Source: Prostheceraeus crozeri (lineage: Eukaryota > Platyhelminthes > Polycladida > Euryleptidae). From it: a stretch of 64,000 nucleotides of DNA. The notes beneath the pieces are model-generated. The model was not told the origin of the DNA, did not search any database, and saw only the letters and a list, made by a program, of their open reading frames with translations. The position numbers were made by a program, and so were the translations under genes. Below are positions 1-64,000 of the stretch, one piece after another; the stretch's first letter is position 1, and the number at the start of each line of letters is the position of its first letter. Where the stretch lies: NCBI GenBank assembly GCA_907163375.1, contig CAJQUW010005234.1, forward strand, positions 594,501 through 658,500. Reading direction: 5' to 3'.

Positions 1-2928
1 GCGTGCGCAGCTCCATTGCTAACTGTTTTGATCACCATTGATCACATCTACTGTAATAGATGGATTTCATTGTATGAGAAAGTTGCAGCATCACATTGGA
101 AGTTCAAACATGCCACTCCTTCATTATTTCAACTGTTGATGGAAAGCACATCTGATACCTGATTCGACCTTCAATAAATTTTTCTAGGGACTGGAAGTGC
201 ATTGAGTCACAATTTGAATTGACAAGGATGAATATGATGTTACAAACATTATTTGTTATCTTAACATAAGAATAAACTGAGTATATAGTGATGAAAAAGA
301 GTCTGTCGGGAGATGTAGGCCTATAATTTGTGATGGTGGCATATTGGAAGAAATCCTTGCCTATGCGAATACTTATCACAGGGATTGAAAACACTCATTG
401 TAGGGATTTTAATTTAATGCATTGACAGGATGGGCAAAATTGATTGGCTAGTAGATTGATTACTTGATCACTTATTATTGAAATCAGATTTTAGTCATTT
501 TAGGTTTATAGGATTACCTTTATGCAAATGATCGTCTTTAAGTGAAGGTGTCTTTTTTGAAAATAGGGGATGACAGCAATTTTTTATCGCAAGTAAAAAT
601 TTCAAACATGCACAATCATTATGAACAACATCGTGCAAAATTATAAACAATTATAAACCTCCTTTAATTGTTTCAATAATTACTTGTTTTCCATCCATCT
701 TGGGTGGTTAATTGAGCAAATACCGTATATCACAGCTTAATACATTCTCGAATATAAAGCCGAAAACAAATTTTGCTATTTTTTAAGAGAATTGCAATTG
801 TATCACGGCTACACAAGCATATCATGCTACGCTTTCAGCTAGCATATTTAATTTGCTTGGCCGCATGCATTTTTTTCAACTATTTCATGAATTGTTAGCG
901 TCTACATGCAATCAGTAGCATGGATACTGTATATGCGAGTAAATGAAAAACTAGACAAAAAATGTCTCAAATGATCAAAAGAGTCAAATGAAATTCGCCT
1001 TTGAGATTTCAGAATGTCGCCTACAATATAAAGGACCTTTCTGTCTGCTCAATTTTTATTTCAGACCACTTTGGTGATTGTTGCTTTTAAACTTTGATTA
1101 ACCTTCGCCCATTGGGGTGCCTTTTCCTAGCGCGCCCCACTGCGGATGGTGGGGAACATCCACGCCCCCTGTGGATCTCCCAAACCATTGCAACAATTCT
1201 GCCATACCACACATTAATCGAGTTGGCATTGAGAAGGGACTCAGAAAAGTTCAAAGATCAAAAAACGCCAATTTTTTTTAGCAAATTTCCTTCAGATCAT
1301 TATTTGAAATGGAAAATGACAACAAAAACCAATAAACCATGTACTAATCGAAAGATCTGGTGAAGGTGGCTAATGAAGCAATGATTATTAATCGCTCTGA
1401 GATTACATCATTGTATGAGGTTAAAGGTCAAATAATTCAAACTTTTAGTTCAACTCAAATGCCACTAAAATCGCATATTTTAGTATTCAGTTTTTGCAGG
1501 TGAAGAAACAACCCGATTCGGTGTCTTCTATCGAGACAATGAGGCTAAAAGCAAAATGATTCTGAAGAATTTCAATAATTACTGATCAGATGCAGAACTA
1601 ATAAGTGCAAAAATAACAAAAAATCATATTTGAAATTTGAATTTCAAATTTCAAACATGCATGCAAAAAAGCAGATGATTTCAAATTCAATGATTTTACG
1701 TTTGTGAATATCTCTATATTATGGAAGAATGCCTTATGTGATCTCAACTTATTTCATCAAGAAATGATGCCGCAATATATATTAGAAGTGAATATATACT
1801 GATATCAGCCGTAATATTCCAAACATTCAAATTTTAGAATAGCTCTCATGCCAAAAGTATTTTGCCAAATTTATTATCCTTCAGTCAAATGTTGCATAAT
1901 ACTTAGAAAGTAGGCTACTAGAAATCTGGTGACTATAATTTGTCGGGCAAAAGACGCCCCCCCCCGCAGTGGAGCGATGGTCTGGTTTAGTTCCTTGAAA
2001 AACCGCATTATTCATTGAATTCAAATGCTATTGTTTTTCGCATGAAGAAGGAAAATAATTTGCCGGCGAATTTTGTTACAGCTACACTCAGCAAATTAAC
2101 CGAACAGGAAAGAATATTAGAGTACATCACTGAAATGTCTTTGACTTACATGAAGTCTGTAACTAAATCTGTAAAATTGTGTTGAATGTCAGTAAATTAG
2201 TGCATGTCGTAGAACTGAATCTTTTAAACATGTCATTTCGTGTCAATCTGCAAGCTGTCCAGATTTCAGTTCCTTAAGAAATGCATCATCAAATATAAAC
2301 TTACATAACCAGCATTTCAAGTTTTGTTGAATCAACCTGTTTCATTATTTAACTTATGGCATCTTAATATTTTGCTCTGCAAATTAAATTGATGCATCTG
2401 AGGCAGTCATACACCCTGACAATCGTTTGACCTATACACAGGGAGTCATGCTGGCAAGCAATTGTTAGCGTCATGGACTAATGCTTTTACCGTTGAAACT
2501 CAGCACACACAACTTTCGGCAATATTGTTTCAGTTATCTCTTGCGGCTCTAATAATCTAGCCGAACATATTAAGGTAAGTGTCAGCTCTCATCATGGAAA
2601 TCATGTTTCCTTTTGTTTAATTTGAATTACCCGTAAGGGTTATGGCTACTTTGATGATAGTGATTAATCGCCAGCAGCTCCGAGCTTTCACATAATATGG
2701 GTCCTTCTAGAATATCCAATACCGAGTATTAAGATAATTCCATTTTTGTGATAAGGCTTTATTTAAGATGCATTCGGCATTGACGTCCAAATAAAGAGAT
2801 TCAGTATTGATACTTCATAATTATGAAGTTATCAAAATCGAAATTTTGAAGTCTGAATAGGCCTAAATTGAAATTGCATAGATTGAATATAATGCAACTT
2901 ACATCGAATCCCAGTGTTCATGCAAATG
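1..2928. other. Host non-coding AT-rich sequence
   Basis: I see no supportable gene here. Open frames are short and lack recognisable motifs. One possible internal exon is discussed in the findings (2534-2574, flanked by a TTTCAG acceptor and a GTAAGT donor). Confidence 0.6.
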
Positions 2929-3483
2929 ATCAAATGATAGGACTCCGGCCTATAACTAGTCCCGAAATAATATAATACAATCAAATCATTCTCGTGCATA
3001 GCTGTCACTGTCTTGGCGTCACCTTTCTCCGTCAAACAAAAGTACAAAGACACTGCTGCATGCAAGCCTTGTAGTAGTTGATGGAATGAACCGTGATAGT
3101 AAAAAAAGGATTGTCTTTTCACTCGGTGATCTAGTAGAGAAGACAAGCCTTCCTACCTCGATCACACCTATGCACCAAAGGTCATATCAGAGACAAAAAT
3201 GAAATGCTAGTTTGTCTGAGAACATTACCTCTCACCCTCACGTTAATCGTGTGTGATGTCTCCTCCAAAGCGCATATTAAAATCGAAAGTGTACTTATAT
3301 TTTTTGAAGGATGGGGGATTTTCCTGCCTGGTAGAGACTGGAGAAAAACCGTGCTCAGTACACATCAACAAGATGGGAGGAGCCGTGTCGCATGCATCCA
3401 ACTTAAAGCTACATTTGATAAACTTTCATTGAAAATGATTGATAATTGATACAGCAATGATCACTAAAGATAGGTCCAGGTAA
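2929..3483. repeat. Dispersed 555-bp repeat, copy A
   Basis: This block recurs in the same orientation at 41715-42273. The stretch from about 2985 to 3450 is almost base-for-base identical, including an 81-codon open frame that differs at one codon. A run of GGAGTC-like hexamers lies just beyond it (3569-3605); the other copy has the same hexamers on its other side. The family is not recognised. No terminal inverted repeats or target duplications were found. Confidence 0.8.
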
Positions 3484-6400
3484 GCCTACATTGATCTACG
3501 ATGCAGATTGCCAGTTTTTTCAAGAAACGAGGCTATATAATCCTTGTATATAGGTATATAATACACCCGGAGTCGGAGTCGGAGTCCTATTAAAATGATC
3601 GGACTCCGCATCACTGTATTCTAGTTGAAGACAGTTCAAGCCGCAAAGTAGCAATTGGTTATTCAATACCTATACCGATAAAGAAGTTCGATTAAATACA
3701 CATCATGCTTCCTGAAATTTCGATGCTTGAAATTTGCGGAGAGATTGATGAAAATGCTGACAACTATAATCCAACACGACCATACAGAGCAACAAGGACA
3801 CTCACCAATGATGAATCAACACATGTCGCTTCAAATAAATCGCTTAAGTAACATGCGCATCTCATGTATCTTATCGGAGCTATTCTGCAGCTATTCGAAG
3901 AGTCTCCGTTATTTTTTCATATTGACTGGCTTTAAACCATAATTTATTTTTGAAGCTTTCAGGATACATTTTTAAGAAAGCAAGTAAAGAATGAAATTAT
4001 ACCAGATTATTGACTTTAAAATTCTTTTCCTCAGATTTCCTAAGATCCTAAATACCGAATACCACCTGTAAGCCCTTGTGGTATTCTGATAAATCGATGC
4101 ATTTCATTCTTCAAAAAGCAGAATTTAGGGCTTTGTTTAAAGCGACTGGAAATATTTATTATTAACTTAATTAAAGGTGGACAACATCAAAAAGAGCATC
4201 GCAAGATGATCGATTTTCGTTCAATTGTAAGTTTAAGGAATTATTGTTTTACACATTTGTTTGAACAACATTTGTATTGAAATGTAGGCCTTTAAGACAG
4301 TACAATCCAGTTGTAAATGTCTTCTATTTACACATTCCTAATTAAAATGCGGGATGAAAATGGAATAAGAACTATTTGAATCATGAATCACAAACAGCAT
4401 GATAGCTTTCAATGCTGAATAATAATAGTAAATGAGAACAAGGGGAAAATATGAGCAGTATTTAATGAATATACCCGATTAAATTAATTCAACATATCCA
4501 CTGGCCATATAAAATCAATTGCAGGTAATGTTGAGTTACGAAGAGAGTGGAGTTTATTTTGAAGGTGTGTGAATTTCGTCCGCAGATGATTCCACATGTT
4601 AGATGAAATGTCTATCCAGGTCTGCTCGTGGATCTTTAAACGGAGATTAAACTGAATACTATATATCCTATATTGATACTGAATACTATTATTGCCGGTG
4701 CATGCACTAACTGAGAAGAAATGTCAGCAGTGAGTTAAATAGTAGTATTCAATGAATGCCAAAGTAAAACAAACCTAATGTGTTAATTGCGTTTCTAAAA
4801 AGAATAGTTTTGCTTGCATGAAACTTGTATCAAAAAGATTTAGCTTTATTTGCAGCATCAACAAGTTTTATAAGTATAAGGGCACATTGCCACTACATAG
4901 GTACTTTAGCATTGTTTTGGAAAGAAAGTCTTAGAGTCTTGGCAATCAAGATAATAGAGAAACTCAGATGTATCTTAAATATGGCGAAAAACAGTGAAAT
5001 ACGTTTTGGAAGAAATATCAGTGTACGGCTTCAAAGAGAATACTGAATTCAATCTTTTGAGATATGTAGTATAGCATTTTTAGAAGTTGTAATGAGTAAT
5101 TATATCAAAAAGTTAGATCACTAATATTACTAAATACCCTAATTTGCGCTAATATACCTGATTATAAATATATTAAGCTGCATTGCCGACGAAAGAATGA
5201 TTATTATTTCATTGTAAATCGTTAATGAGCTATATGTTAATATCATGACACAAGATAAAGTGCGAATTTATTTCAGATAGCTGTTGCTATCAACGCCAGT
5301 CATGTTGAAATGGATTTTCAATATAACCATTTCCCGCTGTGTTTATTCACTTATCTGTGCATCATTTCATGAACTGAACATTGTCTTGTATCTTTTCCAA
5401 TGTGTAACTAGAATTAGAAAATCCCTTTTAACTCTTATCTCCTATTCTAAACAATAATTCAGTCAGCAGCAAACAATGTTCAAAAGCTATCTAATCAAGT
5501 TTGTTTGCGTCTGAATAATACACTACCATGAATTATATCCCGCTCATGGACGTGGTAGCAGTTAGATGTGAGCAGTGATCACAGCAAGTGAATAATTGAA
5601 CGCAATACGGTCGCTTAGTATTAAAGAGATAGAGTGCGCGGAGAAGTGGAAATTCAAACGACGTCGTTTATCAGGAGAGTGAGTTGTAATTACCAGGTAA
5701 GATCCAACGATGTCTCTCATTAAATATATTTAGATGATAGCACATTTAGTCTACAATCAGACAAATGTAGGCCTGTGCTCTATAATGTTTTATGTTCAGG
5801 CTTGTAAAATTCCATTAATTAACTCCTTTCAAGAAAATAAAAATCAGTTTCGTTCCATGATGGAGCGTTTTCCATGTACTTTAGTGACCCTAAATCACAC
5901 CATGGCAGAGTACATACTCCAATTTCAGATGAAGTTGATGAAATTTGTGTGTTGCCAAGAAGCTTTCAACACATTTACAGTTACATATTTCAACCTTTTA
6001 TGGAAGCTATCACTATAATAAAACCAAATGTAAACCAATGTAATTGTAAATGTGCTTTAGACATGGACATGCTCAGAGATTTTGACATTCTCTTCATTGT
6101 AATTTTCAGAATTCTCATTTAAAAAGATGAGCCAAGAGTGGCTACGCTCTTTCACAATTCAATTTGAAAGTCAAGACAGAAGGCAGTTCCATGCCCGATT
6201 TTCGGTTGATCGATTATGAAACCCTTAATCGTGCAGTTGTTGATGGCGCCATTAATCAATGGATTAGCTGTTGTGTATGCATGGTAACGAACAATGATGC
6301 AGCAATGGTTGCAGTAACAATAAGGTTCTTTATTTGCCTCACTTGGGAAAATTGAATAATGGGCCTACTTCTACATCTGTAGAACTGCCAATAAAATTCT

Positions 6401-6989
6401 ATGGAAATCACCATTCCTCATTGTTATCGTCGTTTATGTGTGAAACAAATGAGTAGCATTTCAATCAAATTCGTTGATCACTATAGCAAATTTAGATTGA
6501 GGCAAACGGCTTTTTAAATAATTGAAGCAATGTCTGTCGTTGATGAATTTGTACACCGCAAACACAACTATTCTCGAAATCATAATCTATTGAAAGTTAA
6601 AATAAGTCAAAGGAAAAAAGTTAACACCCGAACGTTTTCGCCGGCTCTTCTCAAGGGTGGACACCGGTTAACTGACAATAACACACTAATGCAATCGACA
6701 CTGACACAGCGAAATGATAGCAACTCATACTAACATAGAAATCTACCAAGGCAAAGCAAGAGAGAAAATAAATTGTTTCTGGATACACAAAGCAAGTTTG
6801 TACAATTTTTATCAGCAATGCCTCCAAAATGCTTAGAAGAAAAACAGAGTCAGAATGAGCCAATACAGAAAAATGACTGACTGGAGGAACAGACTTGTCA
6901 AAAAGGTTGCAGGACATAACATGCCTGGTAACAGCGCTTGTGTAGATAATAAATAGGAATATAAGAAATGATATTCTGCGTTAATCAAT
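3484..6989. other. Host non-coding sequence
   Basis: A GGAGTC simple repeat occurs at 3569-3605. A CCAG|GTAAGA splice-donor-like site is at about 5698. Otherwise I see no gene, RNA or element that can be supported. Confidence 0.5.
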
Positions 6990-8240
6990 GTCTTCAACGC
7001 AATAAATTCACTGAAATTAGACAAGTCAACCGGTCATGATCAGATTCCTCCTCAGCTTTTGCGTATTGGTGAGTGCATTTTGAGGGCTTCGATTTCTCAG
7101 ATTGCAAACTAAAATGCATCTGTTGCTCAAAGAGCACTCCCTGGTGAACTCAAATTCGCAAAAATCCATCGAATTCCATAGAACTCCTAACCTTAGTGAT
7201 CTGCGTCCAAAAGTCTCTGGGCCATCGGCATTGAGAAGTTTTAGAGAAATTAGTGTCAAGCAATGTAAAAACTTGTTTGATCGAATGCTGCGGTGCCGAA
7301 CAGCATGCGTACAGGCTTTTAAGATCCACAAGGAGTGCCCTAGTGGCTATCATTCATGAAACTAAAATTCTCATGGAAAATTATCTTATGGATATTATTG
7401 ATGTACGTGTTTCTTGCTTAGATTTGACGAAAGCTTTCGACAATGATTCATATAAGTGGTAATTGGCTTTGGTAATTGACTGAAGTCTAATTTGACTAAT
7501 CAGTCACCGTTTATATCCCTTAAATTGTCATCTTGGTGTTGCATCTGATGTCGTTTCAGGAGTGCCTCAAAGGTCAACTCTTGGACCATATCTATTCAAC
7601 GCTACAATGGAATGTGTTTCTTCGAATGACTTATGTTAAGTTGTAAAGTATGCTGATGATTTTACTGTCATTGCACCAATTCTCTGTAGCAATCCTACAA
7701 AGTTTGATACAGATGATGCTATATTCTGTCTTTTCAAGATTGGTCTAACTATCAACATGAAAAGAGTGAACACATAATGAGTGCAAATATTTTCTGTTTG
7801 AAACGATGTCAAATTTCAAAATGCCAACCTTGTGAAGATATTTGGTTTTGTATTGCATGACATTTTGTCTTGAGATTACCAAATCTCCCAAGTTTTGAAG
7901 AAATCCTCACCTCGCTTGCATAATTCGAGTCCTGATACCTACACTGAATAGAAAAGATCAAGCAAATGTTAATCATTCATTGATTACCAACTTGATTCTG
8001 ATTGCATCACCTGCCTCTGGCCGTTCAACTGTGAAATTGTTGACAAAATTATTTCTCGTTAACACTCGTCGCACTGTATATACTCGTATTCTGTCTAACG
8101 AAACTGACGTTAAGCATCTGATGATGTTCAGGACATTATTTTGTCGATACTCAAATACAGTATTGATTGCAGCACTTTGTTTGATTAAAAATGAGGATTT
8201 GTTGATGCCAATCATTTGCGGTTCAGAATGCTAATGTAGG
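6990..8240 (+). pseudogene. Decayed non-LTR retrotransposon reverse transcriptase
   Basis: Fragments of a LINE-type reverse transcriptase can be read across all three forward frames. At 7020-7110 is the LDKSTGHDQIPPQLL segment that precedes the RT core. At 7410-7450 is the LDLTKAFD block (motif A). At 7555-7600 is a GVPQRSTLGPYLFN block, matching the family's GVPQGSxLGPxLF. At 7649-7660 is the catalytic YADD box in context KYADDFTVIAPI. Stops and frameshifts occur every 30-60 codons, so it cannot encode an active enzyme. No endonuclease domain or poly(A) tail was found, so it is probably a truncated dead copy. It could belong to the CR1 or Jockey-like clades; I cannot tell which. Confidence 0.8.
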
Positions 8241-9868
8241 AATATTCAAAACACGTACTTCTATTCTCCCCCCGCGACATTTTTGGTTGTTGGCACCTGC
8301 GAGTGTTGCATGGTCAACGATCTTCTCTTGCTCAAATGCAGTCTCATTACCGTCGCAAACGCTCTCAGTGTGTAGCATTCCTCTCGTTTATAGAAAATTT
8401 ACAACATTTGCTTTGTCGCTCACTGTAAGGCCCGCATTAATAACACACGTTGTTCCTGAAGTCTAAGGTAGTGGAAATTGCCTTCAGCTTTGGTAACTTT
8501 TTCCGTCACCTAAGCTGTTGGTATATTTACTGATTTACCTGCAACTGTAGGTAATTCCCCGTAGGTATATATATGAACTATTTATAGTTCGCTATTAATA
8601 CGGCCGTAAGTGTAGACAACAATCACACGAAGTTCATGATGTATCTTGTATTCAAACTCGACATCAAAGGGATCAATCCTTCTTCCCAGGGTTCAAGTAA
8701 AACTTCTCAGTGGTGTTGTACTATCACTCAGTGACATATCAAGTCTACTAGTATTCTAAATCCAGTGTGACTGATTAGTTTGACGAAATTTAATGAATTT
8801 GGAAAAATTGGAAAAAAATGGGCGCGGAAGAATAGAAGAACCCCACAGTATTAGACAGGTCGTCTCTTCTTCTGTTTTACAAGAAAGGAAGCATTGGAAC
8901 ATGCAACGATAATGAAATGGCAGAATCTGCTGACATAATACCGCAGCAATCGAACAATGAACAGCCAAGACAGCTCAACATTAAGCACGCCAAGTTGTGA
9001 GAAGTTTCAGTGACTGTTGTCAACCGGACCACACACCAAAGAGGTACAGACGATGTCAAGTTCTGCAGAGATGTTTGTGAACGTTTTTTCGTGCGCCTGC
9101 TATCTTTTTCAATAATGATCGGAGGAGCCAACATTATCGAGAAAACTTTTGTGCAATGATCTGAAATCTTCGAATCTGAAGGAACCGTGGCGGTCGGAGA
9201 GATGTGAGAGCTCAATTATCTATCCACTAAACAGCTTGATTCCTGAAGAGATACGCACCAGCAAACATTATTGCATCTCTTTTAGTTGCACAAGCAGATA
9301 CTTTAACTCATTATTTCCATGGTCATGTATTCTGTTCAATCAGCAATTGTGTCAGTCCACAACTAACAAATGAAGTTTGATTTGATTTTTCCATATGTCA
9401 CGAATTGACTGCACTTTTGTCGTTCGTTATCTATTTCTATAATGCTATCTTCATTGTTGTAGCTTGAAATATATGCGAAATTCAATTTATTGATAAACAT
9501 CCTTTGTCTTTATCTCATTTTGGACTTACCACAATCGAACTCATCATGTACATGTAGTGCAAAGATACTTCCACGATCAGTAACAACAAGATAGTATTAC
9601 TAATAATTTCTGATAAGTCAATTCAATTTCTGATAAGCTTATATCGATGAATCAGATGGAGCATGCTCGGATTGTTCCAACCATAGAGTTAAGGTAAACC
9701 GTCGACTCAAAAAATGTATCTGTATACAGTGAAAATTAATTACTTTATGACTAAACCCCAAAATGCACATACGTAGCCTATACGAGTTGCAACTCTGCCA
9801 CCTACAAAACACAGGTAGCAACGAACTTATATTCAATATCAGTGGCATGCTGACATTACTTCCTTGAT
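8241..9868. other. Host non-coding sequence
   Basis: No supportable gene. The open frames on both strands (for example 8877-9215 on the minus strand) are biased in composition but show no family motif. Confidence 0.5.
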
Positions 9869-9874
9869 GAGGAC
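9869..9874. repeat. Target site duplication, left (gaggac)
   Basis: The six bases directly outside the left end of Polinton 1 are identical to those at 32060-32065. A 6-bp duplication is the hallmark of Polinton/Maverick integration. Confidence 0.93.
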
Positions 9875-9888
9875 AGTGATGGGAAGAA

Positions 9889-10330
9889 GACCGTTACAAG
9901 ACAAGACAAATTCAGAAAAATTGGTATTTTTAAAAACGACATAAATTCATGACTTTTAACCCTTTTTCAGGTTTTTAAGACCTAAATTCATGAATTTAGA
10001 CCGTTCCAGGACAAGACAAATTCAGAAAAATTGGTATTTTTAAAAACGACATAAATTCATGACTTTTAACCCCTTTTCAGGTTTTTAAGACCTAAATTCA
10101 TGAATTTAGACCGTTCCAGGACACCGAAAAATTCAGAAAAATTGGAATCTTTAAAAACGACATAAATTCATGAATTTTAACCCTTTTACAGGTTTTTAAG
10201 ACCTAAATTCATGAATTTAGACCGTTCCAGGACACCGAAAAATTCAGAAAAATTGGTATCTTTAAAAACGAAATAAATTCATGAATTTTAACCCTTTTTC
10301 AGGTTTTTAAAACCTAAATTCATAAATTTT
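9889..10330. repeat. 110-bp tandem repeats inside the left TIR
   Basis: Four head-to-tail units start at 9889, 9999, 10109 and 10220, each beginning gaccgtt(a/c)ca. Each contains nested palindromic bits such as aattcatgaatt. The motif accgttccaggacaccgaaaa also recurs singly at about 10520, 10605 and 10680. The right TIR has only one unit. Confidence 0.88.
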
Positions 10331-10797
10331 GACCATTTAAAAAGTACCATTTTTTGAAAAATTGGGTATTTTTAAAAACGATTAAATTCATGAATTTTGG
10401 TCATTTTTTCAGGTTATGAAGACCTAAATTCATAAATTTAGGCGTTTTTAAAAATACCCAATTTTTCAAATTTTTCAAAATTTCAAATTTGTGATTATGA
10501 CATTTTACTCTTAAAATCATGACCGTTCCAGGACACCGAAAAAATCAGAAAAGTTAAGAATCTCAAAATTTGAGAATTACAATTTTCACCCTTAAAATCA
10601 TGACCGTTCCAGGACACCGAAAATCATAAAAGTTAAGAATCTCAAATTTGAGAATATGACATTTTACTCCCAAAATCATGACCGTTCCAGGACACATCAT
10701 CAAAAAATTGGTATTTTTAAAAACGTCTAAATTCATGAATTTTATCCATTTTTCAGGTTTTAAAATATGAGATAACTAAAATTATGTGTTTAATAAT

Positions 10798-10896
10798 ATT
10801 TGAAGGAATCGGCATATTCTTAACAATAAGTTTAGGTGCTTTAACAATTGTTATATCTTCAGGTGTTTTAGTAATTCCTGTTGTTGCTACAGCTTT
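10798..10896 (+). pseudogene. Remnant of the membrane-protein gene in the left TIR
   Basis: This stretch is the reverse complement of part of the gene at 30765-31445 and encodes its first hydrophobic segment (GIGIFLTISLGALTIVISSG in the intact copy). The upstream coding part, including the start codon, is deleted here. It is carried only because the terminal repeat reaches into that gene. Confidence 0.85.
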
Positions 10897-11283
10897 GCAC
10901 TCAGATGATCACTCAATTGTAGAGAACATCTGCTTCTCGCATTTATGAAGAAAAGCATTTCAGAGCAAAGAGCTGAACCCCCCCCCCACTCAATCATTTG
11001 AAAGGAAACAATGTATTAAAGAACAAACAGCTGCTACACCCACTTAGACATTTGTAAGACGTGTAATATATATTCAGCAAATCCTACTCCAGCTGCAGTG
11101 CCGTGAAACAATACACAACAACAATAATCGATATGGCTATTTCAAACAATTGTGCTGAAGACTTATTTAATTTAACAGTGTTTCTTATCAGTGAAGGTTG
11201 TGTCAAAACGCTCTCGTCATATATTTCTCAAAATGAGTCAAGATTAATTTGAAGATAGAAGAAAACAATCGTTGCCAGGGAGG

Positions 11284-11580
11284 ATGAAAAAATTACGCGA
11301 GGAAGTGAAGAGGAATATATTTGAGAGGCATGAATTTACAGATTCTTTGAGTGATTTCATAGAGCCAAATGGTGGAGAGGATAATGCAATTGTAAACTTA
11401 CGCAAATTCTTGTTGCATGAAAAAAGAAGCAATTCACTCAGTGTTATGTGTAAAATTTTTATCGGTAAGCACATCAACTATCTTCTATTTCTTTGTGATA
11501 ATGACAAGACATATTTTTATAGTCTCTTAAAGAAAAATGAGATCAATTACCGAAGTTTCACTTGTTATGAAATTAGGTAA
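11284..11580 (+). CDS. Hypothetical 98-residue protein
   Basis: An open frame from an ATG encodes a basic, charged N-terminal half (RMKKLREEVKRNIFERHEF) and a more hydrophobic C-terminal half with IGKHINYLLFLCDNDKTYFY. A gtaag sequence inside it (at about 11464) could instead be a splice donor, which would end the exon there. I do not recognise a family. It lies between the left TIR and the protease gene, in a stretch that may be a later insertion, so it may not belong to the element. Confidence 0.3.
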   Translation: MKKLREEVKRNIFERHEFTDSLSDFIEPNGGEDNAIVNLRKFLLHEKRSNSLSVMCKIFIGKHINYLLFLCDNDKTYFYSLLKKNEINYRSFTCYEIR

Positions 11581-11909
11581 ATCAGCAGACAAATTTCCTA
11601 CGCTTTGTAGGGTGTCTGTTTCTATTGTACTTTTAAAAACTTGACCTAACTATATTGGAAGATTGTGTAAAGCAATTATGTGTCATTCCAAATGATTCCA
11701 TTCTTCTCCCAAACAATGGTATGTCTTTTAACGACAATACTGCGCTGACATATTCAATGGAATTTGGATGTGAATCCTCGCTTTGTTACTGCGATACGGC
11801 CGCACGACTCTTTATTTTCAATGTTAGACCTATGCCATTTATCATTATGATTTTCTTGAACAATGGTGCGCCATTCAGCTAAAATACTGCGTTTCAACCA
11901 ATTAAAGCG

Positions 11910-11926
11910 TGTCCACGGTGTGGACA
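11910..11926. promoter_or_regulatory. Palindrome tgtccacggtgtggaca, copy 1
   Basis: A 7-bp inverted repeat (tgtccac/gtggaca) around a ggt core. An identical 17-mer occurs at 12033-12049, 123 bp away, in the leader upstream of the protease genes. It could be a binding site for a dimeric protein, or the ends of a small insertion. Confidence 0.45.
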
Positions 11927-12032
11927 TGTTGTTAATGCAAATTGTAATATCATAATTAATAGTCGATTGTTTTAAAGAAGTTGAATAGTAGTAGCTGTTT
12001 TTATTTTCCTTTACTGGAGAACGAAAATTCGT

Positions 12033-12049
12033 TGTCCACGGTGTGGACA
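12033..12049. promoter_or_regulatory. Palindrome tgtccacggtgtggaca, copy 2
   Basis: Identical to the 17-mer at 11910-11926. It lies about 130 bp before the first start codon of the protease duplication. Confidence 0.45.
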
Positions 12050-12176
12050 TCAATATTTGTAGGCTTCTGTGGTTGCATTTTTGTAAATATACATATACCC
12101 AAATTGAAATATCCATGTGTTGTTTTTAATTTCACATTTACGGGAATATAATAGAAACATTTTATCTTCTATAAAA

Positions 12177-12368
12177 ATGAGTAACATTAGAGACTTCCTA
12201 AAAATATACGGCAAACAAACCACGTCAAATTTTGATTTAAAGAAAATTGCTAATCAAATGGGAATAAAGAATTTTCAACTATTGATGAGGGATGAATTAC
12301 AATTGTTAAAAGATGTGCGAAGCACTAGCCCTGGTAATAAATCGATTCCTTACAATGTCACTTTTTAA
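12177..12368 (+). pseudogene. Truncated duplicate of the adenain N-terminal domain
   Basis: The 63 codons starting MSNIRDFLKIYGKQTT closely copy the first 45 residues of the protease that begins 320 bp downstream, and then stop after a short unrelated tail. The catalytic region is absent. This is a local partial duplication of the 5' end of the protease gene. The frame has stayed open and conserved (FDLKKIANQxGIKNF is kept), so it might still make a small protein, but nothing shows that it does. Confidence 0.75.
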
Positions 12369-12496
12369 TTTAGATTAAATTAAATCATTTCAAAAACGAA
12401 TAAGTAGTAAGGAAAATCATCATTATGAGACAGTTTTACATTAATTCCCCCTTCAGACTTCTAGGGGTCCCTATAACAAATTTTTTTAATTACAAA

Positions 12497-13012
12497 ATGT
12501 CTAGCATTACCGAGTTCTTAAAATTATATGGAACGCAAACAACTACAAATTTTGATCTAAAGAAAATTGCTAATCAATTGGGAATAAAGAATTTTCACAC
12601 ATTGATGAGAGATGAATTACAATTCCTAAAAAATAAGCCATCAGGAACCTTCAGTTCCCGGAACAAAGTTCCAACTATAAATTTCATAACAAATCTTCAC
12701 ACATCAGATCAAAAAGGAGTACATTGGTCTGCGGGACAAAGAAATATAAACGGAGATAATTATTATTTTGACCGCCCGGAGGCTGAGAACTATTGGTTCG
12801 ACTCATGTAGATTGCCTCCAACAAATGAAGTCAAAGAATTACTTGGCAATGGAACTTATAATACATTTCAAATTCAAAAACCAGGAACTACTTATTGTGG
12901 TCAATTATGTCTTTATGTTTTACTTAAATTACAAAAAGGAGTAACAATTCTTGATATTATGTTAGAATTGAATAATAATAATGATAATCAAAAATCAAGC
13001 GAAGCTAGCTAA
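12497..13012 (+). CDS. Adenain-like cysteine protease (capsid maturation)
   Basis: This 171-residue protein has the catalytic layout of adenovirus protease and other C5/Ulp1-type peptidases. GVHW carries the histidine (His76), FDSCRLPP follows the strand that holds the acidic residue (residues 101-108), and Gln127 lies seven residues before Cys134 in YCGQLCLYVL. Family members cleave capsid and core precursors during virion maturation. An N-terminal region of about 45 residues (EFLKLYGTQTTTNFDLKKIA) lies outside the usual catalytic core and is the part duplicated upstream. The start is the ATG of MSSITEF, which matches the start of the duplicate. The gene converges on the integrase gene; their stop codons overlap by 4 bp. 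The frame is intact. Confidence 0.88.
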   Translation: MSSITEFLKLYGTQTTTNFDLKKIANQLGIKNFHTLMRDELQFLKNKPSGTFSSRNKVPTINFITNLHTSDQKGVHWSAGQRNINGDNYYFDRPEAENYWFDSCRLPPTNEVKELLGNGTYNTFQIQKPGTTYCGQLCLYVLLKLQKGVTILDIMLELNNNNDNQKSSEAS

Positions 13013-13796
13013 AGCTCACTTCGTTGTAATTCATTTTGATAAAATCGGCCTCTGATATCTTCATCATCTAAATCTTTGATTTCGTAAGTAATCGGATAAG
13101 TTTGATTTATTTTACAAACTTCAAATATTTCTTTAGTCCAATAACCAACAAAGCCTTTTTCAAATTTATTCTTATACTTAAATATTCGTACCCTATCTCC
13201 AATCTTAAATTTCGACTTAAGTTTCTGCAAATTTGGATTACTCTCATTCGAATAATTATTTTCGAATATTTTTTCTCGTATCAAATCGGGGTCATTAGAA
13301 GCATTCTTTGGAGTTTCTTCAACACCTGAATGAATTTTATTGTTATAATCCTCAACAATTCCTGGTAATATCTTCAACCATTTCTGATTTCCTTGCTCAG
13401 TAAATTTCTTGAAGATCTTACCTTTTAGCGTTCTATTAAAGCGCTCTATTACTACAGCCTTTCCAGCATTTTCAGTTGAATAAACAGTTTCAAATAGTGC
13501 CTGAACATTTCTGTTATAAAACTCAGACCCTTTGTCAACAAACAATTTTTTGGCTTTCTGTTAGTTTCTTTAAAGATTTCTTCAAACGCATATTTAACTG
13601 GCAGACCACTTTTATTTTTTAAAGGCTTTACCCAAGCGCATCGTGTATATAAATCTATAGCGGTCAATGCGTATTTATAATCAGAATCATTCGGCATATG
13701 AATAAGATCAGCACTCCAAATATCATCTTTATTAAATACTTTTACTTTCAATAAATATTTTAGGCCTTCTGTATTCTTTATGAATTTCCGACGCAT
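13009..13796 (-). pseudogene. Polinton retroviral-type integrase, frameshifted
   Basis: The DDE triad can be followed: Asp in IWSADLIHM, Asp in FVDKGSEFYN, and Glu in VVIERFNRTLKGKI. An SH3-like C-terminal domain follows (KIGDRVRIFKYKNKFEKGF) and ends near QNELQRSEL. The frame changes by one between the first and second Asp at a six-base homopolymer (13546-13551), and the reading that continues is the -1 frame. The N-terminal zinc/HHCC-like region cannot be found; upstream the sequence runs into the duplicated tail of another gene. In the family this enzyme inserts the linear element DNA and makes the 6-bp duplication. There is no chromodomain, unlike the integrase of Polinton 2. Confidence 0.88.
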
Positions 13797-13990
13797 AGCG
13801 TCCTAGGTCATTCGACATTTCAGACGCGTAGGTTCGAGCGTTGCTCTCAGACAGCTTTGCTGTCGTTTCAGAGTTATGAGTTTTGTCTAAACCCTGTCCT
13901 AACAATATTTTAGCTTGTAAAGCTTTCTTAACAAACATTCTTTCAATTTTTTCTCTAAATGTAGGATTTTGAATACTATCTAATTCTGAG
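13797..13990 (-). pseudogene. Duplicated 3' piece of the PLA2-like virion gene
   Basis: The reading ISELDSIQNPTFREKIERM, then FVKKALQAKILLGQG, matches a second copy on the far side of the poly(T) tract (about 17105-17215). This is the C-terminal part of a phospholipase A2-like Polinton protein. The two copies flank the poly(T) tract directly, which suggests that an assembly join duplicated this segment. Confidence 0.7.
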
Positions 13991-17095
<3,105 letters not shown>

Positions 17096-17104
17096 TTTTT
17101 TTCT

Positions 17105-17600
17105 TTTTATAACCCTGTCCGTAAAATATTTTTGCTTGTAATGTTTTCTTAACAAACCTTCTTTCATTTCTTTTCCTCTAAATGTAGGATTCTGAAATAC
17201 TTTCTAATCTCTTGAATCATCTTCTTATCACTGCATGTCGAGAACTTAGATCATGATTTCGATAAGCTAAATCATGTCTGTAAGCGGCGCATCTACTCTA
17301 TTTATTGGTTCTTCACCTGGTTTCGGATTATTATTCTCATCTAGTCTTATATCTAATCGAGTTCCTGGACCAGTATATGAATGACCAGGAAGATGTTTTT
17401 CTTTCGAATATTTACTCCAAATAAATCCAGGAAAGTTTTCTAATGTTTTTGTATGTCACCACCGATGTTGAACTTGTTCTGTCACCTCCTATGCTGACAA
17501 TTTGAGTTTTATGTTTGTTTAATAGATAATTCAATAAATCTAAATTAGCAATTTTTAATTTAATTAAATTTTCGGAATTTGTAGAATTTCGGATCCATTT
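17105..17600 (-). pseudogene. Parvovirus-type phospholipase A2-like protein, broken
   Basis: Read on the minus strand, the segment has the calcium-loop and active-site signatures of the PLA2 domain known from parvovirus VP1 and from some Polintons: HLPGHSYTGPGTRLD, then INRVDAPL, then the catalytic His-Asp in RHDLAYRNHDLSSRH (about 17240-17280). At least two frame changes and a TGA separate these blocks. The expected tail (NPTFREK followed by a basic helix) is present both here and at 13870-13985. In parvoviruses this domain breaches endosomal membranes during entry; here the role is inferred. The gene lies between a hydrophobic virion protein and the integrase, all on the minus strand. Confidence 0.7.
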
Positions 17601-17657
17601 TAAAGATAAAAAAATTTTAAAGATAAAATAATATGTTTTACCTTATCATACTAGGAC

Positions 17658-18120
17658 TTAGATATATTCCAAACCATCTTTAGTTTCTTTAATTTCAATT
17701 AAATCATCAACATTGGGAGAATATTTTTAAGAACTCGTTTTCCTTCATCAACTAAATTTAATTTACTAATAAAATTATCTACTATTCCTTCACCCCTAGC
17801 AACTTTCTCTAACTCTCTATTATGACGTTTTTGTTCTTCTAATTGCTGCCTTCTCTGATTTATTTTTATTTACTGCTTGGACAATACCAGCTGTCCCACC
17901 TGCAACACTTCCTGCTGCTGCTATGCCACCTATTATTAGTGGAATTAATGGAGAATCCACCATTCTTTTCTTCTTGTAATTGAATATTCTCTATCATTGG
18001 TTTACTTATGTAATACTTTTTTTTGTTAATCGTAATAGTTTTAGGTGTATTTTTGTCAACAATATTACGTAATTTTAATTCAACAGTTTTTTTATTATTA
18101 TTACTTTTCGCTTGCGACAT
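17658..18120 (-). pseudogene. Small virion protein with hydrophobic segment, frameshifted
   Basis: The start MSQAKSNNNKKTVELKLRN leads through KTITINKKKYYISKP to a glycine-rich hydrophobic stretch (IGGIAAAGSVAGGTAGIVQ) in a shifted frame. A charged helix follows (QQLEEQKRHNRELEKVARG) in a third frame and ends near KETKDGLEY. The order basic arm, GGF, hydrophobic segment, charged helix is common in small Polinton proteins encoded next to the capsid gene. They are often compared to adenovirus pVI- or core-type proteins. At least two one-base changes break it. The function is inferred from position and composition only. Confidence 0.6.
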
Positions 18121-18260
18121 TTTCAATAAAAAAATTTTAAGTTATCAAAAATTTTAATCTATTCTAGTTATGAAAAATTTTAAGTTAAAAATTTGTTAAT
18201 CTATTCTAGTTATGAAAAAAATTTTAAATTAACTTATCGTACAAAGTCTTAGTTACCATC

Positions 18261-19582
18261 CTACCATCTTCCATTAAGAATTTCAATAGAATATTTTACA
18301 TCTTCTAGCAATAAACCATAAGCCATCAATGAAGTTGTGGAATCTTTCTTTTCAATATTAATTGTTACATCACAACCAGTCTTGATAATATCTTCAGATT
18401 GTGCACTTAAATCGAAACAGAAAACAGGATATAAATGTCTCCAATCTCCAGGAGTTAATTGTGGTTCAACTCCAAATTCTATACAAAGATTTCTATAAGC
18501 ATCATATCCTTCCATAAATTGATTATTGGTATCATCGAATCTTAATGGATCAATTGGATATCGGGTTTGATTTAATGAAACTTGTAAACTTCGAATTGTA
18601 TTAATATGAAAAAGATTGTTGTTCTTATCAAAACTTGGAGAATTATTTCTTTGAAATGTTAGTAATAAATATCTTGGAGTATTCGCAGTTCTAGTAAAAT
18701 GCCAGTTAAATCTTTGTTCGGAAAAAGTTACTGAACTAGCAGTACGCTTTAGAAAATTTACTGGAATTGGTTTGTTAGTATTTAATCTTTTTGCAATAGC
18801 TGTTTCAATCTCTAAACTAGGAGTAATATGCTTAATCCACCATTCAAGTCTATCAATTTTTAAATATGCTTTTTTTCCAGTCTTACCAAAAAAGATTAAT
18901 TCATTATTTGCTGTACGATGAATTATTAATTTAAATTTTAATTGATATGATATTTTATCATAATCTAAATATCCGAATAATGGAGACAATGACCAATTTA
19001 CTGTCTGTTTACTTTTCTTGTTAAATTCACGTCTTTCTTTATATGCATCATTATTTGTTTTATTTAAATGTTTTGCAATATTTTCTACATCTTTCGCAAT
19101 TCCTGCTGCATCTGTTCCAGCGTGAGTTAAATCATCAACAATTATACCATCATTAGTATCAGGAAACCAACCTTCGATTTCATGCTTTTTATTATTTTCA
19201 CCAATTGTTACAAATCTAAGCATTGTATCAATTACACCTGGAGAATCACTTATTGTTTCTATATTTTGAGTTGCAACATCTAAACGCATTTGTGTAAATA
19301 ATCTTGGAAAAAATTATTCTCTAATGCAATATTATCGTTATCTGGTAATGGTGTTGTAAAATTGGCATCACTATATAAAGAATATTCACAGTGTAAAAAT
19401 GAATCAGGTAGATATATATAACTCTGCTGATTATCAACTTCAAAGATTAAATCTCCTCCAGTATTTACTCTACTGGAAGATCCGGGATTCATAGCAATTC
19501 TTATATAGTCATTCTTTTTTTGATTGTAACTGACGAACGGAGGATCGTCTAATCTAAATTTATTTTCGATAAGCGAAGACAT
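18261..19582 (-). pseudogene. Major capsid protein (double jelly roll), one frameshift
   Basis: About 440 codons make a hexon-like capsid protein of the kind annotated in many invertebrates as F54H12.2-like. Features include an N-terminal QSYIYLPDSFLHCEYSLY strand pair, a central NWHFTRTANTPRYLLLTFQR block, and a C-terminal FCFDLSAQSEDI followed by alternating strands. The layout parallels the intact capsid gene of Polinton 2 (50206-51483). The frame changes once, at a six-base homopolymer (19308-19313), where the downstream part continues in the -1 frame. Start: ATG giving MSSLIENKFRLDD. Trimers of this protein would build the icosahedral shell. Confidence 0.85.
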
Positions 19583-19835
19583 TTTTATAAAAAATAATTT
19601 GACTTTTTGTTTTTCTCACACAGAGAAAAAATTTTACTAAAAAATTTTACTAAAAAAATTTACTAAAAAAAATTTTACTAAAAATATAAATTTTAGAATT
19701 TTGCTAGACCACTCCGCTACAGCTTTGCTGGTTAGACCGAAGTTGCTACTAACCCATTACCTCTTATTTCTTCAATTGAACGTTTTATGGCTACGCCTGA
19801 TTCTTCTTATGTTTACTATCAGACGACTCCGCTCC

Positions 19836-20164
19836 TCAAGTTTCCCCCACAGCTATGTTAGCAATTTTGTTTTTTGTTTCCTCTGAAAGTTTTTTTAATT
19901 TTTTTAGTTCTTCAGAATCATTCCTAAGTTTACGAATAGCTTCTAGTTGTTTTAATTCGTTTTGAGACTTAACAGCATTTGATATTGCACTAGCTGTACT
20001 ACCTATAGCAGCTGCTCCTTTTGCAGCAGATGTAATCAAATCTTTATTATTTTTAATTAAGTTAACGATACTTCCAATACCAGAAAAGGATCCCAGCCCC
20101 TTCTTTTTGATGGTTGTCTACTACTGATCTTAATGGTAGACAGGTATTCATACGATGGTTTCAT
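19836..20164 (-). pseudogene. Alanine/glycine-rich small virion protein, broken
   Basis: An ATG-initiated segment (MKPSYEYLSTIKIS) runs into a frame change at a run of A and G. It continues as GLGSFSGIGSIVNLI, an alanine-rich hydrophobic stretch (SAAKGAAAIGSTASAIS) and a coiled-coil tail (LKQLEAIRKLRNDSEELKKL). This matches the small basic/amphipathic proteins encoded just upstream of Polinton capsid genes. It is probably a minor virion component; the exact role is unknown. Confidence 0.5.
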
Positions 20165-20507
20165 GAGCAATTCTTTGATTTGAAGCAAATTGGTTTAGAT
20201 TGTGTTTATAAATTATAGGCATTTTTTTAGTCAAAATTTGACTTTTAGGAAAAAAAAGAAATAAGGGCGAAGCGCGAAGCGCGAAGCCCTGGAAGACATC
20301 TCCGGTTGACCCATGATCCGATGTCCATGAGAAAAAATGTTTATTTTTTGTTCTTTAACGTTTACAGATTGCGTTTTTGGTTTAACTTTATCAGGACCAA
20401 AACTGCATCAATCATTATGTTTTTTCTTTGATGTTTCTTTCGAGAATTTTCTTGCTTTGATTAAACTCCTTCTGATTGATTTAAATTTTTATTTATTAAT
20501 TTATACT

Positions 20508-20940
20508 TTTTTTATTTATTTTTTTTTTTTTTTTTTTTGTTTTTTTTTTTATTTATTTTTTACTGTTATTTCTTATTTTTTATTTTTTTTTAATTAATTT
20601 TACTTTTATTTTTTTTTTTTTTTTTTTTTATTTTTTTTTTTTTTATTTTTTTTTTTTTTTTTTTTTTTCTTTTTTTTTTTTTTATTTTTTTTATTATTTT
20701 TTTTTTTTCTTTTTTTTGTTTTTTTTTTGTTTTTTTTTTTTTTATACCCACCCCCCCACAGCATCAAACCTCATAATAAGACAAATGCGACTAACCCAAA
20801 TGCGTGCCCACTCTCTCCCCCCCCACCCCACCCATCCGCCTTCCTCCTTCCACCACTCCCCATTCGCCCAACCCTCAGCAAGAACCCCCCACCACTACAT
20901 TCCCCCGTCTATGCACTTTTATCTATCGCGTAAGCAGCGT
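20508..20940. repeat. T-rich then C-rich low-complexity tract
   Basis: About 240 bases of T with few interruptions pass abruptly into a C-rich segment with many CCCC runs (about 20745-20910), unlike anything else in the AT-rich element. This resembles unreliable consensus sequence. Open frames inside it are not credible. Confidence 0.7.
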
Positions 20941-20949
20941 TGAATTTCT

Positions 20950-21746
20950 ATATAGTTAAGTTCTTATCTATTAACTTCGCATTCTCTGATTTCATCTTCA
21001 AACGCCCGTGTTAAGAGCATTCAACTTAATTTTAAGAACATCTAACTGTCTTTTAACAGCATCTAACTGTTCTTTATTTTCTTTAGAGTTTCTTGTAAAT
21101 TTTTCTTTAATTCATTTTCTAAATTGATTTTAAGAGTTTTCATTTTATCAACTTTTTCATTAAGTGAGTTTACTTTCATTGATATTCTATTCATCTTTTT
21201 TCATTTGTTAGTAATTTTAGAACTTAATTCATCAACACTTTTTTGGAATGTAGTTTGTAACTGCTTTAAATTTTTTTTAATTCTTTCAGGTAGTTTTTTC
21301 TATTTCATCTTCTAATTGTTCTTTCAAATAGTTTTATCTGTTGTTTATTTTAATGGGCTGCAGATTTTAACTTTATAGAAAGCAATATTAAAATTTTTGA
21401 TTGTGCTGAAATCTTTTTAAAAAGTTTTGCTATATCTGCTTCTAGCTCTCTATCCTTTTTATCAAGTTTTAATAATTTTTCGTTTAATGATTTGTCATTA
21501 AGTTTAAGCAACTTTAATTCATTCACATGGAACCAATAACATCGTTATATATTTTTCTTTTAAGTCATTGATTTGTGTATCAACATATTGTTTATTTGTT
21601 AACTCTGTATTTTGTTGCGGAAGAATAGAAAGATGCAATGGACCAGATAAAACGTCTCCAGTTTTCATGATATAATTTTCTATTTCTATTTCTAATTCAC
21701 AATTATTCGGGATATATGCACCTCCACCAACATTTGGTAACATCAT
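20950..21746 (-). pseudogene. Fibre-like protein with coiled coil, broken
   Basis: The N-terminal part has a motif seen in viral and phage fibre shafts and tips: MKTGDVLSGPLHL, then LTNKQYVDTQINDLK. The following sequence, in shifted frames, is a long heptad-like helix (LKLNDKSLNEKLLKLDKKDR, ELEADIAKLFKKISAQSK). The start is MMLPNVGGGAYIPNN, and AT-rich spacer follows upstream. Several frame changes interrupt it. By position between capsid genes it could be a host-attachment fibre or a tail-like spike. That is inference. Confidence 0.55.
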
Positions 21747-21780
21747 TTTTAAAACAATAAAATAGTAATTTTTTTATATA

Positions 21781-22472
21781 ATGAGAAAAAAAAATAAAAT
21801 TTTTTCTAATAAAAATAAAAAAATGGAAAAAGCAAATTTTAAAAAATTACCCGTATCATCCTGTTCTTCTTATTCGACGAGATCAACGGGATTTGAAAAT
21901 AAATGTTTTGATAATAATAATAATCCATGTATAGATGTTAATATTTTATTTGAATTACAAGCCGAAATATTTAGAGAACAGACTAAAGGTTTACCTTCTA
22001 TAGAAACTAACTATTGTATATTTCCAGGTGATCCATTTATTAAATTTATGGATATTGTAAGTAAATATAATGATGTTGTTTATGTAGAATTAAATAAAGA
22101 AAACATGGTTATTATTGGTCATAATAATGTTTACGGACTTATTAGAGCAGTTTTACCAATTAGTAATACTGATTGGATTGAAACTAAAATATTAATTATA
22201 TCCATATTAGAGAATTAGTAAAAAAATTAAAATCTTTTTCAAAAGAAAAAATTAGATTATTTGTTGATGAACATAATCAATATAATATTCATATAGAGAG
22301 CAAAAAACATAATGAAGAGTTACTATGTCAAGTTTATTATAGAGATACAATTTATAAACAAGAATGTTCTGATATGCCACAAAGATATGGTGATGATACT
22401 TATATAGGATTATATTCAAATTTAAATATTAATTTGTTGAAATCTTATATAAATGGTTTAGCTCAACAATAG
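21781..22472 (+). pseudogene. Unknown Polinton 1 protein, one frameshift
   Basis: The first frame gives about 130 residues from ATG (either 21781 or, more likely, the MEKANFKKLP start at 21823). It includes CIDVNILFELQAEIF and NKENMVIIGHNNVYGLI. Near 22190 the coding continues in another frame through IHIRELVKKLKSFSKEKI, CQVYYRDTIYKQECSDM and RYGDDTYIGLYSNL, and ends at a TAG. Both halves are evenly coding, so one indel split a gene of about 225 residues. I do not recognise the family. It is divergent from the fibre-like gene. Confidence 0.5.
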
Positions 22473-23660
22473 AAAATTTATATGTGGACCACACCTTATA
22501 CTATTAACAATGACCATAATCATAATCATAATAATTTTAAAGAATCTTATAATAATAATTTTAAAGAATCTTATAATAATAATAATGAAATATAATAATA
22601 AATAGATGATGATTCTGAACATCTGAAAAAGGTGTGAATGGTAACAAAGATCAAAACAATATTATAACATATAAAAATTTAAGTAAAGGAAACTTAGATT
22701 CTCAACAGATATATAAGTACTTACAACAAACGAAATTGATCTAAATTCATTTTCCTACAATTGAAAATAATAATGATGGGAATATTGAAGATACTGATAA
22801 ACAAACTATTGTCGGTTCTACAAAATTTAAATAAGATTTAAAAAGAAAAAAAAAAAAAAGAAAATTACCAATATTAATAAAAAAAAAGATAACAGAAAGA
22901 AAAAAAATAAAAAGAAAAGAAAAAGAAACAGAAACAAAAAAGAAAATAAAAAAAAGAACAAAAGAAAAATCAAATAAAAAATCTTTAAAAAAAAACTATA
23001 AAAAATACCAGAAAAAAGAAAATTAAAAAAATCAAGTAAAATAGAAATTAAAACAAACCCAAACAAAAAAACCAAATAAAACAAAAATAAAGAATTAAAA
23101 AAAAAAAAAAAAAAAAAAGAAAAAATAAAAAAAAATAAAAAAAAGACATTATGAAAAACATAATGAACACATGAACGCAACAAAAGAGCATTAACCAAAA
23201 CAAATCAACATAAAAAACAAAAAACAATAATATCTAGAGAACAAAAAAGAACCATACAAACATCAAAAAAAACAAACCCTGCCGCACACCAACTGAAACG
23301 ATTAAACTAACAATAGAAACAAAACATTAAGCAGAAATAGACAAAATTAAAAGCCAAATACGCCAAACACAATATATCGAATACAGCAAGCCAATCACGA
23401 AACACCCAAACACAGAAACGCTCACAATCACGAAAAACACGAATATAAGATCAAAATTAAAGATCAATAACAACTGAAAACAAATAAAAAAAGAAAATCA
23501 ACCATGAAAGAAAACTAGAATCGAGAAAAAGAAACAAGAATACAAAAACCCAATAAAACAGAACTTAAACCACAAAAAAAAAACAATTCCTCGCAATAAA
23601 ACAGAACTAGACCGTATCACACAGCTCCTCATAACCCCCCAGATTTTTAAAGAATACCTT
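22473..23660. other. Low-complexity and duplicated stretch, probably artefact
   Basis: At 22590-22835 there is a degraded version of the sequence at about 23770-23960 (both contain ttcattttcctacaattgaa). In between, from about 22836, comes an A-rich tract that drifts into an A/C-rich segment without coding sense. Duplicated flanks around a low-complexity filler mirror the arrangement around the poly(T) tract. I would not annotate genes here. Confidence 0.6.
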
Positions 23661-23668
23661 TTTAAAAA

Positions 23669-24345
23669 ATGAAATACATAAATGATAATACATCCAGATC
23701 GATCATACAATACACCCAGATGATGATTCTGGACCAACAAATTCTCGCAACAAAACGCCTAAACCCTAACAAAGATTATAAAAATATTAGTAACTATAAA
23801 AATTTAAGTAAAGAAAACTTTATATCTCAACATGATATTAATACTACATACAATCGAAATTTATCTAAATTTCATTTTCCTACAATTGAAAATAATAATG
23901 ATGGAATAGTTGAAGATACTGTTAGACAACTATGTGTCGGGTCTACAAAATTTAAATTAGGATTTACATCTAATCAATTTAAAATTTTATCATTTTTAAT
24001 ACAAACTAAAAATGATTCAGATTATGGTGGTGTTATTAAATTTTCCAAAAGAGATCAAAGACCAATATTTTTCTCTATTATATTATTATCAAATAATAAA
24101 TAAAATTTGGAATTAGATATTCCTATCAGGGAATAGCATCCTATCAGAGAATGGCATCCTATACCAAAAAGTGTAATTTATGATGTTGAAGAATCAATTT
24201 ATGATGATGATGAAGAATCAATAGTTAGTGAAAATAAATTTAAATTATCTTTTGATAAAACGTTATATGATAAAACTTAATATGATAAAACTTAATGTGA
24301 TAAAGAAAATAAAATAACTTAGGAACGTGAAATATATAATAATAT
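23669..24345 (+). pseudogene. Unknown Polinton 1 open frame, broken
   Basis: About 144 codons run to a TAA at 24101. From about 23760 the sequence is coding in character (LSKFHFPTIENNNDGIVEDT, STKFKLGFTSNQFKILSFL). After the stop, coding-like text continues (a TAG within IPIRE-HPIREWHPI, then SVIYDVEESIYDDDEES), so the real gene was probably longer. The family is not recognised. It lies just upstream of PolB. Confidence 0.4.
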
Positions 24346-24423
24346 ATAATAACTCTCAAGACCTAGATATTAGAATGTTTATATCTAAAATTAAAACACA
24401 TTTTTTCTTTAAAAAATAAAAAA

Positions 24424-27400
24424 ATGGAAAATACCAAGTTTTATTGTTTCTTTTGAAAAAGACAGTTGCAAACAAAAAGAAGTTATCAATCTCATTTAAA
24501 TAGTAAAATGCATTTACAAAATGTAGATCGAGTTGATGAAGGAAAAATATTAAAATTAAATAATTATAAAAACTATCTAGAAACATTACCTACTGATATA
24601 AAAGTTAAAAAAATATTTGATGATTATTCACATTCAGAATATAAAAAAGTTTTGAATAGTGAAGATGGACATGTACGAGATGGAAGATATTTATTTAATG
24701 ATACAGATGAATTTAACGAAATAGATGAATTTGATGAAGCCGTAACAGATATAAAATATTTATTTAATGAATCTGCTGAACATAATGAAACCGATGAAAC
24801 TTTTTCTGATATTCTATCCAACTTTCATAATATATTTAAGAAATCTTTTCAATGTTATATGAATGTAGAAGTACTTTATACAAAAAATGGACCTGATGGA
24901 GTTCCTGAAGAAATAATACAAGGACATTTTACAAATTCACAAGAAATTCATAAGGTAAATGATATACAACCCATATTTGAACAAATGATACTTAAATTAG
25001 AAAATTGTATAATTGAAGCCCAGTTACGTGAATCTGTTTGGAGATTTGTTAAAATACTATCTAAGAAAATAGTAATTGATAAATATAAAAATAATACTGG
25101 TGGTAGTTATGTTCCTTTGCCTTTCAGTTCACCACAAATAATCAACTTAAAAAATTAAGATAATATTGTTTTCTGTGGAGTATTATAGCACATTTACATC
25201 CTGCAAAATATCATAAAGAAAGACTAAGTCATTATAATAAAGAAGAATATATAAAGGAATTTGATCTCTCTGATGGCTTGCATGAATTTCCATATGATTA
25301 TAATAAGCTAACTAAGTTCCCTAAAAAGAATAAAAATTTAATAGAAGTAAATGTTTTTGAATTAAATGTGAATTATGTTTCTATTGGTAATATTACTCCA
25401 TTTTACTCAGATTCAAAAAAATTTTATTTGAATAATAAAAATTTATGTCAATCAGAAATAGTATATAATGATAGAGGAAATTACATGCATCATAATATTT
25501 TTTACCAAGGAAATATAATATGTACTGAAAAATTTGAAATTGTCAAAACATTATCACCAATAATGATTAATTAAGATTAAGAATATTAAGAAGAAGATTA
25601 AGAAATAAAATTGAATTAAAATAAAATTAAAATTAAGAAGATTAAGATTAATGATTAAGAATTACAAAATTATTTTTCACAATTGCTTGAAATAAATATA
25701 CCAATGATGCCATTAACAGAAAAAGAAAAATTAAATTTTATTAATGAAACAAAATGTTATTACTGTGGAAAAGAATTTACAAAAAATTATAAAAATGGCA
25801 AAGGTAGATATATTGATAAAGTAAAAGATCATGATCATCTAAATGGATGAAATAGAGGTGCAGCACATAATTCTTGTAATCTTAATTCTAATACATTTAA
25901 ATATAACTTTGTTCCTTTATATTTCTACAATGGTTCTAGATATGATTTCCATCTAGTAATGAAAGATTTATTTTCATCTGAAAAATTACAACAACAAAGA
26001 ACAAACGTACTATGTAAAACAGAAGAAGATTATTTTTCAATGCAATTATGTTGTATTCGAATTTTAGATGCATTTAGATTTTTTACTCCTTATTCATTAG
26101 ATGTTATGGGAAAAACTTTGAAACCTGAAAAATGTAAAATATTAAATAAATATAATTTAACGCCTTTAAAAGGCATATTTTCGTATGAATACATAACTGC
26201 AGATATAAATAGAATAAATGAAATAATGAAAGAACAAAAACTTCCTCAAATAAATAAATTTAAATCAACATTAAAACAGTCACAATTATCTGAAGAAGAC
26301 TATGCAGAAGCTGAAAAAAATTGGAGAGAGTTAAATTGTGGAACAATGTACGATTATACAATGAAATATCTTCAGATAGATGTATTAATCCTTACTGATC
26401 TTTTTGAAAACTTTCGTGATATGTGTTTAGAATATTATGGAATAGATCCATGTTATTGTTATTCTACACCAGGTTTAACATGGTTAGCAGGGTTGAAACA
26501 TACAAATGTTAAACTTAAATATTATAAAGAGAGTTCTTATGATAAATTATTATTTTTGGAATCTGGAATTAGAGGTGGTGTTTCATCAGTTTTAGGTAAT
26601 AGATATGTTAAATGTTATAATAAAAAAGTAAATCCTAATGATTATGGAATATATAAACCTTTATCTCCAGAAGAAAAAGATCAATTTATAAAATTGTTTA
26701 ATCGAAATATAGAAGGACTTATATCAAATGAAGATAGTCAAGCAGCAGTTAATGAATACATGAGAGAAAACTATTTGTTATATTATGATTTTAATAGATT
26801 ATATTCTTCTTGCATGATACAAGATTTACCAACAGGTGAGATGGAATGGTGTAATATTCTAGATTATCAAAAATTTTATGATGGAAATTATAATCATGGT
26901 TATATATATGAAGTTGATTTAGTATACCCTGATTATATAAAAGATGAAACAAAATATTTTCCTTTCGGTCCCGAAAACAAAATTCCCAATACAAAAGATT
27001 TTTCAGATTATCAAAAATCTTTAATTCCTAAGAAATACAGGCCAACAAAAAAACTTGTGTTAACACAAAGTAATAAAGGAAAGTATGTTGTTGAAGGAAG
27101 AATGCTAGATTGGTATTTCGAACATGGAATGATTCTCACCAAAATACATCGAAAACTATTTTATCAAAAATCTAAATGGTTAAAAAATTATATAGAGTTC
27201 AATATTGAAAACGTAAAATAGCTAAAAGAAATTAAGATGATTTTGGAAACGTGTTCTTCAAGTTAATGAATGATGCATTTTATGGTAAGACTTTAGAAAA
27301 TGTGCGTAATAGACAAAATATTGAAATAGTTTATGATAGAGATAGGCTTCAAAATTTAACAATGAAACCTACATATAAAAGAACTACTAGATTCAGTGAT

Positions 27401-28003
27401 GAACTATGTGTAGTGCATCTAAGACGAAGCATTATAAAACAAGATAAGTTTAATTTTATAGGATTCACTATATTAGAATTAGCTAAACTATTTATGTATA
27501 GATTTATATATGATTATTTAGCACCTGCTTATGGCGAAAACTATAAATTACACTTTAGAGATACTGATAGCGTTTTCTTAGAATTAACAATACCGTGTAA
27601 TTCTTCACTTGATGAAGAAATTAATAAAATAAAAGATATCATTCATCCTTCTGATTTATGTAAAGTAAAAGATGAACTAGAAGGAAATGAAGATTTCATA
27701 ACAGAAGCTATATTTTTAAAATCTAAATGTTATTGTTTTAATACAACTAACAATATTAAAACACATAAAACATTAAAAGGAATTTCAAAGGCATCAGTGG
27801 CTAACCAAATAACATTTCAAGATTATAAGAATGCATTATTTAATAATGAAATAAAAACAGCATGTAATTATAGCCTTAGTTCAAAGAAACATGAAATGTA
27901 TTTAAAAGAGGAACATAAATTAGCATTAGATCCATTTGATGACAAAAGAAAAATTTTACCTAATGGAATAACTACTTTACCTTTTTCATTTTCTAATTTC
28001 TAA
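24424..28003 (+). pseudogene. Protein-primed family B DNA polymerase, multiply broken
   Basis: The order of domains fits Polinton PolB. A C2H2-type finger (KFYCF...SYQSHLNSKMH) comes first, where a TGA (24454-24456) replaces an expected cysteine. Next come the HPAKYHKERLSHYN block and a zinc/HNH-like element CYYCGKEF...DHDH...HNSCN with a TGA at 25848-25850. The polymerase follows with motif A YYDFNRLYSS, motif B KLMNDAFYGKTLENV and motif C FRDTDSVF, and the C-terminus DPFDDKRKILPNG. Frames also change near 25160 and near 27215. The family replicates linear DNA from a terminal protein primer. All catalytic motifs survive but no continuous frame exists, so the copy is inactive as it stands or misassembled. 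Confidence 0.9.
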
Positions 28004-28075
28004 GATAGACAAATTTGATATATATGTAAAATAAAAAAATAAAATATTATAACACTATATTTGTATATTTTTTTA

Positions 28076-28842
28076 TCACTCGGTAAACAAATCTTCTATA
28101 ACTCTATCATGAATTGTTTTATCAATATTAATTGTAATGAAGCCATAATCTTTTGACCAAGCATTGTTACACGATTGTTTAAATTCATCTTTATTTCTTA
28201 CGCATAAATCTCTTAACAAATCACTTAAGTTTCTTGCATCTATTTCAAATGGTATAAATATATTTGCATTCTTTCTAATAACACTTCCGTCTAATGAATA
28301 CATACTTTGTGTTAAATAAAAAACACTACAGTTATTATGTCTACCTCTTGTGAAATAATTTCTCTGAACTGACTGATTTCTATCATTAACACAATCATCA
28401 AAAATTACACAATGTTTCATTGTTTTATCTAGTTTACTAGGATCTTGCATATTACCACTATCATCTATTAATTGCATCTTTATATGCTTATTTTTATTGG
28501 ATTCAACTAACTGATTATTTTTTGCTGCTTCTTCACACCACGAACTTATTTCTTCTTCATCTTCAGATTTTTCATATTCTTTGAATAATGAAGCAATTGC
28601 TGTTTTTTTAAGATTATTTTCAAATCCATATTTTAAAAATTGATAGACGGGTTGTTCTGCTGTTGTTGTATAAATTATGAGATTGTTAGAATCCAAAAAA
28701 TTTGTAGTCGTTAAAATTTTGAATAATAGGTATGTTTTTCCACATCCTGATCTTCCACAAATAACTGACAAAACTTTATTGGATAAATTTGGATGATGAT
28801 TAAATTTAAGTTTTTTTTATTTAATGGGGGCACTTCACTCAT
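28076..28842 (-). pseudogene. A32/FtsK-like DNA packaging ATPase, one frameshift
   Basis: Walker A is GRSGCGKT and Walker B is CVIFDDCV. The downstream sensor strand is CSVFYLTQSMYS. This is the HerA/FtsK-superfamily motor that pumps DNA into capsids in Polintons, adenovirus IVa2 analogues and large DNA viruses. The main frame (28076-28771) lacks an ATG; an ATG at 28842 gives MSEVPPLNKK, which joins it through a -1 shift at an eight-A run ending in C (28811-28818). The catalytic part is intact. The neighbouring penton gene has the same orientation. Confidence 0.88.
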
Positions 28843-28938
28843 TTTTTAATAAAAAATTTCAATTTTAATTTTTTTATTTTTAAAGAAGAAGAAGAAAAAG
28901 AAGAAGAAAATTAAACTTCTCTAGTTTCGCGTGGGAGT

Positions 28939-29736
28939 TTATACCTCCCGAACCAAAAGATCTATCATAATCTCTTCACCTTCAAAATTTATTTCTTGTC
29001 CTTTCTCATTAGTGATTCTAATGTTAATGTTAATAGTTTTTCTTGTAATAGGGAAATATATTAATGTTTGTGGAAATACATTTAATCTATAACCAATGGA
29101 TACAGTAAAAGCTGGGAAACTGAATATTAAATTTGACAATTTACCATTTAAATATCCTCCTTCAATAATGTCACAATGTACAACAATTGAATTTATTTCA
29201 GTTATTATAGGAATCTTCTCACCTAAATGATAACCTTGACTATAAGTTTGTTTATTAAATCCTAATAGCTTTGACAATGATCTATCATGATTAAAATCAA
29301 CTTGATGATTTTCGTCTAAAGTAAGAGAAAATTTATTAACTGCCGGTTCAACTGCAAAATGTAATTGTTTCTTATCTTTAAATGGTATACATAAATGTCT
29401 CTTAATTTCATTTGATATTGATTCAACTTCGTAAGAACCAGGAAGAAAAGTTATTTTCCATGTTTTGCCTTTATCAGTAGAATATCTAAATTGATCATTC
29501 ACATCTTTGATAACGATTTGAATAGTGTTAAATGAGGAGAAACTAGTCAATGCAATTTGATAATTTTTATTTTGTTCCAAATGTAGAATGGGTTCTAAAT
29601 TAGAAGTGTGTGATAAAGTAGTTGTTATAATTTTTATCGTCGTGCTAAATTTTGATGAACCCAAAATCTCTGTCAAATTTTCTAAATGATTATTAATTTT
29701 GTCAAAATCTAGTGATGATAATTCTCTCGAAGACAT
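28939..29736 (-). CDS. Minor capsid (penton-like) protein
   Basis: The intact 265-residue frame has the signature order of Polinton minor capsid proteins: HLEQNKNYQIALTSFSSFNT near residue 60, ITFLPGSYEVESISNEIK, then SLSKLLGFNKQTYSQGYH, and a terminal INIRITNEKGQEINFEG. These proteins are single jelly rolls that form pentamers at the capsid vertices. The start MSSRELSSLDF is preceded by an AT-rich gap. The gene sits between the ATPase and an unknown conserved gene, all on the minus strand. Confidence 0.82.
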   Translation of the reverse strand: MSSRELSSLDFDKINNHLENLTEILGSSKFSTTIKIITTTLSHTSNLEPILHLEQNKNYQIALTSFSSFNTIQIVIKDVNDQFRYSTDKGKTWKITFLPGSYEVESISNEIKRHLCIPFKDKKQLHFAVEPAVNKFSLTLDENHQVDFNHDRSLSKLLGFNKQTYSQGYHLGEKIPIITEINSIVVHCDIIEGGYLNGKLSNLIFSFPAFTVSIGYRLNVFPQTLIYFPITRKTININIRITNEKGQEINFEGEEIMIDLLVREV

Positions 29737-29776
29737 TTTTTAACTAAAAAAATTTAAAAAATATTATAGATAAAAA

Positions 29777-30657
29777 TTAGAAACAACATATTTCAGCTAT
29801 ACTTTTATAATCCTCTTCATTTAGAATCTTCTTTTCTAACAGTCTTTTCAATATAGCATGAATTTCATTGAAACTAGAGTTATGTCCTTCTTTTATTGCA
29901 GATATTAAAATATTTAATCTATTTAGTAATTCTTGTTGATCATCTGGTAAAAAAACAGTTGTTTCTGTTTTAAAACCTTTCCCTACTTTAACTCCCGTTG
30001 ATAATAAATTTTCTAATTGTTTATAACGTCTAAGAGATTTTACTGCACCAACTCTATCTAACATAGCTTTATATTTTATGAGATCTCCTACAGCATAATT
30101 TTTTAAATCTGCTCCTCTTAAAAGATCAACAAAATTTCTATCTAAACTAAAAGGAGATTTATCTGGTGAGAAAATTAAACCTCGAAAAGGTTGTGGAAAT
30201 ATTTCTTTTTGTCCGAGATAAACTCTAGGTATTGTTTTTTCATCTATAAATGAAATAGAATGTTCAAATTGCATAGATTTTGGTAATTTCTTATTAATGT
30301 TTGATTCTAGTAATCCATAGTCATCTAATATAGTTTTGTGCTCTGGATCTGTTATATCAATTTGTTTATCATTATTTGTAAGTTCTTTTTCAAGAGTTTT
30401 AAATGGTTTCATAGTTTTCTCAAAATCAGTTTTTACTTGTTCGGTTTGCTGCATTTTTTCAAACATATCAGATTGAATACCAGCTTTTATCATTCTATGT
30501 TGAAGATGATTTTCATTCATAATATTTCTTTGTTTTATTAACTCTTCTAACTGTTTTATTCTTTTAAAATTATCAGCTCTAATTTTATCTATTTTTTATA
30601 TTATATTTTTATATTTTTTATATGTTTTTTTTGATTATCAGCTTTAATTTTATCCAT
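29777..30657 (-). CDS. Conserved Polinton protein of unknown function
   Basis: The intact part is 247 codons from MNENHLQHRMIKAG. In-frame coding extends upstream through IRADNFKRIKQLEELIKQRN. A possible true start (ATG at 30657, MDKIKADNQ) is separated from it by stops; the two segments MDKIKADN and IDKIRADN look like a short duplication of the 5' end. The body contains a helical N-terminal half, an FSPDKSPFSLDRNFVDLL block and a helical C-terminus. A protein of this layout, with a helical start containing KRIKQLE, is often found next to the penton gene in Polintons. The function is not known. Confidence 0.6.
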
Positions 30658-30764
30658 TTTTTAAAATGTAATATTTGAATTTTGTGATAACATTGGAATA
30701 CAACAAAAACATTTTACTGAACAAATTATTTTTTTATTGCTTTGTTGCCTGACATCTTTTCGTT

Positions 30765-31445
30765 TTAAGTTTTGTTTAATAAAGTTTTGCTTAAATTTTC
30801 GCTTAAAGTTTTTAGCTCTTCTAAAAAAATTTTGTCATTTTCTTCATTAGAAATTTTACCATCACCAGAAATTTTGCCATCCTGTTTATTCTTATCATCA
30901 ACTTTTTCTGACTGTAATTGAAATGATATTTGATTTACTTCATTAGCTATTTGATCAAATTTTTCAATCTCATCTAACGTAATGACATTATCATCACAGA
31001 CTCTTTGAAAATAATAATGTAGTTTATCATAGACTTCTTTAATATGTAAATGTTTAGTTTTTAGTGATTTTCGTTTCTTAGTTATTAAAGATTTATCTAA
31101 CATTGTAACAAGTGAAGTTGCAAAAACACCCGTACCTGTTAAAGCTGTAGCAACTACTGGAATTACTAAAACACCAGAAGATATAACAATAGTGAGAGCG
31201 CCTAAACTTATTGTTAAGAATATGCCAATTCCTTGTGTTACATTCTTAACTTTACTCCATCTCTTTCTTATTTTTTTATAATGCTCTAATCTTAATAATA
31301 ATTGAGATTCCTTATCTTTCATACATCGTACTCTATCTTTATGTTTTTCTTTATTCATTTTTTCAATGTCCATTAAAGTAGAACTATGTTCATATGATAA
31401 CGAAGGATATATTCTTGCGGTTTCTTCCACTTTTGTTTCTTCCAT
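30765..31445 (-). CDS. Two-helix membrane protein of Polinton 1
   Basis: Of 226 residues, the first 70 are charged and basic. Two hydrophobic segments follow (FLTISLGALTIVISSGVLVI and VVATALTGTGVFATSLVTML, about residues 90-130). A long charged C-terminal domain then carries VYDKLHYYFQRVCDDN. Start at the ATG of MEETKVEE. The first third of the gene lies inside the right terminal inverted repeat, and a deleted copy of it persists in the left repeat. Membrane proteins at this position are frequent in Polintons; the function is unknown. Confidence 0.65.
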   Translation of the reverse strand: MEETKVEETARIYPSLSYEHSSTLMDIEKMNKEKHKDRVRCMKDKESQLLLRLEHYKKIRKRWSKVKNVTQGIGIFLTISLGALTIVISSGVLVIPVVATALTGTGVFATSLVTMLDKSLITKKRKSLKTKHLHIKEVYDKLHYYFQRVCDDNVITLDEIEKFDQIANEVNQISFQLQSEKVDDKNKQDGKISGDGKISNEENDKIFLEELKTLSENLSKTLLNKT

Positions 31446-32059
31446 TTTTAAAGAAATATTCTTAGACACATAATTTTAGTTATCTCATATTTTAAAACCT
31501 GAAAAATGGATAAAATTCATGAATTTCGACGTTTTTAAAAATACCAATTTTTTTGATGTTGTGTCCTGGAACGGTCATGATTTTGGGAGTAAAATGTCAT
31601 AATCTCAAATTTGAGATTCTTAACTTTTATGATTTTTCGGTGTCCTGGAACGGTCATGATTTTAAGGGTGAAAATTGTAATTCTCAAATTTTGAGATTCT
31701 TAACTTTTCTGATTTTTTCGGTGTCCTGGAACGGTCATGATTTCAAGAGTAAAATGTCATAATCACAAATTTGAAATTTTGAAAATTTTGAAAAATTTGA
31801 AAAATTGAGTATTTTTAAAAACGCCTAAATTTATGAATTTAGGTCTTCATAACCTGAAAAAATGACCAAAATTCTTAAATTTAGTCGTTTTTAAAAATAT
31901 CCAATTTTTCAAAAAATGGTACTTTTTAAATGGTCTAAATTTATGAATTTAGGTTTTAAAAACCTGAAAAAGGGTTAAAATTCATGAATTTATGTCGTTT
32001 TTAAAGATACCAATTTTTCTGAATTTGTCTTGTCCTAGAACGGTCTTCTTCCCATTACT
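31141..32059. repeat. Polinton 1 right terminal inverted repeat
   Basis: Reverse complement of the left repeat. The inner limit falls inside the membrane-protein gene, and the outer end reads cccattact followed by the gaggac duplication. It has a single 110-bp unit against four on the left. Confidence 0.9.
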
Positions 32060-32065
32060 GAGGAC
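32060..32065. repeat. Target site duplication, right (gaggac)
   Basis: Identical to 9869-9874; marks the right insertion point of Polinton 1. Confidence 0.93.
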
Positions 32066-34060
32066 TTTTTAATTCAAGTTTACGAACGCCTAGATGACAA
32101 AGATAGAAGTCAACGATTTCGTATTGAGATTGTTTATGATATAGAATTGATTAACATGGATTTTTCGGGCAATAACGTAGGACATCTCTGAGGGCGCGTA
32201 AGCCAATGCCCAATTGGATCTTGCACACACTGAAAGAAAATTGTGATATGAATTATTTTAAATGCATGATGAGTCGATGTAATCAACAGAGCAAACTCGT
32301 ACTCACAGTAATAAAATAACTAGTGATAACTACTTCATGCTTTAATGCAATACTTTTCAAATTGAAGCACATTTAACCAATCATGGATTTTGCTAACAAA
32401 TGTATATCTTAGAAATTTAAAGTTATGTAATGAAGACACTTGCAATTTTTAGAATACTTCAATAAAAAATTTAGAATTTCTATTTCACTTGAATTCAGTT
32501 CTTGGAAGTTATTCTGCGATATTCTGAAATGAAATTTTGAATTCTTGAAATTTTTGTTATTGTCAACTCAGATCAAAGAGCAGCTTATTCAGAGAGGTAA
32601 ACGTGATTGCTGTAATAATTAATGAGTTTATCAATAATGGAAAATCTGTAAATTACTGAGAATAGGATCAGCTGTCTGTCTAAAATAGACATTATCGGAT
32701 GGGAAAGAATTCCCCGCCCCTAGTTGCAGTTGTGACAAATAGCAAACCTCTTTAGCAATAGTCAAATCTTTTCGCCATTTTTGCGTGAATCATGCCTTAT
32801 GATGAAGAGGCGAAGAGCATCCGCTGTTGCTGATGAAACTTAGTTTTGCTATACATGAAAGTGGAGATCCTTACTTTCATAAAAATGAATGTTATTCTCC
32901 CTCTGATACGTCACACCAAAAGCAAATGCATAGCAAGACAATTTTAATCTGCGATGTTTAAGGAAATTTTATTGCGATGTCATCGTTTTAGTGAAGAAAT
33001 CATTTAAAACTTTCAGCTTCGCATCGTATCGCATAATGTCAATTTGTATAACTCTTTGTTGTCCATTTTTCGTTTTCCGGTTGCGCAATTTCCAAACTTT
33101 GTAGCGTATCGTATTGACAACAATGAAATTGAATAGACGACAGATCAAATTGCCATGCAAAAGATGTGAGGCCGGTAGGATTCGAACCTACGACCAAGGT
33201 CAACACAGGTGGATTAATTCGTATAAAACTGTGTTTGAGAGATGATGCAACAGCTAATTGATGGAGCGCGCATGACATGTAATGTCAAAAAAACTGTCAG
33301 TATCGTAATTCTATCCTTATTAAAGAGATATCAGCTGCGCTTGTTGCTGAGTGAAGGAACACCAAAACTCAGAAAATCATATATGAGCAGGCAACCGAGA
33401 GATAAGTGAAATTTAAATTGTGTCTTTTGAGTGGAGACATGTTGGTGCACGACTATGCGGGTGCTTTTGCCGGTGCCTTGAAGCAAGGTGTTGCGAACAA
33501 ATAGGTTCACTTCAATAATGCACAAATAGATATTTGTCAAAACTTATTATGTTTTTCGTTCATCATTATGGCAAAACGGAAAGTGGTCGGGTTTAATAAT
33601 AGAAAAAATTCCAGAAAGCATTAACCAGTATTTGCAGTATGTACATGAGTAATCATTTGAAATATTCACCTCAGGTTTCTTATCATTTTATTCTAAGAGG
33701 GAAACCAATTTGATTAGGATGGAATAGCAGTGCTAACATCTGTTGAATTCAAAACGTCAGTTACAATCTCCATCAATTACTTGTGACGCAAAACTCAGCT
33801 TTATACGAAATGAAACAACGGAAAATTGTTGTACAAGCTGATATTATGCCAAACATTCTAGTATATCTTCATTGCACACTTACAGACGTCGAGTGCATGA
33901 TTACCATTTCACTGCTACATTGAAACACAACTTTTCTGTACGTGAATCTATGGACTTCTTAATAAAAAACAGATCAATATAAACAGATGCTAGATATTTA
34001 GAATTCTATGCCATTAAAACGCAAACATAGTTTTTAAAAATGATGTTTAACTTCTGTAAA
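32066..34060. other. Host sequence without genes
   Basis: No coding region can be supported. The only notable feature is a tRNA-like B-box segment at 33160-33270. Confidence 0.5.
33160..33270 (-). repeat. tRNA-like fragment, possible SINE head
   Basis: The minus strand has a perfect B box, GGTTCGAATCC, with a 5-bp T stem (gtagg/cctac) at about 33172-33190. Upstream a weak A-box-like ttagctg and a 7-bp arm (aacacag/ctgtgtt) occur, but there is no acceptor stem pairing with ccggcctc. A functional tRNA is unlikely; a tRNA-derived SINE remnant is more likely. Confidence 0.4.
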
Positions 34061-34069
34061 GCCAGATTT

Positions 34070-34330
34070 GACGGATCGAGAATTTGAAGGAAAAGGAACG
34101 TCTCGATTATCCACAAAATATAATCAAGCAATGAGAGCACTTTCCAATATTATGTTCAAATTTCAAATGAAAATTTCAATACTTTTAAGTATTTGTTGAG
34201 TATTTTTTGGCAAGATAAAGTATATACATAGATGTAATGTCCAATCATGAACTACACTTTCAAATGAATTATGAAGACACGAAATAACGCCAATTTGTCC
34301 ATTGGCGAGAATTTTGGTATGAGTCGAGTG
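34070..34330 (+). pseudogene. Decayed duplicate of the downstream exon
   Basis: Two stretches here (34085-34145 and 34255-34310) resemble successive parts of the exon at 34531-34924. Shared blocks include tttgaaggaaaa and gaacgtct, then ttcaaatgaat, atgaagac and atttgtccattggcg. The frames are broken and about 100 bp of unrelated sequence separates the two blocks. This is best read as the relic of a tandem exon duplication. Confidence 0.6.
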
Positions 34331-34530
34331 AACAGTATCGTTCACAATACAGCTAAATATGCCTTCATAAAGGATGAGTGAGACACGAATCTCATCCGCA
34401 GACAGGGAAACTACGATGCTCACAATTACTTGAAATCTCATTTTTCTTAATCCGTTGCTATAGATAACTTAGCAGAAATCATACTACAGAATGTTCAACA
34501 TAGTGCAAATATACTATGTTATTATTGCAG

Positions 34531-37500
34531 ATATGAGCGCGCGGCAAAGAGCTCAGGAGAGGGACTTCAATCGTCGCAGAAAACTCATCTTGGACAAGGG
34601 GTTTGAGATGGCACGAAATCAGCTCGATACTCGACTTGGACAATGCTTAGTACATGAAAATTTGAAGGAAAATGAACGTCTTAATGATCTACAAAATAAA
34701 ATCAAACGACGAGAACATTTTCAAATGAATCATGAAGACGCAAAACTGCGTCGATTTGTCCATTGGCGTGATCGCAGCATCAGAGAGCCTATCATCGTAT
34801 GCGAAAGAGATCCAACATTCGAAACTGTGGAAGATTTGTTAGAAATGGCAAGACCAAGATACATGATTAGACGAGAGAACCAGCGTAGTCCATCACCTTC
34901 ATTTTCAACTTTCTCCTTGTTCAGGTGAGATCAGTGAGGTCAGACATCCCGGTTTCACTGGAAAAATCCTGGTTTGAACGCATTTGTCCCGGAGTCCCGA
35001 AGAGTGTATCTCGGTGACAATCATTTTTTATTATTATTACTTTTCAGTTGCTGAACATTCGGGTTTTTCGGGATGCAGCAGTTTGCAATAGTGGAACATA
35101 TTTTATGATGTAAATTAACACGTAAAATTTTCTCAGTGAACATCTGTGTTTGTATATGTCTCAAAATAAATTTTCATAAAATCTAAATTTCATAGCCGTC
35201 TTACTGGCAGTCATAACACCCAGTTCCTCTTAGTCGTTCAAACGACGATGACTGATTCCTAAATGAACTCGCAAAAACAGCTCCAGCAGTAAAATTGGCC
35301 AATTCACAAACATGTATTTTCAAGGTCATGGTTGAATGTTTGAATTTGTGCTTCGGCTCTGAGTAGTCTAGATCTTGCTGGTTGGAAATAGCTTGGAACA
35401 TTTTATATGCATATTCAGTACATCAATAGTCTGGTCGTGCTGGTCATGCTGCTTTAAGTAAAGTATTATTTGTTACAAATTATAATTTAATATAAGCGTT
35501 GAATTTTCCTTGCACTTGAAAAACAAAGAATAACAAAACTCCGTTGTTTCAGTCAAAAGATCATAAAGGGAAATAACAGCGTGTCTTTCATAGGAAATGA
35601 TTAAAGAATACTTTGCAATACAGCCAAAAGTGTAATGCGACTATACGAGGTGATCACACTGATACACATGAAATCGAAGCATTAAATCATATGCAAATTG
35701 TTTTACAGACCGAAGAGTCATCTATTCAAATATTGGGGAGCTTTCGTAGCTGCTCGAACAGCAAGTCGGAAAGGTTTAGCGCGGAATCACTTAAATGGGT
35801 CATTGACTAGAATTCTACAGTAAATGGAAAAATATCGTAAGGTGAATAAATAGGATTCAAGAAACCTATGCATGAATGAAGCTGGGGCATAATTAAAGCC
35901 TATGGGCCTCTATAAGAGGAGATTTTAAGGAGGAATACAGTATGTCTTGTCGAATTCATCATCAACCGTGGAAATTGTGAAAGCAAGAATTTCAAATATA
36001 CATGTACAGGGTGAGTAAGGAAACGTTGTTTAAAGTTTGTGAAACATCACTTTGAATTGTTATTCTGATTTCTTTCTTAAGTGGGCTGACTCAATTTCCA
36101 TGGTTTTGTCTTCTGTTGTATAACATTTCTATGCACCAAATTGAAACTCTAAGTTCAAAATTTACAAATTCAAATTCATATTATCGGACGAATGGTTTAT
36201 GTGAATAGTTGAAGTCATTTAGGGCTTCATTCAAGTCAAGCTATGGAAAGGATGGCGAAACTTGTTGCATGGGCAGTTGCATTCAACAATGTGTCTGAAG
36301 CAAGGAGAAGCTACAAGGATGAATTTCATGAGGAAGCTCCACCTCCACCGACATTCCATCGCTGGATGAAGAAATTCCTTACGTATGGGGATATCAATAT
36401 GCGTGAAGATGGAAGTGGTTGACCGGTGACGGCTTTAGGTGACGATATTTTTTCTTCCATTAAACCGATGATTGAAGACGACCCGAACGTTTCTACGCGT
36501 CGTATCAGTAACACGCTGGGAGTTTCTCAAAGTAGCGTCGTTCGTTGTCTTCACAAGAAACCATCCCTATAAGCCAACCTTTGTCCACGAACTCTCTGAT
36601 GACGATCACGACCGACGTCTCGAATTTTTCCAATGGATTTCTCAACAACGTGACCGCCATCTTCAATTCCATCTCCGAATAGTGTTTTCCGACGAAGCTG
36701 TCTTCCATGTGAACGGGACTGTGAAAAAATATAATCTGCACTACTGGAGCAGTGACAAACCTAAAGTTTTCATCGAAAAGCCTCATGACCGGAGATTCGT
36801 CACTGTATGGGCCATGACAGACCATACTGGAGTGCTGAGTTACGGCATCAGTGAGAAAACGATTAACAGAGACCGGCACTGCAATGTTCTGAAGCAAAAT
36901 GTTGTTCCTTCTTACGACGAAACGAAAACCGGAACAGATACTATCAACTGGACGGAGCTCCTACCCACTGCAGCAACGCATCTCGAAGAATCCTCGACGA
37001 AAATCAGACGGGTCGGTGGATTGGTCGAAGAGAAAAGTTGAGTGACCACCCCGTTCTCCAGACCTTACTGTATGTGACTTCTTCCTCTGGGGAGCGTTAA
37101 AAGACTGAGTATATGCGCGACTACCAAGAAATACGAGGGAACTGACAGTCCACATTCGAGAGGAAATTACTACTTTTACAACTGACGCCTGTCGGAAGGC
37201 CTATGACCCATTTGTCTCTCTTTGCTCTCTTTGCATTCAGCAGGAAGGTGCTCAATTTGAATTGCTGTTGTAAGCACGACTTGTAAGTAGCAGCTTTGCC
37301 TATGTTTATAGCCGTTTGTTATTATATTTTATTGTAACCTATAATATGCCCCATTTAAAGCAAATAACACTTTCTTTACTCACCCTGTGCATCAAGCGCA
37401 GAATTCTGCGCCTAAATTGGAGTGAGGCACGTGTAAAATAGTCCATGCTTCAGCAAGTTCTTCAAATAAAAATTGAAAACTGTTTGATTGCCAATTTTCT

Positions 37501-38193
37501 GAAATTCGCACATTGGGAGACATGCATGATGTGCAGCATGTTTATTCTCATTACGCATTGTCATTGTCAATTTGTAAGTGAATTATGAGACTTCAAGCTT
37601 GATATGCGTGCTGACATGCATCTTTTGGTTTCAGGGCTCATATCAAGAGGAATTTAAACTATTGGGAGAAACCAATGAATAGCCAAGTTAAATTCCACGC
37701 TGCACTCGCTCCAACTCCAGTTTTGACTGCCGAGGAATTTCTATGTATGCGAGAGGAATGGCGTAAGCAGCAAGATTCGAGGCAAAGATGTTTGACACCT
37801 CCATCTCAAGCAATTCGTCAGAATCGAGCATCTGGAGAACCTAGTAGGACATCAAGTCGGTTAAGCAGCTCAACGACTGCGGAAACATCTGAAGGGAGTA
37901 AAGTCTCAAGTCCTCGTGACAGTGAGGACGAAACAGATGAAATAATAAAAACGGATCCTGTTTTTATTACATCGTCTTACAACAGCGCCTTGCAGTGTAT
38001 TCCCAGCAAATATCACCCGAACAAACATCCTTCCAATCATAAAGTACATTTCCAATCGACGCAGAGAGAAAGAAGGATAAGGCCAATGACTGTAGCAGTG
38101 GGACAACGTGCATCAACGAACTTCAAATCCATTTGCAAGGACCCTGAAAATGTTGCCATCCTGCAGCAAGTTATTAGAGCTCGTTCTAGATAG
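34531..38193 (+). CDS. Host spliced gene, two exons visible (unknown function)
   Basis: Exon 34531-34924 is preceded by attattgcag and followed by the donor gtgaga. Exon 37635-38193 is preceded by the acceptor ggtttcag and ends in TAG. The junction keeps the frame (phase 2), giving at least 315 residues from the ATG at 34533; further 5' exons may exist. The protein begins with a basic helical region (RQRAQERDFNRRRKLILDKG) and has FVHWRDRSIREPI and SPSPSFSTFSLFR before the junction. It ends with a serine-rich low-complexity part (SRTSSRLSSSTTAETSEG). No family is recognised. The 2.7-kb intron contains a mariner insertion. This is the one convincing host gene in the window. Confidence 0.65.
36006..37389 (+). 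mobile_element. Mariner-like element with matching inverted termini
   Basis: The left end reads acagggtgagtaaggaaa; the right end, reversed, reads acagggtgagtaaagaaa, 17 of 18 matching. A TA borders the left end; the right TA appears to be lost. The 1.4-kb length and the transposase remnant inside fit the Tc1/mariner superfamily. It lies within the intron of the host gene at 34531-38193, in the same orientation as that gene. Confidence 0.85.
36243..37266 (+). pseudogene. Mariner-type transposase, inactivated
   Basis: From the ATG at 36243 an N-terminal helix-turn-helix region is readable (EARRSYKDEFHEEAPPPPTF, then STRRISNTLGVSQSSVVRCL). A TGA lies at about 36421. A frame change near 36570 leads to the DDE domain with the first catalytic Asp in IVFSDEAVFHVNG. 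Later come a WIGR block and remnants of the PDLTxCDFFLWG segment in broken frames, and YDPFVSL near the end. At least one stop and three frame changes make it non-functional. Confidence 0.8.
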
Positions 38194-39164
38194 GATGCGA
38201 TCGATTTAAGATATTTTCAACGAATTTGTTCTGGGACTGTCCCTTGAATCGAATTGAGGTCATTTTGTCGATCGGATTAATTTTGCAATTCAATCTACGT
38301 TGAAGCTGGATTGTCAACACGGACAAACGAATTTGTGTAAATGAGATTTGCTTGCATGCGGCAATCTATTTTTCAAGTTGCTTTATCGCTGCATTTTCGT
38401 GGAAAATGCCAAGAAGAATGTGTATCTCTGCCTTATTCATAACATTGATGGTCGAAAAACTCAAATCCTGAATTAAGTATTTTGACAAATTGGTAACATC
38501 TATAATTTATGATTTTTGACATGTTTTTTATCTTTGAGCTTTTGCGTTGTTCCACATTGTATTTCTATAAGATCAGCTGACATTGAGTGAAAAGTGGTGG
38601 CACCGTGTTCATTGACGAATTACGAAAGTTACAAGGATTTGACAAAAGTTCAAGAGGTAGAAAGATACATGGAAGAAAGTGTATAGAGATCATATATTTT
38701 GATCAAGAGAAAATTAAAACTGCCGATTATGATGCGGCCCGCATACTGTCTCACTATTCTGATCTCTACCACGTCTCATGCATTTTGTTTTAACATTAAT
38801 ATTTTTGATTTTCTTTGTGAAGACATGTATTTATGGAATGACGTTGAGTTGAGACGATAACTTGTCCAAAATCTGATAGGACATATGGAGGCCGCTGTTC
38901 AGATGTAGAAAGATGAATTTTTCATCATTGATTATGTCAAAGTAAAATTGAAATCTTTGTTTTGACTTAAATTATTTTGTGTTGGTCAGCCAACATCATG
39001 CTCAAAACAAAATAGCTCGAAAAGCAAGCTCCGTGTCAACTACTACAGTCGATTTCATAAAGTTAGAAACTAGTTAAAACAGCAAAATTTTATGGCAAAC
39101 AGCAAGTTTCAACTGTAATTGAATGAATTCGTTTCCTGTATCACAGCAAATATTTTTATTTGTG
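38194..39164. other. Host sequence after the last exon
   Basis: Presumably the 3' UTR of the preceding gene and intergenic DNA. A 68-codon open frame at 38587-38793 has no recognisable motif. Confidence 0.4.
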
Positions 39165-40100
39165 ATATGGTAACCCAGGAAGGGCCTAGTCCTTAAAAAG
39201 ACTGATGGGTGCGTTCCCTAGTAGACAGATTCGTCTCCTCGAAGTTCTATTAACTTTCGGATGCGATAAGACATACTACCGATTAAATTTCTGATGATCT
39301 GCTCATCAATCTGATTCCACTCCTACCTCACTAAAGATTCCAACTGATTCAAATCATTGCCAGGACAAATTCGTTGACGAACTCGCCGTTTCAAGATAGA
39401 CCAGACATGTTCGTTTGGATTCAAGACAAGAGTCATAAGACTTTGCTGGCCAGTGTAGGTTCGTATTCTATGGGTTTGCATTCCGTCCTGTCTATTATAC
39501 AGTTGAGTTGCCCTAGCACGATGGCATGGAGCATTCTCATCCATTAGAATCCAATCAGAGATGGATGACCTAAACTAAATGCTCAAGGATGAACATGTTC
39601 TTCGTGAACCCGAACGTAGCGTTCGGAGTTCATGTTTTCCTTTATAACATGAAGTGAACTGCGACCGTCAGTCTAAATGGCTCCCCAGATGAGAAATTTC
39701 CTGCAATCGTCCTGACTGCTAGATGTAAAAAACGATCAGGAATGTCTTGCCCAAATTTGTCGACGTCCGTCTTTGAATTTTGATCGGACAGCTGCCTCAT
39801 CCGACCAAACAACATGTGACCACTGACTGCGCCAGTGGCAACGTTCATTGACCACTGTAGCCTCAGTTTCTCGTGTCTCTCGAACAGATTCAGCTTCGAT
39901 GGTGTCTTACGACTGGAGTAGTTCAACTCCTTTAAGTTGTCTCCAAGCAGTTGTCCTGGAAAGAGTTGAACCTGCTGAAAGATCAGATGAAGAGGTGGAG
40001 GAATCTATCAGCCGCATAGTAAAGAAATCCATCTGTGTGAGAAAATGTGTGACCAGTCAGCTATGCATGCGGGAGAGTGATCAGTCACACTTTCTGGTTA
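39165..40100 (-). pseudogene. Tc1-like transposase, inactivated
   Basis: Read on the minus strand, Tc1 family blocks occur in order: HVVWSDEAAVRSKF near 39800 (first catalytic region, usually W-S-DE), MDENAPCHRA at 39540 (second Asp), and NPNEHVWSILKRRVRQ near 39400, matching NPIEHxWxxLKRR with the last acidic residue. Several stops and frame changes separate them. No clean terminal repeats were found. Confidence 0.8.
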
Positions 40101-40734
40101 GCGATGAAAATGATAATTGAATTCCAAGCAAATTGCAAAAGATTGAAACATTATTCAGTCTACTGACTGCTATATTTAGAGTACAGTCATGAAATTTTCA
40201 CAGAAGCAATTTCAGAACAGGAGCTTTCTAAACATATAAAGTTTGTTGAATTTGGAGACGACTTTCTATACGTAATGAACGTCTACCCATTTAAATTCTT
40301 TATGAAACAATCAGTACCATGGCATTGAATATGCATGTTTAAAAATTCATGAAGTTAAGATCAGCATCTAATTATTAACTAGGATGCCCCAATAATTATG
40401 CTGTCTGGTGTGCAGATAAAAATCCATTGTATAGCGACGGCTTATAGTCTGGAAGCACATGACGCCACTGCATGATACATGTATTTCAAATCTTGAACGG
40501 AAGCCACAAATAGAAGAATTTTAGAGAAATACGAATCATCACCCATCAACACTGATACCTAATTTCAATGATCACATTGAACATAGATATATAAGCCAAG
40601 CAAATTCATCTTGTGAACTATTTCCGTTGCGGTTCGGTTTGCATGCAGCCACAAATTATTTCAGGAAATTAACTTCAATTGACTAAGCTAATGCGTTCGA
40701 GTATTAGAGTAGCTTTAACCATCATGAAATTTCT
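40101..40734. other. Host sequence without genes
   Basis: Nothing supportable seen. Confidence 0.4.
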
Positions 40735-40912
40735 CTTCGAATCCAATGAAGCGTTGCCACCACTACTCCGTCATATAGGGGGCTTGGGCGGTGCTGACAC
40801 ACTCTGGAGCGCTGTGGTACTTTTTGTCCGGATGCCCTTCCTGTCTGGCTCGACCTCTAGATCAAAAGATCGCTAGGCTAAGCGATTAACCACTGTGCCA
40901 CGGAGACCACTC
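40735..40912 (-). repeat. tRNA-derived SINE
   Basis: On the minus strand the sequence starts GTGGTCTCCGTGGCACAGTGG, which contains an A box (TGGCACAGTGG), followed by a B-box-like GGTCGAGCC about 40 bases on. It continues into a body with gaagggcatccggacaaaaa, a motif common in SINE bodies. This is the arrangement of a Pol III promoter in a tRNA-derived SINE. Confidence 0.65.
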
Positions 40913-41657
40913 TACAGATCAAACGGAAATGCATAGGTACACTCAGGGATGAAGTATTGCGCTGTGTCAATTAACACCCGTTCTCAAAAGAAATGAACCT
41001 TTGCATTATAAGAGACATTCCGTCAAAAGACAGGAATAGCAACCGATGTGATGACATGCTGCTCAGTTTTCATGCTAAGAGTGAACGTGAACTTGAAATC
41101 ATCGGCCAGCATTGAATCACAATTATATGGCAAGATTGGAAACCGATAGCAGCACCCTTGTTTACTCTTAGGAGTGCGAATCATGTCCTCATACTCCTTT
41201 ATTTATAATCTACTAGAAATTGGAAGTTGATGGCATTTGACTTTAATAAACGATGGATTTTGATCAGTTATCGAATGAAGACGTCTTGTGACAATTTTGG
41301 GAGCATTGGGACAGTTAGCAGCTCTGAATACAACTCAAATGGAGATTTTGAAAATACATGTGAATTACGGGTATCGTGTTGACGAATTACAGCAAATACT
41401 CATCCAAATGAATGAAGGCTGCCCAAATATTGTGAGGCGTGACAAGACAACCTGTCCATTCTTCTACTTGGAATCCACTATTTTCTGCATAAGATTGACA
41501 TTAAAACTGATAAAGCTATTTTGAGTAGTGTTTAAGGCATAATTTCCAGCATTCATATTATAATTACATGTACATAGATGGTAAAATCCAACAAAAGTGA
41601 TCCGTTTCTTGTCCAATCAAAACAATTCTCGAAAATTTTATTTCCTTTGAATTAGGG
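40913..41657. other. Host sequence without genes
   Basis: An open frame near 41288-41524 lacks an ATG start and has no family motif. Nothing else is seen. Confidence 0.4.
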
Positions 41658-42273
41658 ATGCGAAGTCGGAGTCGGAGTCCCAGAGTCCTATCATTTTTGC
41701 TGGATTCGGAGTCCTATCAAATGATAGGACTTCGGACTCCGGCCTATAACCAGACACATAATACAAACAAATTATTTATCCTCGTGCATAGCTGTCACTG
41801 TCTTGGTGTCACCTTTCTCCGTCAAACAAAAGTACAAAGACACTGCTGCATGTAAAGCTTGTAATAGTTGATGGAATGAACCGTGATAGTAAAAAAAGGA
41901 TTGTCTTTTCACTCGGTGATCTAGTAGAGAAGACAAGCCTTCCTACCTCGATCACACCTATGCACCAAAGGTCATATCAGAGACAAAAATGAAATGCTAG
42001 TTTGTCTGAGAACATTACCTCTCACCCTCACGTTAATCGTGTGTGATGTCTCCTCCAAAGCGCATATTAAAATCGAAAGTGTACTTATATTTTTTGAAGG
42101 ATGGGGGATTTTCCTGCCTGGTAGAGACTGGAGAAAAACCGTGCTCAGTACACATCAACAAGATGGGAGGAGCCGTGTCGCATGCATCCAACTTAAAGCT
42201 ACATTTGATAAACTTTCATTGAAAATGATTGATAAATGATATAGCAATGATCACTAAAGATAGGTTCTGGTAA
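41658..42273. repeat. Dispersed 555-bp repeat, copy B with GGAGTC hexamers
   Basis: 41715-42273 matches 2929-3483 in the same orientation, nearly perfectly over the inner 450 bp. The preceding 41658-41712 is a GGAGTC-like simple repeat. Confidence 0.8.
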
Positions 42274-42277
42274 ACCC

Positions 42278-42480
42278 TGTGCGAATGGAAAGTCGGCCAA
42301 AGTCTGGGCCGTAGTCGGCGAACAATTTCGGCCCGAACGCGACGTGTCCGGACGCCCCTAAGTCGGCCCACGTTCGGCTGGTCGATTTCGGCCCGTAGCG
42401 TATTGACCGTATGTAGCGGGTCGATTTGTGGTGGCCGAATCCAGTCCGCGAGATTTGTCTTGGCTTGCCTTTACCTAACC
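42278..42480. other. GC-rich insert-like segment
   Basis: About 200 bp are much richer in CG dinucleotides than their surroundings and repeat the motif agtcggcc and its relatives (gtcggcgaac, gtcggcccac, tttcggccc) at about 42289, 42314, 42362 and 42386. It begins exactly where the 555-bp repeat stops. No family is recognised. Confidence 0.4.
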
Positions 42481-42959
42481 ACATGTAATAAGCAATAACA
42501 ACTACTCAGATGATGAAACTTACCTAGATTGAGTCCACTGAAGGTCAGTTTTATAAACGTAGACATCGGGATTCAGGTTGATTGTACCTCAAACAAGTTT
42601 AAATCTTGAATACAATGGATAATATCAATCATATCCAGTGGCATTAAAAACTATCGTAGATGAGGTTCATTAGGATATTCTACTCCTAAATTTTGAAACC
42701 AACAAAAATACATTAGTCGAATTAAGATAGTAAAACGCAGACATATGTAAACAATGATGTAAAACATAAACCATGTAGAGCTCTATAACGACACATAATA
42801 GAGAAGTATGACACAGAGATGAGCATTAATTTATTGTAAGATGAAAGGTGATAATTAATCTAAACTACTTTTATATTTCATCCTTCTAATAATTTTCAAC
42901 AGCACGAGAGTAGTAAGTAAAACTCCACTTCTGGATAGCGCAAGATGGCCGCCGTCGCT

Positions 42960-43150
42960 GACGTCCCCCCCCTTCCTGTCCGTCGTGTCGGTCGTGGTGT
43001 GGCGTCGTGTTGCTTCGAGTCTGACGTCCCCCCCCCCTCCTATCCGTCGAGTCGGTCGTGGTGTGCCGCAGTGTTGCTTCGAGTCTGACGTCCCCCCCTC
43101 TGGCCGGCCGTCGTAGCGCGCGGTGATGTGCTGTCCAGGTTGGCGTGGTG
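42960..43150. repeat. Three 63-bp units with C runs
   Basis: Units beginning gacgtccccccc start at 42960, 43023 and 43087, each continuing with gtccgtcg, gtcggtcgtggtgtg and similar text. A further short repeat, ccaggttggcgtg, follows. This may be part of the Polinton 2 terminal region. Confidence 0.7.
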
Positions 43151-43203
43151 TGCCGGCCAGGTTGGCGTGATGTGCCGGCCAGGTTGGGAGGGTGGACTGT
43201 CGT

Positions 43204-44128
43204 AGCTCACCTGAAAAAATCCTAATTGTCAGAGTGGCTTTGTATGGGTAAAATTTTGAAAATTTTCCAAAGTGTGTCATTTCGACCTGGGACCTTCACC
43301 AAAACATTTTTCATCAAATTTCACTGACCCCCCCCCCCCGACAGCAATCTTCTAACTTTGGTTCTAGTGGACGGATTTTGTCTTACAGCTACTCGTTTGA
43401 AAGTAGAGAAAAAACTGCTCGACGACATTTTTGCCGCGAGTCAATCGGACCAGCCGTTCAAACGTTAGAGCTGTTACAAGATTTTAGGTCGGAGCTCACC
43501 TGAAAAAATCCTAAGTGTCAGAGTGGCTTTGTATGGGTAAAATTTTGAAAATTTTCCAAAGTGTGGCATTTCGACCTGGGACCTTCACCAAAACATTTTT
43601 CATCAAATTTCACTGACCCCCCCCTCGGGAGAGCTAGCTTCGATCTTGGCTTCCAGTGAACGGATTTTGTCGTGCAATAGCTCGTTTGAAAGCTAAGAGT
43701 GAGACAAATTCACTGAAAGAAACGGCTTGTTCATATCTGTCTTCGTCTAGATGTGAGACACCATTTAAGATTTGGGAGATTGGCGAAAAAACGACAGAGT
43801 TAGAATTTTGGTCGTTTTGGGCTGTAGCGCCAAAACGAACCATCGGATGGGAAAACGGACGCCAGATTCGGATTCAGCGTGAAATTCTGCATCGGTATGG
43901 TGAGTTTCAAGTCAATCGGAGAGAAAAAGTTTCGCTGACGTCCCCCCCGGCACCGATCTTCCAACTTTGGTTCTAGAGATCGTAGAAAGTCGTGCAATAG
44001 CTCGTTTGAAAGCTAAGACTGAGACAAATTCAGTGAAAGAAACGGCTTGTTCATATCTGTCTTCGTTTAGATGTGAGATGCCATTTAAGATTTTGGGAGA
44101 TTGACGAAAAACGACAGAGTTAGAATTT
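43204..44128. repeat. Interleaved direct repeats, candidate terminal region
   Basis: Block A (about 130 bp, agctcacctgaaaaaatcct...) occurs at 43204-43333 and 43493-43624. Block B (about 138 bp, cgtgcaatagctcgtttgaaa...) occurs at 43671-43808 and 43991-44128. A diverged B start also follows the first A block (43385-43410). Each A copy ends in a run of C. Such subterminal repeats are typical of long Polinton inverted repeats. No coding sense is seen. Confidence 0.75.
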
Positions 44129-44231
44129 CCCAAGAAACAGCTCCAGCGGGCGAATGAAGGCTCGGATTGGTAAACGGAGGCCAGATTTGGAATCAGCTTG
44201 ATGTTATTGTCCAATGAGAATCAAGCATTTC

Positions 44232-44240
44232 TATATAAAT
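44232..44240 (+). promoter_or_regulatory. TATA box of the leftmost Polinton 2 gene
   Basis: tatataaat lies 100 bp before the start codon at 44340, in a leader that shows no upstream open frame. Confidence 0.65.
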
Positions 44241-44339
44241 AGCGAGCCTTCCACAGTGAGAATCATTCCATCGTTGAATCGCACGAGTGACGGACGCACA
44301 TTTTCTCTCTCTAGTTCCCTATTCTATTACCCAACTAAA

Positions 44340-45114
44340 ATGGTAAGTCGCTACTTTCCTCCCTCCCCTCCCTTGAACGTAAACTTAATACAATCTTTTT
44401 CATTTTCAGGCATCTACTCCATCTGCTGCACTAGTAAGACAAAATGGTGGTCAAACGTTACAAGGTTCGCTACGATCAGATCATCTACAACTGAGGCCAG
44501 TGGAAGAAACAACCAAGGTACATAATCCTACACCGCTACAGCGTAAATTTAAACAAGTCTTGCGTTATGACGATCATAGCGTAGTACTCCAAACGGGAAT
44601 GCTCCCTTCCACGGATGTCAAGATAATGCACAATCAGTATGGGGACTACATACTGATCCCCGTGAGTCCGTACATTCGCCGCCAACTTGATATTATTGAG
44701 GAGTACGTGACATTAAATATGGACATTCCTACTCCTCTTGCTTAAGAGTGGAAGGCGAGAGATGACAAGGATACTCCCTATAGAAAGATTTGGGATGGTA
44801 ATCAAATTTGCCTACCGGTATTACATTGGTGCACTTACTATAAGAAGGAGGGAGATCATTCAACACCCATCACATGCGACGAGCTCGGAGAAGGTACTTG
44901 GGATATCCTTTTCAAAGTGAATGGGCTATATTATGGTCGGCACAAGGATAATAAAATAGCCTCTCTCTCCATGCATATGGAATCCATCCTATATATTCCA
45001 AAACCACCCAACGTGGATGACATAATTGATCAAATCCTTAACAGCAGTGGTACGAAGCGCAAGTCGGAGAAGAATGCTGCATCAAAACGCAAATCAAAGA
45101 AGGAGAATTACTAG
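44340..45114 (+). CDS. Unknown Polinton 2 protein, spliced after ATG, in-frame TAA
   Basis: The start ATG (44340-44342) is followed immediately by a 67-bp intron (GTAAGT to TTTTCAG). The second exon starts at 44410 in frame as ASTPSAALVRQNGGQ. It runs to a TAA at 44743-44745, giving 112 residues. The same frame stays open afterwards to 45114 with convincing coding sequence (YRKIWDGNQICLPVLHWCTY, WDILFKVNGLYYGRHKD) and a lysine-rich tail (KRKSEKNAASKRKSKKENY). So either a point stop splits a protein of about 235 residues, or a further splice (GTGAGT at 44662 to AG at 44748, phase 0) removes the stop. The family is not recognised; the basic tail suggests a nuclear or DNA-binding protein. It is the first gene after the TATA box. 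Confidence 0.6.
44343..44409 (+). other. 67-bp intron directly after the start codon
   Basis: Donor gtaagt, pyrimidine-rich tail ctttttcattttcag, acceptor followed by gcatctact. Splicing puts the ATG in frame with the long downstream frame, which otherwise lacks a good ATG. The same design and the same length occur in PolB (60297-60363). Confidence 0.75.
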
Positions 45115-45148
45115 TCCTTTCCTAACTCTACCCTATGACAATTCGCTT

Positions 45149-45274
45149 ATGTGCTTTGAGTGTCGTAGACGTGGTCTTATTAGATACATTTTACTTCTTC
45201 GTTGCCATCATATCATTTGTGTATTTTGTCGTGAAAAGCATCGATGTAATTCTTCATTTTGTAATATGTTATAG
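45149..45274 (+). CDS. Small RING-like zinc protein
   Basis: The 41-residue frame from ATG has the ligand pattern CFEC, then CHHIICVFC, then CNSSFC, which resembles a compact RING-type finger (C-x2-C ... C-H-H-x2-C-x2-C ... C-x4-C). The frame is open for another 41 codons upstream without an ATG, overlapping the previous gene, so a spliced or longer form is possible. RING proteins in viruses usually act as ubiquitin ligases against host proteins; here the role is inferred from the pattern only. A larger RING protein is encoded at 46362. Confidence 0.45.
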   Translation: MCFECRRRGLIRYILLLRCHHIICVFCREKHRCNSSFCNML

Positions 45275-45326
45275 AACGTTTCCTTAGATGTGTAAATTTC
45301 CGTTTTAGGCTTCTATCATCATTTTT

Positions 45327-45857
45327 ATGGATTGTGAGGGTGAACCTGTACAGGAGCTCAGTGCTATTGCTATGAACAATTGGACATATCAGATTGTCAG
45401 TGTCTATCATCAACATGCCAACTTCAATCCCAATGTTGATCAATGGGCGAGAAAACACATTCATGGACTTAATCTGAAATATTTGCAAGACTATGGCTTT
45501 TCTTGTGACAGTTCTCTTCTTATTGACTTTAAACGATGGTTAGCTGCTTTCAATGTTATACGCATCTTTTGTAATAATCCTGGTAAGGAGAGGAAAGTAT
45601 TTCCCAATCTAATCATTGATGATATTTTGCTCCCGCCTTGGGATAGTAGAGTGAATCAACACTACCATGAAGTCACGAAACGTTTTAAGGATTTGTCTGT
45701 TCCTATTTTGTCTGTTCGTTGTAGTAGCTACGTTCATAACCAATGCTTCTTTCCTCCTTACCTCAACACTGCCAAAGTCCTGTATGGTTATCATTGCTCG
45801 CTGTATGATAGTTACCAGCTGTATCTATTTTATCTGTTTCAAACCATTGATTTATAA
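45327..45857 (+). CDS. DEDDh 3'-5' exonuclease-like protein
   Basis: The 176-residue frame begins MDCEGEPVQELSAIA. The D-x-E in a hydrophobic strand context matches exonuclease motif I. Near the end, YHCSLYDSYQLYLFYL resembles the H-x4-D motif III of DEDDh nucleases. Motif II is not certain. The strand leading into motif I lies partly before this ATG: an acceptor (gttttag) at 45308 is followed in frame by codons for ASIIIF, so the true start is probably provided by splicing. Polyadenylation signal aataaa at about 45880. It could degrade or proofread nucleic acid, but substrate and role are unknown. Integrity: no internal stop. Confidence 0.45.
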   Translation: MDCEGEPVQELSAIAMNNWTYQIVSVYHQHANFNPNVDQWARKHIHGLNLKYLQDYGFSCDSSLLIDFKRWLAAFNVIRIFCNNPGKERKVFPNLIIDDILLPPWDSRVNQHYHEVTKRFKDLSVPILSVRCSSYVHNQCFFPPYLNTAKVLYGYHCSLYDSYQLYLFYLFQTIDL

Positions 45858-45944
45858 TGCATGCTTGTTACTATTATTCAATAAATGTTACTATGAGAAG
45901 AGTTGTTGTTTTCATGCAATGGATGGGTTAGATAAAGGGCGATC

Positions 45945-46148
45945 ATGTCTTTCTCAAACGACTGCGGAACATTACATTTTCATAGGCAAAGTTTAAAAGG
46001 AGCTGTTCAAGATTATGTGATAAATTTTCATAAAGATGAGACCGACATCGAAGCAGTGGTCGATGATGCTAGCACTCTATTTCTAGAGTTAATGAATACA
46101 TTCTCTGATAGCATTGTCATGGCGCGATTAGTTGCGAAAATAAATTAA
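45945..46148 (+). CDS. Hypothetical 67-residue protein
   Basis: The frame starts at an ATG (MSFSNDCGTLHFHRQSLKG) and is acidic and helical after residue 25 (DETDIEAVVDDASTLFLELM). No family is recognised. It lies in a run of small same-strand genes between the exonuclease-like and membrane RING genes, and has a tail comparable in size to the next frame. It may be an accessory protein. Confidence 0.4.
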   Translation: MSFSNDCGTLHFHRQSLKGAVQDYVINFHKDETDIEAVVDDASTLFLELMNTFSDSIVMARLVAKIN

Positions 46149-46209
46149 GTTTAGTCATTTTGGAAAGGAAGAGGTGGAAAGTCGCTCTTTCCATTTTGCT
46201 TCTTATTCA

Positions 46210-46359
46210 ATGGAAGTGGTAGATCACCCCGAAGAATTTTTTAAAAGACATATGATAAAAATTGCTGAACGTCTTAACGCATTTAACCATCATGGCAGCA
46301 GTCTAGTGATTGAAGCGATTTCAGATATTCACATTCAACTTTCCATAAAGAAAAATTGA
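46210..46359 (+). CDS. Hypothetical 49-residue protein
   Basis: Frame from the first ATG (MEVVDHPEEFFKRHMIKIAE). The open frame extends 12 codons upstream without an ATG, so the start could come from splicing. Its stop lies three bases before the ATG of the membrane RING gene, implying co-expression. Family unknown. Confidence 0.35.
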   Translation: MEVVDHPEEFFKRHMIKIAERLNAFNHHGSSLVIEAISDIHIQLSIKKN

Positions 46360-46361
46360 AA

Positions 46362-46685
46362 ATGCAGTGGTACTTGATTGTAGCACAACTGGTTTTCGAG
46401 CTATGTCTGCTCACTCTCGAAGTATATTCCTTCTGTACATGCGTCTATTATTTAGAAAAGGCTAGCAAATTCATATCTTCAAAAAGACTTGCTATAGACA
46501 TCAGTAACGGTGAAACTATGTGTTGTGATGTATGTAAGCGAAAGGATGGCAATGAAAAGCGCATCTTCAAGAGATGTAAGCACGCTTTTTGTCAACGCTG
46601 TTTCATACGTAATTGCATTCAACTTTGCAAATGTAACCACTGTGACATTGCTCATTTCGAGTGTCACTTATGTCGCAATAGTTAG
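46362..46685 (+). CDS. Membrane-anchored RING-type protein
   Basis: This 107-residue protein has a hydrophobic N-terminal segment (YLIVAQLVFELCLLTLEVYS, residues 4-23, probably signal anchor). The C-terminal zinc domain reads CCDVCKRKDGNEKRIFKRC, then KHAFCQRCF, then C-x-C-x2-C and CHLC, a RING-like cross-brace. Membrane RING ligases of this size are used by large DNA viruses to remove host surface proteins, so host interference is a reasonable guess. I cannot show ligase activity. The preceding small gene ends three bases upstream. Confidence 0.5.
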   Translation: MQWYLIVAQLVFELCLLTLEVYSFCTCVYYLEKASKFISSKRLAIDISNGETMCCDVCKRKDGNEKRIFKRCKHAFCQRCFIRNCIQLCKCNHCDIAHFECHLCRNS

Positions 46686-46736
46686 TACCTATGCAAATGT
46701 GGTAAAGATAGGTTTTAGCAAAGACTAACACGGAAA

Positions 46737-47102
46737 ATGGCGAAACGTAAAATGACGAAACGTAAAAGTCAAAAGTCTTCAAAGTTTTCTTCAGCCATTC
46801 AAGCTCTCCGACGAATGAAAGCAAATCAGCGATACAATGCTATACGACATGCCAACGATAAATTCATTCGTGAAATTATTTCTCATGTCAGAAAGTTGAG
46901 GACGAAGACATTAGCGCCAAAACAACGAAAGTTACTTAAGCGATATGCCACAAAATTGCGTTTCATCTCCAATCCTAAAGTCACCCTTCAAAGAAAGAGG
47001 AAAACTCTAACACAAAAGGGCGGTTTCCTTTCAGCAATACTTCCAATGTTAGCTCCTGTCGTGGGTAACCTATTGGGTAATATCTTTGGCTCTAAGCGTT
47101 AA
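46737..47102 (+). CDS. Basic virion core-like protein with hydrophobic C-terminus
   Basis: The 121-residue protein is strongly basic from MAKRKMTKRKSQKSSKFSS through a helical middle (HVRKLRTKTLAPKQRKLLKR). It ends in GGFLSAILPMLAPVVGNLLG, a hydrophobic segment preceded by GG. This combination is common in invertebrate Polintons just upstream of the packaging ATPase. Possible roles are DNA condensation, like adenovirus pVII or pX, or membrane lysis, like pVI. The GG before the hydrophobic tail could be an adenain-type cleavage context. Its end overlaps the open frame of the ATPase, whose ATG is 31 bp downstream. Confidence 0.65.
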   Translation: MAKRKMTKRKSQKSSKFSSAIQALRRMKANQRYNAIRHANDKFIREIISHVRKLRTKTLAPKQRKLLKRYATKLRFISNPKVTLQRKRKTLTQKGGFLSAILPMLAPVVGNLLGNIFGSKR

Positions 47103-47133
47103 TTATGCAAATGTTGAATCTCAAAGTATTAAA

Positions 47134-47751
47134 ATGGATTTCAGACTTCAATGTGATAAAGTTCTGACTGTATCAGGTCCATCTCATGCAGGTAAAACTG
47201 TTTTCACGCTGAATTTATTGGATAAAAGAAGGGAGTTGTTTAAGGAACCTATCAATCGAGTGATTTGGTGTTATGGTATTTATCAACCGTCGCTGTTTCA
47301 GGAATTGCAAAGTCGCAACTTTATTCGACATGAAGGAATTATTGCAGTTGATAAACTTCAGTCTAATGATGTTGTTGTATTGGATGATTTATTAAAAGAA
47401 AGTAAGAATTCAAAAGATGTTACAGATATGTTCACTCGCGCAGCACATCATAAAAGGTGCTTTATCATCTATATCACACAAAATTTGTTTCCTGATGGAA
47501 AAAAAGCTCGTACACGAAACCTGAATACACACTATTATGCTATTTTCAAGAATCCGCGAGATAAAAGTCAATTTGAAATTTTAGCGCGACAAGTTGCACC
47601 CAGAGGATCAAAAGCCTTAATTGAAATTCTTCAAGCAGCTACTGAAAAACCATACGGTTACTTATTCATTGACTTTACGCAAGAGTGTCCGGAAGAATTT
47701 AGATTTCGAAGTGATATTTTGAAAACTCCCATGATTATCTACAAACTATGA
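47134..47751 (+). CDS. A32/FtsK-like DNA packaging ATPase
   Basis: The 205-residue protein has Walker A GPSHAGKT (residues 15-22), Walker B VVVLDDLL (80-87) and a sensor strand CFIIYITQNLF. This is the size and layout of Polinton packaging ATPases of the HerA/FtsK superfamily. The start chosen is the first ATG (MDFRLQCDKVL); the open frame runs 16 codons further upstream but overlaps the core protein gene. Its stop overlaps the next start (ATGA), so the two genes are translationally adjacent. Intact. Confidence 0.9.
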   Translation: MDFRLQCDKVLTVSGPSHAGKTVFTLNLLDKRRELFKEPINRVIWCYGIYQPSLFQELQSRNFIRHEGIIAVDKLQSNDVVVLDDLLKESKNSKDVTDMFTRAAHHKRCFIIYITQNLFPDGKKARTRNLNTHYYAIFKNPRDKSQFEILARQVAPRGSKALIEILQAATEKPYGYLFIDFTQECPEEFRFRSDILKTPMIIYKL

Positions 47752-48440
47752 GTTCTTATTCTCGCATGATTGTTATTCCTCAGGATGAATATGTACAATT
47801 GACTGCCATGCAGCAAGTAAAGCAACCTCTTGCAAATCAAATGTATAGGAAAGAAATAGATTATCAGCAAAATGTTCACATCAAAGATCCACATCGTGCT
47901 GTATTATTACAATCGGAAACTGTTGAGCAATTGAAAAACTTGAAGAATAAGATGCGTGACTCTGTATCGACTGCTACACCTTTAGCATCTCGCGCACATG
48001 CCATATCTCTTTTCAACAGTATTGAACCCCATCTCAATGTAAATGATAGAGGAGAAATCATTACAGATGAAAATAAAGTGATTGATGCTTCACGTTATGA
48101 AGACTTGATTCAGTATGCGACACGTAGAAAGCGCCGTCAGGGCTATGTTCCACCTGGTTGGTCATACTTTCTTAAACTATTGAAAAAGCATAATGTGCCA
48201 AAATTTGCTTTGAATAATGAGACATTGAAAGAACTTGATTCAACAGTGGCTACTGCTCCAATGCTTCAGGCGATGAAAATGCCAACAAATTGGTTTAAGA
48301 CGTCACCTGCTACATCCCCTCCCACATTCACTAAGCAAACAAGAGGAAGAACTCGACGTAGATCTACATCACCACTAAAACTAGTAAAAGGAAAACGTAA
48401 AACAGCTCCTACCAAGAAATACATGTTCTCAGACTATTAA
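47748..48440 (+). CDS. Conserved Polinton-type protein of unknown function
   Basis: The 230-residue frame starts at the ATG overlapping the ATPase stop. It begins MIVIPQDEYVQL, has a helical centre (VEQLKNLKNKMRDS), a block GYVPPGWSYFLKLLKKHNVP, and a basic serine/arginine tail (RGRTRRRSTSPLKLVKGKRK). By position next to the ATPase, and its helical-then-basic layout, it is a counterpart of the unknown gene near the penton gene in Polinton 1, but I cannot show homology. Possibly a minor virion or DNA-binding protein. Confidence 0.6.
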   Translation: MSSYSRMIVIPQDEYVQLTAMQQVKQPLANQMYRKEIDYQQNVHIKDPHRAVLLQSETVEQLKNLKNKMRDSVSTATPLASRAHAISLFNSIEPHLNVNDRGEIITDENKVIDASRYEDLIQYATRRKRRQGYVPPGWSYFLKLLKKHNVPKFALNNETLKELDSTVATAPMLQAMKMPTNWFKTSPATSPPTFTKQTRGRTRRRSTSPLKLVKGKRKTAPTKKYMFSDY

Positions 48441-48441
48441 T

Positions 48442-48657
48442 ATGAAGCAGATGTGTTGCTTGCCATGTAATGAGCCGCCAGAGGTGAATGTCGTTGTCAC
48501 TTGCACTTGCTGCGCCAGCTCTCACAATGAAACCCCTAAGCAATGTGAACACGATCGCAAAACCGCTAAAGCTAAATGCTGCAGTTGTTGTAAATGTAGA
48601 AAGGCAAGAAAACAAAAAGATGAGAAGGAGGAAAAAGAGTCAGTCGTCATCGGCTGA
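48442..48657 (+). CDS. Cysteine-rich small open frame overlapping integrase
   Basis: The 71-residue frame begins at an ATG one base after the preceding stop. It has clustered cysteines (MKQMCCLPC, CTCCASS, CCSCCKCRK) and a lysine/glutamate-rich end. It overlaps the N-terminal part of the integrase frame, which lies in another frame. The cysteine spacing may form zinc or metal sites. Either it is a real overlapping gene or the integrase starts further downstream. No family is recognised. Confidence 0.35.
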   Translation: MKQMCCLPCNEPPEVNVVVTCTCCASSHNETPKQCEHDRKTAKAKCCSCCKCRKARKQKDEKEEKESVVIG

Positions 48658-49706
48658 ACGTTTGAAGTCAATCTATTATGATGTAAAACATCCGGCAGGA
48701 TTTGCATCGATCAAGAAGTTATCAAAAGCGAGTGGTCTTCCACAATCACAAGTGAACCGATGGTTAAAGGGTCAGGCTACCTATACACTCCACAAACAAG
48801 CGACAAAGAAGTACCGCACCCGCCATTATATTGTTCATGACATCGATGAACAGTGGCAAGCAGATTTGTGTGATGTTGCCTCCATTTCAAAACATAAATC
48901 GGGCAATAATTTTATTTTAACCGTCATTGATATTTTCTCGCGTTATGCGTGGGCTCAACCTTTAAAAACTAAAGAAGGGAAAGGAGTAGCAAAAGCATTC
49001 CAAACAATTTTTCGAGAAGGTCGGATTCCAAAAAGAATTCAGAGTGATCAAGGAAAAGAGTTTGAAAATCAGCATGTGAGAAGATTATTTGAGAGGCATG
49101 ACATTGAGTTGTTCAGTGTAAAGTTGTTATAAAACTGCACTCGTTGAACGTTTTAATCGCACATTAAAAAATCGCTTGTGGCGACATTTTACTGCCAACT
49201 TGACACAAAATTGGACAAAGGTTCTACAAGATACACTTCATGCCTACAATCACTCTATCCATCGTTCTATTGGACTCAGACCAGTAGATGTAAATGCTGA
49301 CAATGTAGATAAAGTGCGCGAATCATTCCAACGTAAACGCACTCATGTGAAAAGTGATGTGAAAATTGGTGATAAAGTTCGTATCTCAAAAGTGAAGAGT
49401 GTTTTTTCTAAAGGGTACCTTCCGAATCGGACAGAGGAGGTATTTACAGTATCAAGGATTAATCAAAAAGACTCTCCGACCACCTACAAGTTGAAAGATT
49501 ACGATAATGAAGAAATTGAGGGTAGCTTTTACCGCGATGAGATTGAGGTAGTCACTGAAAGTGAAACATATTTGGTAGAGAAAATCATTCGGTGTAAAAA
49601 ACGGCAAGGTGAAGAATGGTGTCTTGTTAAATGGACTGGTTATCCTTCAAGTATGAACTCTTGGATGCGTCGTGCCGACATCTTTCATCTAAGTGATCGA
49701 CAGTGA
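48488..49706 (+). pseudogene. Polinton integrase with chromodomain, one frameshift
   Basis: Domains in order: a helix-turn-helix-like start (YYDVKHPAGFASIKKLSKAS), the DDE core with Asp in QWQADLCDV, Asp in IQSDQGKEFEN and Glu in LVERFNRTLKNR, an SH3-like barrel (KIGDKVRISKVKSVFSKGYL), and a chromodomain (VEKIIRCKKRQGEEW, LVKWTGYPSSMNSW). The frame changes by +1 at about 49119-49121 (an AAA run, consistent with one extra base) between the second Asp and the Glu. A start at an internal ATG (MRRRKKSQSSS, about 48620) is as likely as 48488. The chromodomain probably guides insertion to histone-marked chromatin. The frame change could be real decay or an assembly error. Confidence 0.9.
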
Positions 49707-49747
49707 TTCATGCAAAGTTGTAACTAACAATGTTTAGGGTTTGAGCC

Positions 49748-50203
49748 ATGAATCCAACTGCCTCATTTTATTCACGACCCTCCTATGTAAGTGGTGGAGG
49801 ACAAATTTACATCGGCGCTCGCCGCCAACGTGGAGGTAGCATACTTGGTGCACTGAAATCTGTTGTAGCACCTCTCATATCCAATGTCGGAAGATCTTTA
49901 AAACGAAATGTTTTAAGTAATGCCGTTGGCTTTGCTGGTGATGTTGCTAGTGATCTTTCCATAGGTAGAAGTTATAAGAGCAGTTTGTTGAATCGTGGGA
50001 AGGAACGCGGTTTAAAAACATTGAAGCAGACCTTTGCTGGTGTTACTCAAGGAAAGAAATCGCCTAAACGAATGAATAAAGGAAGGAGGAAACATCGCGG
50101 AGCTGGTAAGGTGCGATCTTCAGTCAAAAGGCATTCACGCAAACGTCGCAGAGGCTCTAATCATTCATCAGGCGCTAAACGACGACGCTGCCATAACTTC
50201 TAA
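49748..50203 (+). CDS. Basic virion protein with amphipathic N-terminus
   Basis: Of 151 residues, the first half is hydrophobic or amphipathic (GGSILGALKSVVAPLISNVG, then VGFAGDVASDLSIGRSYK). The C-terminal third is almost purely basic (KRMNKGRRKHRGAGKVRSS, then KRHSRKRRRG). This matches the small protein encoded immediately upstream of the major capsid gene in many invertebrate Polintons. A pVI-like lytic helix joined to a DNA-binding tail is a reasonable reading. It ends two bases before the capsid start. The RGG near residue 30 may be a protease site. Confidence 0.65.
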   Translation: MNPTASFYSRPSYVSGGGQIYIGARRQRGGSILGALKSVVAPLISNVGRSLKRNVLSNAVGFAGDVASDLSIGRSYKSSLLNRGKERGLKTLKQTFAGVTQGKKSPKRMNKGRRKHRGAGKVRSSVKRHSRKRRRGSNHSSGAKRRRCHNF

Positions 50204-50205
50204 TC

Positions 50206-51483
50206 ATGGAGTGTAAAACTTCCGGGTTTTGTTTGTTTGATCAACAAGCCATACAGACAGATATTCTTAGTTCAAGTATTGTAGATTATCATCCTCGAAC
50301 AGCTGAGAATGCTGGCCCCATTGAATTTGTTATTCCTGGTGGTAGTGATGACTACATAGATTTGAGTTATGCGATGGTTGATTTGAGGTTTAGAATTCAG
50401 CAAGCAGATGGAACTGCTATTGACGATACACATAAAGTTGAACTGAACAATTTACCATTGACTACATTACTTCGCGATGTTTCTCTAACGATTGGAGAGC
50501 AGCAGGTGGAAGGTGGTCAAAGCGATTATCCCTATAAATCATATTTCAATCATGTATCACAGTTTCATCCAGCAGCACAAAAAAGTCATATGGAAGCCAT
50601 GGGATGGTACAGAGATGAAGCAGGAAAATTTGATGCTGAAACAAACAGTGGCTTTGTAAAGCGATCTGCTTTGATTAAAGATAGTAAAGTATGTCAGCTA
50701 TATGGTCCGCTGAATTTAGACTTCTTTAGACAGTCAAAGTTTTTACTCTGTAATACCAGCATGCGACTCAAGCTGACATTGAATAAGCCTGAATTTGCGC
50801 TGAATGCATTTGCTAAAGTTGACAATTTTAGAATTCATGTGGAAGATATTGCACTTTACATTCGTCGAGTAGTACCGAATCCAAGTGTCATTAGAGGGCA
50901 TGCTGAAGGTCTTAACCGCCAAAATGCCATTTACCCCATTCAGCATACAAAGCTTCTCACCTTTACAATTCCGAAAGATCAAAAGAGTTTCATGAAAGAT
51001 GGCCTCTTTCCATCGGAAGCACCGAAGCTCCTCATGGTGGCAATGGTTGAAAATGATGCATTTAATGGTAATATAAAGAAGAATCCTTTCAATTTTAAAC
51101 ACAATCAGTTAAGTGAAATTGCTTTACGTGTAAATGGTGTGAGTCATCCTGGTCCACCCTACAAACCAGATTTTGCTTCGGATAAATTTATGCGCAGTTA
51201 TGTTGATTTTATGGATGTCTTTGGCTTTTACAATACGGATGACACCAACGGACTGACTATGAAAGAGTTTAAGAGTGGATATACTATTTATGCATTTGAT
51301 TTGACTGCTGACAGCGATATTAGTGCACCCCATCGTCAAGCGAACGTGCCTCATAATATTCGTTTGGATTTGACGTTCAAAAGAACACTACCTGAGACGA
51401 TCAATGTATTAATTTATGCAGTCTTCGATTCAAATATTGGAATTACAAAGTATCGCGACGTGATTCTTCAGTATAATCGTTAA
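50206..51483 (+). CDS. Major capsid protein (double jelly roll, F54H12.2-like)
   Basis: The intact 425-residue frame carries the conserved capsid blocks: IEFVIPGGSDDYIDLSYAMV (residues 40-60), a central SDYPYKSYFNHVSQFHP with AMGWYRDE, LDFFRQSKFLLCNTSMRLKL, and a C-terminal YTIYAFDLTADSDI leading to strands that end ITKYRDVILQYNR. Proteins annotated as F54H12.2-like in many invertebrates belong here. It would form trimers building a T-number icosahedron. The stop overlaps the protease start by one base, so capsid and maturation protease are encoded back to back. Confidence 0.85.
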   Translation: MECKTSGFCLFDQQAIQTDILSSSIVDYHPRTAENAGPIEFVIPGGSDDYIDLSYAMVDLRFRIQQADGTAIDDTHKVELNNLPLTTLLRDVSLTIGEQQVEGGQSDYPYKSYFNHVSQFHPAAQKSHMEAMGWYRDEAGKFDAETNSGFVKRSALIKDSKVCQLYGPLNLDFFRQSKFLLCNTSMRLKLTLNKPEFALNAFAKVDNFRIHVEDIALYIRRVVPNPSVIRGHAEGLNRQNAIYPIQHTKLLTFTIPKDQKSFMKDGLFPSEAPKLLMVAMVENDAFNGNIKKNPFNFKHNQLSEIALRVNGVSHPGPPYKPDFASDKFMRSYVDFMDVFGFYNTDDTNGLTMKEFKSGYTIYAFDLTADSDISAPHRQANVPHNIRLDLTFKRTLPETINVLIYAVFDSNIGITKYRDVILQYNR

Positions 51484-51944
51484 TGAGTTGGTTGACTGCT
51501 GACGATATTAAGACTAAAGTGCAGCGTAATGCAGACGAAGCGACGTTGAAAGCTTTCGATAATGTCTATTCACTCGATACCTTACCACCTGCAGTAAATC
51601 ACTATCCCATCTTTATTGTGCTAAACACTCATTCGCAGAATTTAGGCGGTGAGCATTGGAAAGCGATCTTTATTGGAGAAGACCGACGTGGTGAACTATT
51701 TGACTCTCTTGCTCAACCTCCAAATATACCAACACATCAGTGGTTGAGAAAACATACGCGTCAATATCAGCGAAATGAACGCATACTACAACATCCACTT
51801 TCATCAACGTGTGGTGCTTTTGTACTGTACTTCATCTTAAAACGTTTACATGTATCTCGATTTGTATCTGTTATTCAAAACTTTTCATGTAATCCTTCCT
51901 CTAATGAAAAAATGATTTGTAAGTTCTATCATGATTTGAAATAA
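51483..51944 (+). CDS. Adenain-like cysteine protease
   Basis: The intact 153-residue protein has the catalytic set of adenovirus protease: His58 in GGEHWKAIF, Asp74 in LFDSLAQPP after the strand, Gln103, and Cys110 in STCGAFVLYFILKRL, with the Q-to-C spacing of seven. It lacks the extra N-terminal region found in the Polinton 1 protease. It should mature capsid and core precursors. A polyadenylation signal overlaps the end of the gene. Confidence 0.9.
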   Translation: MSWLTADDIKTKVQRNADEATLKAFDNVYSLDTLPPAVNHYPIFIVLNTHSQNLGGEHWKAIFIGEDRRGELFDSLAQPPNIPTHQWLRKHTRQYQRNERILQHPLSSTCGAFVLYFILKRLHVSRFVSVIQNFSCNPSSNEKMICKFYHDLK

Positions 51945-51981
51945 AAACATCATGTTGGAAAAATTGTTTTTTATTTTACAA
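51941..51981. terminator. Overlapping poly(A) signals of convergent genes
   Basis: aataaa directly follows the protease stop on the plus strand. On the minus strand AAATAAAA overlaps the stop of the TBP-like gene. The two transcription units therefore end within about 40 bp of each other. Confidence 0.65.
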
Positions 51982-52516
51982 TGCGCTGGGTACGTACATA
52001 CTCGATGAGATAGTCTAGGATCACATTTGCTTGTACATGAGATTTTAGTCCAGTAATAATCACTTTACTATTATGAAAAATTGCAACATGCACAGGTAAC
52101 CAACAACTAATGAGAGCTGCAGAAAAAAGTTCGGGTTCATAACACAAATTGTAACTGCTGGTACGAATCTTCAAAAATGATACACTTTCACTCAATTGAG
52201 TAGAGATCACCATATTGTCCACAGTCAGATTCGACATCACACACCTCTCCCTCTTCCATATCCGACGTAGTAGTCTCTGCAGCTCTAAGCGCATTGACTG
52301 CGCCGATGAATGAGAAAGGGCGCCGAGAATCTGTACAGTCCCATTTGGGAAGAGTTGAAGATTCCGTGAATTGTTCATCTTCACCACTAACATTTGAGGT
52401 CGGCCCGGGTAATACTTGCTGTTTGGAAGGTGTTGGTGTAATGTTGTCAGATCAATTTTGGTGTAGAGTCTGAAGCGACGGAGAATGTTGACAATGGTGT
52501 AGCGATGGCGCTTCAT
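51971..52516 (-). CDS. TATA-binding-protein (TBP) homologue
   Basis: The 181-residue protein is the size of the TBP core and has its two pseudo-symmetric repeats. Repeat 1 runs from YTIVNILRRFRLYTKIDL to LFPNGTVQILGALS (residues 6-68). Repeat 2 runs from VDNMVISTQL through YEPELFSAALI (126-136) to KVIITGLKSH (151-160); YEPELF is a signature of TBP. Of the four phenylalanines that kink TATA DNA, by my alignment three are kept (Phe56, Phe131, Phe147) and one is Pro40. Start: ATG giving MKRHRYT. The role inferred is recruitment of RNA polymerase II or its factors to the element's TATA promoters. Neighbours are two PC4-like genes on the same strand. It could be a captured host gene, now very divergent. 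Confidence 0.85.
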   Translation of the reverse strand: MKRHRYTIVNILRRFRLYTKIDLTTLHQHLPNSKYYPGRPQMLVVKMNNSRNLQLFPNGTVQILGALSHSSAQSMRLELQRLLRRIWKRERCVMSNLTVDNMVISTQLSESVSFLKIRTSSYNLCYEPELFSAALISCWLPVHVAIFHNSKVIITGLKSHVQANVILDYLIEYVRTQRIVK

Positions 52517-52838
52517 GATGAAAAAATGAGTAAATTGAGCGATGTACCTTCCTTTTATACTTTGCCCAACTACCTTGATGAAATGTGAAGTTAGTATGGA
52601 GTTGGGAATGATAGAGTTGAATTCGCCGTTTGTTGACGCGCAACCAGATGCGATTTCCAATACGTGAATGTCTTTTCATATAGAAGTATTTCAAATCCTT
52701 CATGATATGATGTAGAGATTGAAAATGACGATAAGATAAAGCAAACTCTCTTCTCACATTTCCAGTTGAATCTTTGAAATAGACGTTTCGATCATGATCC
52801 GTTTCAATACGTTGTAGGGAATCTAATTTCCAACTCAT
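52452..52838 (-). CDS. PC4-like transcription coactivator, copy 2
   Basis: The 128-residue protein is a clear paralogue of the next gene (shared W-x-LDSLQ start; FALSYRHFQSLHHIMKDLKY against ITLTWRQFVNLNDIMRDLEY). The strand-strand-helix order (NVYFKDSTGNVRR then the helix) is like the C-terminal PC4/p15 fold, where KGISL...QW..L begins the helix. The last 65 bp overlap the start of the TBP-like gene in another frame. PC4 proteins bind single-stranded DNA and help TFIID-dependent transcription. Assignment is by pattern, not by search. Confidence 0.5.
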   Translation of the reverse strand: MSWKLDSLQRIETDHDRNVYFKDSTGNVRREFALSYRHFQSLHHIMKDLKYFYMKRHSRIGNRIWLRVNKRRIQLYHSQLHTNFTFHQGSWAKYKRKVHRSIYSFFHHEAPSLHHCQHSPSLQTLHQN

Positions 52839-52860
52839 GGTGCGTGGTAGTCATGTCTGA

Positions 52861-53217
52861 TTAAGATTTGCATACTAGGGCGATGAACTCACGACGAATA
52901 AATGTCATGATGGAGCCATGTATGTATCTTCTATACTTCTCCCAATTGTATATGCGAAATGAGAAACAGTTTGCGGAATGAGAATGGCAGATTTGAATTT
53001 CATTTCTGTAATGTTGAAGCCAAACTTGATCACCCAAGGAGATGAATCTTAATGTTTCAAAATATTCCAAATCCCTCATGATATCATTGAGGTTGACAAA
53101 TTGTCGCCATGTTAATGTAATACCTCTTGATGTATGACCATGAGAATTTTTGAAATGTACGTTTCCATTACGATCAACTCTGATATATTGTAGAGAGTCC
53201 AAAATCCATGTCTTCAT
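52861..53217 (-). CDS. PC4-like transcription coactivator, copy 1
   Basis: The 118-residue protein starts MKTWILDSLQYIRVD. After two strands (GNVHFKNSHGHTSRGITLTW) a helix follows with NLNDIMRDLEYF, as in the PC4 core. The second half (LGDQVWLQHYRN ... FRIYNWEKYRRYIHGSIM) seems to repeat the strand-and-helix pattern, which might make an internal pseudo-dimer. Only 35 bp separate it from the divergent penton-like gene. The family call is tentative, but the pair next to TBP makes a transcription role more likely. Confidence 0.5.
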   Translation of the reverse strand: MKTWILDSLQYIRVDRNGNVHFKNSHGHTSRGITLTWRQFVNLNDIMRDLEYFETLRFISLGDQVWLQHYRNEIQICHSHSANCFSFRIYNWEKYRRYIHGSIMTFIRREFIALVCKS

Positions 53218-53252
53218 GATGTTATGCAAAGCCGCAGATCAGCAATATCAAA

Positions 53253-54650
53253 ATGTCGTTTTATCATATTTTGCTTAGCAATGCGGCTGCAAATAGATTT
53301 GCTAGTAATCGAGCCGCACTCTTTTCTACTCCCATTGATCATGCACAACAGCTAAATGGAAAGTGGGAAGTGGGTGTCACTCAACTTGTTCATAGCAACT
53401 GTGTCTATACTTTTGATCATGAGGTGATGACTATTAATATGAGACGCACAGCTGCTTACCAATGTGAAAAGGGCTGCCGAGTATACATTCCACAGTGGCC
53501 AAAGAAAGATCTCTTATCATGTAAAAAGTTTATATATGATTTCTTGAATAAAGCGTGTAAACATATTGCCCAATTTACTCCGCACAATGATGATCATAAT
53601 TATGTACATCATGTAGATGAGAAATATTGGATTGTTGGTTTAAGTCCAAGTTTAAGAAATGATTTAGGTTACCTCGCTAGCGCCTTAACAAGCTATGATA
53701 ATTATAACGTTAATTACCACCCAAGTGGTCATAAACAGTTAATATATCGAGAGGAAGCTTATTATGTAGATCTTATTCCAAAAAATGAGAAGACGTTGGT
53801 GAAGAAGATTGTGATTAAGCCAAGAAAGACAAACATGACTCCTGAAACATTATTGAAGAAATTTAATTATCTCCTTCGAGTTGATGGTAAACAAGTGGCA
53901 ACATTGACTTATATCAAATCATCTAATCATATTGCAATAAGTAAATTAAATGATGATGATCTAGTATTAGTTTGTTCAAAAGATTTTCATCAGTTCTTAC
54001 GACATCGTTCTGCAGCTGTTCATGGAAAATTTGATATGCAACATTTACCATGTGAAAGGTCAAATCAATTTGATACAGAATGGACCGTATCTTTATACAG
54101 AAAGTGTGTAGAGCCTTTAGGTGGTATCTTACATGAAACAAGAGTGTTGATGCCTCGCATTATTACTTCAGTTGAATTGGTTGTAGATTATTTAAATGAA
54201 GTGATTAATGAGCAACATATTTCATTTTCTGAAAAAGAAGGTGTTTTGTCTCTCACTATAAGGGGAAAAGGTATTGAACTAATTATGGATAAAACTCTAA
54301 TGGACATTTTGGGTTTTGATCAAAATATCTTTAAAAGTGGTACTGTAACCAAAGCTAGCGCAGACATGTCACTATCGCGTCGTATTAACTATTTTCAGAT
54401 ATATTCCAATATTGGTGAAGATGTACGTGTGGGAGATGTTGAAGCTCCATTGCTAGCAATGATACCGTACCAGCCAAAAGGCTGCAGTATTTTATCTGAG
54501 CATACTTTCAAGAAAGTGCATTATACAAAGCTGAAATCAAACTACATCCCACAAATTGATATTGCAATTTATGACGATGCTGGTGCGTTGATTCCTTTTC
54601 ATAAAGATGCTGTGACAAGTATCACACTCCATTTCCGAATGAAGAGTTAA
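53253..54650 (+). CDS. Penton-like minor capsid protein 1
   Basis: The intact 465-residue frame has the layout of large Polinton minor capsid proteins. The N-terminus is FYHILLSNAAANRF, then STPIDHAQQLNGKWEVGVTQ. The middle has repeating I-I-x-P strand segments and LMDILGFDQNIFKSGT, and the end has IDIAIYDDAGALIPFHKDA and SITLHFRM. LxxxLGF and the strand pair near the C-terminus also occur in the 265-residue penton of Polinton 1. It probably forms vertices, perhaps with extra spike domains given the large size. It is followed 40 bp later by a paralogue. Confidence 0.7.
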   Translation: MSFYHILLSNAAANRFASNRAALFSTPIDHAQQLNGKWEVGVTQLVHSNCVYTFDHEVMTINMRRTAAYQCEKGCRVYIPQWPKKDLLSCKKFIYDFLNKACKHIAQFTPHNDDHNYVHHVDEKYWIVGLSPSLRNDLGYLASALTSYDNYNVNYHPSGHKQLIYREEAYYVDLIPKNEKTLVKKIVIKPRKTNMTPETLLKKFNYLLRVDGKQVATLTYIKSSNHIAISKLNDDDLVLVCSKDFHQFLRHRSAAVHGKFDMQHLPCERSNQFDTEWTVSLYRKCVEPLGGILHETRVLMPRIITSVELVVDYLNEVINEQHISFSEKEGVLSLTIRGKGIELIMDKTLMDILGFDQNIFKSGTVTKASADMSLSRRINYFQIYSNIGEDVRVGDVEAPLLAMIPYQPKGCSILSEHTFKKVHYTKLKSNYIPQIDIAIYDDAGALIPFHKDAVTSITLHFRMKS

Positions 54651-54689
54651 TGCAAAAGTATGCTAATATATTTTTCCAATGTGAATAAT

Positions 54690-56189
54690 ATGGAAAGTGA
54701 AAATAAGGACTCATTTCTAATCTACTTGCCTAGTAATGCTTCTATGAATAAATTTCCCAAAAATAAACCATCAGACTATCGAGTAGAATTAAATCGCCCA
54801 CTACATTTAGAAGGTGAATGGGAGGTTGGCGTTTCTAGTATTTGCTATGATAGCAATATTCAGAATGTGAATGATTTGGAAGAAATGATATTGACTCCTC
54901 GCACCCATGATGGAATAACGATGAATAATGCATTCCAGTTCCCATACAATTTAACGTCAGATGGAAAGTGGAACTATGAATGGATTCAGATAAAATCAGA
55001 TTATTATGGTCCATTTGGGAATGAGAAAATTATTAAGGCATTCAACAGTGGTAATACTTCCATCATGAAGAATAAGGATCAGAAAGTTTATGAGTTTACT
55101 ATCTATCATTGGAGTGGGAGACAGTTCCTCCGCTTTCATTCTTTTACTAAAGGTCTTACACTGAGGTTGGATAATGAATTCTATCCACATCTCGGTTTTG
55201 GTCATGGACTACATCTAACGTCAATTGCTACTGCAAATGTTAAAAAAGTTTATTCAAATCGAATCAACAAATTTCATTATAGATTTAAAATATTTGATGA
55301 AGATGTTGTAGAATGCGAAGAACGCATCATTTTGAAAAAGCGTGGTGTTCAACTTTTATCACTTATTGAGTTAGTAAAACGATGGAATGAGACTGTGGGT
55401 AAGAAGTATGGAGAGAAAATTATGGCGGACAAAAATAAGTTGGTTATTCAGAAATATAATGACAAACTTACAGTTTATTTCTCTCCAACCTTGAGTCATT
55501 TTGTAAGACATCCAACCCCTATTATTGGAAGCGGTGTGGTGTATGCTTCTCATGAATATCACACTAAAGCTGATTCAGTTAATGATGAATGGTGGGTGGA
55601 CATCTATGGTGATCGCATCAAGAAAATTTACCAGTCTTATCAAGAATCTAAAGTTGCTATCAATATAATGCCGCGTCTATATCATACAGTTGAAAGCTTC
55701 ATTCATGTAGTAAATCCTTATATACAACAGAAGTTGAAGCATGTGATGAAAAGTAAATATGATGTAAAGACACACCACATTTCGTTTTCAATTGAAAATC
55801 AACGCGTTGTTCTGAAACTGGGTGATGACATTCAATGTCAATTGAGTAAAAATTTGAAAAAACTCTTTGGTTTTTCAATGCCACAAACTGTGTTTACTGC
55901 TGCGCATACGATTGGTATAGAAACACCAATGACACTTGATAAACATGAACAGCACCTTTACATTCAAAGTGATTTGATTCTTCCTATTTCTGTTGGTGAG
56001 AAAAAAGAATACATTTTACGTGATTTCATTCATGATAAAGACGCTTCATATGGAATAGTCGAGAAGATGTTTGAATCTATTTTCTATCATCCCGTCGTCA
56101 AACAAACTATACCCTCTATTGCTATCAAAATTACCAATGGTTTACAAGAGTGCATCCATGTGAAAGATACTAAATCCCTCGTAACTTAA
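54690..56189 (+). CDS. Penton-like minor capsid protein 2
   Basis: About 499 residues from the ATG at 54690 (an alternative start lies 30 bp upstream). It shares the N-terminal pattern of the preceding gene: SFLIYLPSNASMNKFPKNK, then LNRPLHLEGEWEVGVSSICY. It also shares a later KLFGFSMPQTVF block in place of the ILGF block. It lacks the SITLHFR end of its neighbour. It is probably a diverged duplicate that makes a second vertex or spike component. Intact. A poly(A) signal occurs at about 56235. Confidence 0.65.
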   Translation: MESENKDSFLIYLPSNASMNKFPKNKPSDYRVELNRPLHLEGEWEVGVSSICYDSNIQNVNDLEEMILTPRTHDGITMNNAFQFPYNLTSDGKWNYEWIQIKSDYYGPFGNEKIIKAFNSGNTSIMKNKDQKVYEFTIYHWSGRQFLRFHSFTKGLTLRLDNEFYPHLGFGHGLHLTSIATANVKKVYSNRINKFHYRFKIFDEDVVECEERIILKKRGVQLLSLIELVKRWNETVGKKYGEKIMADKNKLVIQKYNDKLTVYFSPTLSHFVRHPTPIIGSGVVYASHEYHTKADSVNDEWWVDIYGDRIKKIYQSYQESKVAINIMPRLYHTVESFIHVVNPYIQQKLKHVMKSKYDVKTHHISFSIENQRVVLKLGDDIQCQLSKNLKKLFGFSMPQTVFTAAHTIGIETPMTLDKHEQHLYIQSDLILPISVGEKKEYILRDFIHDKDASYGIVEKMFESIFYHPVVKQTIPSIAIKITNGLQECIHVKDTKSLVT

Positions 56190-56389
56190 GTGTTTCGGAA
56201 AACAAAGTGAAGTCATTGTGATATGTTTATTGAAATAAAAATATGTGTATGAAAAAGTCTTTTCACAGATAAAGGGGGAATGGGCTGACTGTAGGCATAT
56301 ATTCACAAGGAAGAAACGATCTCATGCGATACATAAAACAACCATGTATATCTACAAAAAGCAACATCAAAATACTGAGTTAAAGTTGA

Positions 56390-56641
56390 TTATGTCAATA
56401 CATCTCCTGAATAAGGTAGCGTGAGTTTTATTCTTTTGGGTGGAGGTATGTTTGTGTCAGGATGTCCATGTGGAAGAGATGTGTTATGTCCTATCCAACA
56501 CCTCTTATCCTCCCATGCTGAAAGCGCTCGTTTCTTGAACGTGTGCGTTTTCACAGTATGAACTTGAGATTTTAAGATTGTCATATTGACAAACGTTATA
56601 GTTTTATTTTTATAGGCCTTCTTATAGGACCGATGTTTCAT
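56390..56641 (-). CDS. C-terminal continuation of PolB in the next frame
   Basis: The 83-codon frame contains HTVKTHTFKKRALSAWEDKR, the segment that normally ends Polinton PolB (V-Y-x-VK ... K-x-ALSxxDDKR). It starts at an ATG that overlaps the stop of the main PolB frame (ATGA), one base back. So the polymerase tail is either translated by reinitiation or a -1 shift at the A4 run (56641-56644), or has been split by loss of one base. The RIKLTLPYSGDV end is not part of the usual motif set. Confidence 0.7.
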   Translation of the reverse strand: MKHRSYKKAYKNKTITFVNMTILKSQVHTVKTHTFKKRALSAWEDKRCWIGHNTSLPHGHPDTNIPPPKRIKLTLPYSGDVLT

Positions 56642-59600
56642 TTTGTGAACAATGGATTTTGATATACCTTTTTCCCACGCTTAATACTATCTGCACATTC
56701 TTTTAATTTCATGGAATACATTTTAGGACGGAGGAGAATCATTTTATCTATTTCCTTTCCTGCTGTTTCATCCTTAAAACAACCAAGTTTGGCTTTATTC
56801 TGTATGGAATAGAGTGGATGAGTGGGATTGTAGTTAGATGTGTCGAAATATTTTTCTAATGACTTGCCTACTTCATTAAAATTTAAATCTTTTTGAGTGG
56901 TAATTCCTAAAAAGAAACTATCTGTATCACCACCCAGCAGGCGAACCTCTTTTACGAGAGGGCATGGTTTTAATATTTTGTAGAAGAGTTGATACATTTC
57001 AAGCTTGGAATAATCTAAAACGGCTTGTCCAATATCGATGGGTTTGCACAACTCAACTTCTGATTTTATCATTTTAACACCTACAAGATCCTCATCGATG
57101 ATGTCTCTATCAATGAAAAGAGGTGATGAGGTCAATTTGTGATATTTTTGTTCATCAACGACTAGTTTGTAGTTCATACGTTTTCTAACATCCTCCATGG
57201 TCTTTCCGAAAAGACTGTTATTCTTATATTTATAAAAATCCTTTTCAAAATTATTTTGGGCGAGTGCACGTTTTTGACTGTTACTATCTATGTAGGGTTT
57301 GAGGAAGGCTTTCTGTCTAAATTTGATAATGCGGTGAACTGACTTTAGAAGCATGCCCATTTCTAAATAGAATTTTAGTATGCAGAAGTGTACGAGATAA
57401 TTTTTCTTATCATATTGGGTGAGTAAAAGTTTGCGGCATGGTTTGTACCTTGGCTGTCCACACTCTGTTAAGTTATTATGAAATTGTGACATGAATGGTG
57501 AAAACATATCTTCAGTCACTTCACCAGATTCAGGTGCGAGTGGGAAATCAGCAGTTTTATTTTTAATGCTATTTGGATAAATCAAATCCACTTCAAAATA
57601 ATATCCCCAATCACCTTCATCTGGAATCTTCAGTATGTTTGAAGGGTTGGAGTAATACTCAAGCTGATCTTGATTTAACCAACTAAACTCGGAATGAGGT
57701 AGTGGTTTAGACAGTGAACTGCCATATAAATTATTTTGGTCATAGTACTTTAGGTGGATATGATCATCACCTACTGTTTCAGATTTTATATGATGTTTAT
57801 TTACAAATGTGAGACCACCGCGTATTCCGCGCTCAAATATATTATACATCTCCGGGTCTTGTAAGAGATGAATGGTCTCACCAGTTATTTTAAAGGCTGA
57901 TTTAAAGGACATGGCTGGTAGACTGACAAAGTGGACAGGATCTAATTTGTCTTCTTCTAATGCCACTCGTCGAAATTCCTGAAAGACATCAGCCAGCAAA
58001 ATGACATCTAATTCTAAGTAAGCGATCATATAATCGCCAAACGTTTTACAATCAAATTTTAACCATGCCTCTTGAGCATGTTCATAATCTTCTACCGGAC
58101 AATCTTGACCCGTCAAATCGTTTTGGAATTTGTCAATGGAAGGAAGGGTTGTTTCATTTAGTTTAGACATTGAGCTAAAATGCGCATAGGGAAAGACTCC
58201 TTTGCGAGTGATTATTTTATCCGTTAAGTTTGGATAGTGTTTCTTCAAAGTTTGACTATGGGGAAGAAACTTGAGATTACGAACGAGAGAAGCTAGTGAA
58301 GCTGACATGAATTGAAATGAATCTAAAAATTTTATTTCGAAGAAGACTGTCTTATTTTCTTTAGTTTTATCTACTGGTACTTTTGCTGTCATTGCCATGA
58401 ATTTTTCTCTCGTTTGCGCTATTACATTAAACTGCCACGATTTCATCTGGCTCAACCCTCCTTTTACGAGCATATGACTGTCATAGCCCTTAAAGTTATG
58501 AAAAATGACGGGTAGTACACGACGTCTCAACCTAAGTGAAAAGTTACATTTGGAGCAGAGTGCGTTTCTAAATTTACCAGTGATGTGATCATGATCACGC
58601 ACTTTCTTAATTTTATCGTCATCAAACGTTTTATGACATTTAGGGCACGATGTGCAACTTTCGAATTTTTGTTTGTCTTCATCTGACATATGTAGTGACT
58701 TACGCTGCAATTGGGAATCATATGATTGTTGAAATTTAGCAGCTTTATCGAGAAATTCTAGAAATTTTGAAATGCAATCTTCACCTTGCCAAGTATGCAT
58801 TTTGTTTTGTCTATTCCTAAAGTGGTCATGCCATACTTCATAGCAGGATATGGCTGCTGGCTTGTGGATGATATCATCAATGTAGCATTCTATGTCTGCG
58901 TAAATGACACGCAGTGGACTTAATTCGTCACCATTATCGCTATGTGAAAATATTTTATCTTTGGGCATGCGTTCCATTTGTAATTTACCTCGCTTGCACC
59001 ATTCATAGTGAGTTTCAAATTTATCTTTACTCCAAAAGGAGCGGATGCAGCGGTCGCATACAAAATGTTCACCTCTTTCAGAGTGCCCCAAGTGAGTGTA
59101 CAAGCGAGAGATTTTGGGAATACCACAGTAGTGCCATTCCTCGCTATCATCTTGTTTTACTAATAAGAGGTTGACTACACGTTCATAACAAGTTGAACGT
59201 GAATTATAGCGGGCACCCTTCAACCCCTTCTCCCACACGTGAACGACAATTTTAATCTGATTATGTTTTTCGAACGTTTCTACATCTTTGATTTTCATGT
59301 TGTTACTATCACAACCTTCAAAGTCTAGTTCATCCTCCCACTGTCTATAGCTATAGGTGCGATCTCGGTGCGCGTTGATATCATTATAGTGAAGGATGGA
59401 TAGGACTGCATATTTGAAACACTGTGATTTACAATCGACATTGATGACAGCTTTCTTATTATACAACGTTCTTGGTAGTTTAAATGTGCCTCGAGCTGCA
59501 TGACTTTCTAATAGGGAAATTTTGAATATGGCTGAGTCCACACCATCAAAAATGAGAGCGCTATCGCGTTGATTGAATTTATCTACATTTGATTTTAAAC

Positions 59601-60366
59601 ATTGAATGTGAAAATTTAGCCAAGACTCGCAGTCTACAACTTCGGTTGCGGAAGAGGAAGGAACATGAAACTGTATTCTCTCCGTCACTTGACCCGTTTG
59701 AAAATCTATCTTAATATATTTTAGTTTAAGGTAGATGAGCGCCTTCATTCTAAAATTGTCTAAATTGTTGAAGAGCGCTTCGATAATGTTAGAATTTTGA
59801 AGGAGCCACTCAGGAAAATCTACTATTTGAGTATTGGACTCCATGCAGTAGTCGCTTACTAAATTATTATGTGAAACATTAATGAGGGAGATGGTAGAGG
59901 TACCGTTGGTGTAGTGATCATTTGCATGCGTGTGTTGAAGTCTGTGCGAAGATCGATGAAAGTGACTATCAAAACAAAGAGAGCACAAATCGCAAGGAAA
60001 GGAGATGTCATCATCAGAATCAACTTCACCTCCGGAGATTGACGCCGCTTTGCGTTGACACACACGTTGTTTCATGTGTCGAATGAGACTGTGCTTCCTT
60101 GTAAACATATGTCCGCAGTCGGCACATTCCCACTCGTCGCCTTGTCTCGAGAGTCCTGAGCTGGAACTCACATCACCTGAAAGAGAAATCATTCTATCAT
60201 CTCTGTTCAAGTCTCAGTGTATTGTTACAACCTACTTTGACTCAACAACTCTAAACTTTCCTCGAGAAGGGAGGGCGTTGGTGATGAAGTTGATGCCTGA
60301 AATTGAGGGAGATGCTATTAGCCACACGTTTGAGGGAGATGAGTGAAGAAATTTTCAACTTACCAT
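56638..60366 (-). CDS. Protein-primed family B DNA polymerase (spliced)
   Basis: The main frame is uninterrupted for 1180 codons. Two C2H2-type fingers lead (WECADCGHMFTRKHSLIRH; FPCDLCSLCF...HRLQHTH). Later come an exonuclease motif (VIYADIECYIDD), a zinc block (CTSCPKCHKTFDD ... DHDHITGKF ... CSKC), motif A YYDQNNLYGSSLS, motif B NNSLFGKTMEDVRKRM and motif C GGDTDSFFLGI. The start is predicted by splicing: ATG at 60364-60366, a 67-bp intron, a 61-bp exon (60236-60296) beginning ASTSSPTPSLLEE, a 59-bp intron (GTAGGT...TTTCAG), then exon 3 from 60176. This gives 1200 residues. The last segment of the family lies in the next frame (56390-56641). It replicates the linear element. Confidence 0.9.
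60177..60235 (-). other. Second PolB intron (59 bp)
   Basis: Donor GTAGGT, acceptor TCTCTTTCAG; phase 1. It joins the short exon 60236-60296 to the main PolB frame. Confidence 0.55.
60297..60363 (-). other. First PolB intron (67 bp), directly after the start codon
   Basis: ATG|GTAAGT donor, CAATTTCAG acceptor, next codons GCA TCA ACT. Same length, same phase and same first codon as the intron at 44343-44409. Confidence 0.7.
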
Positions 60367-60640
60367 TTCAACGAAATCAAGTTTAAGGTTGATACTTCAA
60401 CAAGATAGAGACTTCACTCAAATTTGGAATTCACGAGAGAGCAGTTCACTTGCACGCCTCAAATATAGAATTCGCCAGAGAACACTTCACTTATATGTCA
60501 CAAAGACAGAGTGAAATGACACGAATGTCACTTTACATATATACTTTCATATTCATCATTCATTGGCTGTTCATTCTGATTGGTTGCTTGTTGATACTTA
60601 AGAATTAGAAAACATTTCAAAGTTATTATTCACAGTCAAC
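60367..60640. promoter_or_regulatory. Divergent promoter region between PolB and 60641 gene
   Basis: About 270 bp separate the PolB first exon from the divergent gene. It contains a TATA-like run (catatatac at about 60536, TATATATG on the minus strand) and a repeated motif around tcacgaga/ttcgccagag plus gaacacttcact and gcagttcact. A ttattcacag just before the right-hand ATG could be a splice acceptor. Confidence 0.45.
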
Positions 60641-61087
60641 ATGACAAGCCCTCCGACAACACCAAACACTAAATTCTCTTCTCCATGCTCAACACCAAAG
60701 GCGCTCGTTGCACCAAACGCTCCAACGAAGGGGAAGGTAGAGAAGGTGTACCGACTGGACAATATCAGAAAGTTGTCATTGCCAGCGGACGACGAAGAGA
60801 GTGTATGTGAGAAGGAGTGTCCCGACTTAACAGGCGTGAGGTGGAAGTATCTCCAGTACGATACTGACGATGTGATGGAGATCACCAGCACCAAATTCCT
60901 CCACCAATTATGGGAGTGGTACACCCCTAACTCCCAGCCACGAACTATGGCGGAGTGGGAGTATATCGACAAAGTGAGGCTCGCAGTGGAAGAACGATTA
61001 AAGCAACTGAACTGTTTTTGTTATCTATGTGAAGCCAGACTCTGGGACGATATTGACGATGAAGACCTTTTGAAATACATGCCATAA
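60641..61087 (+). CDS. Hypothetical 148-residue protein
   Basis: Starts at an ATG (MTSPPTTPNTKFSSPCSTPK) with a proline/serine/threonine-rich, probably disordered N-terminus. An acidic middle follows (ADDEESVCEKECPDL), then a tryptophan-rich folded part (WKYLQYDTDDVMEITSTKFL, LWEWYTP) and a C-terminal CFCYLC with acidic end. The family is not recognised. It is divergent from PolB, and the stop overlaps a poly(A) signal (aataaa at 61086). Possibly an early regulatory protein. Confidence 0.6.
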   Translation: MTSPPTTPNTKFSSPCSTPKALVAPNAPTKGKVEKVYRLDNIRKLSLPADDEESVCEKECPDLTGVRWKYLQYDTDDVMEITSTKFLHQLWEWYTPNSQPRTMAEWEYIDKVRLAVEERLKQLNCFCYLCEARLWDDIDDEDLLKYMP

Positions 61088-61144
61088 TAAATTTTTATTT
61101 CGTATTATCTTTGCTTTCATACTGACTTACTTGAATGGGGCTTC

Positions 61145-61546
61145 AGTGGATGATTTAACCATGTATACTTTTTCATTTGGAAATAGTAGCACGCTTAGTC
61201 TAACTTGTAAATCTTATAACATTTCATATGGGCGATGATGGTAGATGAAATAGTGTCAAATAAAATTAAGATAGCTTACACTTCTGATACAGGGATAGCA
61301 ATCGACTGCGATCCATGTGTAAAGAGCTTGTTAGACTACGGATGGGCTTAAGTGGATGATTTAACCATGTATACTTTTTCATTTGGAAATAGTAGCACGC
61401 TTAGTCTAACTTGTAAATCTTAAAACATTTCATATGGGCGATGATGATAGATGAAATAGTTTCAAATAAAATTAAGATAGCTTACACTTCTGATACAGGG
61501 ATAGCAATCGACTGCGATCCATGTGTAAAGAGCTTGTTAGACTAAG
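61145..61546. repeat. Tandem duplication, two 206-bp units
   Basis: Units start at 61145 and 61351 with agtggatgatttaacc and are nearly identical up to gagcttgttagacta. The 3' part, agggatagcaatcgactgc, recurs once more at about 62399. No coding sense. These may be regulatory repeats of the element's right arm. Confidence 0.85.
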
Positions 61547-61659
61547 GAAGAGAGAAGTGTGTTATGTTGCGTGTGGCGCGTGAGTGTCCTCCCATTTCAT
61601 TCCATTCATCAATTCGTCTCATTGATAGAGACAGGTAGAACTCATGGTTCTCATAACGT

Positions 61660-62043
61660 ATGCAATGGAAAGTTTTAGGCAACCTTCGACAGTTGGCTAA
61701 ATGTCGCCCTGACGCGAATGCATACTACGTTGAGACAGAGGCAATCACTTGCAAACATGACGCAGAGAGGTTAAACAAGATTGACCATTGCCGAATGTCC
61801 CTTGCGGTATACATAGCTACGGGGTTCACCGCCGCCCATTACAGGAACGCCCGTCGAAAGGAAGTATTACACCGAACTTCATTTGCAACGTTCAAGTTGA
61901 CTGATAGCAGATTCAACTTAATGATAGTATTCGCCAGTCCGAAGACTGCCCAGGGCAAACCGCGTGGAGGTTCTATCATGTCTTGCCCCATGGTGGCCCT
62001 TAAGAGAGCCGATGGTTCGTTCTCGGGAAGTGAATTAAGTTGA
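61660..62043 (+). CDS. Hypothetical 127-residue protein carrying the 143-bp repeat
   Basis: The frame starts at ATG (MQWKVLGNLRQLAKCRPDAN) and its last third is repeat copy 1, read as KLTDSRFNLMIVFASPKTA and RGGSIMSCPMVALKRADG. In copies 2 and 3 the equivalent position has a TAG, so only copy 1 is open. It may be the source gene of the repeats, or a chance frame. Family unknown. It abuts the next gene tail to tail. Confidence 0.35.
   Translation: MQWKVLGNLRQLAKCRPDANAYYVETEAITCKHDAERLNKIDHCRMSLAVYIATGFTAAHYRNARRKEVLHRTSFATFKLTDSRFNLMIVFASPKTAQGKPRGGSIMSCPMVALKRADGSFSGSELS
61888..62030. repeat. 143-bp dispersed repeat, copy 1
   Basis: acgttcaagttgactgatag ... gttcgttctcgggaag. Nearly identical to copies at 62421 and 62895. 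It differs by catgg in place of ctagg in the middle. Confidence 0.9.
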
Positions 62044-62301
62044 CTATTGGCTGGAATAGTCAATGGGTATGACAGTTAGGTTGTCATAGACCCTGTGCCG
62101 CCTAAGCCGTGGTGGTGCATCTGGCACCTTTCGGATGCGAGTGGTATTCGGAGTCCATACCTCATCCGTCCAAACGATCTTCTTAATCTTCCCCTTCTTC
62201 TCATCCTCTTCATCCCACTCGTCGAGGATGATGAACTCAGGAATGTCGTTGTCTTCATCGATAAAGACGGGAATGCTGTTGGCAGGAGACGTTGCTTCCA
62301 T
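62044..62301 (-). CDS. Small acidic protein, unknown
   Basis: The 85-residue frame from ATG has a strongly acidic core (DEDNDIPEFIILDEWDEEDE) followed by a basic patch (KKGKIKKIVW) and RLRRHRVYDNLTVIPID. A TATA box lies 46 bp upstream and repeat copy 2 lies beyond it, supporting a real transcription unit. The family is unknown; small acidic proteins are common viral regulators, which is only suggestive. Confidence 0.5.
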   Translation of the reverse strand: MEATSPANSIPVFIDEDNDIPEFIILDEWDEEDEKKGKIKKIVWTDEVWTPNTTRIRKVPDAPPRLRRHRVYDNLTVIPIDYSSQ

Positions 62302-62346
62302 CGTGACTTAAAATTGAATTGAATGAGAAGCGCTACAATCTTCTGG

Positions 62347-62354
62347 CTTATATA
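62347..62354 (-). promoter_or_regulatory. TATA box of the acidic protein gene
   Basis: TATATAAG on the minus strand, 46-53 bp before the ATG at 62301. Confidence 0.6.
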
Positions 62355-62420
62355 GGGTTTTCAACAATGAATTGCTCAACAGCGAATCAGAATGCTTCAG
62401 GGATAGCAATCGACTGCATA

Positions 62421-62562
62421 ACGTTCAAGTTGACTGATAGCAGATTCAACTTAATGATAGTATTCGCCAGTCCGAAGACTGCCCAGGGCAAACCGCGTGG
62501 AGGTTCTATCATGTCTTGCCCCTAGGTGGCCCTTAAGAGAGCCGATGGTTCGTTCTCGGGAG
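62421..62562. repeat. 143-bp dispersed repeat, copy 2
   Basis: Same sequence as copy 3, with ctagg in the middle. It sits about 70 bp upstream (minus strand) of the TATA box at 62347. Confidence 0.9.
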
Positions 62563-62570
62563 TCGTCATG

Positions 62571-62837
62571 TTACACCCTACCAATTCTGCTGAGAGAGTC
62601 TTTGACTCTCTCTTTGGTAGCAGTGTAAACTTCCGCGCTAATTGGCACGTGGCTAAAAAGTGGAATGTAGCGCCATTCCGCTGGATTGACAACAGTTGCT
62701 GTCATCAGATTGCCAATCCGAGCAAGATTATTGTGGACTCTGTCTTGCTCCTCTAGCCTGACAAATTCCTCAAATAAATTTCGCGGCCTTAACTGCGGTC
62801 CGCGAGGAGAGCTGACTTGACTGTTCGGCGTCTGCAT
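62571..62837 (-). CDS. Hypothetical 88-residue protein
   Basis: The frame from ATG (MQTPNSQVSSPRGPQLRPRN) continues as LFEEFVRLEEQDRVHNNLAR and PAEWRYIPLFSH. A TATA box lies 32 bp upstream and repeat copy 3 beyond that. No family is recognised. Together with the gene at 62044 it forms a series of small minus-strand genes with a common upstream layout. Confidence 0.5.
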   Translation of the reverse strand: MQTPNSQVSSPRGPQLRPRNLFEEFVRLEEQDRVHNNLARIGNLMTATVVNPAEWRYIPLFSHVPISAEVYTATKERVKDSLSRIGRV

Positions 62838-62868
62838 GATTGAAATGAAATGAAATGAGAGGCAGTGG

Positions 62869-62876
62869 TTTATATA
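62869..62876 (-). promoter_or_regulatory. TATA box of the 62571-62837 gene
   Basis: TATATAAA on the minus strand, 32-39 bp before the ATG at 62837, so the leader must be very short. Confidence 0.6.
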
Positions 62877-62894
62877 CCCCTCTAACGCGACGCA

Positions 62895-63036
62895 ACGTTC
62901 AAGTTGACTGATAGCAGATTCAACTTAATGATAGTATTCGCCAGTCCGAAGACTGCCCAGGGCAAACCGCGTGGAGGTTCTATCATGTCTTGCCCCTAGG
63001 TGGCCCTTAAGAGAGCCGATGGTTCGTTCTCGGGAG
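62895..63036. repeat. 143-bp dispersed repeat, copy 3
   Basis: Same as copy 2. It starts 19 bp upstream of the TATA box at 62869 (minus strand) and lies just downstream of a predicted acceptor (63070) in the transcript of the coiled-coil gene. Confidence 0.9.
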
Positions 63037-63069
63037 TGTCGTGATGGGGTGGTGAAGGCGGGCAAAGAA

Positions 63070-63129
63070 CTGCAATGAAAATGATATGTATTAGAATAGG
63101 ATATACTATCTTATTTACTTTTCACTTAC
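63070..63129 (-). other. Predicted intron after the coiled-coil stop codon
   Basis: Donor GTAAGT right after the coiled-coil stop region and acceptor CATTGCAG give a 60-bp intron, the same size class as the other introns of the element. If used it is in the 3' UTR, or it separates a second short frame beginning ATGGCTAAC. Confidence 0.5.
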
Positions 63130-63133
63130 CAAG

Positions 63134-64000
63134 TTAGCCATCCTTTGGCAGTCTCGCGCGCTTTCTAACAGAGAATTTGTGCAGATGACCGCGCATTCTC
63201 AGGGTGGCATGTAGGCATTTCTTAGTTGGATGGCCGTTGTAGCATATGATGGACTCGTCGAGACTTTGATTTACAAGGACTTGTCCATCCAAATGATTAT
63301 CCCCAATAGGGATGTGAAATTCAAACAACCTATCCTCATTCACACGATTCCACTCATCCCTCATGCGCTCCAACTTCTCAAACGCCTGTCTCTCAGCACC
63401 CCGCCGAGCCATAGTCCTCTCCAACTCAACATTCCTCGCTCTCAGCACACTCATCTCCTTCATCATCTCCTCAAACTTCGCTTCTGCATCTCTCATTCTT
63501 CTCTCCGCAGCACTCGCCCTCTTCTCACAGTCATCATTCTTCTCTTCCAACTCTCGCGTCTTATTCTTCAAATCAGTCACACTACGCCTCATTCGGATAT
63601 TCTCATCCGCTACCTCCTTCGATTTCAGTTCCTTCTTTTTCAACTCATCCAACTCCTTCACGACTTCATCCTTCACTTTCTTCAAACTCTCATACTTATT
63701 TACCAACAAATCATGCGCCATCTGCTGCGATACATGCCTCTTCTCTTCATCCTTCAACCACCTCGCCGACTGCTTACGAATCCCACCACTCTTCACTTTT
63801 GGGGAAGATGAGCTCTGCGGGGGGTCGGTGATGACAATGTTTGACACCTCCGACGACGAAGAGCTCAACTTCCTCACACGCTCCCTATCTAAATCCACAT
63901 CATCCTCATCATCACTCTCAAGCACTCTCTTTCGCCCAATCTCAGCCTCCAACGAAGCAACTGCTCTCGCCAACTCATCATTCTCAACAATATTCTCAAC
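63134..64000 (-). CDS. Coiled-coil protein, N-terminus outside the window
   Basis: The open frame has no ATG before the window edge and continues beyond it, so the start is missing. An acidic/serine-rich stretch (ESDDEDDVDLD, LSSSSSEVSN) leads into a long heptad coiled coil (KKVKDEVVKELDELKKKELK; CEKRASAAERRMRDAEAKFE). A compact C-terminal part follows (FHIPIGDNHLDG, then ICYNGHPTKKCLHATLRMRG) that looks like a small basic fold. The family is unknown. It is the largest of the minus-strand genes at the right arm and might be a structural or DNA-associated protein. Confidence 0.6.
   Translation of the reverse strand, partial: VENIVENDELARAVASLEAEIGRKRVLESDDEDDVDLDRERVRKLSSSSSEVSNIVITDPPQSSSSPKVKSGGIRKQSARWLKDEEKRHVSQQMAHDLLVNKYESLKKVKDEVVKELDELKKKELKSKEVADENIRMRRSVTDLKNKTRELEEKNDDCEKRASAAERRMRDAEAKFEEMMKEMSVLRARNVELERTMARRGAERQAFEKLERMRDEWNRVNEDRLFEFHIPIGDNHLDGQVLVNQSLDESIICYNGHPTKKCLHATLRMRGHLHKFSVRKRARLPKDG

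Follow-up and report, generated by a model that had tools for sequence, protein, structure and literature searches.

TATA-binding protein (TBP) is usually seen as a fixed part of eukaryotic transcription, and viral versions have been described chiefly in giant viruses, mirusviruses and herpesviruses. Polintons (Mavericks) and adintoviruses carry inverted repeats, a 6-bp target site, an integrase and protease-, ATPase-, capsid- and polymerase-like genes, as does the element described here. To our knowledge, TBP does not belong to the Polinton gene set. The cellular TBP (PF00352) and the TBP of this element have in common the two-repeat saddle, the YEPELF signature, the central pair of asparagines and the presumed TFIIB-contact glutamates, and three of the four DNA-kinking phenylalanines are shared. 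The element TBP differs in being 24% identical to the TBP of its host, in having proline in place of the first kinking phenylalanine, in carrying mostly Gln, Gln and Leu at the positions of Leu114, Val122 and Thr124, and in having no N-terminal extension.

Among DNA viruses, TBP was found in 59% of mirusvirus genomes versus 0% of Nucleocytoviricota in one survey, according to the accessible text of that source (PMC10132985). The TBPs of giant viruses and mirusviruses resemble the Polinton TBP as a virus-borne TBP fold. Their genomes, however, are far larger, mostly with their own TFIIB and in some cases their own RNA polymerase, as the excerpted sources describe them (PMC7221094, PMC11464507), whereas neither was found in the scanned open reading frames (ORFs) of the Polinton, whose TBP keeps the host-type TFIIB contacts. 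A second mode is represented by ORF24 of KSHV, a TBP-like viral factor that acts together with the host's RNA polymerase II at late promoters whose box is not TATA but TATTWAA. In the available part of the same account, ORF24, one of the late TBP mimics of beta- and gammaherpesviruses, keeps four phenylalanines, has an extra C-terminal domain and works with five other viral proteins (PMC12529657); the Polinton protein, in contrast, consists of nothing but a TBP of 181 aa that sequence profiles recognise, and for it only a candidate box and its spacing are seen here. In the open-licence literature, judged largely at title level, we found no description of a Polinton TBP. Where TBP is named in the accessible portions of these sources, the carriers are giant viruses, mirusviruses or mirusvirus-like elements (PMC11071308, PMC10675990, PMC10132985, PMC13037468, PMC11464507, PMC12085832).

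Gene content of the Polinton element

The analysed stretch (the window) comprises 64,000 nucleotides of the Prostheceraeus crozeri genome. In the window and the 5 kb beyond it, terminal inverted repeats were located at 42909-43611 and 65243-65857, which are 92-94% identical and have the termini AGTAGTAAGT. They are flanked by CACGAG and CATGAG, a 6-bp target site duplication matching at 5/6 positions. By these repeats and this duplication, the element is a Polinton of about 22.9 kb. Its features are as follows.

42909..64000 within the window, no strand: Polinton element with inverted terminal repeats; the right end lies 1,857 bases past the window (65857)
42909..43611, no strand: left terminal inverted repeat, containing tandem repeats
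46737..47102, plus strand: small basic protein, 121 aa, from the ORF list
47134..47751, plus strand: packaging-ATPase-like gene (Pox_A32 E=0.021, below cut-off)
48488..49706, plus strand: integrase in two open pieces, 48488-49132 and 49176-49706 (rve core, chromodomain)
49748..50203, plus strand: 'PVI', small basic protein ahead of the capsid gene, named from position only
50206..51483, plus strand: gene for a major capsid-like protein of 425 aa (DJR-like_dom E=0.064, under the cut-off; 257 relatives)
51483..51944, plus strand: adenain/Ulp1-type protease-like gene (PF02902, Peptidase_C48, E=0.0011, 19.3 bits, just under the cut-off of 20.7)
51971..52516, minus strand: TBP gene, 181 aa, two-repeat core (PF00352 profile, PDB matches, fold)
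52452..52838, minus strand: PC4-like gene b, 128 aa, overlapping the TBP start by 65 nt
52861..53217, minus strand: PC4-like gene a, 118 aa when counted from the ATG, with 39% identity to PC4-like b
53253..54650, plus strand: 'LPS1', 465 aa, role unassigned (91 scored host-genome copies, 97-100% identical)
54690..56189, plus strand: 'LPS2', role unassigned, starting at the second in-frame ATG
56390..60210, minus strand: DNA polymerase B-like gene in pieces 56638-60210 and 56390-56641 (Endonuclease_7 and C2H2 finger matches)

The integrase was recognised by profile search (PF00665, E=2.8e-11, 44 bits versus a cut-off of 32.6; chromodomain PF00385, E=2.1e-7). We take the gene at 56390..60210 to be a polymerase B from motifs familiar to us; PolB profile searches with its product gave no match. 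The capsid-like name of the gene at 50206..51483 is partly our own assumption as well. Neither the capsid-like nor the protease-like product had an NCBIfam match, and the capsid profile had no PDB match. The TBP, capsid-like and protease-like frames are open in the window copy; the integrase and the polymerase are each broken into two frames, indicating that this copy is decayed.

Two small cysteine-rich, RING-like ORFs were seen near the left end (45026-45274 and 46356-46685), the first with a weak RING match (E=0.32). In the host flank, the GC content is very low (8.6% at 14-16 kb and 14.3% at 16-18 kb) and the AT skew is extreme; the region 14001-18000 probably consists of simple repeats.

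Identity of the TBP gene

The ORF at 51971-52516 on the minus strand comprises 181 intact codons. A preliminary description of this DNA had read it as a complete TBP core with both repeats, the YEPELF signature and three of the four kinking phenylalanines, and each of these points held. PF00352 matched the product in two stretches at E=7.4e-20, with 71 bits versus a gathering cut-off of 22.9. TBPs made up 35 of the 36 PDB sequences listed as matches (E<=3.7e-6), and ten NCBIfam TBP models matched as well, the best at 1.2e-17 and all under their own cut-offs. YEPELF occupies residues 126-131. Aligned to the host TBP, to which the protein is 24.2% identical over 149 positions, the product has phenylalanines F56, F131 and F147, and proline (P40) at the first kinking position. 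The predicted fold is the two-repeat saddle, and Foldseek matches in BFVD included the viral TBPs of Heterosigma akashiwo virus 01, Mimiviridae sp. ChoanoV1 and megavirus chilensis. The preliminary description had placed the gene between the protease and penton genes. The protease-like neighbour (51483-51944) is there; the penton identity of the gene beyond (53253-54650) was not borne out.

PC4-like genes beside TBP had also been named. Two ORFs (52452-52838 and 52861-53217) are indeed present, the nearer one overlapping TBP at 52452-52516. The PC4 profile, however, matched neither protein at E<=10 in Pfam or NCBIfam. The fold of PC4-like a came nearest to PUR-alpha, a modest match; PC4 was absent among the fold matches, an absence that excludes nothing. 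The two PC4/PUR-like proteins are possible single-strand binders.

Relatives and recurrence in the host genome

A single search with the element TBP returned 18 relatives, 33-78% identical over the alignment. The profile built from these 18 returned 208, and a precomputed TBP domain was present in 120/120 of the matches listed. Two sub-families could be distinguished by eye, an RGRPxML...NGRN type and an RGRPTML...KR type. No relative was confirmed in IMG/VR scanned with the TBP, the family alignment, the polymerase ORF and the capsid alignment, in GTDB genomes, or in phage records searched with the element TBP. Pairing the TBP and capsid clusters through contigs of the same length yielded two coincidences (10272 and 1196) between two lists of 120, a number that does not clearly exceed chance, and this link was discarded.

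The host genome (2.05 Gb, 14,165 contigs) was searched with the Pfam TBP model. Among 10,983 candidates, 150 were scored and all 150 were above the cut-off. Four of these matches are host genes, namely a normal TBP (C9306, two exons) and a gene that we call TRF2/TLF-like by resemblance (C3829; locus L002). The latter is a divergent TBP paralogue too, but it reads YEPELHSG and has lost Phe, while the Polinton protein keeps YEPELF; a TRF2 derivative was rejected on this reading. We examined 20 loci, hand-picked to spread over the match list, and 2 added later. Polinton polymerase and/or capsid matches were present within 5 kb of TBP in 20/20 and 2/2, i.e., 22/22. That a Polinton encodes its own TBP, as the preliminary description had put it, is thus supported by profile, fold, family depth, these 22 loci and the selection described below.

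The 20 loci were assigned to lineages A-D by DNA similarity. Lineage A comprises eight copies that are 96-98% alike, a group to which the window belongs, and has a sister, L028, at 87-88%. The 91 scored LPS1 copies at 97-100% identity indicate that lineage A expanded recently. Lineage B consists of L009-L011, lineage D of L013, and lineage C of L012, L017, L019, L022, L023, L025 and L027, with L031 and L032 joined on gene content. Most TBPs of lineages B, C and D share 38-45% identity with that of the window. The protease-like gene adjoins TBP in 13/20 loci, and the order protease-TBP-PC4-like-LPS1 recurs in 10/20. In lineage C (7/20 loci), polymerase and TBP are present in all and a PC4-like match in 5/7; capsid, protease and integrase matches were found neither in these seven loci nor in L031 and L032, nor in 26 kb around one lineage C copy (L030, L022, L029). 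L032 has two copies of the polymerase end at 5924-9436, which run in opposite directions and stand back to back from about 7710.

Selection and divergence

The TBP genes of the window and L028 differ with a dN/dS of 0.25 at a dS of 0.39. For the same pair, dN/dS was 0.15 for the capsid, 0.16 for the protease, 0.13 for the ATPase, 0.31 for LPS1 and 0.36 for LPS2. Compared with four of the eight lineage A copies, the window TBP gave 0.09-0.21 on few changes. Within lineage C, L022 versus six copies gave 0.38-0.80, which points to weaker constraint on TBP there or to decay once the copies had inserted. Synonymous sites are almost saturated in comparisons across lineages. For the window and L028, dS was 0.09-0.11 for LPS1 and LPS2 and 0.36-0.55 for the capsid, ATPase, protease, TBP and PC4-like genes; given the low LPS1/LPS2 values, the two copies look like recombinants. 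The polymerase (dS 1.26 on 168 codons) was out of line with the other genes. Its sequence, relatives and constraint mark the gene as one that Polintons have long carried and that encodes a divergent TATA-binding protein.

Residues kept and changed in the element TBPs

Residues were counted in 121 aligned sequences (the window copy and 120 others), with pairing taken from the alignment to the host TBP; the yeast TBP names and numbers are those that we take to correspond. The kinking phenylalanines F56, F131 and F147 are kept in 121/121, 120/121 and 120/121, respectively, and the first kinking position is P40 in 116/121 (four gaps, one Gln). With three of the four in place and proline at the first, the protein is a TBP homologue and, by that feature, not a canonical TATA binder. 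The central asparagines are kept at N10 (102/121, the other 19 being gaps) and N101 (120/121), and T155 in 120/121. The first repeat carries Q54 in 111/121 (normally Leu; the Leu114 position), Q62 in 121/121 (normally Val; Val122) and L64 in 106/121 (normally Thr; Thr124). The second repeat is partly unconventional too, with Ala in 77/121 or Thr in 39/121 at the Leu205 position. Residue 132 is Ser in the window copy versus Pro in the other 120. As judged from these aligned residues, the second repeat is largely conventional, with most DNA-contact residues kept, and the first-repeat DNA face has been rewritten in a fixed way.

In the accessible text of PMC7221094, two acidic residues of the TBP C-lobe are TFIIB contacts, the conservation of one of these in other viral TBPs is put at about 40%, and a TFIIB-like gene accompanies TBP in almost all TBP-bearing viruses. 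E127 (119/121) and E129 (121/121) of the second repeat are presumably these two glutamates. No TFIIB profile matched any of the 25 ORF products that were scanned from a list of 39 (at least 80 aa, 40-64 kb). Since the presumed contacts are kept and the scanned ORFs gave no TFIIB match, we infer that the element TBP would use host TFIIB.

TATA promoters

The preliminary description had noted TATA boxes before several genes, and they were found, starting at 44234 (plus), 62354 (minus) and 62876 (minus). A fourth precedes the TBP gene.

44234..44241, plus strand: left-end gene, TATA box with a TCA 31 nt downstream and the presumed ATG (44340) 106 nt downstream
52552..52559, minus strand: TATAAAAG box ahead of TBP, 43 nt upstream of the ATG and inside the overlapping PC4-like b ORF, TCA 32 nt on
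62347..62354, minus strand: TATATAAG TATA box, 53 nt before the ORF 62044-62301
62869..62876, minus strand: TATATAAA TATA box, 39 nt before the ORF 62571-62837

An initiator-like TCA, with its A 30-32 nt from the first T, follows 4/4 of the boxes; the box at 62876 is followed by three successive TCA, 20, 25 and 30 nt away. Boxes with TCA at this distance should suit host TBP. The TBP-gene site reads TATAAA in 17/17 copies where our pattern found it, out of 23 (the window and 22 loci); the pattern missed L013, L014, L015, L016, L021 and L031. This box lies within the PC4-like b frame, so that protein constraint could keep it and its conservation is not independent; Tyr and Lys codon use (98 TAT : 42 TAC, 168 AAA : 76 AAG) alone predicts TATAAA in about half, and the copies are related. 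A TATA kept in read-through N-termini was considered and rejected: x-I-K was seen by eye 13-16 codons before the start in 12/29 of the long N-termini listed, a stretch that overlaps the PC4-like frame and is therefore not independent evidence.

The left-end gene (44340-44409) seems to start ATG-GTAAGT...TTTTCAG, a likely intron straight after the start codon. Three 144-nt repeats (61887-62030, 62420-62563 and 62894-63037; 97-100% identical) are interleaved with small minus-strand ORFs, and two of them precede the 62354 and 62876 TATA boxes. They are perhaps a duplicated promoter/terminator module.

A GC-centred box upstream of other genes

Other genes carry a different octanucleotide at a similar position.

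46690..46697, plus strand: GC-centred box TATGCAAA, at -47 of 46737 (basic protein)
47104..47111, plus strand: GC-centred box TATGCAAA, at -30 of 47134 (ATPase-like)
49709..49716, plus strand: box variant CATGCAAA, at -39 of 49748 (PVI)
52867..52874, minus strand: GC-centred box TATGCAAA, at -36 of PC4-like b, overlapping the end of PC4-like a
53223..53230, plus strand: GC-centred box TATGCAAA, at -30 of 53253 (LPS1)
54659..54666, plus strand: GC-centred box TATGCTAA, at -31 of 54690 (LPS2)

ATGCAAA was the best of 846 7-mers upstream of 20 gene starts (P=4e-7), with 5/8 of the element's sites located there; random start sets equalled the best 7-mer P in 4/300 and the best 6-mer P in 10/300. 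The form TWWGCWAW precedes 6/16 starts in the window (0.37 expected), 2/10 in L010 (0.18) and 3/7 in L013 (0.16), counts that flatter the box because the form was written after all three lineages had been viewed. One of the six window starts, PC4-like a with the box at -60 within the reversed LPS1 frame, is doubtful. With the box fixed from the window, L010 and L013 together gave 2/17 at up to one mismatch (P=0.086) and 9/17 at up to two (P=0.007), several of these nine sites not being GC-centred. The orthologous leaders gave 2/8 (P=0.021) and 5/8 (P=0.019) at the same limits. At similar distances, L010 leaders carry TAAGCTAT and TAAGCAAT, and L013 leaders TATGCTAA, TAAGCAAA and TAAGCTAA, one of them before a CTG start; LPS2 and the ATPase of L010 have near-matches only.

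Comparison of the window with L028 showed that the PVI box is identical at 7/7 positions versus 18/34 in the rest of the leader. For PC4-like b, the figures are 7/7 and 22/49, a box that protein constraint could keep because it lies within the PC4-like a frame. In the L028 LPS1 leader, ATGCAAA is there by eye, and MAFFT misaligned it (4/7 in the box). The integrase has a 47-nt leader without the box. The capsid, the protease and a 230-aa ORF start at most 3 nt from the preceding gene or overlap it, and are also boxless, which would fit transcripts shared with that gene. From box to ATG there are 30-48 nt, a range that overlaps the 39-53 nt measured for three of the four TATA boxes. These figures lend weak support to TWWGCWAW as a better candidate than TATA for any target of the element TBP's own; the GC-centred box should be regarded as a good candidate and not as an established result.

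Discussion

The preliminary description had suggested that the element may carry a dedicated initiation factor favouring its own promoters, a suggestion that the analysis leaves plausible. We lean slightly towards a scheme in which host TBP starts the TATA genes and the divergent element TBP then drives a second gene class through host TFIIB and polymerase. First, host TBP and RNA polymerase II would express the TATA genes of the element, TBP included. The element TBP would then bind element promoters that host TBP reads poorly, and by recruiting host TFIIB and polymerase II there it would start the second class. This class would most likely be the capsid and packaging set, in which TWWGCWAW stands about where other genes carry TATA. 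From their products, the TATA genes would be early and the box genes late. The mode would be like that of the herpesvirus ORF24/UL87 late TBP mimics, but with a true TBP homologue and host TFIIB.

Because of the guanine amino group, ordinary TBP disfavours a central GC pair in its TATA box. The fixed glutamine and the lost threonine on the first-repeat face would be one way to accept such a centre, and on this footing we infer a link from the box to the element TBP. Whether the whole amounts to a private code is a more tentative matter. In that version of a two-step programme, host TBP would read the TATA boxes, that of the element's TBP gene included, and a re-specified TBP (Pro for Phe, Gln for Val) would read TWWGCWAW before the capsid genes, with host TFIIB and polymerase II kept, across several lineages; we regard it as possible, with the balance against it. 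Lineage C, which keeps TBP where no capsid gene was found, counts against a role at capsid promoters. It argues that TBP there may also or mainly serve the polymerase or early genes, or that the copies are mobilised in trans, although the weaker constraint on TBP in this lineage weakens the argument.

The same lineage, with TBP kept beside the polymerase, would suit a simpler explanation, that the Polinton TBP binds ordinary TATA and adds dose for the polymerase and other TATA genes at times when host TBP is scarce or tied up by TFIID, NC2 or Mot1. The GC-centred box would then be the site of another factor. TATA promoters are present in the element, and three of the four kinking phenylalanines and both central asparagines are kept. 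The first-repeat contacts (P40, Q54, Q62, L64), however, differ nearly uniformly from the usual ones, a change needless for a plain TATA binder, and we find this explanation rather doubtful. The box could instead be a host POU-factor site: ATGCAAAT, which we take to be the octamer of POU factors, lies just upstream of a start at 3/5 of its sites in the element and might place the structural genes under tissue control, with the element TBP unrelated. Against this, TAAGCTAT, TAAGCAAT, TATGCTAA and TAAGCTAA occur at similar distance in other lineages and are not octamers, and the distance from box to ATG overlaps, as noted, that of three of the four TATA boxes; a POU site is therefore unlikely.

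The loss of one kinking phenylalanine, and the persistence of TBP with the polymerase and PC4/PUR-like genes where no capsid gene was found, would also fit a protein that has left initiation, as a DNA-bending or packaging/replication accessory with a saddle fold or as a decoy blocking host TFIIB or TAFs. The presumed TFIIB-contact glutamates are nevertheless kept in nearly every copy, above the level in other viral TBPs according to the excerpted text of PMC7221094, which makes this role quite improbable. Finally, it is hardly credible that the ORF arose by chance or through an annotation error, or that the host TBP gene was captured fortuitously in recent times, as 24% identity to the host TBP, 208 relatives, four lineages and a dN/dS of 0.25 refute this and no supporting point was found.

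Under the two-step scheme that we lean towards, Polintons may direct the transcription apparatus of the host towards genes of their own. A TBP of 181 residues in a transposon-virus of about 23 kb, with many copies and several lineages, offers a small natural system in which to study how TBP specificity changes and how small DNA viruses time their genes without a polymerase of their own. Polintons also gain a transcription module to be sought in other genomes. If the private promoter code is true, the protein would be a TBP whose specificity has changed in nature and has been maintained in several lineages of Polintons.
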